In this document: piece after piece, positions 1-64,000 of the stretch
How the letters are laid out: each line of letters opens with the position of its first letter
Position numbering within the stretch: position 1 is the first letter of the stretch
The notes under the pieces: model-generated
The model's database searches: none
What the model was told of the DNA's origin: nothing
The model's input: only the letters and a program-made list of their open reading frames with translations
Assembly (NCBI RefSeq): GCF_028368935.1
Contig: NZ_JAQNDK010000001.1
Coordinates: forward strand, 1,736,001-1,800,000
Length of the DNA: 64,000 bases
Origin: Sorangium aterium
GTDB lineage: Bacteria > Myxococcota_A > Polyangia > Polyangiales > Polyangiaceae
Reading direction: 5' to 3'
Translations under genes and position numbers: made by a program

Positions 1-227
1 CCACTTCGCTCCATTCCCGCACGGAATGCCCGGGGAGGCGCCCCGAGGATGTCGCCCGAGGTCGCGAGGAGCGCTGAGCGCCGCCAGGCTGGACTTCCAT
101 ACCTTGCCGCGTATTCTGCCGGCGGGCGAGCCTCTGTCCGACCCGGGGACGGCGGAGGCTCGAGATGGTGTGTGGGGGGCGTCACGCTTCTTTGGGCGGC
201 AGACGCGGAATACGGGACCTTGGTGCC

Positions 228-3200
228 ATGATCGATCTATCGGGTCACACGCTGTTCGAGAGGGTATACGAAGGCTCCGAGAGCGTGCTGTACCGCGGCC
301 GCCGGAACGAGGACGGCGCGCCGGTCGCGGTCAAGATGCCTCGGTCCGAGTTCCCGACCGCCAGGGATCTCGCGCGGCTGCGGCGCGAGTTCGCGATCCT
401 GCGGGACGCGGGCGAGGTGGCCGGCGTCGTCAAGGCGCACGCCATCGAGAAGTGCGGCAGGGGCCTCGCGCTCATCATGGAGGACCTCGGCCCCTCCTCG
501 CTGCACGCCGTGCTGAAGGCGCGCAGGCTCGACGTGGGCACGGCGCTCCGTATCGGCATCGCGCTCTCGGGCACCCTCGACGCGCTCCACGGACTCCGGA
601 TCATTCACAAGGACATCAAGCCGCTCAATATCCTGATCGACGAGAAGACGCACAGCCCGCGGCTCGTCGACTTCGGCATCGCGGCGCGCATCTCGAGGGA
701 GACACCGGAGACGGCCCCCCCGGACGCGCTCGAAGGCACCTTGTCGCACATCGCCCCGGAGCAGACTGGCCGCATGAACCGGAGCGTCGATCTGCGCGCC
801 GATCTCTACTCGTTCGGCGTCACGCTCTACGAGATGCTGACAGGGGCCCTCCCGTTCCAGGAGGGCGATCCCACCGCGCTCATTCACAGCCACATGGCGC
901 GGATGCCGACGCCGCCGCACGAGCGCGCGCCGGGGGTGCCCCACGCGCTCTCGGAGGTGATCATGAAGCTCCTGGCCAAGATGCCGGAGGACCGATACCA
1001 GAGCGCCCGCGGGGTCAAGCTCGACCTCGAGGAGTGCCTCCGGCGGTGGGAGGCGGCGGGCCGCGCCGATCCGTTCCCCCTGGGCCAGCACGACCGGCCC
1101 CTGGATTTGCGCGTTCCGCAGCGGCTCTATGGCCGGGATCACGAAGTGAATGTGCTCCTGTCCGCCTTCCATCGGGCTCGCCGGGGCGCGGCCGGGCTGG
1201 TGCTCATCTCGGGTTACTCCGGCGTCGGCAAGACCACGCTGGTGAACGAGATCCACAAGCCCATCGCCCGTCATGGTGGGTATTTTGCGAAAGGCAAGTT
1301 CGATCCGATCAACAGGGATGTCCCGCTCGCGTCGGTGGCGCAGGCCTTCCGTGAGCTCATCCGGCAGATCCTGACGGAGTCGGCGGCGGCCGTCGAGGGG
1401 TGGAAACGCAAGCTGCTCGCTGCGGTCGGCGCGAACGGGCAGCTCCTCCTGGAGCTGATCCCGGAGCTCGAGCTGATCCTCGGGCCTCAGCCGGACGTAC
1501 CGGCGCTCGGGCCGACCGAGGCCAGGAACCGCTTCGATCTGCTGGTGCAGCGCTTCGTGCAGGTCTTCGCTGCCTCGACGCACCCGCTGACCCTCTTCCT
1601 CGATGATCTGCAGTGGGCCGATCCGGCGTCGCTCAGGATCCTCCAGCGCCTCCTCACGGACGCGGAGGGCAACCACCTCCTGATCGTCGGCGCCTATCGG
1701 GACAACGAGGTGGACGCCGCCCACCCGCTGCACGCGACGCTGGGCGAGCTTCGCAAGGCGGGCGCGGCGATCGCCGAGCTCACGCTCAAGCCCCTCGACA
1801 TGCCCACGGTCGCGCAGATCGTCGCCGACACGCTGAGCGCGCAGCCGCATGCGAGCGCGCCGCTCGCGGCGCTGGTCTTCGAGAAGACCGAGGGCAACCC
1901 GTTCTTCCTGGGCCAGCTCCTCGGCGCGCTCCACGACGCGGGGGCGCTGTGGTTCGATGCGCCCTCGGAGGCCTGGGCATGGGACGCGGCGCGCGTCCGG
2001 GAGGCGGTCGCCGCCGACAACGTGGTCGACCTCATGCTCGACAAGCTGCACCGGCTCCCGCCGGCGACGCAGCGCGCGCTGAAGCTCGCCGCGTGCCTGG
2101 GCCACGCGTTCGATCTCACCACGCTGGCGGCCGTCCACGAGAAATCGCCCGCCGCGACGGCCGCCGATCTGTGGGACGCGCTGCGCGGAGGCGTGATCGT
2201 GCCGCTCGACAGCGATTATCGCTTCTTCGACGAGAGCGCGGGCACGGAGCCCTCGGCCCCCTCCGAGGTCAAGGTATCGTATCGGTTCCTGCACGACCGG
2301 GTGCGCCATGCGGCCTACTCGCTCGTCGAGCCTTCGCACAAGGAAGCGCTGCACCTGGCGATCGGCCGGCTGCTCCGGGCGCGGGCCGGCGAGACGCCGC
2401 CGGACGAGGATTTGCTCGACGTCGTTCGCCACCTGAACCTGGGCGCGCGGGGCATCGCCGACGAAGCCGAGCGGGTCGCCCTCGCCCGGCTCAACCTGCG
2501 AGCCGGCAGGGCGGCCAAGACCAGGACAGCCTATCAGGTGGCCGCAGGTTACTTCAGCGCGGGGATCGAGCTGCTCGGGGACGCGGGCTGGGGGCGCCAC
2601 GAGGATCTCTGCTTCACGCTCAGCCGCGAGAACGCGGAGTGCGTGTACCTGAGCGGCGCGCCCGAGCGGGCCGAGGCGCTCTTCACGTCCCTCTTGCCCC
2701 GAGCGAGGTCGAACGTGGAGCTGGCGCAGGTCTACACCCTCCGCGTGCTGCTCTACACGACGCTGGGGAGCTTCGTGGACGCGGTGCGCGTGGGCGGCGA
2801 GGGCCTCAGCCTGCTCGGCTTCACGCCGCCGCGCACCGAGGCGGAGCGGCAGGCGTGCTTCGAGGCCGAGCTCGCGGAGCTCCAGGCGAACCTGACGGGA
2901 CGGCGCATCGAAGACCTCATCGATGCGCCGAGGATGGACAACCCGGAGCAAACAGCGTTGCTGCAGCTCCTCAGCGATATGAGCGGGGCGATCTTCACGA
3001 TGAGCCCGGAGATCTACCCGCTGTTCGTCCTCAAGCAGGTCAACACCTCCCTGAGGTACGGGAACTCGGACGTGTCCGCCTTCGGCTATGCTGCCTACGG
3101 GTTCCTGCTCGCTGCCCTGCACGGGCGGCCCGCGGAGGGCCGTGCGTTCGGCCGGCTCGGCCTCGCCTTGAGCGACAAGCTCCGAAACGCCAGCCTGGCC

Positions 3201-5363
3201 GCCAGGGTGAACAACGTCTACGCCGCGTGCTCCCACCTGTTCGAATCCGTGCGTGACGGGATAACTTATTTCCTGAAGGCGCGCCAAGGAATGCTGGAGT
3301 CAGGCGACTTGGCCTATCTCGGCAGCGCATGGATGTCCTCGGTCTGCAACATGTTCACCGCGGGCTATCCGCTCGAGGAGCTGCGCGAGGAGGTGGGGCG
3401 AGGCCTCGTCATGTCGCGGCGAACGAGCGACGTGCTCACCACTGCCGTGCTGACGCTCGTGAGACAGGCGATCACGAGCCTGCAAGGAAAGACGCGGGGC
3501 CGCGACAGCCTGAACGACGACCATTTCGACGAGAGCGAGTTCCTCGCGAAGCTCAACGAGAGGGACCATTTTCCGGCATTCTTCGTTCACGCGATGCTCA
3601 AGCTGCAGCTTCGTTATCTCTGCGGCGATCGCGAGGGGGCCGCGGCGAGCGGCGAGGACGCCGAGGCCAGGAGCGCGGCCATGTTCGGCATGTATCAGCC
3701 GACAAAGCTGCATTTCTATACCTGCATGGCGCTCCTCGCGCTGCCCGCCGCGGCCTCGCCCGACGAGGCGGAGCGCCGCGCGCGGACCATCGCCCGCCAC
3801 AAGGAGCGGATCGCGGGCCTCGCCGCGAGCGCTCCCATGAACTTCCAGCACCTGCTGCTGCTCATCCAGGCCGAGGAGGCGCGCGTCGCCGGCGATCAGC
3901 TCGAGGCCATGGGCCTTTACGACAGGGCGATCTCCCTGGCCCGGGAGAACGAGTTTCCTCACGACGAGGCGCTCGCGAACGAGCTGTGCGCGATGCTGCA
4001 CCTCCGCGAGGGCAGGACGAAGGTGGCGCGCGCCTACATGATCGACGCGCACCTCGGCTACCGGCACTGGGGAGCGACGGCCAAGGCGGATGCGCTCGCG
4101 CGCGATCACGCCGCCCTGCTGCCCTCTTCGATCGGCAGCGAGCAGATCTCGTCCATCCCCTCGGCGACGTCGGGCCCGGCGCACGCGGGGACCATCCTCG
4201 GCCGGACGACGGTCGGCAACCTGCGGGACGCCGCGCTGATCGTGCGCGCCGTGCAGGGCATCGCCGGCGAGACGGAGATCGAGCGGGTGATCGAGCGCCT
4301 GGTGACGCTCGTGCTCGGGAACTCCGGCGCGCAGCGGGGGGCGCTGGTCCTGGAGCGGGACGGGCGGCTCTTCGTCGAGGCGACCTTCGGGGTCGAGCCC
4401 GGGACGCTCGCGCTCGGGCCGAGCGAGCCGCTCGATGTGCGCCCCGATCTTCCGCACAAGGTCGCGCTGTTCGTCGCCCGCACCCGCGAGCCGCTGGTCC
4501 TCGACGACGCCCGCGCCGATGCCCGGTTCTCCGACGATCCGTGCATCCTCCGGCAGGGCACGCGATCCGTCCTGTGCCTGCCGCTGATCCACCAGGGCCG
4601 CATGAGCGGCGTCCTTTACCTGGAGAACAACGCAGCGAGCAGGGCGTTCAACGCGAGCCGCGTGGAGCTGCTCGGCCTCCTGTCGTCCCAGGCCGCGATA
4701 TCCATCGAGAACGCGCTGCTCCTCTCGGGCATGCGGGTCGTGAAGGAGCAAGTCCTGCACGCCAACCGGCGGCTCGAGGCCGAGGTCGCGCAGCGCACCG
4801 AGGAGCTCCAGCGCTCCAACACGCAGCTCAGCGCGAGCAACGAGCGGCTGAAGATCGAGCTCGCGCAGCGCGAGCAGGCGGAGCGGGAGCGGGCCGCGCT
4901 GCAGCGGCAGATGTTCGAGGCGCAGCAGTCGAGGCTGGCGGAGCTCTCGACGCCGCTCATCCCGATCACCGATCGGATCATGGTGATGCCGCTCATCGGG
5001 ACGATGGATGCCGCGCGGGCGGCCCAGGTGCTGGAGGTCGCGCTCGACGGCGCCCAGCGCCACCAGGCGCGCGTCGTGATCCTGGACATCACGGGGATGA
5101 AGCACATCGATACCCAGATTGCGCAGACCCTCGTGGGGACAGCCACTGCGCTGCGGCTGCTCGGCACGGAGGCCGTGCTCACCGGCACACGCGCCGAGGT
5201 CGCCCAGGCGATGGTGGGCCTGGACATCGAGCTGAAGTCCATCGTCACCATGGGCACCCTTCAGAGCGGCATCGCCTATGCGCTCCGCCGCGCCGGGCAG
5301 TCGACCGGGATCGGCGCGCCGCTGTCCTCTGGGCCAGCCCGCGCGCGCCCGCCGGCGAGGTGA
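228..5363 (+). CDS. Ser/Thr kinase - AAA ATPase - TPR-like - GAF - STAS signalling protein (1,711 aa)
   Basis: Very large cytoplasmic signalling protein. The N-terminal kinase shows the catalytic loop HKDIKPLN (about residues 127-134) and DFG (148-150). An AAA_16-type ATPase follows with Walker A GYSGVGKT (about 329-336) and Walker B LFLDDLQWAD near 455-465. A long helical TPR-like region, a GAF domain (about 1340-1495), a coiled coil (about 1505-1570) and a C-terminal STAS domain (about 1580-1690) of the RsbR type complete it. STAS domains usually act in partner-switching, so the output is probably protein-protein rather than histidine phosphorylation; that is inferred. The start is the ATG at 228, just before the kinase fold; an upstream in-frame ATG at 165 only adds low-complexity residues. 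It shares its chassis with the minus-strand gene ending at 13597, which has a different output end. Confidence 0.9.
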   Translation: MIDLSGHTLFERVYEGSESVLYRGRRNEDGAPVAVKMPRSEFPTARDLARLRREFAILRDAGEVAGVVKAHAIEKCGRGLALIMEDLGPSSLHAVLKARRLDVGTALRIGIALSGTLDALHGLRIIHKDIKPLNILIDEKTHSPRLVDFGIAARISRETPETAPPDALEGTLSHIAPEQTGRMNRSVDLRADLYSFGVTLYEMLTGALPFQEGDPTALIHSHMARMPTPPHERAPGVPHALSEVIMKLLAKMPEDRYQSARGVKLDLEECLRRWEAAGRADPFPLGQHDRPLDLRVPQRLYGRDHEVNVLLSAFHRARRGAAGLVLISGYSGVGKTTLVNEIHKPIARHGGYFAKGKFDPINRDVPLASVAQAFRELIRQILTESAAAVEGWKRKLLAAVGANGQLLLELIPELELILGPQPDVPALGPTEARNRFDLLVQRFVQVFAASTHPLTLFLDDLQWADPASLRILQRLLTDAEGNHLLIVGAYRDNEVDAAHPLHATLGELRKAGAAIAELTLKPLDMPTVAQIVADTLSAQPHASAPLAALVFEKTEGNPFFLGQLLGALHDAGALWFDAPSEAWAWDAARVREAVAADNVVDLMLDKLHRLPPATQRALKLAACLGHAFDLTTLAAVHEKSPAATAADLWDALRGGVIVPLDSDYRFFDESAGTEPSAPSEVKVSYRFLHDRVRHAAYSLVEPSHKEALHLAIGRLLRARAGETPPDEDLLDVVRHLNLGARGIADEAERVALARLNLRAGRAAKTRTAYQVAAGYFSAGIELLGDAGWGRHEDLCFTLSRENAECVYLSGAPERAEALFTSLLPRARSNVELAQVYTLRVLLYTTLGSFVDAVRVGGEGLSLLGFTPPRTEAERQACFEAELAELQANLTGRRIEDLIDAPRMDNPEQTALLQLLSDMSGAIFTMSPEIYPLFVLKQVNTSLRYGNSDVSAFGYAAYGFLLAALHGRPAEGRAFGRLGLALSDKLRNASLAARVNNVYAACSHLFESVRDGITYFLKARQGMLESGDLAYLGSAWMSSVCNMFTAGYPLEELREEVGRGLVMSRRTSDVLTTAVLTLVRQAITSLQGKTRGRDSLNDDHFDESEFLAKLNERDHFPAFFVHAMLKLQLRYLCGDREGAAASGEDAEARSAAMFGMYQPTKLHFYTCMALLALPAAASPDEAERRARTIARHKERIAGLAASAPMNFQHLLLLIQAEEARVAGDQLEAMGLYDRAISLARENEFPHDEALANELCAMLHLREGRTKVARAYMIDAHLGYRHWGATAKADALARDHAALLPSSIGSEQISSIPSATSGPAHAGTILGRTTVGNLRDAALIVRAVQGIAGETEIERVIERLVTLVLGNSGAQRGALVLERDGRLFVEATFGVEPGTLALGPSEPLDVRPDLPHKVALFVARTREPLVLDDARADARFSDDPCILRQGTRSVLCLPLIHQGRMSGVLYLENNAASRAFNASRVELLGLLSSQAAISIENALLLSGMRVVKEQVLHANRRLEAEVAQRTEELQRSNTQLSASNERLKIELAQREQAERERAALQRQMFEAQQSRLAELSTPLIPITDRIMVMPLIGTMDAARAAQVLEVALDGAQRHQARVVILDITGMKHIDTQIAQTLVGTATALRLLGTEAVLTGTRAEVAQAMVGLDIELKSIVTMGTLQSGIAYALRRAGQSTGIGAPLSSGPARARPPAR

Positions 5364-5401
5364 GGATCGGGCGGTCACGCTCGAACCGATCGTGAAAGTC
5401 A

Positions 5402-5422
5402 GAGAGCGCCGACGGCGCTCTC
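5402..5422 (+). terminator. hairpin after the kinase-STAS gene
   Basis: A perfect 9-bp stem (GAGAGCGCC / GGCGCTCTC) with a GAC loop lies 38 bp after the stop codon at 5363. There is no T-tract, so intrinsic termination is only probable. Confidence 0.5.
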
Positions 5423-5458
5423 ATGCACGTGCTAGGACACCGACGATCACGTTGATCG

Positions 5459-5578
5459 AGCGAGAAATGAGCCGCCAAGGCGCCAAGGACGCCAAGAACA
5501 AGACACAATCTTGGCGTCCTTGGCGCGCTTGGCGGTTCAAATTCCTGTTCTTTTCTGGGGTTTCAACCCGTTTGTCGC
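5459..5578 (+). repeat. hairpin repeat element, copy 1
   Basis: A roughly 120-bp element made of a long nearly perfect inverted repeat (arms about 5470-5495 and 5510-5536, built from CGCCAAG units) followed by an AT-richer stretch and the tail GTTTCAACCCGTTTGTCGC. A second copy in the opposite orientation lies at 45985-46116, with the same leader (AGCGAGA then ATGA), the same hairpin layout and the same tail. Both copies lie between the 3' ends of convergent genes. It looks like a miniature non-coding mobile repeat, and the hairpin may also serve as a bidirectional terminator. Confidence 0.75.
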
Positions 5579-5612
5579 TCCAGTCCGGGCCTGCGGCGTA
5601 CGTTCGGCCGCC

Positions 5613-7223
5613 TCACGCCTTGATGGCGTCGAGCTCCCCCGGATTGCTGATGCCAGGCCCGTCGGTGACGTTGCCTGCGCCGTCGGTGGTGAACGCCGGC
5701 CCGCTGCCGCCGAAGCCGGCCGCGACCGCATCGGAGACGCCGAAGCGATCGACCGGAACCCAGTTGGGCGTCCCGGCGCCGAGCGCGTTGATCAACGTCG
5801 TGTAGAGCTTGTTCAGCGGGACGGTTCCGCCCGACGAGCCGGTGTTGCCGCTGTTGCTCTCGCCCTCCGCGCCGCTCGAGCAGGAGGCTTCGCTGTTGCC
5901 TGCCTCGAGCTTCCCGCTCCCGACGTTCACCGAGACGCCCTGCTTGAGGTAACCGCCGGCGCTGCCGGCGATCACGATGGGCAAGTTGTTGTTGTTGTGC
6001 GCGTTGCCGTCGGCGAGCTCCGGCAGCCACATGACCGCGGAGTTGTCGAGCATGGTGCCTCCGCCCTCCTCGACGCTGTCGATGGTCTTGACCAGCTTGG
6101 CGTACCGACCCGCATACCAGCGGTCGATCTCGTGGATCTGCTCGATGACGCCGCTCACGCACTGGCCGCCGACGGCGGCGCTCCCGTTCCGGTGCGAGAG
6201 CCCGTGATGATCATGGGTGTGCGCGATGCCGTCCCACTTGAACGTCACGAAGCCCGGCCACTGGAGCACGATAGAGCGGTTGTTGTCGCACATCATCGTG
6301 AGCGCGATGAGCCGGATCATCATCTCGCTGCCGAGCGTGTACACCGTCTCGCTGCTGGGGAAGCCGCCGCCGCGAGCGGGGTAGCCCGCCTGCGTGAGGG
6401 CGGCGTCCGTGATGCCGAGGGCGGTCGCCGACTCCGCCGTGCACGCAGAGGGGACGACCCGCTGCTCGGTCTCGCGGAGCAGGGAGAGCCAGTCGTCGAT
6501 CTTCTTCCGATCGCCGCCGCTCATCTTGCGGGCCTTGTAGGCGTTCAGATCATGGCTCACCAGATCGATGATGCTCTCGCCGCGAGCCACGCGATAATCC
6601 GCTTCGGTCGCGGTGCCGCTCGTGAAGAGCCCTGTCAGGCTGCTGTACACCGTCCGCGCGTTGGTCACGGGCGCGTACGGCGTCTTCGGCGCCGAGTACG
6701 ATACGATACCCTTGACGTTCGTGAACGCATTGCCGACGGAGAGCACGAGCGGGACCTTGTTGGTGCCCTGGTTGAAGCGCTGCGCGATCTCGTGATCGAG
6801 CGAGTGCGACAGCGCCCAGTGCTCTCCGGCGGGATCGAGGGGCGCGCAGGTCAGCTTGCTGCCCATGCCCTGATCGTGGGGATCGAAATACGCCGTGCCG
6901 TCCACCTTGTTGTTGAAGCCGTTCAACGGCATCGCGAGCCCGCGCGGGAAGAGCAGCTTCGACGCGAAGGGCGCGAGCGGGGCGAGGGTCCGCGGCTTCC
7001 CGTCCGCCTGCGACGTCTCCAGGGACGCCGCGGTGACGCTCCCGACCCCGCTCTCGATCGTCGGGAACCAGCGGTTCGTCAGGCAACCGTTGTTGGTGTA
7101 GAAGATCACCAGGCGGCGCGGCGACGGCGCTTCCTGCGCTCGCGCGGAGCGGTCGAGCGTATTCAAGAAGGGGACGGCGAGGGCCGCGCCGCCAAGTCCA
7201 CGCAGGAACAGTCTTCGGTTCAC
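5613..7223 (-). CDS. DUF1552 domain protein with Tat signal
   Basis: A 536-residue exported protein of the DUF1552 family, whose function is unknown. It is typically found next to DUF1592-type cytochrome-like proteins in planctomycetes and myxobacteria. The N terminus carries a twin-arginine motif (NRRLFLRGLGG) followed by a hydrophobic segment ending at ARAQ. The body shows family-like features: the RLVIFYTNNGC opening, a GTNKVPLVLSVG segment and the W-x-P-E-L-A-D-G-N-x-H-N-N motif near the C terminus. The start is the GTG at 7223, because it overlaps the stop of the upstream gene by 4 bp (GTGA) and a GGAGGTGGA ribosome site precedes it. The pair is therefore translationally coupled. A longer reading to 7406 would overlap the neighbour and lacks signal-peptide character. 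Confidence 0.88.
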   Translation of the reverse strand: MNRRLFLRGLGGAALAVPFLNTLDRSARAQEAPSPRRLVIFYTNNGCLTNRWFPTIESGVGSVTAASLETSQADGKPRTLAPLAPFASKLLFPRGLAMPLNGFNNKVDGTAYFDPHDQGMGSKLTCAPLDPAGEHWALSHSLDHEIAQRFNQGTNKVPLVLSVGNAFTNVKGIVSYSAPKTPYAPVTNARTVYSSLTGLFTSGTATEADYRVARGESIIDLVSHDLNAYKARKMSGGDRKKIDDWLSLLRETEQRVVPSACTAESATALGITDAALTQAGYPARGGGFPSSETVYTLGSEMMIRLIALTMMCDNNRSIVLQWPGFVTFKWDGIAHTHDHHGLSHRNGSAAVGGQCVSGVIEQIHEIDRWYAGRYAKLVKTIDSVEEGGGTMLDNSAVMWLPELADGNAHNNNNLPIVIAGSAGGYLKQGVSVNVGSGKLEAGNSEASCSSGAEGESNSGNTGSSGGTVPLNKLYTTLINALGAGTPNWVPVDRFGVSDAVAAGFGGSGPAFTTDGAGNVTDGPGISNPGELDAIKA

Positions 7224-9004
7224 GGCTCCACCTCCGCCTGCAGGGCACGAACTCGGAACGATTGACTCTGTGTGAGGTCTGCGATGAGGTCGAGCACCGT
7301 GTAGCCGCCCTGGGTGAGCTTGGCGGTCAGCTCGTCCACGGTGCAGGAGTCCTCGTTGTTCAGCTCGCGCTGGTAGGCGAACGAGACCCACTTTCGCACG
7401 TAGCACTTGTGCGCTGCCGGGGAGCTCGCGATGGCCTCGGAGAGCGCCACCGGGCCGTCGACCGCCACGGTGTCGTCGCCCACGCCGACGTCCACCCGTG
7501 TGTCGATGGGCGCGCCCGAGAACGATTCTGTCTGCTGGTAGGCGCCCACGGCGTCGTACGCCTCGAGGGCGAAGCCCGCCGGGTTGATGTACGTGTGATG
7601 GCAGAACTTGCAGGAGTCTCCCGCCGTCTGCGCGTCGACCCGAGCACGGTTGGTCGTCAGGCTCTCGTCCGTGGGCAGCGGCGTGCCCTCCACCATCGGC
7701 GGCGGCGGCGGGATGTCCGCGCAGAGGACCTGCTTCTGCAAGAACGCCCCGCGCAGGATGGGCGACGTCCGGTCGTACCCCGAGTGCGACACCAGGAAGC
7801 CCAGGCGGGTGAAGAGGCCAGAGCGCTTCGTCGGGTCGAGCTCGACCGGCACGAGCTCCGCGCCGTTGAACTCCGCAGGATCGAGGTCGTAGAGCGGCGC
7901 CAGCGAGGCGTTGACGAACCCCACCGGCGTGGTGACCAGATCCTGGAACGTTCCGGCCTGGTCGAAGACGACGTGCTCGATGAAGCGCTCGGTCTCCTCC
8001 GACAGGAGCGGGCCCATCGACGCTTTGAAGTCCGGGAAGGCGGCCGGATCACGCTGGATGTCCGACCAGCGCGTGCCGGGGCCCATGTGGAGGTAGAGCT
8101 CGTGGAAGGCCTTGACCATCCCGCGGCTCTTGGGATCCGCCAGCATTCGCTGCGCCTGCGCGAGGATCTGCTCCGGCGTCTGCAGCGCATCGGCGTCCGC
8201 CGCTGCGAACAGCGCGTCGTCCGGCATGGTTCCCCAGATCAGGTACGAGAGGCGCGACGCCACTTCGTGGCTGTTCAGGACGAAGTACTCGCCCTCGGGC
8301 TTCTCGCTGATCTCTGCGCGCATCAGGAAGGAGGGAGAGAGCAAGAACCCCTCGATGATCAGCTGGGCGCCGTCGTCGAACGAGCCGGTCGGCGTGAGCG
8401 CCTGGCGGCGAGCGTAGAGGGCCTGGAAGAGCCCTCTCTCCTCCTCGGTGAGCGGTCGCCGGAAGGCGCGCCGTCCCAGCGTATCGATGAGCTGGTGCGC
8501 GCACGCGGCGCCGTCGCCCGACGGCGTGCACGGGATGGTCTTGGCGCGCGCCCTGGGGTCTGCCATCACCGCCGCCGCCACCGTCGCTGCAGCGGTCTTG
8601 TACCCGTCCCACGCGCGCTGATCGACGCTCCCGACGCCGTCGGGTGCGAGCATCGACGACGGCTGGTTGTCGATGCCGACCAGATCGCGAATCGTGTTGT
8701 CGTACTGCGCCCTCGTGAGGCGCGGCAGCGCCGACGTCCGCGGGATGCCCGGCACACACACCGTCGGCTCGACGCCGGGGCCGCCCCCCGCCGAGCCGTC
8801 CCCTCCGACGCCGTCTCCGGTTCCAGACCCGTTGCCAGAGCCGTTACCAGACCCGTTGCCAGATCCGCTCCCAGGCCCGTCGCCAGCCCCGCTGCTCGCC
8901 TCCGGGTCATCGCCGCCGCCGATCATCGCGGTGCAACCGCCCATGGCTGCGTAACTCGCCGTGAGCAGCACAGGAACGATGAACCGTCTCGCCCACGTGT
9001 TCAT
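7220..9004 (-). CDS. DUF1587/1595/1592/1588/1585 multidomain lipoprotein
   Basis: A lipoprotein of about 594 residues and the partner of the DUF1552 protein. The N terminus has a lipobox (AMGGC) followed by a GSGN-repeat linker of about 35 residues. The planctomycete-type domains follow in order: a DUF1587-like segment (LTRAQYDNTIRDLVG), DUF1595 (LGRRAFRRPLTEEE), DUF1592 (SRLSYLIWGTMPDDAL), DUF1588 (GFLVSHSGYDRTSPILRG) and DUF1585 around CKFCHHTYINPAGFALE. The CxxCH in the last segment resembles a haem-binding site, but haem attachment in this family is unproven. The ATG at 9004 is preceded by GAGGTGAG; an in-frame GTG at 9013 is the alternative. First gene of a two-gene minus-strand operon. 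Confidence 0.87.
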   Translation of the reverse strand: MNTWARRFIVPVLLTASYAAMGGCTAMIGGGDDPEASSGAGDGPGSGSGNGSGNGSGNGSGTGDGVGGDGSAGGGPGVEPTVCVPGIPRTSALPRLTRAQYDNTIRDLVGIDNQPSSMLAPDGVGSVDQRAWDGYKTAAATVAAAVMADPRARAKTIPCTPSGDGAACAHQLIDTLGRRAFRRPLTEEERGLFQALYARRQALTPTGSFDDGAQLIIEGFLLSPSFLMRAEISEKPEGEYFVLNSHEVASRLSYLIWGTMPDDALFAAADADALQTPEQILAQAQRMLADPKSRGMVKAFHELYLHMGPGTRWSDIQRDPAAFPDFKASMGPLLSEETERFIEHVVFDQAGTFQDLVTTPVGFVNASLAPLYDLDPAEFNGAELVPVELDPTKRSGLFTRLGFLVSHSGYDRTSPILRGAFLQKQVLCADIPPPPPMVEGTPLPTDESLTTNRARVDAQTAGDSCKFCHHTYINPAGFALEAYDAVGAYQQTESFSGAPIDTRVDVGVGDDTVAVDGPVALSEAIASSPAAHKCYVRKWVSFAYQRELNNEDSCTVDELTAKLTQGGYTVLDLIADLTQSQSFRVRALQAEVEP

Positions 9005-9400
9005 AGGACTCACCTCGTCCGAGGAGCTCTCACATCGAGCATCGCCCAGACATCAGGATGCCTTGTCGTGGGTCGCAGATCACGAGTTTTCTCGTATTTT
9101 CGTCTTGGCGCAAGTTTGCTTTCGCCCGGCAAATCCCCTGGTTTGCAAGGCGCCTGGGCGAGGCGCGTGAGTAGAATTTCGACTTCTCTTGTGATACAGC
9201 AATTGTTGCGTGAGAGTGGCATGGCATTAGTGAACGTTCACATGGATTCGACGTACAGCGGACGGCGCCACGCGACCCAATGCGCTCTTCGCGCGAACCG
9301 GACCAAGCCTGCGCAGGAGCGGCCGGACACGCTCTCGGCGCTGCTCCGCTGAGCGATTCGAGCGGTCGCCGACCAAACCAGCTTTCGGGCATGGAGGACC
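9005..9400. other. divergent intergenic region
   Basis: About 400 bp between the minus-strand DUF1592/DUF1552 operon and the plus-strand esterase. It is visibly richer in A/T around 9080-9240 than the flanking genes, as expected for promoters in both directions. No convincing -35/-10 or sigma-54 pair and no coding potential was found. Confidence 0.4.
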
Positions 9401-10753
9401 ATGAGAAAAATTCTTCTGACTCTGCTGTTCCTGTCGATCCCCGGCTGCGGTGATGACCCCGCCGACACCACGACGTCGAGCACCACGACGTCGAGCGGCG
9501 GGGACAACAGCGGAGGAGCAGGCTCCTCAGGCAGCTCATCGGTCTCAGGAGGGGGTGGGAGTGGATCCACCGGCACGGGCGGCCCAGGCGGCGTCGAAGA
9601 CAGCGGCGCGAGCTGCCCCGAGCCGACGTTGCCTGCCGCGGCATCTCTCCCCGTCTACGAAGCTCATCACGATCCGTTCACGATGCTGGATGGATCGCGC
9701 ATCACGAAGAAGTCGGAATGGGCATGTCGACGCGCGGAGATCAAGGCGCAGGTCGAGGAGTACGAGTCCGGACCGAAGCCCGCGGTGTCCAAGGATGACG
9801 TGACGGGGGAGTTCTCGGGGAACAAACTGACGGTCGGCGTCAACGAGGGCTCGAAGAGCGTCTCCTTCTCCGTCGACGTCAACCGGCCTGCCGGGGCGCC
9901 TTCCGGGCCGATTCCACTGCTCATCAGCCTCTACGGCTTTGGCAGCGTGACCCTGGACGCGAGCGTGTTCAGCCAGAACGGCGTCGCGACGGCCATCTTC
10001 AACAACAACGACATGGGCGCCCAGGGCGGCGGCGGCACGCGTGGGACGGGGATCTTCTACGACCTCTACGGCAAGGACCACCCGGCCAGCTCGATGATCG
10101 CGTGGGCCTGGGGTATCAGCCGGATCATCGACGCGCTGGAGAAGACCCCGGCGGCCAACATCGATCCGAAGCGCATCGCCGTGACGGGTTGCTCGCGCGA
10201 TGGAAAGGGCGCTCTCACGGCGGGAGCGTTCGACGAGCGCATCGTGCTGACGATCCCCCAGGAGTCGGGCGCCGGAGGCTCGGCGAGCTGGCGCGTCTCA
10301 CAGGCAGGGAAGGACGGTGGGGAGAACGTGCAGACCCTGTCCAGCGCGGCGGGTGAGCAGCCGTGGTTCCGCGAGAGCTTCGGCTCGAACTTCGGCAACA
10401 AGGTGACGACCCTCCCGTTCGATCATCACATGGTCATGGGCCTCGTCGCTCCGCGCGCGCTGCTCGTCGTCGACAACAAGATCGATTGGCTCGGCATCGA
10501 CAGCACCTTCACGGCCGGGTCCATCGCCCACGCGATCTGGGAGGGGCTCGGCGTGCCCGACCGGATGGCCTACTCGCAGCTCGGCGGCCATGAGCACTGC
10601 CAGTTCCCCGCGCAGCAGCGGGCGATCCTGGAGGCGTACGTGAAGAAGTTCCTCGTCGGGGGCGGCACCGACGACACCAACCTGCTCGAGAGCGACGGGG
10701 CGAAGGCCGACCTCGGCCGGTGGATGACGTGGACGCCGCCGAACCTCCAGTGA
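9401..10753 (+). CDS. CE15-like glucuronoyl esterase lipoprotein
   Basis: A 450-residue exported alpha/beta-hydrolase resembling carbohydrate esterase family 15. These enzymes cleave the ester between 4-O-methyl-glucuronic acid of xylan and lignin alcohols. The CE15 nucleophile motif GCSRDGKGA is clear (Ser265). PQESG (Glu288) and GGHEHCQFP (His397/His399) supply the other triad candidates. The N terminus has a lipobox (SIPGC, Cys16) followed by a Ser/Thr/Gly-rich tether of about 50 residues, so the enzyme is expected on the cell surface. GGAGG lies just upstream of the ATG. It stands alone, divergent from the DUF1592 operon and convergent with the FHA-like gene. Confidence in the family is high; the natural substrate is inferred. 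Confidence 0.87.
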   Translation: MRKILLTLLFLSIPGCGDDPADTTTSSTTTSSGGDNSGGAGSSGSSSVSGGGGSGSTGTGGPGGVEDSGASCPEPTLPAAASLPVYEAHHDPFTMLDGSRITKKSEWACRRAEIKAQVEEYESGPKPAVSKDDVTGEFSGNKLTVGVNEGSKSVSFSVDVNRPAGAPSGPIPLLISLYGFGSVTLDASVFSQNGVATAIFNNNDMGAQGGGGTRGTGIFYDLYGKDHPASSMIAWAWGISRIIDALEKTPAANIDPKRIAVTGCSRDGKGALTAGAFDERIVLTIPQESGAGGSASWRVSQAGKDGGENVQTLSSAAGEQPWFRESFGSNFGNKVTTLPFDHHMVMGLVAPRALLVVDNKIDWLGIDSTFTAGSIAHAIWEGLGVPDRMAYSQLGGHEHCQFPAQQRAILEAYVKKFLVGGGTDDTNLLESDGAKADLGRWMTWTPPNLQ

Positions 10754-10982
10754 CCGCCGGGCTCACTCGTCGCGGGAGCCCAGCCCGAACCGGTCGATGC
10801 GCCGGTTGACCGCATGCTCGGGCCTGCTGCGCCCTACACCATGTACATCCAGGTCTGCCTCTTGCAGAGCTGCGCGGATCTCGGACTCTCGCTCCAGGCC
10901 AGGGGCAATGGCATGCTCCGTCCATGTCGCGGACGGGAGACAGGCGACGGGACGAAGCGAGCCCGCCGCGCGACCGTGCCCC

Positions 10983-13328
10983 TCAGCCGCCCGCGGCGTC
11001 CAGCATCGCCCGCAGGAGCGGCGGCGTGCGCCGCGGATCGCAGGGCGCCTTCACCGCCCGGCCCGCGACGACCGCGCTCATATGGCACGTGCCCGGCCGC
11101 GGCAGGTGGTCCATCCAGTAGAGATCGAACCGGTCGTCCGGCGCGAGCCGCCGCACCATCGGCTCGAGCGGCAGCATCAGCCCCTCGCGGAAGCGGGCCA
11201 GATAGACCACGTTCGACAGGCGAACAGGGGAGTTCAGCCCGATGCGCCGCCGCGTCCCGGACGCGTACGGGCCTGTGTGATCGATGAACTCGACCGTCTG
11301 GAGATCGCCGTAGAGGTCCGGCTCCGTCTTCTCGACCGTCACCAGCGTCCACGCGCAGAGCGGCCGCTGCGCCCGCAGGAGCGCGCGCGTCATCTGCTCG
11401 AAGTCGGGCAGATCCGCGGCCGCCCGCGCCTCGGTGTAGTGGCCGTGCGCGAACTGGTTGCGCTCGGCCTGCATCAGGTTCGAGAGCGTCTCGAACGTCT
11501 GGTTGTGCGACAGCTTGACGTCGAGCACCTCCCTCGCCATCGAGCCGATCGGATCGTCGCGATCGCCGAACGCCCGCGCGGCCGTGCGCGCGAGCTCGCG
11601 CCACGCGCCGAGCGCCAGGCCGTCGCGCGTGCGCGTGCGGCCGTGGAAATCGAGGAGCGCGCCCCACCCGGGAGGCGCCCCGCCCGCGCCCGCCCCGCTC
11701 GCGCCCGGACCGCTCGCGGCGCCGCTGCGCGCCGAGGTCGGGGGCGCGCTGCCGCCGCTGAAGAAGGCCGAGACGAGCACCGTCGCGATGAAGCGCCACG
11801 TGCCCTCGAGCACGTCGAACAGCATCTTCACCCGCTCGATCGCGCTCGACGCCCCGATCGCCGCCCGCACCCGCCCCGCGATGGGATAGGGCAGGCCGCC
11901 GCTCAGCGCCGAGAGCACCCCGTGCGGATCGCCGCACTCGCGCGAGATCTCCGCCGCCCGCGCGCCCGCGTCGGCGTCGTGCAGGAGCTCCCACGACAGG
12001 GTCCGCGCGTGCTCGACCCTCCCGTCCAGGATGGGCGGCCGGCCGTGCCAGTCGCACTGCACCGCGCTCGCCATCACCGCCGGATCCGCCTTGCGGGGCA
12101 CACACGCGGCGACCACGCCGGGCGCGAGCGGCGCGATCAGCGCGCCGGCGCCCGCGTGGGTCGCGACGACCGCCGCGAGCTCCTGCGCGAGCGCCCCGAT
12201 CACGTGCGGCCCGACGCCGCCGAGCGCGCTCTGCTCCTCGATGCCGAACAGGACCGTCGCCCGGCGCCCGCTCCGCGACGCCTCGATCACCTCGAACGGC
12301 GCGGCGAAGCGCGCGCTGGCCGCGCCGTCGCGGAGCTCCACCACGGGGGTGGACGCGCCGTCCACGCCCGCCGCGCCGCGCTCACGCTCCGCCACGGGCG
12401 ACGCGCCCCGCTCGCGCTCCGCCGCGAGCGATGCGATCGCGTGCAGGCCGAGCTCGACCTCGCGGCCGGCGACGTCCGCCTCGCCGGCGACCGTGAAGTA
12501 GCCGCACGCGAACGCCCCGAGCCCCGCGGCCTCGGCGGCCTCCAGGGCCTGCCGGGCCGCGGCGGCCGCCTCCGCGGCGCCGCCCCGCACGAGCACCACC
12601 GCCGTGCCGTCCGCGTCGCCGACCGGCCGATCCGGCCACAGCCGGTGCACCGCGACCAGCGCGGCCGCCGCGCGCGAGGGCGCGCCCGCCTCGATCGGCC
12701 GCAGCAGGACGAGCGCGCCCTGGCCCTTCCGCGCGAGAAGCGACGCGCACTCCTGCTCCAGCCCGGCGCGCGCGAGCAGGCCCGTCGCCGGGTCCACCGC
12801 CCCGGCGGGGACCGACAGCGCGGCGTAGCGGCGATCGAAGAACGTCGCGCGCATGCCGCCGACGCAGACGAAGGTGCCGTGCACGAGCGGCGACTCCTCC
12901 CCGCGCGCGAGGTGCCGCGCGCCGACCTGCACGGGCACGCTGCACTCGTCGCGGCGGCGCAGCCACCAGCGCACGCCGTCGTGGCGCAGCGAGGCCGCGA
13001 GCCGCGACGCCACGTCGGGGTAGACGAGCTCGTTGCGCTCGTCGCCCACGCGCTCCACGCGGCCGAGCCGCAGATCGCCGACGGGCTCGAGCCGGAGCTC
13101 GTGGAGGTAGCCGTCGCGCCCCTCGATCCGCAGCCGATCCGGCGCGGCCACCTCGCCGCGCCACAGCGAGAACCCGGGCGCCTGCGTGAGCCAGAGCGTG
13201 GCGCCGCCCGCCGCGACCGACCGCAGCTCGGCCCCTGGCGTGCCCTCGGGGCCGCTCGCCTCGACGGGCGCGGGCGGGACGCTCTCGCCCGCCGGAAGGT
13301 CCCCGCCGCTGTCTCGTCCGCCCGTCAC
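10983..13328 (-). CDS. FHA-like / degenerate GGDEF-like / HEPN-like fusion protein
   Basis: A 781-residue cytoplasmic protein of unknown function. Residues about 30-150 have the spacing of an FHA domain but lack an obvious intact phosphothreonine-binding signature. Next comes a region opening DPATGLLARAGLE, like the start of a GGDEF domain, but the signature position reads GDADG, so cyclase activity is unlikely. The C-terminal third contains AERNQFAHGHY, an R-x4-H motif as in HEPN domains, separated from the rest by a Ser/Gly/Ala linker near 550-580. The GTG at 13328 is chosen because AGGGA lies 5 bp upstream; longer readings add only low-complexity Arg/Ala sequence. It lies next to two kinase genes on the same strand, which would suit a phosphoprotein reader. 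That role is inferred. Confidence 0.65.
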   Translation of the reverse strand: MTGGRDSGGDLPAGESVPPAPVEASGPEGTPGAELRSVAAGGATLWLTQAPGFSLWRGEVAAPDRLRIEGRDGYLHELRLEPVGDLRLGRVERVGDERNELVYPDVASRLAASLRHDGVRWWLRRRDECSVPVQVGARHLARGEESPLVHGTFVCVGGMRATFFDRRYAALSVPAGAVDPATGLLARAGLEQECASLLARKGQGALVLLRPIEAGAPSRAAAALVAVHRLWPDRPVGDADGTAVVLVRGGAAEAAAAARQALEAAEAAGLGAFACGYFTVAGEADVAGREVELGLHAIASLAAERERGASPVAERERGAAGVDGASTPVVELRDGAASARFAAPFEVIEASRSGRRATVLFGIEEQSALGGVGPHVIGALAQELAAVVATHAGAGALIAPLAPGVVAACVPRKADPAVMASAVQCDWHGRPPILDGRVEHARTLSWELLHDADAGARAAEISRECGDPHGVLSALSGGLPYPIAGRVRAAIGASSAIERVKMLFDVLEGTWRFIATVLVSAFFSGGSAPPTSARSGAASGPGASGAGAGGAPPGWGALLDFHGRTRTRDGLALGAWRELARTAARAFGDRDDPIGSMAREVLDVKLSHNQTFETLSNLMQAERNQFAHGHYTEARAAADLPDFEQMTRALLRAQRPLCAWTLVTVEKTEPDLYGDLQTVEFIDHTGPYASGTRRRIGLNSPVRLSNVVYLARFREGLMLPLEPMVRRLAPDDRFDLYWMDHLPRPGTCHMSAVVAGRAVKAPCDPRRTPPLLRAMLDAAGG

Positions 13329-13596
13329 GCGTCCCTGTCCATGGTGATCCCGCGCGCCGCGCCGCCCGAGCACCCGGCGGGCTCCTCGTGCGATTACCGC
13401 ACCGCGCCACGGCAAATTCAACGCAAATGCGCCGCGGAGCATTCCTCGAGCGCCGCCGCGCGCCGCCGCCCTCGCCAGCTTCGCCCGCCCGCCGACGTTC
13501 GCACGGCATGATCCGCCGGAGGGCCGGGAGGCGGCCAGCGCGGACACGGCGCTCGCCCACGCGCGGCCACGTTCGGCTCATGTGACACCCTCGGCG

Positions 13597-16500
13597 CTAG
13601 GCCGGCGCGGCGCCGCGCTCCTCCGCCTCCAACGGGCTGAGCGGGAGCTCCACCATGAACGTCGCGCCCGCGCCCGGTTCGCTCTCCACCCGGATGGATC
13701 CGCCGTGCGACGCCACGATCGAGCGAGCAATGAAGAGCCCGAGGCCGAGGCCGCCGAAGTTGCGCACCGACACCGCGCGCTCGAAGAGCTCGAAGATCCT
13801 GCCCTGATCGGCCTCCGCGATCCCGATCCCCTGATCCCGGACGACCAGCAGCGCGCGATCGGCCTGCCTCCGCACGCCGACGAGAACAGGCCTGCCTGCG
13901 CCGTACTTCATCGCGTTCGACAAGAGGTTGATGAGGACCTGCTCCATGCGAAGCGGATCCCAGGACCCGATCACAGGCTCGTCCAGCTCGAGCTGGACGC
14001 TGCAGCGGGCGTCGGCGAGCTGCTGGCTCATTCGGTCGACGACCTCACGCGCCAGGGCCGCCAGATCGACAGGCGCGCGCGCGAGCGTCAGCCGCCCCGC
14101 GTTCAGCCGCGTGACATCGAGCAGCTCGTTGACCAGGCGCCCGAGCCGCACGATCTGGCGATTGAGGACCTGGAGCGCGGCATGGATCCGCTCGGAGGCG
14201 AGCTCCGCGCGCTGGTAGCGACGCAAGAGCAGCTCGACGCGCTGCGCCTGCAGCTGCAGCGAGGTCAGCGGAGTCTTGAGCTCGTGGGAGGCGACGACGA
14301 GGAACTCATCCCTCCGCGCGATGGCCTCCTGGGCCTCGGCGAACAGACGGGCGTTGTCGAGGGCGAGCGCCGCACGGTACCCGAGCTCCTCGGCCAGCCG
14401 CAGGTCGGCAGGGCCGTACGGGCGCCGGGGCGCGGCCGCCAGCAGGCTCATGACCCCGAAGCACCGGTTGCGCGCGAGGAGCGGAACCCGGAGGAAGGCG
14501 TGAATGCCGGCCTGCTCCAGGAGGGGCGCGGCGCGGAGGTCGCCCATCCCAGGCCGGTCCGGCGATGCCAGGGGCCGCAGCGCGTCCATCACGGCGTCGG
14601 CCAGCCCGGCGGGCACGCCCGCGGAGACCGAGTGTCCCGGGGCGCCGCGGGCGAGGTCCACGTCGATGACGCATTGGTCGGCCAGCTCGGGCACCGCGAG
14701 CTGCGCCACGCTCTCGAGGGTCGCGCTGTAGCCGAGGGCCATCAGCTTGCGGCTCGCCTCGGCCAGGAAGCGCTCGGCCTGCTCGGCGGCCTTGAGCGCC
14801 TGTTCCGCTCGCCGCCGCTCGGCGTTCTCCTGCTCCAGCTCGGAATAGAGCATGGCGTTTTCCAGCGAGATCGCCGACTGCGAGGCGAGCAGCTCGATGA
14901 CGCTGAGCCGCCCGGGAGTGAAGGCGCCGGTAACGAGGTTGTTCTCCAGGTAGAGCAGGCCGATGAGCCGGGCCTCGCGCATGATCGGGACGCACAGCAC
15001 CGATTTCGGGCGCTTGTGGCCGAAATACTCGTCCTCCATGAAGCGGTGCCGGGCGGCGGCGTCGTCGAGCAGCACGCGCTCGTGGCTCCGGCGAACGTAG
15101 TTGAGGACGGATTGCGGCAGCGCGGCGGAAGACGCCTCGCCCGCGCCGAGCAGCCGCACCGCGCCCCCCGGCGCCTCGATCGCCGCGGTCCACGGGCGAT
15201 CTTCCCGGACGAGCAGGACGCATCCCTCCTCGGCGCCCGCGTGCTCGACCACGAGGCGAAGCAGCGTCTCGAGCAGCCGCGGGAGCTCGAGCTCGCCGGA
15301 GATGCTCTGCGAGGCCTTGACCAACGACAGGACGTCGAACTGCTCGGCCCGTACGGCGAAGGTGACGGTGGAGGCGATCGGCTTGCGCGGGGAAAGGTAG
15401 GGATAGCGCTGATCGAGCTGCTCCACCTTGGCGTGGGCGCCCCACGTGAAGTAGGCGGCGCGGGCCTCTCGCAGGTGGGCGCGTTCGGACGTGGAGAGGT
15501 CGCGCGTGCGGTAGAACGCCGCGGCGAGCTCGCAGGCGATGGCCTCGTGCTGGACGAAGCCGCCCTCCCGCGCCGACGCGATGGCCTGCTCGTAGAGCCG
15601 GATGGCCTCCAGGTCCTGCCCGCGGAGCCGGGCGATCTCGGCGCGGACCAAGGCGTGTTTGTGGAGGAAGTTATCGCGGCCGTTCCTGGCCCACACGCCG
15701 AGCTGCCGCTCGCACTCGAGGAGCCGCTCGGGGAGCGCACGCAGCGGGGAGGGCCCCGCCTCGTGCGCCTCGTCGGCGTCGGAGAGGGCCGCGAGCGAGA
15801 GCGCGAGGTAGTAGAAGTTCTCGGCGATGAGCGCGTATGGCTCGCTCCTGAAGGGGTGCTCGGCCATCACGCAGGTCGCCGCCGCGGACGCCTCCCTGGG
15901 AGAGCCGAGCACGAAGAGCACCTGGGCCTTCAAGCCGTAATAGATGCTGCGAATGCGCTGCAGATCCCCCTCCACCAGCCGCGCCTCGAAGGCTGGCGGA
16001 TCCAGCTCGGACCCGTCCAGCATCGAGAAGCGGACCGGCCTCCCTCGCAGCGTCTGGATCATGGCGTGGCCGCCGAGGAGGGCGCTGTGCACCAACGCGT
16101 GACCGACCCTGCGCACGACGCCGAGGCGCTCTTCGACCTCGTGGAGCACGTCCTCCAGCGGCTCGCCAGAGAGCAGCTGGAACAGCGCGGACCAGAGGCC
16201 GTTGAAGCACGCCATGTTCAGATTACCGGACTCGACCGCGGCGCTGAAGCCGGCGCGCGCGTACGGACACGCCTCTCTGTAGTGGCGTGTCCAGAACACG
16301 ACATGCTGTCCGAAGGCCGTGAACACCACCGATTTCGTGGTGAGGAGGCTGCTCCTGTCTGCCAGGTCGCAGCCGAGCTTGCCGAACCGATAGGCCTCCT
16401 GGTATCGCCCGAACCTCGGGCCGATCACCCTCGCGAAGGCGGCGAGCGCGTACGCGGAGCTCTCGGCGTTGCCGTGGCGCAGGCTGAGCTGGACCATGCG

Positions 16501-19320
16501 CAGGACGATGAGAAAGTGCAGGTTCGGGTTCACGAAGAGCGCGGGGAGGGACAGCCCCTGCAGCACGCCCATCGTGAGCTTCATCTCCGGGTGCGTCATG
16601 GGGGGCAGGTGGATGAGGTCCTCGATCGCCCGATCGCCCAGGGCCTGCCAGACGCCCTCGGTCTCCTCGTCGATCTGTGCGTCGGTGGGCTGGAGCGGCA
16701 AATCGATGTCGCAGCCGCGGAGCCACGCGAGCCCGATCTCCAGCGCGCGGCTGCATTTCCCGCGGGTCTGGTAGAAGGCAAGGGCGAGCTCGACGGCGGC
16801 GGCCGTCTCGCTCCGGGTCCTCGCGCGCTCCATGAGCTCTTGCAGGAGCCGCTCGGCCTCGTCGAAGTCGCCGGTGACGTACGCGGCGTGCGCGCGCTCG
16901 AGCGTCAGACCGTAGGTCAGCTCGCGCTGCGTCTCCCAGGAGTCCGGCGCGAGCAGCGAAAGGCCCGCGGCGAAGAGCGCGGCGGCGGACTGGAAGGCCG
17001 CGGCGGCCTTGGCCCTCCTGCCGGCGCGGAGGTTCAGCGCCGCGACCTCGTCCCGCTCCGCCTGGGAGCGGATGAGCGCGGCGCCGCGGTTGAGGTGGCC
17101 TACGACGTCGAAGAGCACCTCGTCGCGCTCCTCCGCGCGCTGCGCCCTGAGGAGCAGCCGCCCGATCCCGAGGTGCATCTCGGCGAGCTGTTCTGCCGGA
17201 ATCAGCGAGTAAGCGGCTTGCTGCACCCGGTCATGGAGGAAGCGATAACCAGAGTCCCGGCAGAAGAGCAGCCCCTCCCGGACAGCCTCCTCGAGCGCGT
17301 CGCGGAGCTCCGCCGCCGGACGGCTCGCGACGATCGCGAGGACGTCGAGGCTCAGACTGCTGCCGAGGCACGCGGCGAGCGTGAGCGTGTCCCGCGTCGC
17401 GACCGAGAGCCGCTTCAGCTTGGCCGCCATCAGCTCGACGACGTTGTCGGTGAACCCCTTGACGCGGATCGCGGCGATGTCCCACCGCCATGCCCCCTCG
17501 TCCGCGTCAAAGGCGATGAGCCCCTCCTGGTGCAGCACGATCAGGAGCTGGAGCACGAAGAACGGGTTGCCGCCGGTCATCTCGTAAACCAGGTACGAGA
17601 GCGGCTCGACCTGTCCTTCGGGCGCGTGGACGGCCTCGGCGACGAGCGCCCCGACGTGGGCGGCCGAGAGCGGCTCGAGCACGAGCTCGGAGACGGCGGC
17701 GCCGCGCTTTCGGGCCTCGGACAGCGTGAGCCGCAGCGGGTGCGCGGGGCCGACCTCGTTGTCGCGGTAGGCGCCGATCAGCAGGAGGTGCTCGGGCCCG
17801 GCGTAGGTCGCGAGCTGTTCGAGCAGGAGGAGGCTGGCCGCGTCGGCCCACTGCAGATCGTCGAGGAAGAGCGCCACGGGGTGCTCCTTCCGGGCGCACG
17901 TCGCGACGAAGCGCTGGAGCGTCGCGAGCAGCCGGCCCTGGGCCTCGGCGGGCGGCAGCTCGGGCACGGGCGGCTGCGGGCCGAGGAGCAGCCCGAGCTC
18001 GGGAAGCATGTCGGCGAGCAGCCCCCCGCTCGGGCCGAGGGCCTCCCGGAAACGCTGTCTCCAGCGCTCGACCTGCTCCTCGCTCGCGCCGAGGATCTCC
18101 TGCAAGAGCGCCCGGAACGCTTGAAGGAAAGCGCGGTAGGGGACGTCCCTCGCCGTTTGCTCGAACTTGCCTGAGAGAAAGAACCCCCGCTCCCTCACGA
18201 TCGGCCGGTGCAGCTCGGCGACCAGGGACGACTTGCCGATGCCCGAGTACCCCGATACGAGCGCGAGCTCTGGCCGGCCCTCCGCCACCACCCGCTCGAA
18301 CACGGCGAGCAACGCCTCGACCTCGCGCTCGCGCCCGTACAGCCGCTGCGGGACCTGGAATCGGTCCGAGAGGTCGCGCGCACCGAGCGCGAAGGGCGGA
18401 ATGGCGCCGCTCGTCCGCCAGCTCACGAAGCCCTCGTCCAGGTCGTGCCGCAGGCCGGCCGCGCTCTGGTAACGCTCCTCGGCGTCCTTGGAGAGCAGCT
18501 TGAGCACGGCCTCTGACAGGAGCGGGGGAATCGAAGGGACGAGCGCGTGCGGCGGGACCGGCTTCTGCGCGATATGGCAATAGAGCCACTCAACAGGATC
18601 GCTGGCCTGGAACGGCAGGGTGCCCGTCAGCATCTCGTAGAAGACGACGCCGAGGGAGTAAAGATCGGTCCGCTCGTCGATCCAGCGGTTCATCCGGCCC
18701 GTCTGCTCCGGCGCCATGTACGCCAGGGTCCCCTCGATGAGACCGGCGTGCTCGATGTGCTGGAGTTCGCGGGGTATCCGGGACGCAATCCCCAGGTCGG
18801 TGATCTTCACCTCGCCGGTGGCGGGGTGGAGGAGCAGGTTTTGAGGCTTGATGTCCTTGTGGACGACGCCGTGTCGATGCAACGCGGCGAGCGCCTCGAC
18901 CAGGCGGACGGCGAGGGGGAAGAAGCGATCGAGCGATATCGGCCCATCGAGGAGCCGATCGAGCGACACGCCGCCGAAATCCTCCAGGACCAGCGCCGGT
19001 TGATCGCCGAGCACCTCGAGCGCATAGGGCTTGACGATGGCCGTGGCCTCGAGCGCCCGGGCGATCTCGTATTCGTGACGCAGCCGCTCACGGGCATAGG
19101 GGCTCGCGTGATCGCGCCGGAGGACCTTGAGCACCACGTGACGGCCGTCGCCCTCGCGTACACCTCGGTAAAGAAGGGTGTCTGACCCCTCGCAGAGGAC
19201 CTCGATGATGGCGTAACGGGACGACGCACCGGGATCGGCGCAAACGGGAATGGTGGTATCCACAGGAGCCCCACAACGGGTACAGCGAAGCATGCTGCCA
19301 TGATCGGCGCGCATCGCCAT
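13597..19320 (-). CDS. Ser/Thr kinase - AAA ATPase - TPR - GAF - GAF - histidine kinase giant (1,907 aa)
   Basis: A multidomain sensor kinase. Domains in order: a Cys-x2-Cys half zinc ribbon (Cys13, Cys16, perhaps Cys27); a Ser/Thr kinase with Lys65, HKDIKPQN (154-161) and DLG instead of DFG (175-177); an AAA_16 ATPase with GYSGIGKS and LFLDDLQWADA; a long TPR-like helical region; two GAF domains (about 1330-1497 and 1520-1667); a HisKA box SHELKTPLT (His near 1679); and a HATPase with N (NLLSNAMKYG), G1 (DQGIGI) and G2 (GLGLGLFIA) boxes. Such proteins join eukaryote-like and two-component phosphorylation in one chain. The start is the ATG at 19320; an internal ATG at residue 10 is possible. 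No response regulator is adjacent. It is paralogous to the gene at 228-5363 through the ATPase and TPR region. Confidence 0.92.
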   Translation of the reverse strand: MAMRADHGSMLRCTRCGAPVDTTIPVCADPGASSRYAIIEVLCEGSDTLLYRGVREGDGRHVVLKVLRRDHASPYARERLRHEYEIARALEATAIVKPYALEVLGDQPALVLEDFGGVSLDRLLDGPISLDRFFPLAVRLVEALAALHRHGVVHKDIKPQNLLLHPATGEVKITDLGIASRIPRELQHIEHAGLIEGTLAYMAPEQTGRMNRWIDERTDLYSLGVVFYEMLTGTLPFQASDPVEWLYCHIAQKPVPPHALVPSIPPLLSEAVLKLLSKDAEERYQSAAGLRHDLDEGFVSWRTSGAIPPFALGARDLSDRFQVPQRLYGREREVEALLAVFERVVAEGRPELALVSGYSGIGKSSLVAELHRPIVRERGFFLSGKFEQTARDVPYRAFLQAFRALLQEILGASEEQVERWRQRFREALGPSGGLLADMLPELGLLLGPQPPVPELPPAEAQGRLLATLQRFVATCARKEHPVALFLDDLQWADAASLLLLEQLATYAGPEHLLLIGAYRDNEVGPAHPLRLTLSEARKRGAAVSELVLEPLSAAHVGALVAEAVHAPEGQVEPLSYLVYEMTGGNPFFVLQLLIVLHQEGLIAFDADEGAWRWDIAAIRVKGFTDNVVELMAAKLKRLSVATRDTLTLAACLGSSLSLDVLAIVASRPAAELRDALEEAVREGLLFCRDSGYRFLHDRVQQAAYSLIPAEQLAEMHLGIGRLLLRAQRAEERDEVLFDVVGHLNRGAALIRSQAERDEVAALNLRAGRRAKAAAAFQSAAALFAAGLSLLAPDSWETQRELTYGLTLERAHAAYVTGDFDEAERLLQELMERARTRSETAAAVELALAFYQTRGKCSRALEIGLAWLRGCDIDLPLQPTDAQIDEETEGVWQALGDRAIEDLIHLPPMTHPEMKLTMGVLQGLSLPALFVNPNLHFLIVLRMVQLSLRHGNAESSAYALAAFARVIGPRFGRYQEAYRFGKLGCDLADRSSLLTTKSVVFTAFGQHVVFWTRHYREACPYARAGFSAAVESGNLNMACFNGLWSALFQLLSGEPLEDVLHEVEERLGVVRRVGHALVHSALLGGHAMIQTLRGRPVRFSMLDGSELDPPAFEARLVEGDLQRIRSIYYGLKAQVLFVLGSPREASAAATCVMAEHPFRSEPYALIAENFYYLALSLAALSDADEAHEAGPSPLRALPERLLECERQLGVWARNGRDNFLHKHALVRAEIARLRGQDLEAIRLYEQAIASAREGGFVQHEAIACELAAAFYRTRDLSTSERAHLREARAAYFTWGAHAKVEQLDQRYPYLSPRKPIASTVTFAVRAEQFDVLSLVKASQSISGELELPRLLETLLRLVVEHAGAEEGCVLLVREDRPWTAAIEAPGGAVRLLGAGEASSAALPQSVLNYVRRSHERVLLDDAAARHRFMEDEYFGHKRPKSVLCVPIMREARLIGLLYLENNLVTGAFTPGRLSVIELLASQSAISLENAMLYSELEQENAERRRAEQALKAAEQAERFLAEASRKLMALGYSATLESVAQLAVPELADQCVIDVDLARGAPGHSVSAGVPAGLADAVMDALRPLASPDRPGMGDLRAAPLLEQAGIHAFLRVPLLARNRCFGVMSLLAAAPRRPYGPADLRLAEELGYRAALALDNARLFAEAQEAIARRDEFLVVASHELKTPLTSLQLQAQRVELLLRRYQRAELASERIHAALQVLNRQIVRLGRLVNELLDVTRLNAGRLTLARAPVDLAALAREVVDRMSQQLADARCSVQLELDEPVIGSWDPLRMEQVLINLLSNAMKYGAGRPVLVGVRRQADRALLVVRDQGIGIAEADQGRIFELFERAVSVRNFGGLGLGLFIARSIVASHGGSIRVESEPGAGATFMVELPLSPLEAEERGAAPA

Positions 19321-19480
19321 CGCTTTGAGCGGGCGAGGCGCCGGACATCATCCATCTTCCCATCTCACGCCCGCGGATCCGCGGCGCGCACGCCGCGCCC
19401 CACAATCATCGAGCCTCCGAAGCACGGGGACCGGCGGAGCGCCGCGGCGCTCGGAGCCCCTCGCGCCGCGCGGCCCAGGC

Positions 19481-21970
19481 CTAGCCGGGACAGGGCAGCG
19501 TGAACTGGAAAGTCGTCTTCCCGGGCGCGCTCTCCGCCCAGATCCGCCCCCCGTGGGCCTCGACGAGCCCTCGCACGATGTAGAGCCCGATGCCCAGCCC
19601 GGCGGCGCCTCCCGCCTTCGCCTCGCGCGTCCGGTAATAGCGGGTGAAGAGCCTCGGCAGCTCGTCCGGAGCGATACCCTTCCCCTCGTTCTCGACCGCC
19701 ACGAACACCTCGCCGCTCCGCCGCTCCACCGCGATCCTGATCGGCGTCCCGGGCGCGCCGTACTTGGCCGCGTTGGACAGCAAGTTGGTGAGCACCTGCT
19801 CCAGGCGCCCGGGATCGGCCCAAAGCGGCGGCCCCCCGTCCAGCACCTCGACGTCGACCCGATGTCCCCTCGTCGCGTCGGCCGTCCGCTCCACCGTCGC
19901 CCGGATGAGCGCTGGCAGATCGACCTCGACGCGCCTGAGATCCAGCCGATGCGACTCGAGGCGGGAGACGTCGAGCAGATCGTCGATCATCCGGTTGAGC
20001 TGCATCGCGCTGGCCAGGATGTGCCGCGCCCTGTCGCTGCACTGCGGCTCCGCCGCGAGCAGAGAGGCCTTGAGGACGATCGTGGTGATCGGCTGACGCA
20101 GATCATGAGCGATGATGCTCGTCCACTCCTCGCGCATGCGCGAGAGCTCCTTCAACGCGCTGATGTCCTCGCCAGCGACGATGGCGCCCACGATCTTCCC
20201 CGCGCTGTCGCGGAGCGGCGCGGCGGCGATAAGGAAGGTCCCGACCGAGCCGTCCGACCTGGCGACGAGGAGCTCTTCGCCGGGGATCGTCTCGCCGCGC
20301 ATCGCCCGGCTCGACGGCAGCTCGTCCAGCTCGAGGGCGGCGCCGTCCGGGCGCCGCACGCGACCGACGCACTGCGCCCGATCCTCCGCGCCCCCGGTGA
20401 GATCTCGCCCGTGCGGGTTGGCGAGCAGGCGCTCTGCGCCGCTTCGATCGATGAGCAGGAGCGGAATGGGCGCGCTGTCGAAGACCGTTTGAAGCGTCCT
20501 CCGCTCGGCGTCCAGCTGCGCGAGCAGGCGCTCCCGCTCTTCCTCGGCCTGCTTGCGGGCCGTCACGTCCTCCACCTGCGCGATGTAGTGAACCGGCTCG
20601 CCCTTCTGGTCGCGCACCACGGAGGTGTGCAGGACGACGTGGATGATCGTGCCGTTCTTGTGGATATACCGCTTGGCGAGCTGATAGCGCGGGATCTCAC
20701 CGCGGCGCAGCCGCTCGACCAGGCCCACGTCGGTGTCCACGTCGTCGGGGTGGGTGATGTCCTGGAAGCGGTGCTTCGAGAGCTCGTCGGCCCCATAGCC
20801 CACGATCTCGCAGTAGACGTGGTTGACGAGGAGGAACCCCCCATCGAGCCCGACGATGGCCATGCCGATGGGCGCGTTCTCGAAGGTGAGCCGGAAGCGC
20901 TCCTCGCTCTCGCGGAGCGCCTGCTCGATCTGCTTGCGCTCGGTGATGTCGCGCCCCTCGGGGATGAGCATCACGACCCTGCCACGGTCGTCGGTGATGG
21001 GCTTGATGGAGAAGTCGATGCAGCGCCGCCCGCTCGCGTCGATCGCCTCGATCTCGTCCCGCACGAGCCGGCCCGCCGCGGCCTCGGCGACGGCAGCGCG
21101 GACGCGCTCCCTGTGCTCGGGGCTCCACCCCGTCAGCTCCCAGAACGGACGGCCTATCGTCTCTGCCTCCGTGGCCCTGCAGAACTCGAGAGCGGTGCGG
21201 TTGTTCTCGAGGACGATGCCCTCCGGCGAGAGCAGGCCGATGAACTGGAGGGCCTCGTCGAAGATCGCCCGAAAGCGCTGCTCTCTCTCCCGGAGCGCCC
21301 CCTCCAGGTGACTCGTGCGTCGGAGCTCCTGGGCCATCGACCGCCGGACCGCCTCGCCCTGGGCCTCGGCGCGCGCCCGCCCCTCGCGCGCGAGGGCGCT
21401 GTCCAGGCCGATCGCGAAGAGCGCGGCGCGCGCGCCGAGCTCGACGCCGGCGTGGGGATGAGGGCAGGGCAGGCAAAACGAGAGGACGCCAAGGCAGCGA
21501 TCGCGGACGCAGAGGGGCATCGAGACAGCGCTCTGCGCGTCGGTCCGCGCGCAGAGATCACGCGTCATGGATGGCCCCCGATCGAGCGAGCGCACATCGC
21601 TCATCACCTGAATCCGACCCGAGCTCGCCGCCCATGCATCGAGCAGCGGCGCGCCCCGCGCAACCCGCGCGAGGCATCGACGGAACTCGGCGGGCAGGTG
21701 GCGATCGGAATGGAGCCCGAGCTCGCCGGTGTCCTCGGAGGTCAGGAGCAGGTAGGCGGCGCGCGCGCCGAGCTCCATCGCCTGGTCGAGCAGGAGCCCC
21801 GAAAGCTCGTCGAGATCGGCCGCGCGCGCCATGCGGAGCGCAGCGCGCTCCACGAGCTCGCCCGGCGCAGGGTGGGGCTCGCGGCACCCGCCCTGGTAGG
21901 GGGAGGCCACGCAGCCGATCTCCTCGTCGCGGCCGCTCGGCGCCTCGATCTCCATCTCTTCTGGCGACAC
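19481..21970 (-). CDS. GAF-PAS-PAS-PAS sensor histidine kinase
   Basis: A soluble sensor kinase of about 829 residues with no transmembrane segment. An N-terminal GAF-like domain is followed by three PAS modules; the first starts near FRAIFDEALQF, the second near FRLTFENAPIG and the third near TVFDSAPIP. They end in the usual DITERK and DVTARK PAC signatures. The HisKA box reads IIAHDLRQPITTI, and the HATPase has NLLSNAAKYG, ENEGKGI and GLGIGLYIV. The preferred start is the GTG at 21970, with GAGG about 6 bp upstream; an in-frame ATG at 22030 and GTGs between them are alternatives. It lies 160 bp downstream of the giant kinase start, on the same strand, and may be transcribed with it. No cognate regulator is visible. 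Confidence 0.88.
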   Translation of the reverse strand: MSPEEMEIEAPSGRDEEIGCVASPYQGGCREPHPAPGELVERAALRMARAADLDELSGLLLDQAMELGARAAYLLLTSEDTGELGLHSDRHLPAEFRRCLARVARGAPLLDAWAASSGRIQVMSDVRSLDRGPSMTRDLCARTDAQSAVSMPLCVRDRCLGVLSFCLPCPHPHAGVELGARAALFAIGLDSALAREGRARAEAQGEAVRRSMAQELRRTSHLEGALREREQRFRAIFDEALQFIGLLSPEGIVLENNRTALEFCRATEAETIGRPFWELTGWSPEHRERVRAAVAEAAAGRLVRDEIEAIDASGRRCIDFSIKPITDDRGRVVMLIPEGRDITERKQIEQALRESEERFRLTFENAPIGMAIVGLDGGFLLVNHVYCEIVGYGADELSKHRFQDITHPDDVDTDVGLVERLRRGEIPRYQLAKRYIHKNGTIIHVVLHTSVVRDQKGEPVHYIAQVEDVTARKQAEEERERLLAQLDAERRTLQTVFDSAPIPLLLIDRSGAERLLANPHGRDLTGGAEDRAQCVGRVRRPDGAALELDELPSSRAMRGETIPGEELLVARSDGSVGTFLIAAAPLRDSAGKIVGAIVAGEDISALKELSRMREEWTSIIAHDLRQPITTIVLKASLLAAEPQCSDRARHILASAMQLNRMIDDLLDVSRLESHRLDLRRVEVDLPALIRATVERTADATRGHRVDVEVLDGGPPLWADPGRLEQVLTNLLSNAAKYGAPGTPIRIAVERRSGEVFVAVENEGKGIAPDELPRLFTRYYRTREAKAGGAAGLGIGLYIVRGLVEAHGGRIWAESAPGKTTFQFTLPCPG

Positions 21971-22552
21971 CGTGACCCTCACCCTGATCGGCCGATTGTT
22001 GCACGAGAGCCGCGCTGCCTGCAGCGCCAACGTGGACAGGCCGATGGGGAATGCCCTCCCCGAATGCCGATCTGTTCACGCTCGCCAGCGACAGGAGCTC
22101 AGCGCGGCGCTCTGAGCGGCTCGCCCCGGCCGCTCTCATCTCTCATCAACGCACGCTCGGCGCGCGCAGCAGGCGGCGCTCCCACCATCGAGCGGCGAAC
22201 CCGGGGCTCGCGACTTGCTACTCCGCTGCCGAGCACCGAGGCCCGCGAGAGCCGACGGCGGCCTCTTCTGTGCGTGGGCGAGTTTCGATACCACGTCATT
22301 TTTCCAGGGCGAATCGGCTCGCAGAAAAGCGCGCTGTCCTCCCGGGCAGATCGGGCTTGACGCCCCCGAAGTGTTTGCATTTCCTTCTCCCCGCCTCCCC
22401 GCGCTGGCAGCCTGCCTCCTGGCCGCGCCACGGCCCCGAGCTTCGGCCCATCTGCCGCAGCTTCGAGGATCACGCCGGGCGAAGCGAGCGCGCGGCCCCC
22501 GAGGAGCCAGGGGAGCTCTCCGCGCTCCACGCGAACCAACGAGATAGAACCG
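21971..22552. other. divergent intergenic region (about 580 bp)
   Basis: Separates the minus-strand histidine kinase from the plus-strand SGNH hydrolase. A TTGAC at about 22357 is a possible -35 for the hydrolase, but no good -10 pairs with it. No gene is supported here. Confidence 0.35.
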
Positions 22553-23914
22553 ATGGGACATAAACAGAGACACCACGGAGTCACCTCGGCGCGCCGCGAC
22601 GCTCGCCGCTCCTCGCTCGATCTGCCCGGACCGAAGCGCCGCCCCTCGCCGCGAGGTCCCCTCATCGCCGCGGCGACCGCGCTGATGACCGCCGCGCCGG
22701 GGCGCCCCGCGCTGGCCGCGGACAAGGCGCCAGAGGGGCGATGGGTCTCCGCCTGGCACAGCAGCCCGACGCCCGGCGGCACGTTCAACTCGCAGGATTG
22801 TCCCTCGGATGTCGGCCTCGCCGACCAGACGGTCCGGAACATCGTCCGCGTGAGCGCCGGCGGGAGCTCCGTGCGCGTGCGCATCTCCAACGCGGGCGGC
22901 AGCGAGCCGCTCAAGGTGGGCTCTGCGTCGGTCGCGCTCTCGGCGGGCGGCGCGGCCACGGTCGCGGGGACCTCACAACCGCTGCGCTTCGGAGGCCAGA
23001 CATCGATCCTCATCGCCGCGGGCGGCGAGGCGGTGAGCGACCCCGTGGCGCTGAAGGTCCAGCCGCTGCAGACGCTGGCGGTGAACGTCCACCTTCCGGT
23101 CAAGACAGGGCCGATCACGCAACATTACTTTGCGGCACAGGACAACTTCCTCGCTTCGGGCAACCAGACAGGGAACGGCGCCGACAAGCAGTTCACGCGG
23201 AAGATCTCGTGCTGGATGGCCGTATCGGGCGTCGACGTCAAGGCCTCGCCGGACGTCGTCGGCACGCTGATCACGCTCGGCGATTCGATCACGGATGGAT
23301 ATCTGTCGACCAAGAACGACAACCATCGCTACCCCGATTACCTCGCGCAGCGCCTCGCCAGCCGGAAGGGGCCGACCCTCGCCGTGGTGAACGCCGGGAT
23401 CATCGGGAACGAGCTGCTCACCGTCCGTCCCCAGCTCCAGTTCGGGTACCCCGTCCCTGCCCGCCTCGCGCGCGACGCGCTGACCCAGCCCGGAGCGCGC
23501 GCGATCATCCTGCTGGCAGGCATCAACGACATCGGCGATCGCTCCGCCAAGGCCGCGGATCTGATCCCGACGATCCAGCAGATCATCCAGTCTGCCCGCG
23601 CCGCCGGGCTCAAGATCTACGGCGGCACCCTGGTGCCGTTCGCCGGCTCGACCGGCACCTACAAGGGCGATTATGGAACCGCCAAGGGCGAGCAGGAGCG
23701 GCAGAAGCTGAACGCCTGGATCCGCACGAGCGGCGCCTTCGACGGGGTGATCGACTTCGACAAGGCCCTGCGCGACCCGGCCGAGCCGAGCCGCCTGCTC
23801 CCGGCCTACGACGCTGACAAGCTGCACCCGAACGACGCCGGGTACCAGGCGATGGCGAACGCCGTCGACCTGGACGCGATCATCAACGGCGTCGTCAAAG
23901 CGACCTCTCCGTAA
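22553..23914 (+). CDS. secreted SGNH/GDSL hydrolase
   Basis: A 453-residue exported esterase-type hydrolase. A long basic N-region and a hydrophobic stretch ending near ALAADK look like a Sec signal. Block I is LITLGDSITDGY (Ser245), block II is the Gly in AGIIGNELL, block III is LLAGINDIGD (Asn), and block V is DADKLHPND (Asp422, His425). This is the full catalytic set of the superfamily. A beta-rich N-terminal portion (residues about 60-230) precedes the catalytic domain, as in SGNH hydrolases of the rhamnogalacturonan acetylesterase or extracellular lipase type. The substrate cannot be read from the sequence. Monocistronic; the next gene starts 214 bp downstream. Confidence 0.87.
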   Translation: MGHKQRHHGVTSARRDARRSSLDLPGPKRRPSPRGPLIAAATALMTAAPGRPALAADKAPEGRWVSAWHSSPTPGGTFNSQDCPSDVGLADQTVRNIVRVSAGGSSVRVRISNAGGSEPLKVGSASVALSAGGAATVAGTSQPLRFGGQTSILIAAGGEAVSDPVALKVQPLQTLAVNVHLPVKTGPITQHYFAAQDNFLASGNQTGNGADKQFTRKISCWMAVSGVDVKASPDVVGTLITLGDSITDGYLSTKNDNHRYPDYLAQRLASRKGPTLAVVNAGIIGNELLTVRPQLQFGYPVPARLARDALTQPGARAIILLAGINDIGDRSAKAADLIPTIQQIIQSARAAGLKIYGGTLVPFAGSTGTYKGDYGTAKGEQERQKLNAWIRTSGAFDGVIDFDKALRDPAEPSRLLPAYDADKLHPNDAGYQAMANAVDLDAIINGVVKATSP

Positions 23915-24009
23915 CGCCGCGCACAGCGCGCTCGCCTTCGAGCCCCCGCGCGCCCGTGCCTTCGCCGGGGCGAGCGCCCGAGATGCAATGATTGTCTGTG
24001 GGCGCCACA

Positions 24010-24031
24010 CATGATAAGTGGCCTTATCATG
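24010..24031. promoter_or_regulatory. perfect palindrome upstream of the hybrid kinase
   Basis: Two 9-bp arms, CATGATAAG and CTTATCATG, are perfect inverted repeats separated by TGGC. They sit about 100 bp before the ATG at 24129. The A/T-rich arms stand out from the G/C-rich surroundings, and no T-tract follows, so an operator is more likely than a terminator. The binding protein is unknown. Confidence 0.55.
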
Positions 24032-24128
24032 CCCGTCCGTGCGCCGATCAAGCCGCCCGAGACGAACGAGATTGTCCTGGTCGGATGTGATCTGGGCGTG
24101 AAAGGCCGGTATCACGCGTCGAGGGGAT

Positions 24129-26438
24129 ATGAGCTCTGACGACGGCGATCAGGGGGACTACAGGAAGCTCGCCAACGCGCTGCCTCAGATCATCTGGACG
24201 TGCGACGCCGAGGGGCGCCTGGATTGGGTCAACGATCAATGGACGGAGCTCACCGGCCTCAGCCGCGAGGAGTCGCTCCGGGACAAGGGCGCGCTCGCGG
24301 CCGTGCACCCCGACGATCGGGAGCACGTGCAGCGGTGCTTCGCCGCGGCCCTCTCCACCTCCAGCACCTGCGAGATGGAGTACCGGCTCCGCACCCGGGC
24401 GGGTGTCTATCGCTTCCACCTCGGCCGGGTGGCGCCGATCCGGGGCGACGACGGCAAGGTCACGCGGTGGGTGGCCGCCGTGTTCGACATGCACGATCGA
24501 AAGGAGGCGGAGCAAGCGCTCCGCGCGTCCGAGCGAAGGTTCGAGGCGGTCTTCAGCCTCAATCCCCAGCCGACGGTCATCACGCGCGTGTCGGACGGGA
24601 TGCTCCTGAGCGTCAACGACGCTTTCCTCAGGATGACCGGCTTCTCGCGCGACGAGGTCCTCGGCAAGAACCCCGTGCTCCTCGGCATCTGGACGGCGCC
24701 GCAGCACGCATCGACCCTGGCGCTCCTGAGCTCGGGCGCGGAGGTCGAGGTCGCCTGCGTCCGCAAGGACGGGCGCGTGCTCACCCTCGTGCTGTCCAGC
24801 GCGCCGATCGACGTCGGCGGCGAGCCGTGCCTCGTCACCGTGTCGACCGACGCGACCGAGCGGCTGGCCGCCGAGGCCGCCCTGCGAGAGAGCGAGGCGC
24901 TCGCGCGAGCGCGCGCAGATGAGCTCGCGGTGCTGATGGATGCCGTCCCGGCCGCGGTGCTCGTCGCCCGCGACCCTGGCTGCCAGGAGCTGCACGGCAA
25001 CCGCGCCTTGCACGCGCTCCTCGGGAGCGATCCTGGGCAGAACCTGGCACGGACGGCCCTCGGCGCGGGAGACGACCGCGGGTTCAAGGTGCTGGTCGAC
25101 GGCGTGGACGTGCCCCCGGGGGAGCTTCCGCTCCAGCGGGCGGCGCGCGGCGACGAGGTGAGGCCCCACGAGATCGTGCTCGAGTTCCCGGGCGGGCGCG
25201 CGATCCACCTGTACGGCGGGGCGGTGACGCTGCGCGAGCCGAGCGGCGAGCCGCGCGGCGCCATCGGCGCGCTCATCGACGTGACGCGGCTCAAGGAGAC
25301 AGAGGCTCGGCTCCACGAGGTGGCGCGCCAGAAGGACGAGTTCCTGGCGCTCCTGTCGCACGAGCTCCGCAATCCCCTCGCCCCCATCCTCACGGCGGTC
25401 CAGCTGATGGAGCTGCGCGGCAACGTCGCGACGCCGCGCGAACGCGAGGTGATCGCGCGCCAGGCGCAGCACCTGATACGGCTCGTCGACGACCTGCTCG
25501 ACGTCGCGCGGGTGGCGCGCGGCAAGGTCACGCTGTCGAAGAAGTGGCTCGAGCTGGCGAGGGTCGTGGAGCAGGCGGTCGAGGCGACCGAGCCGCTCGT
25601 TTCGCAGCGAAGGCACGAGCTCACCGTGTCGGTGCCCGCCGAGGGCCTCGCGATCGAGGGCGACGAGGTGCGCCTCACCCAGGTGGTCAACAACCTCCTC
25701 ACGAACGCCGCGCGCTACACCCCGCCCGGAGGCCACATCGAGGTGACCGCCCGCCGCGAGGGCGGCGACGTCGTGCTGCGCGTCCGGGACGACGGCGAGG
25801 GCATCGATTCGAGCCTGCTGCCCCACGTGTTCGAGATGTTCGTGCAAGGCGAACGTGGCTCGGACCGGGCCCTGGGCGGGCTCGGCCTCGGGCTGTCCCT
25901 CGTGCGAACGCTGACGATGATGCACGGGGGCGCCGTGAGCGCGAAGAGCGCCGGCGTCGGTCGAGGGAGCGAGTTCACGGTGCGCCTTCCGGCGGCGGCG
26001 GCCCCGCCCTCGGCGGCGCCCGAGGCCCGCCCGCCGCAATCGAGGCCGCCGCAGGCGCGGCGCCGGCGCGTCCTCGTCGTGGACGACAACCGAGACGGCG
26101 CCGAGCTGATCGCGGAGATGCTGAGCAAGAGCGGCCACGAGGTGCGCATCGCTCACGACGCGTCACGCGCGCTGTCGCTCGTGGACGCTTTCCGGCCCCA
26201 GATTGCCATCCTCGACATCGGCTTGCCCGTGATGGACGGCTACACGCTCGGGCGCGAGCTCCACACGCGCCTCCAGGACGCCCCGCCGATCCTGATCGCC
26301 CTCAGCGGTTACGGCCAGGACAGCGACAAGCGCAGCAGCGACGCAGCGGGCTTCCGGCTGCACCTCGTCAAGCCGATCGACGCCAGGGTGCTCGTTCCGC
26401 TGCTCGACGGGCTCCCCGACGACGCCGGCGGGCGCTGA
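24129..26438 (+). CDS. PAS hybrid histidine kinase with C-terminal receiver domain
   Basis: A 769-residue soluble hybrid kinase. The N terminus starts directly in a PAS domain ([18 protein letters not shown]). A second PAS ([12 protein letters not shown]) and a weaker third (about 265-390) follow. The HisKA box is [13 protein letters not shown] (His411). The HATPase shows [17 protein letters not shown] and GLGLGLSLV. The C-terminal receiver domain (about 645-769) has VLVVDDN, the phospho-acceptor in [11 protein letters not shown] (Asp696) and the conserved Lys in HLVKPID. Phosphate is expected to pass from His411 to Asp696 within the protein; a downstream phosphotransfer partner is not visible. 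The last codons and the following 3' region were duplicated and reappear near 27197. Confidence 0.92.
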
Positions 26439-26505
26439 GCGCCGCTCAGGCCGAGAGCGCCGTCGTTCATCGTAGCGGCGAGGCCGAGCCGTGGCGCGCT
26501 CCGGC

Positions 26506-26961
26506 TCAAGCCACCTTCGCGGCGGCGAACGGATCGACGTACGTCGTGGAGCCGATCGGCGCCCACGTGTTGTGGAGCCCGTCGACGTACACCACCGGAA
26601 CGCCGGTGAGGTCCGCGTCGTCGAGGCAGTTCAGGTTCACGGTGCAGTAATCGCCGCCGAGCATCGGGAGGTGCCCGTGCCCGAACACGCGGATGCCGCA
26701 GGTCTTGCAGAACCGGGCATGGCCGGCCTCCGATCGCGAGTGGTCGCCGAGGACCTCCTCGCCGGCGAGCAGACGGAAGGCGCTCGGCTTCACGATGATG
26801 CCCCACCACCTTGTCTTCGCGCAGATCGTGCAGTTGCACTGCCCCGTCCCGGCGCTCGGGTCGAAGTCGGCCTCGAAGCGGACGGCGCGGCAGGCGCAGC
26901 TGCCCTTGTAGGTCCGGAGGCCGGGGGTCGTCGTCGTGTGCTCGGAAGCGGCGTTGCTCAT
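26506..26961 (-). CDS. GFA-family (Mss4-like fold) zinc protein, copy 1
   Basis: A 151-residue protein of the GFA family, named for glutathione-dependent formaldehyde-activating enzyme. Most members have unknown substrates. Zinc-binding cysteines are all present: Cys22 and Cys24 (GSCACRAVRFE), Cys42/44/47 (QCNCTIC) and Cys85/88 (FCKTCG). The ATG is preceded by GGAG about 10 bp upstream. It is divergent from a degenerate copy of the WYL regulator, with an inverted-repeat operator between them. The protein is about 89% identical to copy 2 at 27306-27761. Divergent pairing with a WYL regulator suggests repression or activation by that regulator's ligand; this is inferred from layout. Confidence 0.88.
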   Translation of the reverse strand: MSNAASEHTTTTPGLRTYKGSCACRAVRFEADFDPSAGTGQCNCTICAKTRWWGIIVKPSAFRLLAGEEVLGDHSRSEAGHARFCKTCGIRVFGHGHLPMLGGDYCTVNLNCLDDADLTGVPVVYVDGLHNTWAPIGSTTYVDPFAAAKVA

Positions 26962-27043
26962 GGGCGGTAGCTCCAGGGATTGGGCGGGGGGCCATCGGCC
27001 GCCTCGCCCGCGGGATGACGGGATGAGAGGAAGCTAGACTGGG

Positions 27044-27066
27044 TTGCGGACAGATTCGGTCCGCAA
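27044..27066. promoter_or_regulatory. inverted-repeat operator, copy 1
   Basis: Perfect 8-bp arms TTGCGGAC / GTCCGCAA with a 7-bp spacer, immediately before the ribosome site (AAGGAG) of the gutted regulator copy. Identical in sequence to the operator at 27840-27862. Confidence 0.65.
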
Positions 27067-27081
27067 GGAGAGAGGCGGCAC

Positions 27082-27229
27082 ATGGTCCAGACCTCCGCGC
27101 GCCTGCCGCCGCTGGTACCTGCTCGCGTACGATCTCGATCGGGGCGCATTGCGGACGTTCCGCGTCGATCGCACCCAGGGCAGACCGAAGGCCGCCGACG
27201 GGCTCCCCGACGACGCCGGCGGGCGCTGA
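27082..27229 (+). pseudogene. gutted WYL-regulator copy fused to kinase tail
   Basis: This remnant starts like the intact regulator (MVQTSARL), then jumps over roughly 170 codons to the segment that includes the WYL motif (RRWYLLAYDLDRG in another frame), and then runs into the duplicated kinase end (GLPDDAGGR and stop). The junction shifts the frame, so neither the helix-turn-helix nor the WYL domain can be made. The ribosome site and operator before it are intact. It is the by-product of the tandem duplication plus an internal deletion. Confidence 0.8.
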
Positions 27230-27305
27230 GCGCCGCTCGCGCCGAGAGCGCCGTCGTCATCGCAGCGGCGAGGCCGAGCCGCGGCGCGCTCCAACTCGCT
27301 CCAAC

Positions 27306-27761
27306 TCAAGCCACCTTTGCGGCGGAGAACGGACTCACGTACGTCGTGGAGCCGATCGGCGCCCACGTATCGTGGAGCCCGTCGAGGTACACCACCGGGA
27401 CACCGGTGAGGTCCGCGTCGTCGAGGCAGTTCAGGTTCACGGAGCAGAACTCGCCGCCGAGCTCCGGGATGTTCCCGTGCCCGAAGACGCGGATGCCGCA
27501 GGTCTTGCAGAACCGGGCATGTCCGGCCTCGTACCGCGAGTAGTCGCCGAGGACCTCCTCGCCGGCGATCAGGCGGAAGGCGCTCGGCTTCACGATGATG
27601 CCCCACGCCCTCGTCTTCGTGCAGATCGTGCAATTGCACTGCGTCGTCCCGGCGCTCGGGTCGAAGTCGGCCTCGAAGCGGACGGCGCGGCAGACGCAGC
27701 TGCCCTTGTAGGTCCGGAGGCCGGGGGTCGTCGTCGTGTGCTCGGAAGCGGCGTTGCTCAT
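27306..27761 (-). CDS. GFA-family (Mss4-like fold) zinc protein, copy 2
   Basis: A 151-residue paralogue of the GFA protein at 26506-26961. All seven candidate zinc cysteines are retained. About 17 substitutions separate the copies; several fall in the segment around residues 95-107 (HLPMLGGDYCT versus NIPELGGEFCS), which could alter substrate preference. It is divergently arranged with the intact WYL regulator across a 116-bp spacer that holds the operator at 27840-27862. It is therefore likely to be the copy under the original control. Confidence 0.88.
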   Translation of the reverse strand: MSNAASEHTTTTPGLRTYKGSCVCRAVRFEADFDPSAGTTQCNCTICTKTRAWGIIVKPSAFRLIAGEEVLGDYSRYEAGHARFCKTCGIRVFGHGNIPELGGEFCSVNLNCLDDADLTGVPVVYLDGLHDTWAPIGSTTYVSPFSAAKVA

Positions 27762-27839
27762 GGGCGGTAGCTCCAGGGATTGGGCGGGCGGGGCGCCTTC
27801 GGGCGCCTCGCCTGCGGGATGAGAGGAAGCTAGACTGGG

Positions 27840-27862
27840 TTGCGGACAGATTCGGTCCGCAA
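27840..27862. promoter_or_regulatory. inverted-repeat operator, copy 2
   Basis: Arms TTGCGGAC / GTCCGCAA with the 7-bp spacer AGATTCG, located between the divergent GFA and WYL-regulator genes, 15 bp before the regulator ATG. A TAGACT hexamer just upstream (about 27831-27836) could be the regulator's -10, which would place the operator over the transcription start and suggest autoregulation. Confidence 0.65.
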
Positions 27863-27877
27863 GGAGAGAGGCGGCAC

Positions 27878-28867
27878 ATGGTCCAGACCTCCGCGCGGCT
27901 GCTGAAGCTCCTGTCGCTGCTCCAATCCCGGCGCTTCTGGACGGGCGGCGAGCTGGCCCGCGAGCTCGCGATCACCGAGCGCAGCGTCCGGCGCGACGTG
28001 GACCGGCTCCGGAGCCTCGGGTACCCGGTCCACGCGGCCACCGGCATCGGCGGCGGATACCAGCTCGGCGCCGGGAAGGAGCTGCCGCCGCTGCCGCTCG
28101 AGGACGACGAGGCCGTCGCCGTCGCGGTGGGGCTGCGCGCGGCGGCGACGGGGCCCGTGAGGGGGCTGGAGGAGGCGTCGGTCCGCGCGCTCGGGAAGCT
28201 GGAGCAGGTGCTCCCCAAGCGTCTCCGGCGCAAGGTGACCGCGCTGGGCGCCGTGAGCGTGCGGCTGGGCGACGGCGGCCCCACCGTCGACGCGGACGCG
28301 CTCGCCGTCATGGCGAACGCGTGCCGCGACGCCGAGGCCCTGCGCTTCGACTACAGCAGCGCCAGCGGCGCCGCGAGCACGCGCGCCGTCGAGCCGTACC
28401 GGCTCGTGCACACGAGCCGCCGCTGGTATCTGCTCGCGTACGATCTCGATCGCGGCGCATGGCGGACGTTCCGCGTCGATCGCATCCAGGGAAGGCCGAA
28501 GACCGCGGGCCGCTTCAAGCCGCGCCCGCTGCCCGCGGAGGACGTGGCCGCCTACGTGTCGAAGTCGGTCTCCACGGACGCCTACCCGATCCGCGCGCGC
28601 GTGACCGTGCACGCGCCCGCGCAGGCCGTCTCGGAGCGGCTCTCGGGCGTGGCGGGGCGCATCGAGGACCTGGCCCCGGACCGCTGCGTGGTCCACACCG
28701 GCGGCGGGAGCCTCGACGCGCTCGCGTTCCACCTCGGGTTCATGGGGTTCGAGTTCGAGGTGCACGAGCCCGAGGAGCTCATCGACCAGCTCCGCCGCCT
28801 GGCCGAGCGCCTCGGCCGGGCCGCGGGGCGGAGCGGGGCGGCGGGAGAAGGCTCGGGCGCGCGGTGA
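27878..28867 (+). CDS. YafY/PafC-like WYL-domain transcriptional regulator
   Basis: A 329-residue DNA-binding regulator. An N-terminal winged helix-turn-helix (residues about 5-65) includes GGELARELAITERSVRRD and the wing GGGYQLGAG. A WYL domain follows with RRWYLLAYDLDRG (Trp183-Tyr184-Leu185) and FRVDRIQG, and then the C-terminal WCX-like extension (about 220-310). WYL domains sense small molecules or nucleic acid in characterised members; the ligand here is unknown. AAGGAGAG lies about 9 bp before the ATG. The gene is divergent from GFA copy 2 with an inverted-repeat operator between them, the classic layout of an autoregulated local regulator. Confidence 0.92.
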   Translation: MVQTSARLLKLLSLLQSRRFWTGGELARELAITERSVRRDVDRLRSLGYPVHAATGIGGGYQLGAGKELPPLPLEDDEAVAVAVGLRAAATGPVRGLEEASVRALGKLEQVLPKRLRRKVTALGAVSVRLGDGGPTVDADALAVMANACRDAEALRFDYSSASGAASTRAVEPYRLVHTSRRWYLLAYDLDRGAWRTFRVDRIQGRPKTAGRFKPRPLPAEDVAAYVSKSVSTDAYPIRARVTVHAPAQAVSERLSGVAGRIEDLAPDRCVVHTGGGSLDALAFHLGFMGFEFEVHEPEELIDQLRRLAERLGRAAGRSGAAGEGSGAR

Positions 28868-28880
28868 GCGGGTCGCGACG

Positions 28881-29597
28881 TCAGGTCCAGTTGCAGAACT
28901 CGAGCGAATCCGGGTCCGAGGTGGCCTGGACTTCCACTTCAGAGCAATCGACCGGCTCGTAGGAGTCGAACCCCTCGCCCTGCGGCGCCGCGACGCACTT
29001 GCCGCAGCCGAACCCGGCCGGGAAGCTCTCGGACCAGCCGAATCCCTGGCCGGCGATTTCGTGCCAGACGATGACGTGTCGCGAGCTCGCCCCGAGGAGC
29101 GCTGCATCGAGCACATCGGAGTCGATCTCGCCCTCGGGCACCTGGGTGCCCGGCGCGAGGAGCATGACGAAGCCCATGCCGACACCGTTGCTGTTGATCG
29201 CCTCGCGCGGCGGCGCCGACCCGAAGCCGACGGTGAACGTCGCGCCGGAGACCGTCCCTTCGCCGAAGCGGAAGCCGTAGTCGGGGCTGGACGAGCTCAC
29301 CACCCAGACGACGGCCACCACGGCGTCCTCTGGAGCCGTCTCTCCGGAGATCGGTCCGGTGACCGTGAATCCGCCTGTCCCGCCGCCGCCCTCTCCCGTG
29401 CCGCCGCCGCCACCCTCTCCCGTGCCGCCGCCGCCACCCTCTCCCGTGCTGCCGCCGCCACCCTCTCCCGTGCCGCCGCCGCCCTCTCCCGTGCCGCCGC
29501 CCGAGCCTTCCTGCGTGTCATCGGAGCATGCGGGCAAGGCCAACATCATCCCGATCAACCCTGCGAACAACCATCGTGCGCTCTTCATGTCCACCAT
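28881..29597 (-). CDS. lipoprotein with Gly/Glu repeat tether
   Basis: A lipoprotein of about 238 residues with no recognised function. The N terminus is a signal peptide with lipobox (ALPAC). A tether of repeated GEGGGGGT octads follows (residues about 32-75), encoded by 24-bp tandem repeats. The C-terminal globular part (about 80-238) contains VWHEIAGQGFGWSE and CGKC plus two further Cys, so disulfides in the periplasm or on the surface are possible. Start: ATG at 29597, or ATG at 29588 three codons later. It converges with the WYL regulator (14 bp apart). Confidence 0.75.
   Translation of the reverse strand: MVDMKSARWLFAGLIGMMLALPACSDDTQEGSGGGTGEGGGGTGEGGGGSTGEGGGGGTGEGGGGGTGEGGGGTGGFTVTGPISGETAPEDAVVAVVWVVSSSSPDYGFRFGEGTVSGATFTVGFGSAPPREAINSNGVGMGFVMLLAPGTQVPEGEIDSDVLDAALLGASSRHVIVWHEIAGQGFGWSESFPAGFGCGKCVAAPQGEGFDSYEPVDCSEVEVQATSDPDSLEFCNWT
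29378..29502 (-). repeat. 24-bp tandem repeats within the lipoprotein gene
   Basis: About five copies of a 24-bp unit (plus-strand GTGCCGCCGCCG then CCACCCTCTCCC), some shortened by 3 bp, encode the GEGGGGGT tether. Such in-frame repeats can change copy number by slippage without disrupting the reading frame. Confidence 0.8.
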
Positions 29598-29716
29598 CGA
29601 GCACGGCGCGCTCGACGACGGAAGCGGACCGCACTGTTTCCAGGGCGCAAAATCCTGCTCGAACCGCCCCGTTCACTCGCGTTGAAGACCTGTTCCCTCA
29701 CGCGACGCGAAAGGGC

Positions 29717-32700
29717 TCACTCCGAGAGCGCCGCCGCGATCGTCGCGTCGAGCCCAGCGCCCCGGCCCTCGAGGAGGCAGGCCTCGTGGACCGCTCCCCC
29801 CAGCGCCGCCCGCGCGGCCGCGGCGCACTCGGTGAGCGCCGGCCGCTCGATGGGCGGCACCGGCGTGCCGATGTCCTCGCGAAGCGCCGCGGCGCCGCCG
29901 AGCAGGCGCGCGCCGCGCTCCGCCTTCCCCGCCCGGACCGCCGCGCGCGCCAGCGCCTCCAGGACGCTCGCGGAGCGCCAGAGATCGCCGAGCTCCCGGT
30001 GCAGCCGCAGGCTCGCCCGCAGGCGCCGCTCCGCGAGGGCGAGATCGCCGCGCTCGATGGCGATGAGGCCCAGGATGTTGCTCGTCCAGGCGATCCCCTC
30101 CTTGAATTTCACCTGCCGCGACAGGCCCTCGCTCTCCTCGCAGAGGCGGGCCGCCTCGCCGAGCTCCCCGCGGTAGAGCGCCGCGCAGCCGAGGTAGAGC
30201 AGCGCCGTCGCGGTCCCCTCGCGATCGCCCGCGCGGCGGAGCTCCGGCAGGGCGAGGCGGCACGCGCCCTCCGCGCGCGCGGTGTCGCCCGAGAGCCACG
30301 CCGCGAAGCCCGAGTACCCGAGCGCGCGCGCCGCCTCGAGCGTGTCGCCGCGGCGCGTGGCCAGCGCGAGGCTCTCGCCGTGCAGCGCGAGCGCGCGCTC
30401 GTAGTCGCCCTGCTCCCGGGCGACGCTCCCGAGGATCTGGATCACCGAGGCGAGCCCGCCCTCGTCCCCGAGCTCGCGGTAGAGCGTCGCGCCCCGCTCG
30501 AGCAGCGCGCGCGCCTCGCGGTAGTCGCACTGGAGGAGCGCGAGCCGCCCCGCGCCCCGGAGCGCCGAGGCCACGTGCTCGGGCGCGACGCCCGCGGCGC
30601 CCGCGAGCGCCCGGCCGAGCCACGCGCGGCCCTCCTGGTAATGCCCGTGGATGTACCAGAACCGCGAGAGCGCGGCGGCGAGGCGCACCGCGGCGCCCGC
30701 GTCGGCGCCCGCGAGCGCGAGCTCCAGGGCGAGGCGGAGGTTGTCGTGCTCGAGATCGAGCGCCGCGAGCCACGCGGCCTGCTCGGTCCCGCCGAGCGCC
30801 TCGGCCGCCCTGTCGGCGAGCTCCAGCGACAGCTCGACGAAGCGCCGGTTGCACGCCGCCGCGGCGCCCTCCTCCGCGAGCCGATCGAGGCCGTACTCGC
30901 GGAGGATCGTGAGCATCTGGAACCGCGGCTCCTCGCCCGCGACCTGGAGCACGAGGCTCTTGTCGATCAGCGACTCGAGGATCCCGAGCGCGTCGAGCGC
31001 CGGATCGCGGAAGGCGCACATCTGGTCCGCCATGGCGAGCGAGAAGCCGCCCGCGAACACGGCGAGCGTGCGGAAGGCCAGCTGCTCCTCCGGATCGAGG
31101 AGGCCGTAGCTCCAGTCGATGGCGGCGCGCATGGTCTGCTGGCGCTCGGGCAGATCGCGCGCGCCGCCCGTGAGCAGGCGGAACGAGCCCGCGGGCGCGG
31201 AGGCGCGCCCGGCGGCCCCGCGGTCGCCGAAGCGCGAGAGCAGCGCCGCGGGGGTGAGGACCCGCAGGCGCGACGCGGCGAGCTCGATCGCGAGCGGCAG
31301 GCCGTCGAGGCGCGCGCAGATCTCCACGATCTCCGCGGCGTTGTCGGGGCCGAGCTGGAAGCCGGGCTTGATCGCGGCGGCCCGGCGGCAGAACAGGCTC
31401 ACCGCCGAGCTCGCCAGCGCGGCGTCGACCGTGACGTCGCGCGGCTCCGGCACCTCCAGCGGCGGCACGACGTAGCGCCGCTCGCCCGAGAGGTTCAGCG
31501 CGGCGCGGCTCGTCACGAGGAGCGAGAGGTGCGGGCAGCTCGCGGCGAGGTGCGCGATCGCCGGCGCCGCGGCCGTCAGGTGCTCGAGGTTGTCGAGCAG
31601 GAGCAGCAGGCGGCGGTCGCGGAGGAACTGGACGACGCGCTCGAGGTCCGGCCGCGCGCCGCCCTCGCCGAGGCAGAGCGCCTGCGCGATCGCCGAGGGC
31701 ACCAGCGCCGCCTCGCACAGCGACGCGAGGGGCACGAAGCAGACGCCGCCGGGGAACGCGGGGACGAGCTCCTCGGCGACCTGGAGCGCGAGCCGGGTCT
31801 TGCCGGTGCCGCCGACGCCGGTGAGCGTGAGCAGCCCGGCCCTCGGGTCGAGCAGGAGCGCGGCGATCTCGGCGCGCTCGCGGGCGCGGCCCACGAACGG
31901 CGTGCGCTGGACCGGCAGGTTGTGGCGCGGCCGCTCGGCCTCCGGCGAGCCGAACAGGCCGAGCGGCGGCGTGCTGTAGGAGCCGGGCGGCGGCGTGGTG
32001 CCGCGCGGCGGAGCGCCGGAGAGGCCGTGGGGCGACGTGCCGTGGGGGCCGGGCGGCGGAGCGCCGTGGAGGCCGGGCGGCGAGGTGCCATCGAGGCGAG
32101 GCGGCAGGAAGCGGTCCGAGTCGCGGTGCGCGCCGCCGGCGAGCGCCTGGGGCGGGGCCTCGACCGTACCTGCGAGCTCGATGGTGTCGGTGCTGAGCAT
32201 GTCCGCGGACACGCCGCCCCCCCGCGACGCCGGCCCGCCGGCGCCGGGCGGCTCGGCGGCCGCCGAGGAGCCCTCGAGCGCGGCGCGCAGCGCGAGGCTC
32301 TGCTGGCGGACCGAAGGGAAGCGCCCGGCCGGGTCGCGGTCGCACGACCGCAGGAACCACGCGTCGAACGCGGGCGGAAGCCACCGCCAGCGCGTCGACG
32401 GCGGGTAGAGCCGCATCACGAGGAGCGCCGCCATCAGCTCGGCCATGCTGTTCGCGGTCCAGTAGATGTCGCCGGTCAGCAGGCGGACGGCGATGAGGCC
32501 GATCGCCCACACGTCCGCCGCCGGGCCGATCTGGTCCGAGCGCCCGCGCGCCTGCTCGGGGGCCATGTAGATGGGCGTGCCGATCGCCGTGCCCGTCGCG
32601 GTGATGCCGCCCGACGCGCCGAGCGCGCCCGGGTCGACCGCCTTGACCAGGCCGAGGTCGAGGATCTTCACGCGCTCCCGCCCGTCGTCGCCGAGCGCGA

Positions 32701-33142
32701 GGAAGAGGTTCGCGGGCTTGAGATCGCGGTGGGAGAGGCCCCGCGCGTGGGCGAGCTCCAGGGTCTCGGCGACCTCGCCGAGCCAGCGCTGCACCTCGCC
32801 GGGCGAGCGCCTGCCCTGGGTGGTGACGAGCTGCTCCAGGTCGTGGCCCCGGAGCAGCTCCATCACCAGGAAGGGGGCATCGTCGAGCTCGCGGGCGGAG
32901 CCGGCGTCGAGCATGCGCACGAACCCGGGCGCGTCGAGGAGCCGCATGGCCCGGATCTCGCGCTCGAACCGGGAGGCCGCCGCCGTGCCGGCCGCGTGCG
33001 TCCGGAGCAGGACCTTCACCGCGACCCGACCGCCTCCGTCGAGGTCGTCGGCCATGTACACGACGCCCGCGCCGCCGCGGCCGATCTCGCTCAGGAGACG
33101 GTAGCGGCCACCAAGGACGAGCGGGCAATCCGGAGAGAGCAT
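29717..33142 (-). CDS. Ser/Thr kinase - NB-ARC-like ATPase - TPR regulator (1,141 aa)
   Basis: The third kinase-ATPase of the window, from a different subfamily. The kinase has GRGGAGVVY (21-29), Lys43, HRDLKPAN (138-145) and DLG in place of DFG (162-164). A Pro/Gly-rich linker follows (GTSPPGLHGAPPPGPHG and similar). The ATPase is of the LuxR/SARP-associated predicted-ATPase type, with Walker A LTGVGGTGKTRLA and Walker B LLLLLDNLEHL. TPR-like helical repeats fill the C-terminal 450 residues. No DNA-binding domain is seen, so output is presumably by phosphorylation or assembly. The ATG at 33142 is placed just before the kinase fold; the longer reading upstream is Arg/Pro-rich and noncoding in character. 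Confidence 0.9.
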   Translation of the reverse strand: MLSPDCPLVLGGRYRLLSEIGRGGAGVVYMADDLDGGGRVAVKVLLRTHAAGTAAASRFEREIRAMRLLDAPGFVRMLDAGSARELDDAPFLVMELLRGHDLEQLVTTQGRRSPGEVQRWLGEVAETLELAHARGLSHRDLKPANLFLALGDDGRERVKILDLGLVKAVDPGALGASGGITATGTAIGTPIYMAPEQARGRSDQIGPAADVWAIGLIAVRLLTGDIYWTANSMAELMAALLVMRLYPPSTRWRWLPPAFDAWFLRSCDRDPAGRFPSVRQQSLALRAALEGSSAAAEPPGAGGPASRGGGVSADMLSTDTIELAGTVEAPPQALAGGAHRDSDRFLPPRLDGTSPPGLHGAPPPGPHGTSPHGLSGAPPRGTTPPPGSYSTPPLGLFGSPEAERPRHNLPVQRTPFVGRARERAEIAALLLDPRAGLLTLTGVGGTGKTRLALQVAEELVPAFPGGVCFVPLASLCEAALVPSAIAQALCLGEGGARPDLERVVQFLRDRRLLLLLDNLEHLTAAAPAIAHLAASCPHLSLLVTSRAALNLSGERRYVVPPLEVPEPRDVTVDAALASSAVSLFCRRAAAIKPGFQLGPDNAAEIVEICARLDGLPLAIELAASRLRVLTPAALLSRFGDRGAAGRASAPAGSFRLLTGGARDLPERQQTMRAAIDWSYGLLDPEEQLAFRTLAVFAGGFSLAMADQMCAFRDPALDALGILESLIDKSLVLQVAGEEPRFQMLTILREYGLDRLAEEGAAAACNRRFVELSLELADRAAEALGGTEQAAWLAALDLEHDNLRLALELALAGADAGAAVRLAAALSRFWYIHGHYQEGRAWLGRALAGAAGVAPEHVASALRGAGRLALLQCDYREARALLERGATLYRELGDEGGLASVIQILGSVAREQGDYERALALHGESLALATRRGDTLEAARALGYSGFAAWLSGDTARAEGACRLALPELRRAGDREGTATALLYLGCAALYRGELGEAARLCEESEGLSRQVKFKEGIAWTSNILGLIAIERGDLALAERRLRASLRLHRELGDLWRSASVLEALARAAVRAGKAERGARLLGGAAALREDIGTPVPPIERPALTECAAAARAALGGAVHEACLLEGRGAGLDATIAAALSE

Positions 33143-33570
33143 GAGGCGGCCGCGACCGGGACGAGCTCGGGAGGGGCCACGGCGGAGGCAGCTTACCACA
33201 GGGGGCGCCGGCGCCCCGCCCGCCGGCGGCTTCCGTTCCGCGTCGATCTCCCGGCGCGATGCTCCCGCGCAGCGCTCCCGCGCGACGCGCCCGCGGGGCG
33301 GATCCGCGCGAGGGAGAGGGCATGTCCATGACATCGAACGACGCGATCGCGCCGGTGGTCGGCGCCACCGGACACGCGATGTCCACCCGCATGCCCGCGC
33401 CGCGCGAAGCGCTCCCTCGCGTTGCGGGAAGCGGGTATGCTCGGCGCCGCGTTGGAGGGACGGCGCCGAGCACCGGTGAGAGCCCGCGCTCCGGCGCGAC
33501 CCGCGGCCACGGAGCCTGCGCTCCGCGGCCCGGGACGCCGCCCCCCCGCTGCTCGCCCGGAGAGAGCTCC
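33143..33570. other. divergent intergenic region
   Basis: About 430 bp between the minus-strand kinase and the plus-strand surface operon. An in-frame ATG at 33322 with GAGGGAGAGGG upstream could give the first operon gene an 83-residue N-terminal extension, but the extension looks like translated noncoding sequence. No clear promoter hexamers were found. Confidence 0.35.
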
Positions 33571-33885
33571 ATGACCAGCACCGTTGACAAGAGCGACGTG
33601 TTCCTCATCCCGATGCCCGGCAAGCGCGTGGCGCGCATCCCCATCGCGGTCCTCGAGCGCTACCTCGACGAGGCCACGCACGTCGTGCACGACCCTGCCG
33701 AGCCGGAGAGCGACGTGACCGCCCACGGGATGTCCGTCGACCCCGCGACGGGCGCGAGCGTCTGGCACACCGAGTGGGAGCTCGGCCCTTGCGACTACAC
33801 CGACGAGAGCGGGTTCCCGCAGAGCGCCTACGCCTGGCACCGCCACCCGCTCGGGACCGAGTACACCGAGATCTACCAGAAGTGA
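33571..33885 (+). CDS. small hypothetical protein, first gene of a surface operon
   Basis: A 104-residue protein not matched to any family by eye. It starts at ATG 33571 with GGAGAG about 7 bp upstream. There is no signal peptide or membrane segment. The C-terminal half is rich in aromatic residues and His (WHTEWELGPCDYTDE, YAWHRHPLGTEYTE). Its TGA overlaps the GTG of the next gene by 4 bp (GTGA), so translation is probably coupled. A longer start at 33322 is possible but less likely. Confidence 0.65.
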   Translation: MTSTVDKSDVFLIPMPGKRVARIPIAVLERYLDEATHVVHDPAEPESDVTAHGMSVDPATGASVWHTEWELGPCDYTDESGFPQSAYAWHRHPLGTEYTEIYQK

Positions 33886-35282
33886 GCGCGCCCCGGCCGG
33901 TCGTGCCCCGCTCCTGCCCACGCGCGCTCCACGCGAAAGCTCGCCCGCGCCGCCCGCACGACCCGCGCCGCCCGCGCCGCCCACGCCTACCGAGCGCGCC
34001 GCTCCTCGCGGCGGCCGCCGGCGCGATCCTCCTCGCCTCGCTCGCCTCGGCTTGCATCGAGCGCGGCTACCCCCTCGCCGGGAGCGGGCAGGTCGAGCTC
34101 CGCGCCGACGTCGCCGGGCCGCTGTTCGCCGCCGACACGCTCGACGAGGCGGGCAAGCCGGTGCTGCCCCGCCAGAGCCCCTGGTCGACCGCTGTCTCGC
34201 TCAAGCTCACCGAGGCGAACGAGCCGGCGTACGGCGGCTACGTCGAGGTCCGCGCCGTCCCGAGCGAGGCGCTCGCGCTGCACCCCGCGGGCGACGACCA
34301 GGAAGTTGGGGCCTCGTGCGGCACGAAGGACGGCGCGTTCCGCTGCACCGCCGGAACCCAGGGCTACGCCCGCTTCACCGCCGCCTCGGAGGGCGACTGG
34401 TCCGGCGAGGCGCGGCTCGTCGTCTCGTGGGCCGACCGCACCGAGGAGCTCCCGATCACCGTCCTCCCCGCGGGCTTGCCGGAGGACGCCACCAACTTCG
34501 CGCTCATCGCGGGGGGCATCGGCGACAGCGACCGGGTGCTCGCGACCTACGTCCCCCTCAGGTGCACGATCGGCCCCCTGCCGGACGATCTCGGCGCCAC
34601 CTGGCGGCCGGGCGCGATCCGGGCGCGCGAGGCGCGCGTCCGCGCGTCGCCTCCCCTGAACGCGCCGGGCGTCGTGGAGCACGCGCCCGTGATCATCGAG
34701 TCGCTGCACAGCGAGGCCGCCCTCTCGCTCACCCCCGATTGCCGCGAGCGGACCTCACGCCTGCGCGTGCTGCTCGGCGCGACCGGGGAGAGCCCGCCCT
34801 TCATCCTGTGCTTCAGCGACCTCGGCGGCGAGGTGAAGATCGCCGTGAGCTCGGGGCAGAAGGCGCTCGACCCGATCCCCTCGCTCACGGTCGACCCCGA
34901 GCCGCGCCTGCTCCGCGTGCGCGCCCTCCGGAGCGTCGTCGCCGCGGGGACGCCCGGCGATCTCTTCGAGGTGAGCGCCTACAACGCCGAGCGCGTGCGC
35001 ATCGCCGTCCCCGTCGACCTGACCGTCGGCGACGACCAGGTGATCGCGCTCGGCGAGGCGTCCGTGACCCTGCGCGGCGAGGACAGCGAGGCGACGATCA
35101 TCCAGGGCGTCGCGGTCGCGCCGGGGACGACGACGCTCCGCGTGACGCCCCGCCTGCTCGCGAGCCCGGAGTGCTCCTCCGAGCCCATCACCGTCACGCG
35201 GAAGCCGGAGCCGGAAGCGGACACCGAAACGGAGACTGAGCCGGAGCCCGAGCCGGGCGCCGGAGGGGGAGGCTCGCCGTGA
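33882..35282 (+). CDS. lipoprotein with Ig-like/beta-rich repeats
   Basis: A lipoprotein of about 466 residues. A long Arg/Pro-rich N-region leads into LLAAAAGAILLASLASAC, a hydrophobic core with lipobox. The remainder is beta-rich with repeating segments of the form L-x-V-T/R-A-x-x-S-V-V-A-A-G-T, similar to Ig-like or invasin-type domains. The C terminus is an acidic Pro-Glu-Thr tail (TETEPEPEPG) ending in Gly/Ser. The GTG at 33882 overlaps the previous stop; GTG 33903 is an alternative. The stop overlaps the next gene's GTG in the same GTGA manner. Probably an outer-membrane or surface protein working with its two neighbours. Confidence 0.7.
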   Translation: MSAPRPVVPRSCPRALHAKARPRRPHDPRRPRRPRLPSAPLLAAAAGAILLASLASACIERGYPLAGSGQVELRADVAGPLFAADTLDEAGKPVLPRQSPWSTAVSLKLTEANEPAYGGYVEVRAVPSEALALHPAGDDQEVGASCGTKDGAFRCTAGTQGYARFTAASEGDWSGEARLVVSWADRTEELPITVLPAGLPEDATNFALIAGGIGDSDRVLATYVPLRCTIGPLPDDLGATWRPGAIRAREARVRASPPLNAPGVVEHAPVIIESLHSEAALSLTPDCRERTSRLRVLLGATGESPPFILCFSDLGGEVKIAVSSGQKALDPIPSLTVDPEPRLLRVRALRSVVAAGTPGDLFEVSAYNAERVRIAVPVDLTVGDDQVIALGEASVTLRGEDSEATIIQGVAVAPGTTTLRVTPRLLASPECSSEPITVTRKPEPEADTETETEPEPEPGAGGGGSP

Positions 35283-37546
35283 GCGCACGCAGATCCGCCA
35301 TGTTCCTGTCGGCCGCGGCGCTCGCGATCGCGCTCGCCGCGCCCGCCACCGCGCCGGCGCAGGACGATCCCGAGGCGGACACAGGGGAGACCGAAGAAGA
35401 GGCGACGCCGGAGGCGGCCACGCCGGCCACCCTGAAGCGCTCGACCGACGCGGCGCCGATGGCCGTCCCCGCCGACTTCGGCGGCAGCCTGCAGGTCGTG
35501 CGCGCGCCGCCGGGCACCGCCAGCGCCGCCGCGTCGTCGGCCGGCGGGCCGGAGATCTTCCCGGACGCGCGCCGCGTCTGGATGAGCGTCCGCGACACCG
35601 ATCCGGTCCCGATCGAGGCCGCGCGCCGCGGCGGCCGCTGGCTGTGCAGCGGCGGCGGCTGCGCGGCGCAGACCGGGGATCCCGGGCAGAGCGCCATCGG
35701 CGACCAGATGCTGCGCTCGATCAAGCTCCAGACCCCGACGCTGCCCCTGCCGCTCACGGTGTGGGGGCGGCTCACCGAGGACGGCCAGCGCCTGCTCGAC
35801 TTCGACCCGGTGCTGCTCGGCCGCCGCTCGTACCGGCACGTCTGCGCCTACCGCCCGGTCGCCGACGCCCCGCGGTCTCCCGTGGGCGCCCCCGCCGCGC
35901 CGGGCGCGCCGTCACCGCTGTCGCCTGAGCGAGTGGACGTCTGCCGCGACGGCCGGCCCGAGCCGCCGCCGGCCGACGCCGGCGAGCTCACGCTGGGCAT
36001 GCAGTGGCCGAAGCAATCGGAGATGGCCGATTTCCACTACCTCGCCATCGTCGACAGCTGCGGCAACGCCCGCGTGCAGCCGTTCCAGCGCACGTTCACC
36101 GTGCCGGTCCTCGAGGTCGCCTCGGGCGGCTGCGGGCGCCCCGATGGCAAGATCCTCCGCGTCTTCCCGGGCGGCGGCTGGCTCCGGGTCACCGCCTTCA
36201 ACCTCCACGCGCCCGCGGCGGGCAACGTCGTCAACGCGACGTACCGGGTCACCATCCCGCCGCTCGAGAACCTCGTCGAGTCGAACCCCGCGCGGCTCCT
36301 CTTCCCCGATCCGCTCGCCGACGACCTGAAGGTCGACTGCGGCCCCACGCCGATCGCGCCCCGCACCGACGCCGGGAGCACCCCGCCGCCCGGGAGCGCA
36401 CGCCCGCCCGGGCCGCGGGCGCCGTCCCCTGCCCCGCCAGGCATCCGGAGCCCTCCTCGCGCGGCCGGACAGGTCCAGGGCGGCGCAGGCGCCGGCCGGC
36501 GGCCTCCGACGGCGGCGCAGACCGGTCCGACGGCGCAGCCCGGCGCAGCGGAGCAGGCCCCGCAAGCGCCCGCGCCGCCGGCCGGGCTGCCGCCTCCTCG
36601 CCGGGCGCCCGACGTGGATCCATCGCGCCCCGGGCCGCAGCCGCTCGCGCACGGCGCTGTCGTCATCTCGCCGGCGCCGCTCCGGCTGGGCAACTGCCGC
36701 ATCCGGCTGACGGGCCAGGCCAAGCACCGGCTCGTGGCGCCGCTCGCGCTCTACGTCTCGCTGACGCGCACCGATCAGATGCGGGGCGGCACGCCGATCG
36801 AGCTCCTCCAGAACGGCACGTGGATCGTCACGCCGAGCAGCGCGGAGTTCCCGCTCCCGCCGCTCGCCGAGGACTTCGACGGGGACGCGCGGCTCCGGCT
36901 GGCCGTCTACAGCGATCCGCTGAGCCCGCAGGGCAAGGTGGTGCTCGTCTCCGACGCGGGCCGCGTCGCGAGCTCGCTGCGCTCGAACGAGCCCGGCGAG
37001 CCGGAGCGCGCCCGGCGCCTCGTGGGATCGGTGGCGATCCACTCGGTCCCGCTGTGCGGCGAGGACAACTTCCAGACGCTCGAGGCCGCGGGGACCTGCT
37101 TCCGCGCGTACCTCACCGTCCCGGCGATGCTGGCGACGCTGCAGGTCACCCGCGCGCCGTGGGTGGAGAAGCCCCTCGTCACGCGGAGCGTGCTCAGCGC
37201 CGTCGGCGTCGCGCTCGCGATCGACCGCTACGACCCCGTGGAGCGCCGGGCCTTCCCGATCGCGGCGCAGCTCGGCGGCTTCGTGCAGACGCTCGGCGAG
37301 GGGCGGGTCGGCCTCCTCGGCTACGTCGGCGTCGCGCCGACGATCCCCATCCTCGGCTCGGGCGGCAACACCACGTCGTTCGGCTTCCTGGCCGGGCTCG
37401 GGCTGGAGTACATCACCAACGACGCCGGGCCCGACGAGGGCCTCAAGCCCGCCGCGTTCGTGTCCGCGGTCGTGCAGGTCGGCCAGGCCGCCCCGCAGGT
37501 CTCCACGAGCGGCCGGGCGAGCTTCGGCACCTACGCCGGCGACTGA
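35279..37546 (+). CDS. secreted/outer-membrane protein, last gene of the surface operon
   Basis: A 755-residue exported protein. It begins with a Sec signal (FLSAAALAIALAAPATAPAQ) after a GTG start that overlaps the preceding stop by 4 bp. Acidic and Ala/Pro-rich linkers separate an N-terminal beta-rich domain, a central Pro-rich segment (residues about 360-455) and a C-terminal region. In the C-terminal region the alternating pattern (VGLLGYVGVAPTIPILG, FGFLAGLGLEYITND) resembles strands of a small outer-membrane barrel. Cysteine pairs in the central domains suggest disulfides. No enzyme signature is seen. The tight coupling with the lipoprotein suggests the two act as one complex. Confidence 0.7.
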   Translation: MSARRSAMFLSAAALAIALAAPATAPAQDDPEADTGETEEEATPEAATPATLKRSTDAAPMAVPADFGGSLQVVRAPPGTASAAASSAGGPEIFPDARRVWMSVRDTDPVPIEAARRGGRWLCSGGGCAAQTGDPGQSAIGDQMLRSIKLQTPTLPLPLTVWGRLTEDGQRLLDFDPVLLGRRSYRHVCAYRPVADAPRSPVGAPAAPGAPSPLSPERVDVCRDGRPEPPPADAGELTLGMQWPKQSEMADFHYLAIVDSCGNARVQPFQRTFTVPVLEVASGGCGRPDGKILRVFPGGGWLRVTAFNLHAPAAGNVVNATYRVTIPPLENLVESNPARLLFPDPLADDLKVDCGPTPIAPRTDAGSTPPPGSARPPGPRAPSPAPPGIRSPPRAAGQVQGGAGAGRRPPTAAQTGPTAQPGAAEQAPQAPAPPAGLPPPRRAPDVDPSRPGPQPLAHGAVVISPAPLRLGNCRIRLTGQAKHRLVAPLALYVSLTRTDQMRGGTPIELLQNGTWIVTPSSAEFPLPPLAEDFDGDARLRLAVYSDPLSPQGKVVLVSDAGRVASSLRSNEPGEPERARRLVGSVAIHSVPLCGEDNFQTLEAAGTCFRAYLTVPAMLATLQVTRAPWVEKPLVTRSVLSAVGVALAIDRYDPVERRAFPIAAQLGGFVQTLGEGRVGLLGYVGVAPTIPILGSGGNTTSFGFLAGLGLEYITNDAGPDEGLKPAAFVSAVVQVGQAAPQVSTSGRASFGTYAGD

Positions 37547-37586
37547 GCCGCCGCGGCGCAGAGCCCGCGGCGGCCCGGTCGCCCGC

Positions 37587-39002
37587 TCACCGGCGGTTCA
37601 GGATCGTGTCCAGCTCCTCGATCGTCCGCCGCTGGATCGCGGTATCGAGCCGCACCTCCTCGAGCAGGGCGCGCGCCTCGGGGAAGCGCCCCGCGATCAC
37701 GAACGCCCGGATCCAGAGCACCTTGCGCTCCGACGCGAAGAGGGTGTTCGGCATCTCGCGCTCGTAGCGCTGGAGCGCCGCGATCGACCGGCCCGGATCG
37801 CGCGCCTGCAGCGCCTCGGTGACCGCGTCGAACAGGGCGATGTCGTGATTGCTGCCAGGCCCGTCGATCTCGATCTTGAGCTTCTCGATCGTCTCGGCGG
37901 CGGCCGGCGCCGGCGCGCGCTCCCCCCGGTCGGGCGCCGGCACGCGCGCTCGCTGCCGGGCCGCGGGGCTCCGCCGCGGCGCCTCGACGGGCGCCGGGGC
38001 CGCCGGAAGCTCGACGAGCGGCGCCGGCGGCTCGGCGAGCGGCGCCGGCGGCTCGGCGGGCCGGCGCGGCGGCATGGCGGCGACGAGCGCGGGCACGACG
38101 TGCTGCACCTCCGGCGGAGGCGGCGCCGGTGCCTTGAGCGCGAGCCAGGCCGCCCCCGTGGCCGCCGCCGCCGTGGCCGCGACGACGAGGCGCGCGGCGC
38201 CCAGGGCGGGCAGCTGGACGAGCTTCGCGAGGCCCTTGAGCCACGTCGCGGCGTCGCTCAGCGCCTGGCCGACGCCCCCGGCGGCGTTCCCGGCGCTGCC
38301 CGCCTTGAGCGCCCCCACCGACTCCTGCACGCCGCGGAGGATCGAGACCCGCACGTCGTCGGGCACGCGCGGCGAGATCCGCGCGGTGGCGAGGAGCGCC
38401 GCCAGATCCAGGGGCAGCACGAGGCGCCAGCCCTCCCGCTTCCGGTCCTCGCGCCGGCGCTTCACGACGATGTCGTGGAACAGGCGGATGGCGCGCGCGC
38501 GCCACTTGTACGCCGTGGACAGCGGAATGCCGCGCTGCTGCGCGAGATCCGCCATCGGGATGCTGTGGAGATCGTGCCCGACCAGGATCCAGTGCGCATC
38601 GGCGTCGAGCTGTTGCATGAGCTCCAGCACGACGAGCCGCTCCTGATCCGAGATCAGCAGCTCTTCCGAGGTCTTGGCGGGGTCGACGAGGGGGGGGATC
38701 TCGTCGTCGGGCAGGAGCTCTTCGTAGCGGTGCTGGGCCCGCTGCAGGTAGTGCGAGGCCGTGTGGACCGTGATCCTGTTCAGCCAGCGCTCGGGCCGGG
38801 AGATCTCGGGGTTGTATTTGTTGAAGCTGAGGAACGCCGCGAACAGGACCTCCTGCGCGAGGTCCTTGCGATCGCGCAACGGGACCCCCAGGCCCGTCAG
38901 CCAGCGCCCTACGAGCGCGGATGTTTGCTCACGAAAGAGAAGCTCGAAAGCGCGCTCTTTCTCGGGTGGACCGCCTTGGCCCGGGCGTCGAGGTCTTGTC
39001 AT
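37587..39002 (-). CDS. ECF-like sigma factor fused to a membrane anchor and C-terminal helical domain
   Basis: A 471-residue protein. Residues about 15-190 form a sigma-70 family module: region 2 (ERAFELLFREQTSALV through DLAQEVLFAAF, then ERWLNRITVHTASHYLQ) and region 4 (MADLAQQRGIPLSTAYKWR). After this come a hydrophobic segment (RLVVAATAAAATGAAWLAL) that could span the membrane, a Pro/Ala/Glu linker, and a C-terminal helical domain (about 365-471) of the type seen in membrane-linked sigma regulators. The ATG at 39002 starts close to the sigma fold but lacks a clear ribosome site. A sigma factor tethered by its own C-terminal extension would need release or would act at the membrane; that is inferred. 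Confidence 0.8.
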   Translation of the reverse strand: MTRPRRPGQGGPPEKERAFELLFREQTSALVGRWLTGLGVPLRDRKDLAQEVLFAAFLSFNKYNPEISRPERWLNRITVHTASHYLQRAQHRYEELLPDDEIPPLVDPAKTSEELLISDQERLVVLELMQQLDADAHWILVGHDLHSIPMADLAQQRGIPLSTAYKWRARAIRLFHDIVVKRRREDRKREGWRLVLPLDLAALLATARISPRVPDDVRVSILRGVQESVGALKAGSAGNAAGGVGQALSDAATWLKGLAKLVQLPALGAARLVVAATAAAATGAAWLALKAPAPPPPEVQHVVPALVAAMPPRRPAEPPAPLAEPPAPLVELPAAPAPVEAPRRSPAARQRARVPAPDRGERAPAPAAAETIEKLKIEIDGPGSNHDIALFDAVTEALQARDPGRSIAALQRYEREMPNTLFASERKVLWIRAFVIAGRFPEARALLEEVRLDTAIQRRTIEELDTILNRR

Positions 39003-39325
39003 ACACAAGTCCAGTTCCGGGCACGGAAGGGAGATTGCCGCCCGAGGCAGGCCACGGGCGACGGACGGGGGGCCGTACGGCTGCTCGCGGGCGTCCGGAG
39101 GCCGGAAATGCCGCAAAATCCTCGCGAGAACGGGGCGCCGGGGCGCTCCGGACCCATCCGAATTTCGAATGGCATAATGAAATACAATTCATACGGAGAA
39201 TGTATCGTTCCGCACCCGGGTTGCGGCTCGAGGCGGCGCCGGGACGCGCCGGCTGGCCTGGGATTCCGGGTGCGCCCGCGCGCGATTCGAGGCAGGCTGC
39301 CGCCCCCGCCCCGCGGCTCCAGCGC
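39003..39325. promoter_or_regulatory. divergent intergenic region with an AT-rich island
   Basis: About 320 bp between the sigma-factor gene and the hotdog gene. Positions 39159-39215 are strikingly AT-rich for this genome, with GCATAATG and a short inverted repeat ATGAA/TTCAT around 39177-39192. This is the most likely promoter zone, possibly read by the adjacent sigma factor. The exact hexamers cannot be assigned. Confidence 0.4.
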
Positions 39326-39838
39326 ATGAAGCTCACCGACTTCTCTCTCGCATCGCTCGCGGCGACCTCGCGCCGCAACACCATCCGCGACGTCTGGGAC
39401 AAGCTGAGCCCCTTGCCAGGGGGCAAGCGCCTGTTCAGCAGGCTCATCGGCGCGATGGCCCCGTACACGGGGACGATCCGCGCCGAGGTCGAGGTCCTCG
39501 AGCGCGGCCGCGCGGAGGTGTCGATGCGCGACCGGCCGGGGCTGCGCAACCACCTCCGCTCGGTGCACGCCGTCGCGCTCGTCAACCTCGCCGAGCTCAC
39601 CGGCAACACGGCGCTGTCCTACGCGCTGCCCGACGACGCCCGGTTCATCGTCGCGGGCCTCTCGATCGAGTACCTGAAGAAGGCCCGCGGGACGATCCGC
39701 GCCGTCTGCGAGTGCCCTCTCCCGGAGACCAGCGAGCGCAGGGAGTACGATATCCCGGTGAGCCTGCGCGACGCGACGGGGACCGAGGTCGCCCGCGCCG
39801 TCCTCCGCAGCCTCGTGGGTCCGAAGAAGCACCCCTGA
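39326..39838 (+). CDS. DUF4442-like hotdog-fold protein
   Basis: A 170-residue protein resembling the DUF4442/YiiD C-terminal hotdog family, relatives of acyl-CoA thioesterases. Family-like segments include the GTIRAEVEVLERGRAEVSM strand, the RNHLRSVHAVALVNLAE helix that normally carries the fold's key residues, and KKARGTIRAVCE. A catalytic residue cannot be assigned with confidence. The start is the ATG at 39326. A degenerate repeat tract follows the stop codon. Confidence 0.78.
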   Translation: MKLTDFSLASLAATSRRNTIRDVWDKLSPLPGGKRLFSRLIGAMAPYTGTIRAEVEVLERGRAEVSMRDRPGLRNHLRSVHAVALVNLAELTGNTALSYALPDDARFIVAGLSIEYLKKARGTIRAVCECPLPETSERREYDIPVSLRDATGTEVARAVLRSLVGPKKHP

Positions 39839-39881
39839 GCTCGGCGACGCGCCGGCCCCGGAGCCCCCGGGCGCTCCCGCC

Positions 39882-40040
39882 CCCTGCATTCCGGCAAAGC
39901 GCCACGCGCCGGAGCCCGCCCTGTACGCCAAAGCCCCCTGCGCTCCGGCGGAGCCCTATGCCCCGGAGCAGCCCTGTGCTCCAAAGCACCTTGCGGTCCG
40001 GAGCAATCCTGTGCTTCGGAGCAATCCTGTACCCGCAAGC
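39882..40040. repeat. degenerate ~18-bp tandem repeats
   Basis: Between the hotdog gene and the VWA lipoprotein gene lie about nine imperfect units of roughly 18 bp, built around CCTGTGCTCCGGAGC with drifted copies (for example AATCCTGTGCTTCGGAGC). No plausible gene covers them. They occupy most of the 330-bp gap. Confidence 0.65.
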
Positions 40041-40168
40041 ACATGGGGAGCTCAGCTGTCGCCTGACCTCGAAGCGTCTCACCCCGTCCCACATCGAGCC
40101 AGGGTCCGGAAAGAGGGTTCGAGTCAACACGCTCGACAAAGCGCTTCCAGGGTGTTTCGATTCTTCTC

Positions 40169-41665
40169 ATGAGGAACCGGTCAACGAGGGTGGCGCTCGC
40201 CGCGACGGGGATCAGCGTGATCTTCGCGGCGTGCGGGGGGTCCGACAGCTCGGTCTCCGGCGGAGCGGGCGCCGGGGGAGCGGGCGCCGGCGCCAACGCG
40301 AGCTCGGGGAATGGCTCGGGGAATGGTTCGGGGAGCGGCTCGGGAACAGGCGGAGACACGAGCACCGGATTTGGCACCGACGGGCCTGGAGAGATCACCA
40401 CCGGGCCCAGCAGCGGCGCCGGCGAGGGCGCCGGCGGCGGGGCGTCGTGCGCCGGGGAGACGAAGACGGCGGAGCTCGTGCCGCTCGACCTCTACATCAT
40501 GCTCGACTCGTCGGGGTCGATGAGAGATCGGCTCGCGACCGGCGGCTCCAAGTGGGACGCCGTGACCGACGCGCTCGAGGCCTTCTTCACCGACCCCAAG
40601 TCCGAGGGGCTCGGCGTCGGGCTCCAGTACTTCCCTCTGCTCAACGCCGACCTGCCCACGAGCTGCAGGAGCAACGAGGAGTGCGGCGTCAGCGGGCCGT
40701 GCGCGCTCCGGGGCTGTCGCAGCTCGTTCGAGTCCCGCGCGGGCATCCAGGTCTGCGTCGCCGACTCGGACTGCCCGGACGGCGACACGTGCGTCGACCT
40801 CGGCGTGTGCTCCCAGAACACCAACACCATCTGCGGTGAGATCGGCGAGCGCTGTCCCGGCCGCGCGGGCACGTGCAACAAGCTGTCCCGGAGCACCTGC
40901 GCGCACCCGTACTCGTGCGTCACCGAGGACTACGCGACGCCCGACGTCGCGATCGCGCCGCTCGACGCCGCCTGGGCCGACGAGCTCATCGGGTCGATCA
41001 GCCGGACATTCCCCGACGGGGGCACGCCCACCGCCGGCGCCCTTTCCGGCGCGATCGCCCAGGCCCGGGCCCACGCCGAGGCGAACCCGACCCACAGGGT
41101 CGTCACCGTGCTCGCCACCGACGGGATGCCCACCGAGTGCAATCCCACGTCCGCCGACGGTATCGCGGAGATCGCGGCCGGGGGGCTGAGCGGCTCGCCG
41201 AGCATCTCGACCTTCGTCATCGGCGTCTTCGGCAGGGACGACGACGGCGCCCAGGACACGATGAACCGCATCGCCGAGGGCGGCGGGACGACGTCCGCCT
41301 ACTTCATCGACACGAGCTCCGACGTGACGCAGGCGTTCCTCGACGCGCTCAGCGCGATCCGCGGGACGAGCCTCGCGTGCGAGTACCAGGTCCCGGCGCC
41401 GTCCGCCGGGCAGACGCTCGATTACGGGACGCTCAACGTCCAGCACACGCCGCCAGAGGGCGCCGACCCGTCGACCATCTTCTACGTGGCCAGCGAGGCG
41501 CGCTGCGACGCGACCGCCGGCGGCTGGTACTACGACATCGACCCCACGACCGGCGGCACGCCGACGAAGATCGTGATGTGCCCCGCGACCTGCACCCGCT
41601 TCCAGGCGGGCGGGCAGGTCCAGCTCCAGGTCGGCTGCAAGACCGAGATCCCTCCGGTCAACTGA
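40169..41665 (+). CDS. VWA-domain lipoprotein
   Basis: A 498-residue surface lipoprotein. The signal peptide ends in a lipobox (VIFAAC, Cys22), followed by a Gly/Ser/Asn tether of about 60 residues. The von Willebrand A domain begins at LDLYIMLDSSGSM with an intact MIDAS DxSxS (Asp113 onward). A Cys-rich insertion (about 165-255, with repeated CxxDxxC-like spacing) interrupts the domain before VVTVLATDGMPTEC. The C terminus is a small beta-rich domain with four Cys. VWA proteins of this kind bind ligands through a metal ion. Its role is unknown, and it is not clearly in an operon. Confidence 0.85.
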   Translation: MRNRSTRVALAATGISVIFAACGGSDSSVSGGAGAGGAGAGANASSGNGSGNGSGSGSGTGGDTSTGFGTDGPGEITTGPSSGAGEGAGGGASCAGETKTAELVPLDLYIMLDSSGSMRDRLATGGSKWDAVTDALEAFFTDPKSEGLGVGLQYFPLLNADLPTSCRSNEECGVSGPCALRGCRSSFESRAGIQVCVADSDCPDGDTCVDLGVCSQNTNTICGEIGERCPGRAGTCNKLSRSTCAHPYSCVTEDYATPDVAIAPLDAAWADELIGSISRTFPDGGTPTAGALSGAIAQARAHAEANPTHRVVTVLATDGMPTECNPTSADGIAEIAAGGLSGSPSISTFVIGVFGRDDDGAQDTMNRIAEGGGTTSAYFIDTSSDVTQAFLDALSAIRGTSLACEYQVPAPSAGQTLDYGTLNVQHTPPEGADPSTIFYVASEARCDATAGGWYYDIDPTTGGTPTKIVMCPATCTRFQAGGQVQLQVGCKTEIPPVN

Positions 41666-41738
41666 GCCCCTCCCCCACGCACAGCGGCGCCACGCGCCCC
41701 CCGTTGCTCGCCCGCGCGGCCGGCAGCGGGCGGCGCGC

Positions 41739-43058
41739 TCAGGCGTCGAGCGCCGCGGGCCGCGCGGCGGCGGCCGGGCCGCGGGTGCGCAGCCAGAAGT
41801 ACACCGCAGAGGCGGCGAAGAGGGCCCCGCAGACGAGCGCGGTCGCGTAGCTGAAGCCGAGGAAGAACTCGATCCACGAGCGCTTCGCCTGGCCAAAGCT
41901 CTTGTAGAGCAGGAGCGCCACGCTCCCGAGGTAGCCGAAGGCGTCGGCCGCGGTGATCAGGAAGCCCGCCGTCGCCACCGAGCCCACGGCCGCGATGAGC
42001 CGGTCGAAGAGGACGCAGTTGTACGGGACGTACCCCACGTAGAGCCCGAGCCCGACGCTGATCATCCAGGCGACAGGGCCGATGACCCCCGCCTGGTAGA
42101 GCGCGGTGCTCAGCCCCGCGAGCGCCGCCCCGGCGACCATGACGCCGTGGATCGCGGCGAGCGCCGTGCGGTTGTTGCGGATGCCGATCATCGCCGCGAC
42201 CGAGAGGAGCGCGCCGATCGCCACGGGGATCTCGGCCGTCGTCAGGATGGCCGGCTGGTCGGTGTAGCCGAGGGCGTCCCAGATCTCGCGGGCGAAGTTG
42301 TCCCGGAAATCGCGGTAGGCGGTGAGGACGACGTAGCCGAGGACGAGGGTCGCGAGCCCGCCCGCGTTCGCGAGGACGAACGCGCGCCGCGCGGCGCTGT
42401 CCATCGGCGCGCGCCGGGTCCGGAGCGCCTCATCGTCCACCGACGGCGGAGGGATCTGCGCGAGCATCCACACCGAGAGGAGCAGCGGCGGGAAGAAGAG
42501 GGCCCCCGTCACCGCCGGCATCCAGACCTCCGGGACCCCCCAGCCGAGCGTGATTTTGCCAACGGTCTTTACGAAGCCGCTCGCGACGATGAAGCTGGCG
42601 CAGAGCCCGGCGCCGAGCAGATCGCTCACGCGGCGCCCCTCGAGGAAGCCGAAGACGAGCCCCCAGACCATGCCGAGGGGCAGGCCGTTCAGCACCAGGA
42701 AGACGGCGGCGTACGGGGCCGGCGCGAGCCCGAACAGGACGAGCGCGACCTCGCTCACCCCGATGCACGCGAGGATGGCGAGCGCGCGCCGCTCGGGCGG
42801 CATCTCGGAGACGATCTTGATGCCAAGGAACTTGGAGGCGCAGTACCCGAGCACCTGGGCGATGATGTAGAGGCTCTTCAGGTCGAGCGCGGGGAGCAGC
42901 GGCAGCGCGACCATCCCCTTGTAGGAGCCGACCGCGAACGGCTTGCGGAAGGCGTACATGCAGAAGTAGGTCGCGAACGCGGCGATCACGGCGAAGGCCG
43001 TGAACACCGGCGCGGGGGCTCGCTCGAGCCATTTCGTCACGCTTCGCTGGGCCGGCAT
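41739..43058 (-). CDS. DUF5690 family MFS-like membrane protein
   Basis: A 439-residue integral membrane protein with about twelve hydrophobic segments, MFS-like. The opening (FATYFCMYAFRKPFAVGSY) and VWGLVFGFLEGRRVSDLLGAGL match the DUF5690 family as remembered. Its substrate is not known. The ATG at 43058 has GGAGCTCCC immediately upstream; the upstream in-frame ATG at 43109 adds a basic stretch without a ribosome site. It converges with the VWA gene and diverges from the channel-like gene. Confidence 0.8.
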   Translation of the reverse strand: MPAQRSVTKWLERAPAPVFTAFAVIAAFATYFCMYAFRKPFAVGSYKGMVALPLLPALDLKSLYIIAQVLGYCASKFLGIKIVSEMPPERRALAILACIGVSEVALVLFGLAPAPYAAVFLVLNGLPLGMVWGLVFGFLEGRRVSDLLGAGLCASFIVASGFVKTVGKITLGWGVPEVWMPAVTGALFFPPLLLSVWMLAQIPPPSVDDEALRTRRAPMDSAARRAFVLANAGGLATLVLGYVVLTAYRDFRDNFAREIWDALGYTDQPAILTTAEIPVAIGALLSVAAMIGIRNNRTALAAIHGVMVAGAALAGLSTALYQAGVIGPVAWMISVGLGLYVGYVPYNCVLFDRLIAAVGSVATAGFLITAADAFGYLGSVALLLYKSFGQAKRSWIEFFLGFSYATALVCGALFAASAVYFWLRTRGPAAAARPAALDA

Positions 43059-43209
43059 GGGAGCTCCGAGGAAGGCGCGAGGGTAGTCGCGGCCGCGCAG
43101 CGCGCGCATGGATTTTCAGTGAGGAGCGCGGCCGGTTCCCTTCCGCCTGCGTCCGTGCGAGACATGGATCCCGCGCCGCGGCCTGCGGCCTGGTCAGGGA
43201 GGGCACGCC

Positions 43210-43731
43210 TTGGCAGACCCGTCATCGCTCGCCGCAAGGAAGATCCTGGAAGATGTCGTGGCCGCCGCCCCTTCGGCCGGGCGGGCGGCCCCGGCGTTCG
43301 GGCGGGATGAAAGGCTGCGCGGCGCAGCCGCCCTGGTCGCGATGGGCCTCGCCGTCGGGGGAGCGGGCGAGCTCTCGTACGACCAGCTGAAGCAGCGCTT
43401 CCGGAGCGCGATGACGCGCGATCCCCTCGACTCGCTCGCGGTGATGATCCTCGGCTGCTCGTACCTCTTCTACCTCGCCGAGCACGGCGAGAACCCGCGG
43501 TGCGAGAGCTTCATGGACGCCCTTCTGTTCATCTCGACCTGCCTGTCCGTCGGCTACGCCGACATCTTCGCGCGCACCGCTGCGGGCAAGGCGATCGCGT
43601 CCTTCGTGATGACGTGCGGACCGACGCTCGCGGCCTCCGCGCTCAGCACGCCGCAGGGAGCGGAGGCCGAGAGCCGGGCGATCATCGAGCGACTGGACGG
43701 GATCCTCGAGGCGCTGCGCGCGCCGCGGTGA
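43210..43731 (+). CDS. two-helix ion-channel-like protein with an atypical selectivity filter
   Basis: A 173-residue membrane protein laid out like a KcsA-type potassium channel subunit. It has a first hydrophobic helix (about 72-90), a pore helix (ESFMDALLFIST, 99-110), a filter-like SVGYAD at 113-118 where the family has TVGYGD, and a second helix (about 121-146). A basic or amphipathic N-terminal segment of about 65 residues precedes. The start codon is TTG at 43210, supported by GGGAGGG 7 bp upstream. The Gly-to-Ala and Thr-to-Ser changes in the filter may alter or abolish potassium selectivity. Monocistronic. Confidence 0.7.
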   Translation: MADPSSLAARKILEDVVAAAPSAGRAAPAFGRDERLRGAAALVAMGLAVGGAGELSYDQLKQRFRSAMTRDPLDSLAVMILGCSYLFYLAEHGENPRCESFMDALLFISTCLSVGYADIFARTAAGKAIASFVMTCGPTLAASALSTPQGAEAESRAIIERLDGILEALRAPR

Positions 43732-44040
43732 GCGGCCGCGGGCCGAGCCGACGACGCCGTCGAGCACAACCGTGCTGTCGACGTCCGGGGCACCTGACCC
43801 AAGGTGTTTTGCCGCAGACCTTCCCATGAGCCCTGTAGAGCACCCTCGATTGCGCCGGAGATCGGTCCGTCGGTTCCCTAAGCATGCTCAGGGGGATCCC
43901 TGATTCACACGTCATCACTGTGGCATGACGTCTCGATGGGACGCTTTGTCGCTCTGACGTGGGGCGCTTTGCACCTCCGCGCGCGCGCGGCGGGGCCGTA
44001 ATCTTCCTGAAAAAGCAGCGAAACATCGCTCCGCCGGCTC

Positions 44041-44056
44041 TGGAATACCTCTTGCG
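44041..44056 (+). promoter_or_regulatory. candidate sigma-54 promoter for the BON protein gene
   Basis: TGGAATACCTCTTGCG has GG and GC separated by exactly 10 bp, as in the -24/-12 consensus (TGGCAC-N5-TTGC), with the -12 box intact. It lies about 205 bp upstream of the ATG at 44263, leaving a long leader. An upstream enhancer-binding site was not identified. Confidence 0.45.
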
Positions 44057-44162
44057 ACGTCGGGCCGCGCCGGGGCATCGAGGCCTCGGATCTCCAGGTC
44101 ACGCGGAGCCGGACAGGCCCGCATAAAAGGCGGCCCGATGACGGCTGTCCGACGTGCCCCTC

Positions 44163-44195
44163 AGCGTCGACTGAGCGTCGACTGAGCGTCGACTG
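44163..44195 (+). repeat. three 11-bp direct repeats
   Basis: Three consecutive copies of AGCGTCGACTG, each holding the palindrome GTCGAC, sit 65 bp before the BON gene. They could be a protein-binding array or replication slippage. Confidence 0.6.
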
Positions 44196-44262
44196 GATCA
44201 CAAAGCGTCGCGACACGGGCTCGCTGCGGTGGCGCTCGTGCTGCAAGAAAGGCGGAGAAGCC

Positions 44263-45879
44263 ATGCCGAATCGCCATGGTTGGATCGACGAGGAACATAA
44301 CGACGGGCGAGGTCACGACGAGGACAGGGGCGGGCGACACCAGGGACCGCGAGGAGACGAGGCGTATCGCGGCGAGCGCGGAGCGACCGGGGATGCTAGT
44401 TACGGGCATCGTGGCAATTACGAGCAAGTCCTCCAGCGCGACGATCGAAGCCATTCCCGAGGAGGTCACGATGATTTCCGCGCCGTATCCGATCAGCGAG
44501 AATCCGGCGGCCGCGGCTACGAGGGCGACCCGAGCTGGCGCGGCCACGGCGGCGAGCGCGGATGGGAGGGCAGGCAGGATCGTGGCTGGGGCCAGCGCGA
44601 GGACGTCCAGCGCCAGGCGTGGGGCGGCCAGCGTGATGACTTCCAGCGAGGAGGTCGAGACGATCTTGGCTCCAGGCGCGGCTACGGCGGCGGCGAGGGC
44701 GGCTTCGGCGGCCGCCAGGGCGGCTTCGGTGGCGGCCAGGGCGGTTACGGCGGCCAAGGTCACTTCGGCGGCGGCCAGGGCGGCTACGGCGGCCAAGGCG
44801 GCTTCGGCGGCGGCCAAGGCGGTCACGGCGGCGGCCAGGGCGGACTCGGCGGCAGCCAGGGCAGCTTCGGTGGCAGCCAGGGCAGCTTCGGTGGACAGGG
44901 TGGACTCGGCGGCTACGGCGGCCAGGGATTCGGCGCCAGCCACGGCGGGTTCAGCGGTGGGCAGGGCGGCTATGCCGATGAGGGCGGACAGGGCCACTTC
45001 GGCGGACAGGGCGGCTTCGGCGGACAGGGCGGCTACGGCGGCGGACAGGGCGGTCATGGCGCCGGTCAGAGCAGCTTCGGCGGCCAGGGTGGATTCGGCG
45101 GCCAGGCTGGCCAGGGCAGCTTCGGCGGCCAGGGTGGATTCGGCGGCGGCCAGGGCGGTCAAGGCGGCTTCGGAGGCCAGGGTGGATTCGGTGGCCAGGG
45201 TGGATCTGGTGGCGGCCAGGGCGGCTTCGGTCGCCAGGGAGGCCTGGGCGGTGGCCACCACGAAGGATACGGAGCCCGCGGCGGCCTCCGGCAGTGGGCC
45301 GACGACGAGCGCCGCTGGAACGAGCGGCCAGGACAGCAACGCGGATACGAGGGCAACGAGTCGTCCTCCGGCGGCGATCAAGGCGTTTATCCTCAGCCCT
45401 ACGGCGGACAGGGGTTCGGCGGACAGACCTCAGGCGGCCGCAGCTTCCTCCAGACCGCTCGACAGGGCGGCGGGCTCAGCGGCTCGCGCGGCCGCCCGCC
45501 CAAGGGGTACAAGCGCTCGGACGAGCGGATCCGTGAGGATATCTGCGATCAGATCGCCGATCAGCCGGACCTCGACGCGAGCGACGTCGAGGTGAAGGTG
45601 CAGAACGGCGAGGTCATCCTCTCCGGGACCGTCCGCGAGCGGCGCTTCAAGCACCAGCTGGAGGCGCTCGCCGAGCGGATCTCGGGCGTGATCGACGTGC
45701 GGAACGAGATCCGGCTCCACCGCGAGCAGCAGGGCGAGGCGAGGATGAGCGCGGGGCTGTCGTCGAGCGAGCGCGCCGCCACGAGCACGACCGGCGCCAC
45801 GGCGAGCTCCGCGACGTCCATGGGCGCGACGTCACCCCCGGAGACGAAGAACAACGAGTCGCGCCGGAACGCCTCCTGA
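44263..45879 (+). CDS. glycine-rich low-complexity protein with C-terminal BON domain
   Basis: A 538-residue protein. An Arg/Asp/Gly-rich N terminus (about 1-140) leads into a very long GGFGGQGG/GGYGGGQGG repeat region (about 145-330), then a basic patch, then a BON domain (about 415-490) with RSDERIREDICDQIADQP, VKVQNGEVILSGTV and ISGVIDVRNEI. BON domains bind phospholipid in characterised exported proteins. No signal peptide is present, so location is uncertain. The tail is Ser/Thr/Ala-rich. GGAGAAG lies 6 bp upstream of the ATG. The Gly-Gln-Phe/Tyr composition resembles condensate-forming sequences. Related BON proteins with Gly/Arg-rich N termini are common in proteobacteria and often stress-linked. 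Confidence 0.83.
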   Translation: MPNRHGWIDEEHNDGRGHDEDRGGRHQGPRGDEAYRGERGATGDASYGHRGNYEQVLQRDDRSHSRGGHDDFRAVSDQRESGGRGYEGDPSWRGHGGERGWEGRQDRGWGQREDVQRQAWGGQRDDFQRGGRDDLGSRRGYGGGEGGFGGRQGGFGGGQGGYGGQGHFGGGQGGYGGQGGFGGGQGGHGGGQGGLGGSQGSFGGSQGSFGGQGGLGGYGGQGFGASHGGFSGGQGGYADEGGQGHFGGQGGFGGQGGYGGGQGGHGAGQSSFGGQGGFGGQAGQGSFGGQGGFGGGQGGQGGFGGQGGFGGQGGSGGGQGGFGRQGGLGGGHHEGYGARGGLRQWADDERRWNERPGQQRGYEGNESSSGGDQGVYPQPYGGQGFGGQTSGGRSFLQTARQGGGLSGSRGRPPKGYKRSDERIREDICDQIADQPDLDASDVEVKVQNGEVILSGTVRERRFKHQLEALAERISGVIDVRNEIRLHREQQGEARMSAGLSSSERAATSTTGATASSATSMGATSPPETKNNESRRNAS

Positions 45880-45984
45880 GCTCTGGCGTGAATGGCAGAG
45901 GCCGGCGGGCCGCCGCGCAGCGGTCGATCGCAGGCCGAGCGCGTGGCAGACGTGGCGGCAGGAGCCGCCGCGGCCACGCCCAGG

Positions 45985-46116
45985 GCGACAAACGGGTTGA
46001 AACCGCCCGAATTGCGCAGAATTTCGAACCACCAAGACGCCATAAGACGCCAAGATATTTGTTTTATTTTTCGGCGCCTTGGCGTCTTATGGCGTCTTGG
46101 CGGTTCATCTCTCGCT
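45985..46116 (-). repeat. hairpin repeat element, copy 2
   Basis: Inverted copy of the element at 5459-5578. The hairpin arms (about 46023-46050 and 46077-46104) are nearly perfect over 28 bp and use CGCCATAAGACGCCAAG-type units. The tail GTTTCAACCCGTTTGTCGC appears reverse-complemented at 45985-46003. It lies between the convergent BON and lipoprotein genes. Confidence 0.75.
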
Positions 46117-46136
46117 AGAACAACGTGATCGTTGTT

Positions 46137-46691
46137 CTAGCCGCAGCCGCCTTCGGTGTCCTCGCCGCCGCCGGCGCCCCCGCCGCCTTCGTTGCCCCCG
46201 CTCCCGTCTCCCTCGTCACCGCAGCTGATCGCCCACAACCCGGTCGGTCCGTCGCAAGTGGCGCTCACCGTGCCACACTCGCGCTTATACCTGCACGGCC
46301 CCACGCTGTAATAGGCACTGCAGTCAGTTCCGTTCTCAGGCTCTATCGAGGGACATGCGGTGCAGTGCTCGACCCATACGCCGTCGGCGCAGGTGACGCT
46401 GCAGGGGGAGCAGGCGTAGTCGCAAAGCTCGCCCTCCTTTGCGCAGCGCGCTCCCGGCGGAGCGCCCCCTCCTGAGAAATCACACGCGACGGGGGTGTCG
46501 CCACCGGTCGATGCGCTGGACGACGTGGTCTCCTCGGGCGCGCCGCCGGTGCCGCTCGATACGCTGGAGGACAGGGGCTCGTCGGGCGTGCCGCCCCCCG
46601 AACCGGCGCCGGAAGGCTGCTCGACCGCGTCGGAGCAAGCGAACACAGGAAGGAGCGTGACGGGAATGAGCCACCGGATAAAGGTCTTCAT
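46137..46691 (-). CDS. small Cys-rich lipoprotein
   Basis: A 184-residue lipoprotein without a recognised family. Signal peptide and lipobox are LLPVFAC. Low-complexity Ser/Gly tethers flank a central Cys-rich module (about 70-155, roughly twelve Cys: CAKEGELCDYACSPCSVTC and so on), which is probably disulfide-stabilised. The C terminus is Gly/Glu-rich and ends in GGCG. GAGGGAG lies before the ATG at 46691. Divergent from the kelch protein gene. Confidence 0.75.
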   Translation of the reverse strand: MKTFIRWLIPVTLLPVFACSDAVEQPSGAGSGGGTPDEPLSSSVSSGTGGAPEETTSSSASTGGDTPVACDFSGGGAPPGARCAKEGELCDYACSPCSVTCADGVWVEHCTACPSIEPENGTDCSAYYSVGPCRYKRECGTVSATCDGPTGLWAISCGDEGDGSGGNEGGGGAGGGEDTEGGCG

Positions 46692-46969
46692 GCCGCTCCC
46701 TCAGCAACCGATGTGCCAGCGCAAATAGCGGTTTTCTGAGCGTGAAACGATGGAATGCGCCACGGTGAGCCGCACACTGCGCCGTCGGCGGCCCATGGCC
46801 ATGGCACACTCTGTACATCGACGCCGCGCATCCGACCACGCAGACGTGGAGAACGCGTCCTCGACGCCGCGCCCCGTAACGAGGTGCCCCGTGCGCCGGC
46901 CCTCGGCGCGCAGGACTCTGAATGCCCGCGCCACCGCGAGCAACGGACGGCGACGGAGGCCATCAGGAA

Positions 46970-49900
46970 ATGCGATCGATCGGAAGGCTAGGGAGCGCCG
47001 CTGCCTGCGGGTTCGTCATGCTGTGCGCGGGCGTCGCGTCGGCAGCCAGCGCGCCGTCCTGGGAGAGCGTGCCGCCGATGATCACCCCGCGGGGCGAGCA
47101 CACGGCCACGGTGCTCCAGGACGGCAGGGTGCTCGTCGCGGGTGGATACCCGGAGGTGGACGAACCGCCGTACACGACGAGCGGGGCGATGAGCCTCCAG
47201 GCGGTCGAGATCTATGACCCGGCGACCGGGTCATGGTCGCCCGCGGCGCCGCTCCTCCAGGCCCGCAGCGGACACGCGGCCGTCCTGCTGCCAGACGGCC
47301 ATGTCCTCGTGGCCGGCGGCAGGGCGAGGAACGCACAGGCGCAGGGCACATCCCTGTCTTCGACCGAGATCTACGACCCGTTGACCGACACCTGGACGCC
47401 CGCGGGGTCGTTGTCGATAGCCCACCCCGCGCCCTCGATGATGCTCGCCGGCGGCAGGCCGGTGCTCGTCGGGCTGGCCTGGCAAGACGTCTACGACGAG
47501 TTCGATGGCCAGTTCGTGCTGCACTATTACCAGAACGCAGCCATCTACGACCCGGCGTCGCGCGGCTGGACGGACCTTCCGCACTGCAATGCCGTGGACC
47601 GGTGGATGAGGCTGCCTTACAGGCCCCAGCCTGTGAGCGCGACCCTGCTCAACGACGGCCGCGTGATGGTGGCCGGAGGTGGCTGCAGCGTCTATGACCT
47701 GGAGACCCGGCTCTGGACCTGGGAGCAGGGCGCCGTGAAGCCGACGACCGAGTATGGGTATCCCGGCGCGACGACGCTGCCGGGCGGCGGGGTCCTGGTC
47801 GTCGGAGGCACCTTCCCCGCCAGCCTGGACCCGGAGAGTCACGCCTTCTCGCAGCTCTACCTGCCGCAGGACGACCGCTGGGAGTCGACCCCCGGGCCGT
47901 ATGCTCCGGCATCGAGCCCGTGCGGGTGGGACACCTCGAGTATCCAGGGGATGCGCACCTCGCTGCTCCCGAGCGGGAAGGTGCTGTTGACCGGAGGCGT
48001 GGAGCCATGCAGAGCCGTGGGTTCGACAGCGAACCTGGTCCCCTTCTATGCGACCCAGGCGCTCTTCGATGAGGCGACCGGCTCCTGGTCGAACCTCGAC
48101 CTGGCGCCGCCCGTGACCATGGCGCGGGCCTACCATTCCTCGACGCGGCTCAACGACGGCAGCGTCCTGATCGCCGGCGGCTACGTCGACGCCGCGACCG
48201 CCACGGCGTCTGCCGTGCTCTTCCGCGAGCGCTCGGCGCTCGGCGGGGCCTGCGACACCGACAGCGACTGCGGGAGCGGCTTCTGCGCGGACTCGGTCTG
48301 CTGCGACGCGGCCTGCGCCGGCCCCTGCGACGCCTGCGCGGCCGCCTCGGGCGCGTCGCAGGACGGCGTCTGCACCCCTCTCACGGGCGTCGCCTGCGAC
48401 GACGCGGACGCGTGCGTCGCCGGGGGTCTCTGCGAGGCGGGCGCATGCGTCGGCGGCGCGCCCGCGCCGGACGGGACGCCGTGCAGCGACGGCGACGTGT
48501 GCTCCGCGACGAGCGCTTGCGAGGGCGGGGCCTGCGTGGGGTCGACCCTCGCGGTGTGCCTGCCCGTCGATGACTGTCATGAAGCGCCTGTGTGCGACCC
48601 CGCGGCGGGGTGCGCGGCGCCCGCGTCCGCGAAGCCGGACGGTACGCCCTGCGACTTCGCCGGGTCCGCAGAGGGTTGGGAGGTGACGGGGCGGATGGGC
48701 GTCCTCCTCAACCTGCCTGCGGCCACGCTGCTCCAGGATGGGACGCTCCTCGTGATCGGCTTCGGCGAGACAGGGAATCCGCCGCGGGCGGGCGATGTCT
48801 GGCTCCGCTACGACCCGAGCACGGGCTCGTGGCAGCCCCCCGAGAAGTTGAACGCGGCGAGGCGCCCGATGAGGCTCGCATCGCTTCCGGACGGGAGGGC
48901 CCTGGGGATCGCCGATGGCCCGCTCCGGCGCCCCTCGCAGACGGTGCGATTCGACCCTGCGACGGGCGTCTGGTCGCCGGCCGCGCCCACCCTCGTGTCG
49001 CGCTATATGGCCGACGCGACGGTCACGCCGCTCGCAGACGGCCGGGTGCTCGTCGCCAGCGGCGACGGCAACGTCGACGGCGGCGGAGAAAAGGCCGAGA
49101 TCTACGACTCCGTCACCAACACGTGGACCCTGGCAGCGCCCATGAACGTTCCGCGAAGCCTCGCCACGGCGACGTTGCTGCAGGACGGCAGGGTCCTCGT
49201 CACGGGCGGAGACAGGCAATCCCAGGAGGTGAGCGCGGAGATCTACGACGCGGCGACCGACACGTGGACACGCGTCGCCTCGATGCAATGGATGCGGCGC
49301 CGTCACGCGGCAACGCTGCTTCTGGACGGCCGGGTGCTCGTCGTCGGGGGACGAGTAGGAGTCACCGGCGTCAACATGAAGACGGCCGAGATCTACGATC
49401 CGGCGAGCGACACGTGGACCTCGACCGGAGAGATGGTCGAGCCACGGGACTCCCCCCGCGCAGCGCTCCTCCCCGACGGCAGGGTCCTGGTGATGGGCCT
49501 CCCGTCCCCATCCAGAGCCAATGACGGTGCCTTCACGGCCGAGATCTACGATCCGGCGAGCGACACCTGGACGCTCGCGCCGGCGCTGGACGTGAGGGCT
49601 CAGAGCGCCGTGATGGAGCGGCTCCACGACGGCCGCATCCTGATCGCCGGCGGCAGTTCCGGGTATCAACGTCTCGACAATGCGTGGCTCTATGTCGCAG
49701 CGCAGCCTGCGTCGCCCGGGATGTGCCAGAGCGGCGCCTGCGTGCCGGGCGAAGGCGGGGGCGAGAGCGCTGGCGCGGGGGGCGGCAGCGACGGCGCCGG
49801 CGGCAGCACCACGGGCGAAGGCGGCGGGGCCGTGAGCGGCAGCGGCGGTGCAGGCGGCACGGCCGCGGGCGGGCACGGCGGCGGCGGCGATGCCAGCGGT

Positions 49901-50530
49901 GGTATCGGCGGCGGCGACAGCGGCGGCGGCAGCGGCAGCGGCAGCGACGCCAGCGGCAGCGGCGGCGACGCCAGCGGCGGTGTTGGTGGCAATCCGGACG
50001 GCGGCGGCGCCAGCGGCGGTGTTGGTGGCAATCCGGACGGCGGCGGCGACAGCGGCGGTGTTGGTGGCAATCCGGACGGCGGCGGCGCCAGCGGCGGTGT
50101 CGGTGGCAATCCGGACGGTGGCGATGCCAGCAGTGGCATCGGTGGCAATCCAAGCGCCGGCGGCGGCGATGCCAGCAGTGGCACCGGTGGCAATCCCGGC
50201 GGCGGAACCAGCGGCGGGGGCGACGGGGGCGCTGGCGGCGACGGGGGCGCTGGCGGCACGGCCATCGGCGGCCAGGGCGGTGACACCAGCCATCAAGGGG
50301 GCGCCACATCCACCACGACCGGCGCTGGCAGCGATGACACCACCACCACCGGCGCCAGCGCGCAAGGCACGCAGAGCAGCGGCGGCGGCGATCTCCCGAG
50401 CGCAGGAGGGGGCGGCGGCTGCAGCATGGCCAATGGTCCTCGGGAGGCACCGTCCTGGTTGCTCGCCCTCGCGGCGCTCGCCGCCACGCGGCTGCGTCGG
50501 CGCCTCGTAAGGCCCCGACGCACCGCCTGA
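46970..50530 (+). CDS. MYXO-CTERM kelch-repeat surface protein (1,186 aa)
   Basis: An exported kelch protein. The signal peptide ends near GVASAAS. Two kelch beta-propeller regions (about 35-415 and 560-905) are built from repeats such as HTATVLQDGRVLVAGG and AEIYDPASDTWT. They are separated by a Cys-rich spacer (about 425-560) like those in other myxobacterial surface proteins. A long Gly/Asn/Ser tail with 13-residue repeats (SGGVGGNPDGGGA) follows. The C terminus (GGCSMANG, a Pro-containing link, a hydrophobic helix, then an Arg cluster) fits the MYXO-CTERM sorting signal, which directs proteolytic processing and surface anchoring in myxobacteria. The ATG at 46970 has GGAGG 9 bp upstream. 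Binding partner unknown. Confidence 0.88.
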   Translation: MRSIGRLGSAAACGFVMLCAGVASAASAPSWESVPPMITPRGEHTATVLQDGRVLVAGGYPEVDEPPYTTSGAMSLQAVEIYDPATGSWSPAAPLLQARSGHAAVLLPDGHVLVAGGRARNAQAQGTSLSSTEIYDPLTDTWTPAGSLSIAHPAPSMMLAGGRPVLVGLAWQDVYDEFDGQFVLHYYQNAAIYDPASRGWTDLPHCNAVDRWMRLPYRPQPVSATLLNDGRVMVAGGGCSVYDLETRLWTWEQGAVKPTTEYGYPGATTLPGGGVLVVGGTFPASLDPESHAFSQLYLPQDDRWESTPGPYAPASSPCGWDTSSIQGMRTSLLPSGKVLLTGGVEPCRAVGSTANLVPFYATQALFDEATGSWSNLDLAPPVTMARAYHSSTRLNDGSVLIAGGYVDAATATASAVLFRERSALGGACDTDSDCGSGFCADSVCCDAACAGPCDACAAASGASQDGVCTPLTGVACDDADACVAGGLCEAGACVGGAPAPDGTPCSDGDVCSATSACEGGACVGSTLAVCLPVDDCHEAPVCDPAAGCAAPASAKPDGTPCDFAGSAEGWEVTGRMGVLLNLPAATLLQDGTLLVIGFGETGNPPRAGDVWLRYDPSTGSWQPPEKLNAARRPMRLASLPDGRALGIADGPLRRPSQTVRFDPATGVWSPAAPTLVSRYMADATVTPLADGRVLVASGDGNVDGGGEKAEIYDSVTNTWTLAAPMNVPRSLATATLLQDGRVLVTGGDRQSQEVSAEIYDAATDTWTRVASMQWMRRRHAATLLLDGRVLVVGGRVGVTGVNMKTAEIYDPASDTWTSTGEMVEPRDSPRAALLPDGRVLVMGLPSPSRANDGAFTAEIYDPASDTWTLAPALDVRAQSAVMERLHDGRILIAGGSSGYQRLDNAWLYVAAQPASPGMCQSGACVPGEGGGESAGAGGGSDGAGGSTTGEGGGAVSGSGGAGGTAAGGHGGGGDASGGIGGGDSGGGSGSGSDASGSGGDASGGVGGNPDGGGASGGVGGNPDGGGDSGGVGGNPDGGGASGGVGGNPDGGDASSGIGGNPSAGGGDASSGTGGNPGGGTSGGGDGGAGGDGGAGGTAIGGQGGDTSHQGGATSTTTGAGSDDTTTTGASAQGTQSSGGGDLPSAGGGGGCSMANGPREAPSWLLALAALAATRLRRRLVRPRRTA
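49973..50200 (+). repeat. 39-bp tandem repeats in the kelch gene tail
   Basis: Four nearly identical 39-bp units start at 49973, 50012, 50051 and 50090, followed by degenerate copies to about 50200. They encode SGGVGGNPDGGGA. Their in-frame length allows expansion or contraction of the surface tether. Confidence 0.85.
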
Positions 50531-50533
50531 GCT

Positions 50534-50569
50534 CTCGAGAGCACGTGTACAAATCAGCGTGCTCTCGAG
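50534..50569 (+). terminator. hairpin after the kelch gene
   Basis: Perfect 12-bp arms CTCGAGAGCACG / CGTGCTCTCGAG with a 12-bp loop, starting 4 bp after the stop codon. It lacks a T-tract but is well placed to end or stabilise the kelch transcript. Confidence 0.6.
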
Positions 50570-50817
50570 CCTCGAAAGCCAAGAAGCCCGCTGAGCCACC
50601 GGGCCGCCGCCGAAACGTCATGGCGTCCGGCGGCGCGCGCTCGTCGAGCCTCGCCAGCGCGGCAATGCAGCGACGACGCCCCGGCGCGCATTGCTGCCCC
50701 AGCAGCAGCCGGTGGTGATCCGCTGCTTCTGCACGAGCACAACCGGTGTCCGCCCAAAGCCGCCAGCACATGTTCAGCGCTTCACGCCGCCCGGGGTGAT
50801 CGCTTTAAGATAAGCGG

Positions 50818-52386
50818 ATGTCCAGCGAGCAACCCGAGCAAACCCTCCCCCTGCCCCGCGCCGAGAGCCGCGGGGCGAGCCGCATCCTCGACGCGCTGGA
50901 GCGCGCGGGCAACAAGCTGCCTGATCCGGCCGTGCTCTTCATCCTGCTGGCAGCGGTGGTCGTGGTCCTCTCCGCGGGGCTCGCCACGCTCCAGTTCAGC
51001 GAGATCGACCCGCGCACGAAGCAGCCGCTCGTGGTCCACAGCCAGCTCTCGGGCAAGGCGATCGCCGAGTTCCTCTCGACCATGGTGCAGACCTTCACGA
51101 GCTTCCCGCCGCTCGGCGTGGTGCTCGTGGCCCTGCTCGGGGTCGGCATCGCCGAGCGCTCGGGGTTCATCAACGCCGGCCTGAAGAAGGTCCTCGCGAT
51201 CACGCCGAGGGTGCTGCTCACGCCGATGCTGATCCTCGTGGCCATCGCGAGCCACACCGCAGCGGACGCGGGGTACGTGCTCGTCATCCCGCTCGGCGGC
51301 GTCATCTTCCAGGCCGCCGGCCGGCACCCGCTCGCGGGCATCTCCGCGGCGTTCGCGGGCGTGTCGGGCGGCTTCAGCGCGAACTTCATCCCGTCGAGCC
51401 TCGACCCGCTGCTGCAGGGCCTCACGCAGGCCGGCGCGAGCATCCTCGACCCGAAGCGCACCGTGAACCCGCTCTGCAACTGGTTCTTCTGCAGCGCCTC
51501 CTGCCTCGTGATCATCGCGGTCGGCTGGTACATCACCGACCGCGTGATCGAGCCGCGCGTCGCCCGGACGCCCGTGGACGCCGCGCCCGAGGCGGAGCAG
51601 CTCATGACGGCGGCGCTCGCGCCGCGCGAGGCGCGCGCGCTCTGGCTGGCCCTCGCGTCGATGGCGGCCGGCGTCGCGTTGCTCGTCGCGGCGAGCGCGC
51701 CGGCCTCCTCGCCGCTGCGCGCGGCGAGCGGGCAGCTCACGGTCAGCGGCGCGCCGCTGATGAGCGCGATCGTGCCGCTCATCTTCCTCTTCTTCCTCAT
51801 CCCAGGGCTCGTCTACGGCTACGCGGCCGGCACGTTCACGAGCCACCGCGACGTGATGGACGGCATGAGCAAGACGATGAGCACGATGGCGTATTACCTG
51901 GTCATGGCCTTCTTCGCCGCGCAGTTCATCTACCTCTTCAACCGCTCGAACCTCGGCGCGCTCCTCGCGCTGAAGGGCGCCGCGGCGCTGCAGGCGATGG
52001 CGCTCCCGAGCGCGGTGACCATCGTCGGCGTCATCCTGCTCACGGCGATCACCGACGTCCTCATCGGGTCCGCGTCGGCGAAATGGGCGCTGCTCGCCCC
52101 GATCCTCGTGCCCATGCTCATGTCGATCGGCATCTCGCCGGAGCTCACGCAGGCGGCGTACCGGATCGGGGACTCGACGACGAACATCGTCTCGCCGCTG
52201 ATGGTGTATTTCCCGCTCGTGGTGGTCTTCTGCCAGAAGTACGTGAAGGGCACGGGGATCGGCACGCTCGTCGCGCTGATGGTCCCCTACTCGGTGACCT
52301 TCCTCGTGGCGTGGACGCTGTTCCTCCTCGCCTACTGGCAGCTCGGCCTCCCGCTCGGGCTTGACGCGCCGTATGTCTACCCCTGA
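50818..52386 (+). CDS. abgT: AbgT family transporter
   Basis: A 522-residue inner-membrane transporter of the AbgT family (p-aminobenzoyl-glutamate importers; some members export sulfonamides). The family pattern is clear: NKLPDPAVLFILLA at the start, VGIAERSGFINAGLKK, ASHTAADAGYVLVIPLGG, the re-entrant FSANFIPSSLDPLLQG and TRIGDSTTNIVSPLMVYFP-like text near the C terminus. About eleven or twelve hydrophobic segments are present. The ATG at 50818 has no strong ribosome site. It is separated by 250 bp from the peptide/radical-SAM pair, so a shared operon is not demanded. Confidence 0.93.
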   Translation: MSSEQPEQTLPLPRAESRGASRILDALERAGNKLPDPAVLFILLAAVVVVLSAGLATLQFSEIDPRTKQPLVVHSQLSGKAIAEFLSTMVQTFTSFPPLGVVLVALLGVGIAERSGFINAGLKKVLAITPRVLLTPMLILVAIASHTAADAGYVLVIPLGGVIFQAAGRHPLAGISAAFAGVSGGFSANFIPSSLDPLLQGLTQAGASILDPKRTVNPLCNWFFCSASCLVIIAVGWYITDRVIEPRVARTPVDAAPEAEQLMTAALAPREARALWLALASMAAGVALLVAASAPASSPLRAASGQLTVSGAPLMSAIVPLIFLFFLIPGLVYGYAAGTFTSHRDVMDGMSKTMSTMAYYLVMAFFAAQFIYLFNRSNLGALLALKGAAALQAMALPSAVTIVGVILLTAITDVLIGSASAKWALLAPILVPMLMSIGISPELTQAAYRIGDSTTNIVSPLMVYFPLVVVFCQKYVKGTGIGTLVALMVPYSVTFLVAWTLFLLAYWQLGLPLGLDAPYVYP

Positions 52387-52481
52387 CGTACCCCTCCGGG
52401 GCGGCCGCCGCAAATAGCGCACCCGCTCGGCGGGTCGCACGAAGAGCCACGCGCTCGCGCGCGGGGCTGGGCTTGCCGGAG

Positions 52482-52505
52482 CCTCCCGCCAGCGTCGCCG
52501 GGAGG
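52482..52505 (+). terminator. hairpin between abgT and the peptide gene
   Basis: 7-bp arms CCTCCCG / CGGGAGG with a 10-bp loop, about 95 bp after the abgT stop and 130 bp before the peptide start. It is a weak terminator candidate separating the two units. Confidence 0.35.
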
Positions 52506-52638
52506 AACCGTTACACCTCGGAATCCAGACCGGCTCCCCGCTGCACCCCATTGCGAGCGCCTGCGAGTAGCACAAGCTTACCATGAGGCGCGCCCGCGCC
52601 CGATGGGCGTGCCGGGTGCAAGAGATCTGGAGTTGACG

Positions 52639-52890
52639 ATGAATAAGGACATGAATGAATCTTTGCACGTCGCGGCAGAGCCGTCTGGCGACGAATCCAA
52701 GGAGATCAACCTTGCTGCTCTGAACCCTGATCCGGAGCACATCCGGAAGATCGGGAAAGAGGCGGTAAAGTCCGCGATGCTGTCGGTCGCAGACCTGCGC
52801 GAGGGGCGGAGGCGCCACGACTCGCTCACCCTCAGCGAGTGGACTGACTTCGGCTCCGCGCCGAGGCCCGGCGTGCTGCCGGAGGGCTAG
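52639..52890 (+). CDS. putative RiPP precursor peptide (83 aa)
   Basis: Small hydrophilic peptide directly upstream of the radical SAM/SPASM gene. The ATG at 52639 has GGAG 6 bp upstream. A leader-like N-terminal part (NLAALNPDPEHIRKIGKEAV, residues about 24-43) has the helical, charged character of RiPP leaders. The C-terminal core is SLTLSEWTDFGSAPRPGV (about 62-79). It holds W68-T69-D70 and F71-G72-S73, two adjacent aromatic-x-x triplets of the kind crosslinked to three-residue cyclophanes in triceptides; F-x-S is the FxsA-type motif. There is no signal peptide and no cysteine. The precursor role is inferred from neighbourhood and motif, not from a database match. Confidence 0.68.
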   Translation: MNKDMNESLHVAAEPSGDESKEINLAALNPDPEHIRKIGKEAVKSAMLSVADLREGRRRHDSLTLSEWTDFGSAPRPGVLPEG

Positions 52891-52998
52891 CGAGGGCGTC
52901 GCTCCGAGGAGACATGCCCTCTCTGAGGCTGGGATCGGCGCGCGCCGCTGTCCGGCGCCCCCTTCCTCGCAACCCCACTCGTCATGGAGAGCGCCCGG

Positions 52999-54201
52999 AT
53001 GGCCCCCGTCGTGAGACTGCCTATCGCAACCGACCGATCTCACGCCGTGCCCATATCGACCTATGTGGTGAAGGTGGTGAGCCGCTGCAACCTCAACTGC
53101 AGCTATTGCTACATGTACAACCTGGCGGATCGGACCTACGTGTCCCAGCCCGCGGTGATGCGCGAGGACGTCACGACGGCGCTGTCGAAGCGCATCGTAT
53201 CGCACGTGGCCCGGCACGACATTCCGACCGTTCACGTCATCCTGCACGGCGGGGAGCCGCTCTTGCTCGGCAGACGCCGCCTCCGCGGGTGGGTCGAGCA
53301 GGTCAGGGGCGCGCTGGAGGAGGCCCACGTTCGCTCGCACTTCAGCGTCCAGACCAACGGTGTGCTGATCGATGACGAGTGGATCGATCTCCTCGCGGAT
53401 CTCTCCATCAACGTGGGCCTCAGCATCGACGGCCCGAAGCGCTTTCATGACCGCCACCGAGTGGACCACCAGGGCGCCGGGTCGTTCGACGACGTCGTGG
53501 CGGCCATCCGGCGCCTCCAGGCGCACCCGAGGGGGCCCAGGATCTTCGCGAACGTGCTCGCGGTGATCAACACGGACATCCCACCTCGGGAGATGTTCGA
53601 GCTGTGGCAGTTCCTCGACGTGCCGGGCATGGAGATCAACCTTCCGCACGCGAACCATGAAAATCGGCCGCCGACGGGGGCGATGCCGTACGGGGACTGG
53701 ATGATCGAGCTCTTCGACCTATGGTTCGAGCAGAATCGGCCCGATCGACACGTGCGGTATTTCGAGAACATCCTGCGCCTCTTGTTCGGGCATCCGATGA
53801 GCACCGACAACATCGGCGGAAGACCTGCAGGGGCGATCATCGTCGAGACGGACGGCGGCATCGAGCCGACCGACGCGTTCAAGTGCTGCGAGCACGGGCT
53901 CACGAAGCTGGGCATCAACGTGCTGCGCAACGAGCTCGACGACGCGCGTCGATCGTCGATCGTCCGCGCGATGCAGGGCGGCGTCACGGCGCTCTGCGCG
54001 ACGTGCCACGCCTGCGATCTGCGGGATGTGTGCGGAGGGGGCTACATGCCGCATCGCTTCAGCCGGGAGCGACGGTTCGACAACCCCTCCGTATACTGCG
54101 AGGACCTGCAGAAGCTCATTCGCCATATCCGCCAGCGCGTCATCGAGTCGCTGCCCCCCGAGATGATCGCGGTGGTCCGTCCGAGCGCGGTCCGTCCCTG
54201 A
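52999..54201 (+). CDS. FxsB-like radical SAM/SPASM peptide maturase
   Basis: A 400-residue radical SAM enzyme. The [4Fe-4S] motif is CNLNCSYCYMY (Cys30, Cys34, Cys37), and HGGEPLLLG supplies the SAM-binding GGE segment. The C-terminal SPASM region has CCEHG, CATCHACDLRDVCGGGY (about 333-349) and VYCEDL. VVKVVSRCNL, SVQTNGVLIDDEWIDLL, GLSIDGP and the HRFS/DNPSVYCEDL ending resemble FxsB-type cyclophane-forming maturases, which join an aromatic ring carbon to the beta-carbon of a residue two positions on. The preferred start is ATG 52999 with GGAGAG 7 bp before it; ATG 52984 is the alternative. It follows the peptide gene by about 110 bp, same strand. No dedicated protease or exporter is adjacent. 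Confidence 0.88.
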   Translation: MAPVVRLPIATDRSHAVPISTYVVKVVSRCNLNCSYCYMYNLADRTYVSQPAVMREDVTTALSKRIVSHVARHDIPTVHVILHGGEPLLLGRRRLRGWVEQVRGALEEAHVRSHFSVQTNGVLIDDEWIDLLADLSINVGLSIDGPKRFHDRHRVDHQGAGSFDDVVAAIRRLQAHPRGPRIFANVLAVINTDIPPREMFELWQFLDVPGMEINLPHANHENRPPTGAMPYGDWMIELFDLWFEQNRPDRHVRYFENILRLLFGHPMSTDNIGGRPAGAIIVETDGGIEPTDAFKCCEHGLTKLGINVLRNELDDARRSSIVRAMQGGVTALCATCHACDLRDVCGGGYMPHRFSRERRFDNPSVYCEDLQKLIRHIRQRVIESLPPEMIAVVRPSAVRP

Positions 54202-54309
54202 GGGGACAGATCCACGCCGGCGAGGTCCAGCCGCGTCCGGATCTGGCGTGCAAGGCAGGCCAGGGCCCGCTCGGCCACGATCAGAGAGAGCCCTGACGAA
54301 GGCGCTCGC

Positions 54310-55590
54310 TCACAAGAACTCGCTGCCAGGGACGGGTCCACGGGAGACGCGGAGGTAATTGATTGGCATATGATCGCCCAGCGAATAGCGAAGCAGGAGC
54401 GGTTCACGCAGGAAGGGAGGAACGAGCTTCTTCGCGAGCCATCCCACGGGTCCGAGGTCGGGGAGCAGGCCGCGAGGGGAGAACTGCTCACTGAGCCACG
54501 AAAGAGCGCTGCCGAGCATGGCGACCCCCCCGATGCGCACCTGGCCTGCGGTCGGCCCCCTGTTGCTGATCCAGCCTTCTATCGAAGAGATGTACTCCTG
54601 ACCGAAGTGCTCGAAGATCCCTGCCGAGCGCGGTGGCAAGTGCGGTATGATGTCTCGGGAATAGACGTGCCGGAAGAGCTTGTTCCCGAACTCTCCCTGA
54701 AACTTCGTGGCAAAAGCCTGGTCGCCGACCATCGGTTGGCCGAATGTGTAGATTCCGCGCAACAGCGGCCGCAGCTCACGGAGCTTCTCGTCCGAGTAGA
54801 TCAGCGCCGCCGCGAGGACGGCGAGCGCGCCGCCCAGGCTGTGGCCGGTGATGTAGAGCGCCTCCATCTTGAACCGGAGCGCGTCCTCGAGCGCCCCGAC
54901 CATGGACCGCAGTCTCTCCTTTTTGCGAGATTCGTCACCTTGCCTCAACAAACCCGACACCTCGTCACAGGACACACGGACATCCTCCATCGAGGGCTCC
55001 TGAGCGCAGCGCTTGCTTATCGCATCGCGCAGCGATGCTCCACAGATCGACTCACCGTTCTGGGCGGCGACAAGGTAATTTCTCACGCGTGACCATACCG
55101 ACAGGATGCCGTGATAAAAGCCTCCGTGCACACGTCCAGCGGCATAAAACGCCTCCGTCTTCATATTGATATTGGCCAACCAATTGGTCAGAGGCTGCAG
55201 CTGCGATCCACGAAAGACGAGGATTCCCACCCGCCCATCCCTGCTCAGGACGAAGTGCACGAGCGAATCCATGAGAAAACCCTGATTATTGAACGTGACC
55301 GTGACACAGACATTCGAGAATCCGCGACGCTCCAACATTCTGATGACTTCCTCGTTGTCCGAGTATGCCCATGCCGACGCGGAAGCGAGGAGAGATGAAG
55401 CGGTGTGGTCGTATGCGCCTGGACTCACGTTCACGAGGTCATCGACGAGGTCACCGGCCCTCAAGCGTGCCGCGGCAGCCGCCCACTGCTCCGGAAAGAG
55501 AGCGATTGCACGCTGAAGTGTCTCGGCGATCCGGATGTCGTCGGCGCTGCTCGATATGTCCTGATCTGGCCACAAATCCTTGTCTGCCAT
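54310..55590 (-). CDS. class 3 lipase family protein
   Basis: A 426-residue alpha/beta-hydrolase of the fungal-lipase-like (class 3) family. The nucleophile elbow is YITGHSLGGALA (Ser near residue 252), with GILVFRGSQ upstream, TFGQPMVGD downstream, and an Asp-x-x-Pro-His-type segment (SRDIIPHLPP). A His in GDHMPINY near the C terminus completes a plausible triad. No Sec signal is seen, so the enzyme may be cytoplasmic or exported another way. GGGGAG precedes the ATG at 55590. It is convergent with the radical SAM gene (108 bp apart), and its base composition is less G/C-rich than most of the window. Confidence 0.88.
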   Translation of the reverse strand: MADKDLWPDQDISSSADDIRIAETLQRAIALFPEQWAAAAARLRAGDLVDDLVNVSPGAYDHTASSLLASASAWAYSDNEEVIRMLERRGFSNVCVTVTFNNQGFLMDSLVHFVLSRDGRVGILVFRGSQLQPLTNWLANINMKTEAFYAAGRVHGGFYHGILSVWSRVRNYLVAAQNGESICGASLRDAISKRCAQEPSMEDVRVSCDEVSGLLRQGDESRKKERLRSMVGALEDALRFKMEALYITGHSLGGALAVLAAALIYSDEKLRELRPLLRGIYTFGQPMVGDQAFATKFQGEFGNKLFRHVYSRDIIPHLPPRSAGIFEHFGQEYISSIEGWISNRGPTAGQVRIGGVAMLGSALSWLSEQFSPRGLLPDLGPVGWLAKKLVPPFLREPLLLRYSLGDHMPINYLRVSRGPVPGSEFL

Positions 55591-56257
55591 GGCTCCCCTC
55601 GCTCCTCATCGCCATTCGGCCGGCGTTCGCTATGGAAGCTGCGGCGAGCACGCGCCTCCGGCCGGGACGCGCGTGCCGTCGCTCGGAGTCCGGTCGGCGT
55701 GAGCCGCACTTTTATCACCAGCGCTCATCGTGAGCTGGCTCGACGCGCAACGTAGTCTTCGCGCCGACGACGCGCCCCGCGCCCACCAACACCGGAGCGG
55801 GTCGACCCCACACCTCAAACTACCACCGCCTCCCCCCTCTGCAACCACCCGAGCGCGGCGGAGGCCTGCGAAGAGCCTGCCAGGACTTCCGACGAGAATG
55901 CGTGATTACCCAGGCCAGAAGATCGAGCGCCCTCGCAAGATATGGAGGAAAGAGAGACCAGAGCGATTCAAGGATACCGGGGTGGATCACCGCGCACGCC
56001 TCGGATCGCAAATCGCCCCCTTGGATCAAGCGGCTCCCTGACAGGGTGGCTTGGCCGCGTCTCCGAGCGTCGGCGCGGAGCGCAGCGCCCCCACGCTGCG
56101 CTCCGCGCGATCTGCGATCGAGCGCCCACCCAGGCAAGTCAAGTCTTTTCGGCGGCACGCTGGGCGGCCGAATTTGGCCCCATCTCTTCGCTCCTTGTGA
56201 TCCTATCGGAGAGGCCGGTCGCAGGCGCCGCATCCTGCGCCCAGCCCGCGTCTACCT
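55591..56257. other. intergenic region with a strong hairpin
   Basis: About 670 bp between the lipase and YqiJ-like gene starts (divergent). No credible coding sequence; translations in all frames are short or Arg/Ser-rich. The main structure is a long hairpin at 56073-56108. Base composition is mixed, with A/T-richer stretches at 55890-55990. Confidence 0.45.
56073..56108. repeat. 15-bp-stem GC-rich hairpin
   Basis: Perfect 15-bp arms (GCGCGGAGCGCAGCG and its reverse complement) around a 6-bp loop, 150 bp upstream of the YqiJ-like gene. No T-tract follows. Possible roles are a leader hairpin of the flotillin operon, a terminator, or a remnant of a mobile repeat. Confidence 0.65.
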
Positions 56258-57124
56258 ATGGCCGAGGTGCTCGCCGCGTCGCTCGCGTTCCCTGCCGTGA
56301 TCTTCACGGTCTTGCTCGCGCTCGCGCTCATCTACTGGCTGTTCGTCCTCCTGGGCGCGCTCGACCTCGACCTGCTCGGCGGCGCCCACGGCGACGCCGC
56401 GCCCGACCTGGGCGGGCTCGAAGGCGCCGCCAAGGGCGCGCTCGAAGGCGCCGCCAAGGGCGCGCTCGAGGGCGCCGCCAAGGGCGCCGCGGAGGGTCTG
56501 GCCGACGCGGCCGACGGAGCCGACGGCGCGCACGGCGTCGGCTCGCTGCTCGCGGCCCTGGAGCTTCACCGCGTGCCGGCGACCGTGACGCTCTCGCTGA
56601 TCGCGACGTTCGGCTGGTTCACGAGCGCCCTGTCGACGGTGCTCGTCGGGCCGCTCTGGCTCGGCTGGGGGTTGCCTGGCTGGACGCTCGGCCTCGCGGT
56701 GCTCGCGGGCTCGCTCGTCGCGGCCGTGCTCTTGACCTCGCTCGCGGTGCGGCCGCTCGGCCCGCTGTTCGTGACCCGGCACGCCCAGTCGAAGAAGGAT
56801 CTCGTGGGCCGCGTGTGCGTCATCTCCACCGGGCGCGTCGACGAGCGCTTCGGTCAGGCCACGATCGACGAGGGCGGGGCGAGCCACATCCTCGACGTCC
56901 GGTGCGACACGCCCGGCGCGCTCCGCCGGGGCGACCGCGCGCTGCTCGTGAGCTGGGACCCGGACCGAGAGGTCTTCGGCGTCGAGCCGCTCGACGCCCT
57001 CCTGGGCCCTCCCCCTCCCCTGGCCGAGCGGGGTGCGTCCGGCGTGGAAGCGCGCCCGGCCGGCGTCGAGGAGGACGACGCGCCCGCGGCGCGCGCAGCG
57101 GACGAGCGGCAGCGCCGCGGCTGA
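56258..57124 (+). CDS. YqiJ-like/NfeD-related membrane protein with OB-fold
   Basis: A 288-residue membrane protein. A first transmembrane helix (about 8-35) is followed by a linker with three GAAKGALE repeats (residues about 50-75), then two more helices (about 107-130 and 140-165), and a C-terminal OB-like beta domain (about 180-250; LVGRVCVISTGRVDERFGQA, ALLVSWDPDREVFGV). This resembles YqiJ/DUF1449 and NfeD proteins, which are encoded beside flotillins and are thought to act with them in membrane microdomains. The flotillin gene follows on the same strand after 234 bp. The end of the gene lies inside a 25-bp tandem repeat array. Confidence 0.82.
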   Translation: MAEVLAASLAFPAVIFTVLLALALIYWLFVLLGALDLDLLGGAHGDAAPDLGGLEGAAKGALEGAAKGALEGAAKGAAEGLADAADGADGAHGVGSLLAALELHRVPATVTLSLIATFGWFTSALSTVLVGPLWLGWGLPGWTLGLAVLAGSLVAAVLLTSLAVRPLGPLFVTRHAQSKKDLVGRVCVISTGRVDERFGQATIDEGGASHILDVRCDTPGALRRGDRALLVSWDPDREVFGVEPLDALLGPPPPLAERGASGVEARPAGVEEDDAPAARAADERQRRG

Positions 57125-57208
57125 ACGCCGGCGTGGGCGCCGCGGCTGAAACGCCGGCGTGGGCGCCGCGGCTGAACGCCGGCGTGAGCGCCGCGGCTGA
57201 ACGCCGCT
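57112..57208 (+). repeat. 25-bp tandem repeats spanning the stop codon of the YqiJ-like gene
   Basis: Nearly four copies of a 25-26 bp unit (GCCGCGGCTGAACGCCGGCG plus GGGC-type ends). The gene's TGA falls inside the first unit. Slippage here would alter the extreme C terminus or the spacing to the flotillin gene. Confidence 0.75.
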
Positions 57209-57358
57209 GTCGGGCAGGCGGTTTCGTGTACGCTCGTCCCCGAGGGGGCGTCATTCGGCCCCCGACCCGGCTCTGAGCGGGCCTGGACGACCGACCCTCA
57301 CCGACGTGAACGCGGGGGCCGGCGCCCTCCCCTCCACCGAAACGCGAAGGAGCTCCGC

Positions 57359-59572
57359 GTGCCCACTGTGACCGTCCCCTTAATCATCGTCCTCGTCGGC
57401 GTCCTCGCCTTCGTCGCCCTCGGGATGCTGGTGATGTACGCCAAGTTCTACCGCCAGGTGGATCAGGGCAAGGCGCTGATCATCAACACGAGAGGCCAGG
57501 ACCCCATCGTCACCTTCACGGGGACGCTGGTGCTGCCCATCATCCACCGCGCCGAGTACATGGATATCTCGGTCAAGACGATCGAGATCGACCGGCGCGG
57601 CAAGGAAGGCCTCATCTGCAAGGACAACATCCGCGCGGACATCAAGGTCACCTTCTTCGTGCAGGTGAACAAGACGCAGGACGACGTGCGCACGGTCGGG
57701 CGGACCATCGGCTGCGTCCGCGCGTCGAACCCGGAGACGCTCGAGCAGCTCTTCGCCGCGAAGTTCTCCGAGGCGCTCAAGACGGTCGGCAAGCGCTTGA
57801 ACTTCGAGGACCTCTACAAGGAGCGGCAGAAGTTCAAGGACGACATCATCGACGTCATCGGCAAGGACCTGAGCGGGTTCGTGCTGGCCGACGCGGCGAT
57901 CGACTACCTGGAGCAGACGCCCATCGACCTGCTCGACAAGGACAACATCATGGATGCCGAGGGCATCCGGAAGATCACCGAGCTCACGGTCGCGCAGAAC
58001 GTGCTGACGAACGAGCTCCGCCAGAAGGAGCGGATGGAGATCGGCAGCCAGAACCTGAACTCCGACGAGGCCATCTTCCGCTTCGATCAGCGCCGGGCCG
58101 AGGCCGAGGCGAAGAAGAACAAGGAGATCTCGGTGGCGCAGGCGCGCGAGCAGAACGAGGCCGCCCGCATCACGAGCGAGGAGCGGAAGAAGACGGTGCT
58201 CCTCCAGGAGAAGAACGACGAGGAGGCCTTCGTCGCCCGCGAGGCGAAGGAGCGCGGCGTCTCGGTCGCCCAGAAGAACAAGGAGCGGGAGGTCGCGGTC
58301 GAGACCGAGCGCGTCGAGAAGGCGCGTCAGCTCGAGATCGTGAGCCGCGAGCGCGACGTGATGCTCCAGCAGATCGCGCGCGAGAAGGAGATCGAGCTCC
58401 AGAAGAAGGACATCGCCGACGTGGTCCGGGCGAGGATCGTGGTCGACAAGACGGTGGCCGAGGAGGAGGAGCGCATCAAGGACGTGCGCGCGGTGGCCGA
58501 GGCGACGCGCCTCAAGGACGTGACGCGCATCAACGCGGAGGCCGAGGCGCAGGAGCAGCTCGTCAAGCAGCTCAAGGGCGCCGAGGCGAGCGAGGAGGCG
58601 GCGAAGTTCCGGGCGCGCGAGAGGCTCATCACGGCCGACGCCGAGCTCGAGGCGAGCGACAAGGCCGCGCGCGCGAAGATCCGCCTGGCCGAGGGCCTGC
58701 AGGCTGAGTCCGCGGCCGAGGGGCTGGCGCGCATCCGGGTGAAGGAGGCCGACGCGCAGGCGATCGAGAAGCAGGGGTTCGCCGAGGCCCGCGTCACGCT
58801 CGAGAAGATGAACGCCGCCGCCGCCGGCGAGGAGAAGCAGGGCCTCGCGCGGGTGATGGTCAAGGAGGCCGAGGCGATGGCGATCGAGAAGCAGGGGCGC
58901 GCCGAGGCGCTCGTCGCCAAGGAGCGGCTCCTCGCCGAGGCGGCGGGCATCGAGCAGAAGGGGCTCGCGGCCGCGCGGACGCGCGAGGCCGAGGCGCTCG
59001 CCCTGGAGAAGACGGGCCTCGCCGAGGCGACCGCGATCAAGCAGCGGCTCCTGGCCGAGGCGGCGGGCACCGCGGAGAAGGCGGCGGCGATGAAGGCGCT
59101 CGACGGCGTCGGGCGCGAGCACGAGGAGTTCCGCCTCCGGCTCGAGAAGGAGCGGGCGGTGGAGCTCGAGTCGCTGCGCATCCGGGCCGAGATCGCCAAG
59201 GCGCAGGCCGAGATCCTGCACGGGGCGTTCGAGCACGCGAAGATCAACATCGTCGGCGGCGACGGGGCGTTCTTCGATCGCTTCGTCAAGGCGGTCACCC
59301 TGGGCCAGTCGGTCGACGGGCTGGTCGACCAGAGCGCCACGGTGCGCGCCCTGGCCAGCGACTACCTGAACGGCAACGCGAGCGTCACGGAGGACCTGAA
59401 GCAGCTCGTCGCGCCCGGGGGAAAGCCCTCGGACGGCACGCTGTCGGGGATGCTGACGTCGCTCCTGCCGAGCGCCGACGCCGACGGGAAGAAGAAGATC
59501 GAGGCGCTGGCCCAGAAGGCGCGTGAGCTCGGCATCGACGAGCTCGTCAAGGCGCGCGGCCCGCGCGCCTGA
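57359..59572 (+). CDS. YqiK-like flotillin
   Basis: A 737-residue flotillin-family protein anchored in the inner membrane by an N-terminal helix (about 5-27). The SPFH/band-7 domain (about 35-200) includes DISVKTIEIDRRGKEGL and IRADIKVTFFVQVN. A very long charged coiled coil (about 220-640) with repeated AEA/KEAEA and IEKQG units follows, then a short C-terminal domain. Flotillins form oligomeric scaffolds in membrane microdomains. The GTG at 57359 has AAGGAG 6 bp upstream. With the YqiJ-like gene it forms the usual two-gene membrane-scaffold unit. Longer than classical flotillin-1 but within the YqiK range. Confidence 0.92.
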   Translation: MPTVTVPLIIVLVGVLAFVALGMLVMYAKFYRQVDQGKALIINTRGQDPIVTFTGTLVLPIIHRAEYMDISVKTIEIDRRGKEGLICKDNIRADIKVTFFVQVNKTQDDVRTVGRTIGCVRASNPETLEQLFAAKFSEALKTVGKRLNFEDLYKERQKFKDDIIDVIGKDLSGFVLADAAIDYLEQTPIDLLDKDNIMDAEGIRKITELTVAQNVLTNELRQKERMEIGSQNLNSDEAIFRFDQRRAEAEAKKNKEISVAQAREQNEAARITSEERKKTVLLQEKNDEEAFVAREAKERGVSVAQKNKEREVAVETERVEKARQLEIVSRERDVMLQQIAREKEIELQKKDIADVVRARIVVDKTVAEEEERIKDVRAVAEATRLKDVTRINAEAEAQEQLVKQLKGAEASEEAAKFRARERLITADAELEASDKAARAKIRLAEGLQAESAAEGLARIRVKEADAQAIEKQGFAEARVTLEKMNAAAAGEEKQGLARVMVKEAEAMAIEKQGRAEALVAKERLLAEAAGIEQKGLAAARTREAEALALEKTGLAEATAIKQRLLAEAAGTAEKAAAMKALDGVGREHEEFRLRLEKERAVELESLRIRAEIAKAQAEILHGAFEHAKINIVGGDGAFFDRFVKAVTLGQSVDGLVDQSATVRALASDYLNGNASVTEDLKQLVAPGGKPSDGTLSGMLTSLLPSADADGKKKIEALAQKARELGIDELVKARGPRA

Positions 59573-59724
59573 GCGGCGCTCTCCCGCTTCGGAGACGAGC
59601 CCACCTCGACGTCTTCCATGCTCGGCGCCTGAAGCGCGCCGTCGCTCTCATCCACGCCCCACCGAAGAACAGTTGCTCCCCAATCGCGCGCTTCACGCGC
59701 TCAGGGAAGGGCTCCCGATGTCTC

Positions 59725-61332
59725 CTACTCGGCGAGCAGGACGCCCGAGCGCGCGCAGAGAGCGAGCTCTTCATCCGTCGGGAACGAGAGGTTGTCCTGC
59801 TCGACCTTGATTGGTTGCCCGTTGGCCGTGAGCGATCGCAAGACGTCAGAAAATCGCTTCGCAGAACTGGCGACGAGGTGAAAGAAGGACTTTTGCCCGA
59901 GGACTGCCTTGGGGTGCCGCAGCACGAATCCCGGACCTTGGTAATAGGCGTGGCCGAACGTGTCGAGCTTCCGCTCGATCACCCCGCGAAGCTCCTCGAT
60001 CAGTCGCGCGGCGTCCTGCGGATCGAGGAACCCACCGAGGCACGCGTCCGTGCGCCAGCGCTCGTACTTCCAGTCGAGCGCGAGGCGCAGCAAGGTCGAC
60101 TCGAGATCCTCGCCGCCCGCCTCGATGTCGTAGCACATGTGATCTGTGATGTAGAATCGGCCTCTGGCGTCAACGCAGAGCTGATGGTCCAACCTCACCG
60201 TACCCACCCGATGCACCTGCTCCCCTTTGATTGACCCGACACGTTCGCGTTCGGGAGCCGTTTCGGCGATGAAGCCCGGCGCCACCAGAGGCTTGATATG
60301 GAAGAGAGCCCAGTAGGTCAGATCGTCCTCTGCGATAAGGCCACCATAGTCGCGCTCCAGCGCAGCGAGTACAGGCCAGAGGTCCGCGCCGTAGAGCTTT
60401 CGAAGGTGCTCCTCGGTCCGCCGGAAGCAGTCCACCCTCTGAATTCGCCGCGCTTCAAGGTATTCCTGCAGATCGGGGATCGGCTTGAAGAGCTCCACGA
60501 TCGGGCGCTTCCGCTGTACGAGGAGCTCGCCCTCACTCCACTCGGCCCACTCCGTCCCGATGTCGCCGTAGTGGAGGGCCTGCTCGATGCGCCGGTCTGC
60601 GGTGGCACATATCGATAATTCACCGATGCCGGTCTTCATATGATACTGAGGTTCTTCAGGCACCGGCTGGTACACTTCGACGAGAAGCGCGTCCGCGCGG
60701 CCATCGTGCAGGCCGATCTCGACACCCGTGGCCTCCGCCGCAGCGAGCAATGTCGGCAGATCGTCGAAGGACCGAGCGGCGATGCGGTCTTGCACGACAA
60801 ACCACTGATCGTCCGACCAGCAATGGTCGTGCGCAGAAGACGCGGCGAAGTTTTCGACGATACGGATCTTGTTGGCCAGCTTTCTGGCATCGTCGCGAGA
60901 GCGATCGTGGATTCGGAAGCCGTAGGCAGCCGGTACCGGGATGAGCTCCGCCGCGAGTCTCTCAAGAAAAATGCGCAGGCTCGCTCCCAGTCGCTGCTCG
61001 AATCTTCCGACGTAGACCGCGCCATCCCTGCTGGCAAGCACGACAGGCCGGCCGGACGCGTGTCGTGCGATCACGAGACCAGGAAGATCCGAGCGCCGCT
61101 GTCGAGGAGAACAGTCGAAGTCGGCAAGCACGCCGAAATCATCGTCGCCGAGAACGGGCAGCCCGCGACCACTCGTGAGCTGCAAGAGCAGCGCCGCAGC
61201 CTCGACCCACCGCGGAGTACAACCAGGAGGCGCCAGCTTAGCGAGCGCGCGCCGGTCGTGCGGTCGGCTGATGACCGCGGCTGCGCCGAGCTGCGAGAGG
61301 CCATCGGAGAGCTCCCGGTTGCCGCTCATCAT
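59725..61332 (-). CDS. hypothetical protein of the Rhs-associated operon, possible immunity or accessory protein
   Basis: A protein of about 535 residues without a confident family. It is cytoplasmic in character, with no signal or membrane helix. A segment LERDYGGLIAEDDL (in the middle third) resembles the F/L-E-x-x-Y-G-G-L core of SUKH/SMI1-KNR4 immunity folds, and RFYITDHMCYDIEAGGE follows. Start: adjacent ATGs at 61332/61329 just after GGGGAG; a GTG at 61371 is the alternative. It is the third gene of a minus-strand run behind the Rhs toxin tip, 95 bp after its neighbour, and is less G/C-rich than the rest of the window. An immunity function is inferred. Confidence 0.6.
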   Translation of the reverse strand: MMSGNRELSDGLSQLGAAAVISRPHDRRALAKLAPPGCTPRWVEAAALLLQLTSGRGLPVLGDDDFGVLADFDCSPRQRRSDLPGLVIARHASGRPVVLASRDGAVYVGRFEQRLGASLRIFLERLAAELIPVPAAYGFRIHDRSRDDARKLANKIRIVENFAASSAHDHCWSDDQWFVVQDRIAARSFDDLPTLLAAAEATGVEIGLHDGRADALLVEVYQPVPEEPQYHMKTGIGELSICATADRRIEQALHYGDIGTEWAEWSEGELLVQRKRPIVELFKPIPDLQEYLEARRIQRVDCFRRTEEHLRKLYGADLWPVLAALERDYGGLIAEDDLTYWALFHIKPLVAPGFIAETAPERERVGSIKGEQVHRVGTVRLDHQLCVDARGRFYITDHMCYDIEAGGEDLESTLLRLALDWKYERWRTDACLGGFLDPQDAARLIEELRGVIERKLDTFGHAYYQGPGFVLRHPKAVLGQKSFFHLVASSAKRFSDVLRSLTANGQPIKVEQDNLSFPTDEELALCARSGVLLAE

Positions 61333-61427
61333 CTCCCCACGCGCTGAAACTGGTTGTCCGTGATCTTCCACATGCCAACATCGTGGATGCCGCCTGGCCG
61401 CTGTGGCTGAGGCTCATGCACTTATCG

Positions 61428-62291
61428 TCATTCCGTTGCCTTGATCCCTGCTTTGCGAAGAGCCGCCAGTCTGGCCGGACCACCAGGGCGATATGTGTCT
61501 ACTGCGACGGCAGCACCGGGGTAGCGCTGCACGACACGCTGAACAAGATCAACCACCTCCGCAGGGGAGCTCGCAACGACGAGCGTCTTTTTCTTTCCAC
61601 TCTCTGGTGACCCGACGACCCGGACCCATGTGGAGGAGCTGCGCCAATTCGTGACAACAGAATCCGATGCCTCCTCGACCCTCTGCAGCTGGAAAGGGCT
61701 TACCAGAGCCCCACCCACGTCGGCATCGATCGAGATGGCTGCATGATCCGGAATTTGCGACATCATTTCGGACTCAAGCGCGACATTTTCCAGGAAGACG
61801 CGCACCGAACCAGCCTCGACCTCTATCTTGTCAATCATTCCAATGTGTAGCCAGACTCTCCCGACGCCATCAATGTATAGATGACTTTCGTCTGCATACA
61901 GACCGATCAGTATCAGCTCGCACCCGAGCTGCGCATGCATGACGCGAGGCCATGGCCGTGAAGTAAGACATGCCGACGGATACCCCGGAAGTTCCGTGAT
62001 TTGCTCCTCGGGAGGCGTCAGCAAGATCATCTGATACAAGCCTATGGCAAAGTCAGGCTGCCTGTAAGGCTTGCTTGCACGCTTTACCATACCGCCAAAG
62101 TCTTCTTCGACCTCGAACACGGCGTCGTACCATGGGACGCTTAGGCGCTCTAGCTCTGCGGCGAGCGTCTCCCAGTTACACGAGCGGGACACGTCTCGGA
62201 ACACCCCCTCGTTTTCGAGAAAGGTGCGTGCACGCAACGATAGGCGGTCGCTGAAGAGATCTGACGAAGGTCGTGACATGGTGTGTGTCAT
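61428..62291 (-). CDS. putative SUKH-like immunity protein for the Rhs toxin
   Basis: A 287-residue cytoplasmic protein. The ATG at 62291 overlaps the Rhs stop codon by 4 bp (ATGA), the usual arrangement for polymorphic-toxin immunity genes. The N-terminal region has VFEVEEDFGGMVKRAS, like the W/F-E-x-x-x-G-G core of the SUKH superfamily. The remainder is a beta-rich/helical mix (IGLYADESHLYIDGVGRVW). The C-terminal 70 residues (EVVDLVQRVVQRYPG and so on) look like a separate small domain. Codon use is clearly less G/C-biased than the Rhs core. The immunity role is inferred from position and weak motif. Confidence 0.65.
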   Translation of the reverse strand: MTHTMSRPSSDLFSDRLSLRARTFLENEGVFRDVSRSCNWETLAAELERLSVPWYDAVFEVEEDFGGMVKRASKPYRQPDFAIGLYQMILLTPPEEQITELPGYPSACLTSRPWPRVMHAQLGCELILIGLYADESHLYIDGVGRVWLHIGMIDKIEVEAGSVRVFLENVALESEMMSQIPDHAAISIDADVGGALVSPFQLQRVEEASDSVVTNWRSSSTWVRVVGSPESGKKKTLVVASSPAEVVDLVQRVVQRYPGAAVAVDTYRPGGPARLAALRKAGIKATE

Positions 62292-64000
62292 GTCCGCGCA
62301 CGGCGCTGCCATCCTCGCTGAGGATCGAGGCGCCACGTGCCTAGATTGTCAACCCCAGGGACGTCGCCCCTGGGGCGTTGGTTGGCTCTCATGTTGAACT
62401 CGGCGGACGGGATGGTCGTAGGTGATGTTGGTCCTTTGCCTTGCGAATTATCGAATCCCGGCGCGATGACCCCTGTGGGTGGCATCATTCCGGCGAGTGC
62501 GTAGAGTCGCGGTATCGCCTGAGAACAGTTTGGACACGACGCTCGAGGAACATCGCCTTGATGTGAAGAAATGCCCCCTTCGCGTTCGATCTCGTTCATT
62601 GCCGCGCGTAGGTTTTGTCGCCACTTCGGGTCACCCGGCCTGCACGTTCGCGGCTGGTTTCGTTGCTCCCAATCGCTCAAGTGAGCAGAAAGTGCGGCTG
62701 GTTCAGCGCAGTGCTCAGGATTCACCCTAGAGCCCGTACCCCGAGCATTGGAAGGCGGCAGAGCCGCGAGAACAGCAGGATGAAGAGCATTCGCGTTACC
62801 GCTCATCCCAGTCACGACGGTTCGGTCTCGTCGCATGATCGTCGTTACGCAAGGGCGCAAGCCATCCAGGTCGATGAGGTCGCTCGGCCGTCCATCAGCG
62901 TACGTATATGCCTTGAGGCTCCCCTCGATCCCGATCGGCTCCGGGCTGAGGTACTCCCCGGTCTCCGGGTCGTAGTACCTGTGCCCATTGTAGTGGAGCC
63001 CGGTCTCCTCGTCGGCGTACTGCCCTGGAAGCCTGAGCGGCGTGATCCTGGCCTGTTCGGCCGGCAGGTCGCCGTAGAGCCCCGCATCGAGCTCCGTCGC
63101 GACGCTCCCGTCGCCTTCGAACAGCGCCTCCGGAGAACCGTTCACGCCATGGACGAAGTACCTGGGCGCCCCCGCGGCACCGTCCCGCTGGGCGAGCGGC
63201 AGCACGCTCTCCGGCAGCGTGACGTAGCTCCGCTCTTCCACCACGGGCGCCTCCCCATCCCGCGCTCGCTCGCTGCGCTCGTGCACCATGACATCGCCGC
63301 GCCAGGCATACCGGGTCACGCTCTCGACCTGCCCTACCCGCGCCACGCGCTTCTCGATCCTGCGGCCGAAGGCGTCATAAGCGAACGAGATCGTCAATCC
63401 CTCCGGGGTCCGCGCTGCCATGAGCCGTCCGTCGCCGCTCCAGTCGTATGTCCATGCGAGCTCACGCCGTACCTCCCCCTGGCCGTCCAGCTCGCTCACG
63501 CGCTTCCGCACCACATCGCCGCGCTCACTGTACTCGTAGTGCACGGTCTCTTGTCCCGCGGTGCGTGCCGTCAACCGCCCCCCAGGCGCGTACGTACGTC
63601 GCTCGCCAGCTCGCTCCATCTCTCCCGCAGCGGTGAAGCGGAACCGCTCCGCGACGCTGCCCGCCTTGCGCCGCTCGACGACGCGGCCGTTCGCATCGCG
63701 AAGCAGCTCTCCTACCTTGCCGCCGAGGTCCTCGTCGGTGCGTAGCAGCCCCGCAGGCGACCAAGCATACGTCCTGCGCCACGTCTCGCGTGACGGCAGC
63801 GGCCCGACCCAGGCGGGCTCTCCCGGACCGACACGCGGCGCCGTCGGCATGCCGAGCACGCGCTGCCGCTCCATCCACCCCTCCGCGTTGACCTCGGTCG
63901 CGATGGCGCCGCCGCCCGGCAAGAGCCGCTCGACCTCGAAGCCGCGCGCATCGTAGGCGAGGCGCAGCGGCGCGCTCTCACCGCCGATCTGCACGGCCAC
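62288..64000 (-). CDS. Rhs protein, C-terminal part with deaminase-fold toxin (5' end outside the window)
   Basis: At least 570 residues; the reading frame is open at the window edge. YD/RHS repeats (for example FAYDAFGRRIEKRV) lead to the RHS core boundary: LRLPGQYADEETGLHYNGHR, RYYDPETGEYLSPEPIG and DLIDLDGL. After this lies a variable tip of about 190 residues with HCAEPAALSAHL and ASCPNCSQAI. That C-A-E and C-x-x-C pattern is the zinc site of the deaminase fold, closest to YwqJ-like toxin deaminases. Such toxins convert nucleic-acid bases. Base composition falls sharply from the core to the tip, as expected for exchangeable toxin modules. The delivery route is not visible here. Confidence 0.88.
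   Translation of the reverse strand: MAVQIGGESAPLRLAYDARGFEVERLLPGGGAIATEVNAEGWMERQRVLGMPTAPRVGPGEPAWVGPLPSRETWRRTYAWSPAGLLRTDEDLGGKVGELLRDANGRVVERRKAGSVAERFRFTAAGEMERAGERRTYAPGGRLTARTAGQETVHYEYSERGDVVRKRVSELDGQGEVRRELAWTYDWSGDGRLMAARTPEGLTISFAYDAFGRRIEKRVARVGQVESVTRYAWRGDVMVHERSERARDGEAPVVEERSYVTLPESVLPLAQRDGAAGAPRYFVHGVNGSPEALFEGDGSVATELDAGLYGDLPAEQARITPLRLPGQYADEETGLHYNGHRYYDPETGEYLSPEPIGIEGSLKAYTYADGRPSDLIDLDGLRPCVTTIMRRDRTVVTGMSGNANALHPAVLAALPPSNARGTGSRVNPEHCAEPAALSAHLSDWEQRNQPRTCRPGDPKWRQNLRAAMNEIEREGGISSHQGDVPRASCPNCSQAIPRLYALAGMMPPTGVIAPGFDNSQGKGPTSPTTIPSAEFNMRANQRPRGDVPGVDNLGTWRLDPQRGWQRRART

Follow-up and report, generated by a model that had tools for sequence, protein, structure and literature searches.

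Several radical SAM enzymes form crosslinks in precursor peptides, and those closest to the locus described here belong to the triceptide class. According to the accessible parts of PMC11002830, MscB (IPR026335) links Phe to the Cβ of Ser, OscB links Trp to the Cβ of Asn or Asp, and the HaaA/HaaB, XyeA/XyeB, and GrrM/OscB pairs share three-residue cyclophane chemistry. ChlB is termed a multiple cyclophane synthase in the title of a reference listed in PMC12636437, and DarE, another SPASM enzyme, forms an ether crosslink, as stated in the available portion of PMC9055067. FxSxx peptides and radical SAM-SPASM genes have also been placed inside ATPase conflict systems, with a proposed role as toxin or signal, in the accessible part of PMC7159879.

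The window analyzed here is a stretch of 64,000 nucleotides from a Sorangium genome of 13.5 Mb. In an initial annotation, made from the sequence alone, the locus was read as a triceptide-type pair consisting of a small peptide and an FxsB-like maturase. The precursor/maturase pair is real, conserved, and co-inherited, but the enzyme is not FxsB proper, as its profile score lies below the family cut-off and it falls in another clade. The triceptide class is already known, and the window locus would be a rare divergent branch of it. We consider it probable that the locus is a divergent triceptide-type RiPP cassette making two adjacent cyclophanes, and not a strict FxsB member. In a literature search covering titles and abstract openings, with some key triceptide papers outside its reach, neither a Sorangium triceptide nor the six-member enzyme clade, the W-x-D/F-x-S doublet, or the lipase cassette described below was found.

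Locus Organization

The features of the locus are listed in Table 1. A DNA comparison of window positions 45001-64000 with 20 kb around the copy in Sorangium strain So ce26, from which the block limits were taken, showed that similarity is confined to one shared block holding the precursor, the enzyme, and the convergent class-3 lipase. The So ce26 copy of the block lies at a non-homologous chromosomal place, and the GC content of the block is lower than that of the window (64.2% versus 70.6%). Of six Sorangium genomes, two contain the enzyme gene and four show no or only distant matches, and the peptide is distributed likewise. Each of the other five Sorangium genomes has the right-hand neighbor region of the window at another place, and four of them the AbgT transporter. 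Apparently, the precursor, enzyme, and lipase block is a small mobile gene set. Flanking repeats of the kind that mark a transposon were sought around the block and gave imperfect two-copy matches only; the locus showed neither a sigma-70 promoter-like nor a terminator-like site, and an Rfam scan yielded nothing at the gathering score. The block contains no protease or exporter gene, in keeping with the minimal gene set that had been annotated; the further statement that there are no partner genes is doubtful because the convergent lipase co-travels with the pair.

Table 1. Features of the locus, in window positions
Feature	Position	Strand	Basis or remark
Shared block, 3.4 kb	52516..55921	.	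78% DNA identity with So ce26; GC 0.642
Precursor peptide gene, 83 aa (leader + core DSLTLSEWTDFGSAPRPGVLPEG)	52639..52890 incl. stop	+	Frame 52639-52887, So ce26 comparison, leave-one-out profiles
Predicted core, adjacent triplets W68-T69-D70 + F71-G72-S73	52840..52857	+	
Radical SAM/SPASM maturase, FxsB/YhhB/ChlB group, 405 aa	52984..54201 incl. stop	+	Profiles, tree, model
Class-3 lipase (Lipase_3, motif GHSLGG), convergent; partner or passenger	54310..55590	-	Inside shared block

Precursor Peptide

The precursor frame carries its own ribosome site, as had been annotated, with GGAG six bases before the ATG, and its GC content by codon position is 0.64/0.45/0.81. Its stop codon is separated by 93 bases from the enzyme frame (52984-54198). 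The frame is not a chance one because So ce26 retains it at 70% identity, with an enzyme of 88% identity immediately downstream. A small frame also lies upstream of the enzyme in each of four further relatives (from a member of the Planctomycetia, Aureimonas, a Calothrix plasmid, and Roseibium), and a precursor beside the enzyme is thereby found in all six loci. With leave-one-out profiles, in which both Sorangium copies were left out of training when either was scored, all six precursors, including that of the window, outscored 1000 of 1000 of their own shuffles as whole peptides. The same result was obtained for the leaders alone, whose ends were set for the profile at a motif chosen within the six peptides themselves; the Calothrix leader has a narrow margin (7.5 bits versus 6.0 for its best shuffle). 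The common leader terminates in A-[VI]-[KR]-x-A-[LMI], and, as judged from these profiles, related leaders span four phyla in the six loci.

Comparison with So ce26 gives a dN/dS near 0.59 for the whole precursor (0.216/0.368) and 0.203/0.183 for the core, which points to weak purifying selection on the peptide or to a diversifying core. An NCBIfam search with the window peptide returned no family at E up to 1, and no match was found in plasmid records. No convincing additional precursor was detected in the genus: the best profile match beyond the two loci has an E-value of 0.51, and the single-sequence matches (E 0.011 to 0.19) all lie within frames of 312 to 1728 codons.

Core Triplets

The back-to-back arrangement of W68-T-D70 and F71-G-S73 had been annotated with the right coordinates and residue numbering. 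The cores of the relatives read FGA-FTS in So ce26, FST-FST-FST-FGS in Aureimonas, FST-FST-FST-FSS in Roseibium, and FSS-YPQ in Calothrix, where WTL-FSR follows two residues on. The exception is the Planctomycete core, which consists of five single FAS units nine residues apart. Aromatic-x-x triplets therefore occur in six of the six precursors and are back-to-back in five, so that the triplet register of the W-x-D/F-x-S region is kept in five of the six homologous loci. Across the six cores, pairs of aromatic residues are spaced by 3 (10 pairs), 6 (4), 9 (6), 5 (1), and 8 (2) positions, and never by 1, 2, 4, or 7. With So ce26 excluded, the nine pairs at spacing 3, six of which are contributed by the two repeat-rich Alphaproteobacterial peptides, were matched by none of 20000 shuffles, and the presence of such a pair in four of five precursors was reached by 234 of 20000. 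The window doublet alone is unremarkable (shuffle p 0.14), so the case rests on conservation.

Between the window and So ce26, residues 66-72 show five amino-acid changes and zero silent ones, whereas the preceding five residues are identical and so are 10 of the 11 that follow. The share of differing positions is 5/7 in this segment against 1/16 in the flanks (Fisher p 0.003, for a segment picked after viewing the alignment). The aromatic residue at position 68 (W or F), F71, and S73 are retained. We read this segment, chosen with the alignment in view, as a fast-changing core with putative fixed ring anchors. After FGS, the window peptide continues for ten residues and does not have an FxSxx-COOH end.

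Maturase

The enzyme contains the radical SAM motif C35xxxC39xxC42. The likelier start is the ATG at 52999 (400 aa) and not that at 52984 (405 aa), because GGAG precedes it and it agrees with the start of the So ce26 copy. The SPASM-type C terminus that had been annotated along with the CxxxCxxC motif is present, but it is assigned from the sequence to the reduced ChlB kind: in an alignment read by eye, C341, C344, C350, and C372 align with ChlB cysteines, and the cysteines that a sulfatase maturase has in its C-x-x-x-x-E-x-D-G and Y-P-C stretches have no counterpart. The CxxxCxxC motif and the clade-invariant C-terminal cysteines are retained in the window enzyme. Its dN of 0.064 against a dS of 0.258 was obtained from the comparison with So ce26. 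Identities to the window enzyme are 88% for So ce26, 68% for the Planctomycetia copy (L022), 58% for Aureimonas (L082), 55% for the Calothrix plasmid (L023), and 52% for Roseibium (L024).

Among NCBIfam profiles, YhhB scores highest (372.5 bits, cut-off 445), followed by FxsB (368.1, cut-off 370), and both stand far above XyeB (177.6), sulfatase maturase (171.5), DynA (135.1), GrrM (120.4), and DarE (79.7). The nearest solved structure by sequence is ChlB (E 2.2e-73). An AlphaFold model of the enzyme (pLDDT 89.6, pTM 0.87) superimposes on ChlB in complex with a ChlA mutant with a Z-score of 47.3 and an rmsd of 1.7 over 365 residues, compared to a Z-score of 35.2 with the sulfatase maturase anSME. 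In a tree of 50 rows, the enzyme falls in a six-member clade (support 100/98) drawn from Myxococcota, Planctomycetota, Cyanobacteria, and Alphaproteobacteria, which stands apart from FxsB/HaaB and from the YhhB/ChlB fusions. Two Gloeobacter proteins are its sister (99/96 for the eight), and inside the clade Sorangium pairs with the Planctomycete at weak support (86/20). Profile scores, fold, and tree position all place the enzyme in the cyclophane-maturase group.

Narrower identities were considered and set aside. The sulfatase maturase family (TIGR03942) has a cut-off of 349.45 bits and is separate in the tree, and the enzyme does not group with it. XyeB is ruled out by profile score and tree position, and DarE, DynA, and GrrM by profile scores. 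Strict FxsB (TIGR04269) is missed by 1.9 bits, and the enzyme lies outside the FxsB/HaaB clade; the FxsB cut-off is passed by the So ce26 (376.0) and Aureimonas (400.5) copies and missed by those from the Planctomycete (367.7), Calothrix (346.7), and Roseibium (341.8). MscB (IPR026335) is presumably a representative of this FxsB family (TIGR04269). Strict YhhB (NF041707) is rejected on its score and on the lack of a YhhA-type core. Weak PADLOC matches of the enzyme to viperin (pVip, E 4.5e-12) were taken to reflect the common radical SAM fold.

Comparison with Known Systems

The locus resembles the actinobacterial FxsA/FxsB systems in its profile score, within 2 bits of the cut-off, and in the F-x-S of its core, and peptides adjacent to FxsB also carry doublets (FNS-FIA in Nocardia, FSS-YVS repeats on a Streptomycetaceae plasmid). 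It differs from them in the separate enzyme clade, the absence of the FxSxx-COOH end, the first triplet W-x-D, and the lack of an HExxH, TPR, or TIR gene in the block. YhhA/YhhB and ChlA/ChlB provide the top profile and the top solved sequence and fold match, respectively; however, YhhB and ChlB are often fused to an aKG-HExxH domain, whereas the window enzyme (405 aa) has no fused domain, its peptide has neither of the triplets (Y-D-R, H-x-R) found in the examined YhhA peptides, and the two enzyme clades are separate. HaaA/HaaB, XyeA/XyeB, and GrrM/OscB are of the same class, whose chemistry is presumed for the window pair; XyeB and GrrM give the lower scores above, and the HaaB and XyeB rows lie elsewhere in the tree. 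Like the FxSxx modules of ATPase conflict systems, as far as these are set out in the accessible part of PMC7159879, the window pair combines a small variable precursor with a radical SAM-SPASM enzyme, but it has no adjoining zincin-like HExxH, AP-ATPase, or vWA gene and is accompanied by a lipase instead.

Some other loci encountered in the survey are of separate note. A Streptomycetaceae plasmid encodes, adjacent to an FxsB-family gene, a precursor (L200:1895-2239) that contains GFSS[YH] six times and may be a poly-cyclophane peptide. A GG-leader peptide of Chryseobacterium (L038), which ends 65 bases before a radical SAM match, contains W-S-N, W-P-N, and W-R-N and is a possible tandem Trp triceptide precursor. 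A Spirosoma plasmid peptide (L207:2298-2486) has WTE-YGG after a GG site, resembling the WTD-FGS of the window, and adjoins a radical SAM gene and a peptidase-domain ABC transporter. In Rhodococcus, a caspase-family gene (L199:4743-5795) lies beside a radical SAM/HExxH pair.

Neighboring Genes and Distribution

The lipase, convergent to the precursor and enzyme, is 63% identical between the window and So ce26. No lipase match was found in the non-Sorangium loci, and it is seen in two loci only. Weaker lipase paralogues exist in the same Sorangium genomes, and the lipase-peptide link therefore rests on co-location in two strains; the co-travelling lipase may serve the peptide. An aKG-HExxH hydroxylase gene adjoins the enzyme in Aureimonas and Roseibium. 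In the whole window genome, a search for aKG-HExxH (TIGR04267) gave no match at E 0.001, with a profile that brought none of the 14 control genomes over its cut-off and hence had no positive control.

The other clade members have diverse neighbors. Close to the Planctomycete copy, L022:3-2926 encodes the reverse transcriptase of a type XIII retron (553.5 bits) and a SWIM_XIII protein (438.3 bits). A NACHT ATPase with an NCH2 domain lies directly upstream of the Calothrix pair (L023:1706-4195), which is carried by a mobilizable 36-kb plasmid. Near the Roseibium pair are a type II DNA methyltransferase (208.6 bits; L024:1-1527), a serine recombinase, and an ATPase that has only sub-cut-off STAND-type matches in Pfam and none in PADLOC. 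None of the five frames around the Aureimonas pair, and neither of the cassette lipases, matched PADLOC. Beside the So ce26 block there is one weak PADLOC match, of a methyltransferase to mad2.

In the window, the frames nearest the pair are AbgT, the lipase, and two with no Pfam match; no vWA/MoxR/VMAP or AP-ATPase gene was recognized immediately beside it. Among six other window frames, the sole PADLOC match is a weak one (TerY, E 6.4e-5) of a distant vWA frame. This vWA-domain frame (E 2.5e-7) of 497 aa occupies 40169-41662, about 11 kb upstream of the cassette. The window also encodes a Kelch-repeat protein of 1202 aa (46922-50530), in which a long G-rich stretch of repeats (SGGVGGNPDGGG) lies close to the C terminus. 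A 548-aa frame (59725-61371) gives a SUKH-3 (immunity) match that stays below the threshold (E 0.00036).

Wider sampling was done with the enzymes, the query genome being counted in each case. With an E-value limit of 1e-40, 4 of 377 Myxococcota genomes had a match. At a limit of 1e-80, the numbers were 5 of 397 for the order-mates of Aureimonas, 1 of 392 for Planctomycetota, and 2 of 386 for Cyanobacteria, and at 1e-85, 1 of 367 for Alphaproteobacteria. Matches other than the query genomes fall outside the clade in the tree. A scan of viral contigs yielded 47 loci whose best segments are at most 33% identical, and 57 plasmid records match the enzyme at E 1e-15, with Calothrix at 55% and the rest at or below 42%; Calothrix is the sole clade member among the plasmid rows of the tree. 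When small ORFs in Bacteroidota loci were filtered for GG, precursor candidates emerged in a minority of these loci.

Discussion

In the proposed mechanism, the enzyme would bind the precursor leader at roughly residues 22-50, bond the W68 indole to the Cβ of D70, and bond the F71 phenyl to the Cβ of S73. The product would contain two adjacent three-residue cyclophanes, with a loss of 4.03 Da in all; the crosslinks would be made in some order, and later trimming could be performed by a housekeeping protease. Precedents for the two bond types are MscB (Phe to Ser) and OscB (Trp to Asn or Asp), as given in the accessible parts of PMC11002830.

A rather unlikely alternative is that a single ring is formed, most probably at F71-G-S73, and that W68-T-D70 serves as a recognition or spacer element. 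This would fit the position of F-x-S at the end of the array in the window, So ce26, Aureimonas, and Roseibium, its repetition in the Planctomycete core, the variability of the first triplet (WTD, FGA), and the separate naming of the known motifs, none of which is stated to be back-to-back in the accessible parts of PMC11002830. However, the first aromatic residue is retained through a W/F exchange while its neighbors change, the four-triplet arrays of Aureimonas and Roseibium suggest repeated action, and ChlB carries the title of a multiple cyclophane synthase (a reference title in PMC12636437). That the triplets receive another modification, such as an ether link, a Cα bond, or a Cβ hydroxyl, and not ring-to-Cβ carbon bonds, is very unlikely. 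DarE, with its ether crosslink (available portion of PMC9055067), provides a SPASM precedent, and two relatives have an added hydroxylase, but profile, tree, and fold all point to carbon-carbon cyclophane formers and the DarE score is low. It is highly improbable that the locus is decaying, with a peptide or enzyme that is non-functional in the window strain: the weak purifying selection on the peptide and the patchy presence in the genus would agree with decay, but the open frames have ribosome sites, the enzyme shows a dN far below its dS, and its CxxxCxxC motif and C-terminal cysteines are intact.

A different question is what the peptide does. It is somewhat unlikely that, instead of being a secreted natural product, it acts as the intracellular signal or toxin of a conflict (defense) cassette with the lipase as effector, a role that would be compatible with the ring chemistry. 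The block has neither exporter nor protease, FxSxx and radical SAM-SPASM genes are described within ATPase conflict systems (accessible part of PMC7159879), clade members lie near a retron reverse transcriptase with SWIM protein, a NACHT ATPase, and a type II DNA methyltransferase, a vWA-domain frame lies upstream in the window, and the lipase co-travels. Against this, the neighbors differ in every locus and may reflect defense islands only, the lipases do not match PADLOC and occur in two loci, and the remaining matches are few: the distant vWA frame in the window, the mad2 match beside the So ce26 block, nothing for the Aureimonas frames, and sub-cut-off Pfam matches for the Roseibium ATPase. 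A broader proposal, decidedly unlikely as a whole, is that the four-phylum maturase clade makes continuous ribbons in which cyclophanes adjoin one another, two of them in Sorangium and as many as four in Aureimonas and Roseibium, that these systems are encoded as small mobile cassettes of which some lie beside defense genes, and that the ribbon acts intracellularly as a conflict system with a swappable partner, the lipase in Sorangium and the hydroxylase in Alphaproteobacteria.

If the preferred reading of two adjacent cyclophanes is true, one enzyme and an 83-residue substrate would be enough to turn a W-x-D/F-x-S core into two neighboring strained rings, and the pair would be a very small system for studying site choice and ordering by such enzymes. 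The two Sorangium cores, with five differences in the ring region and flanks nearly intact, would represent a natural experiment in core tolerance. Moreover, with the lipase and with the retron, NACHT, and methyltransferase neighbors of the relatives, the role of triceptides in their hosts would become testable.
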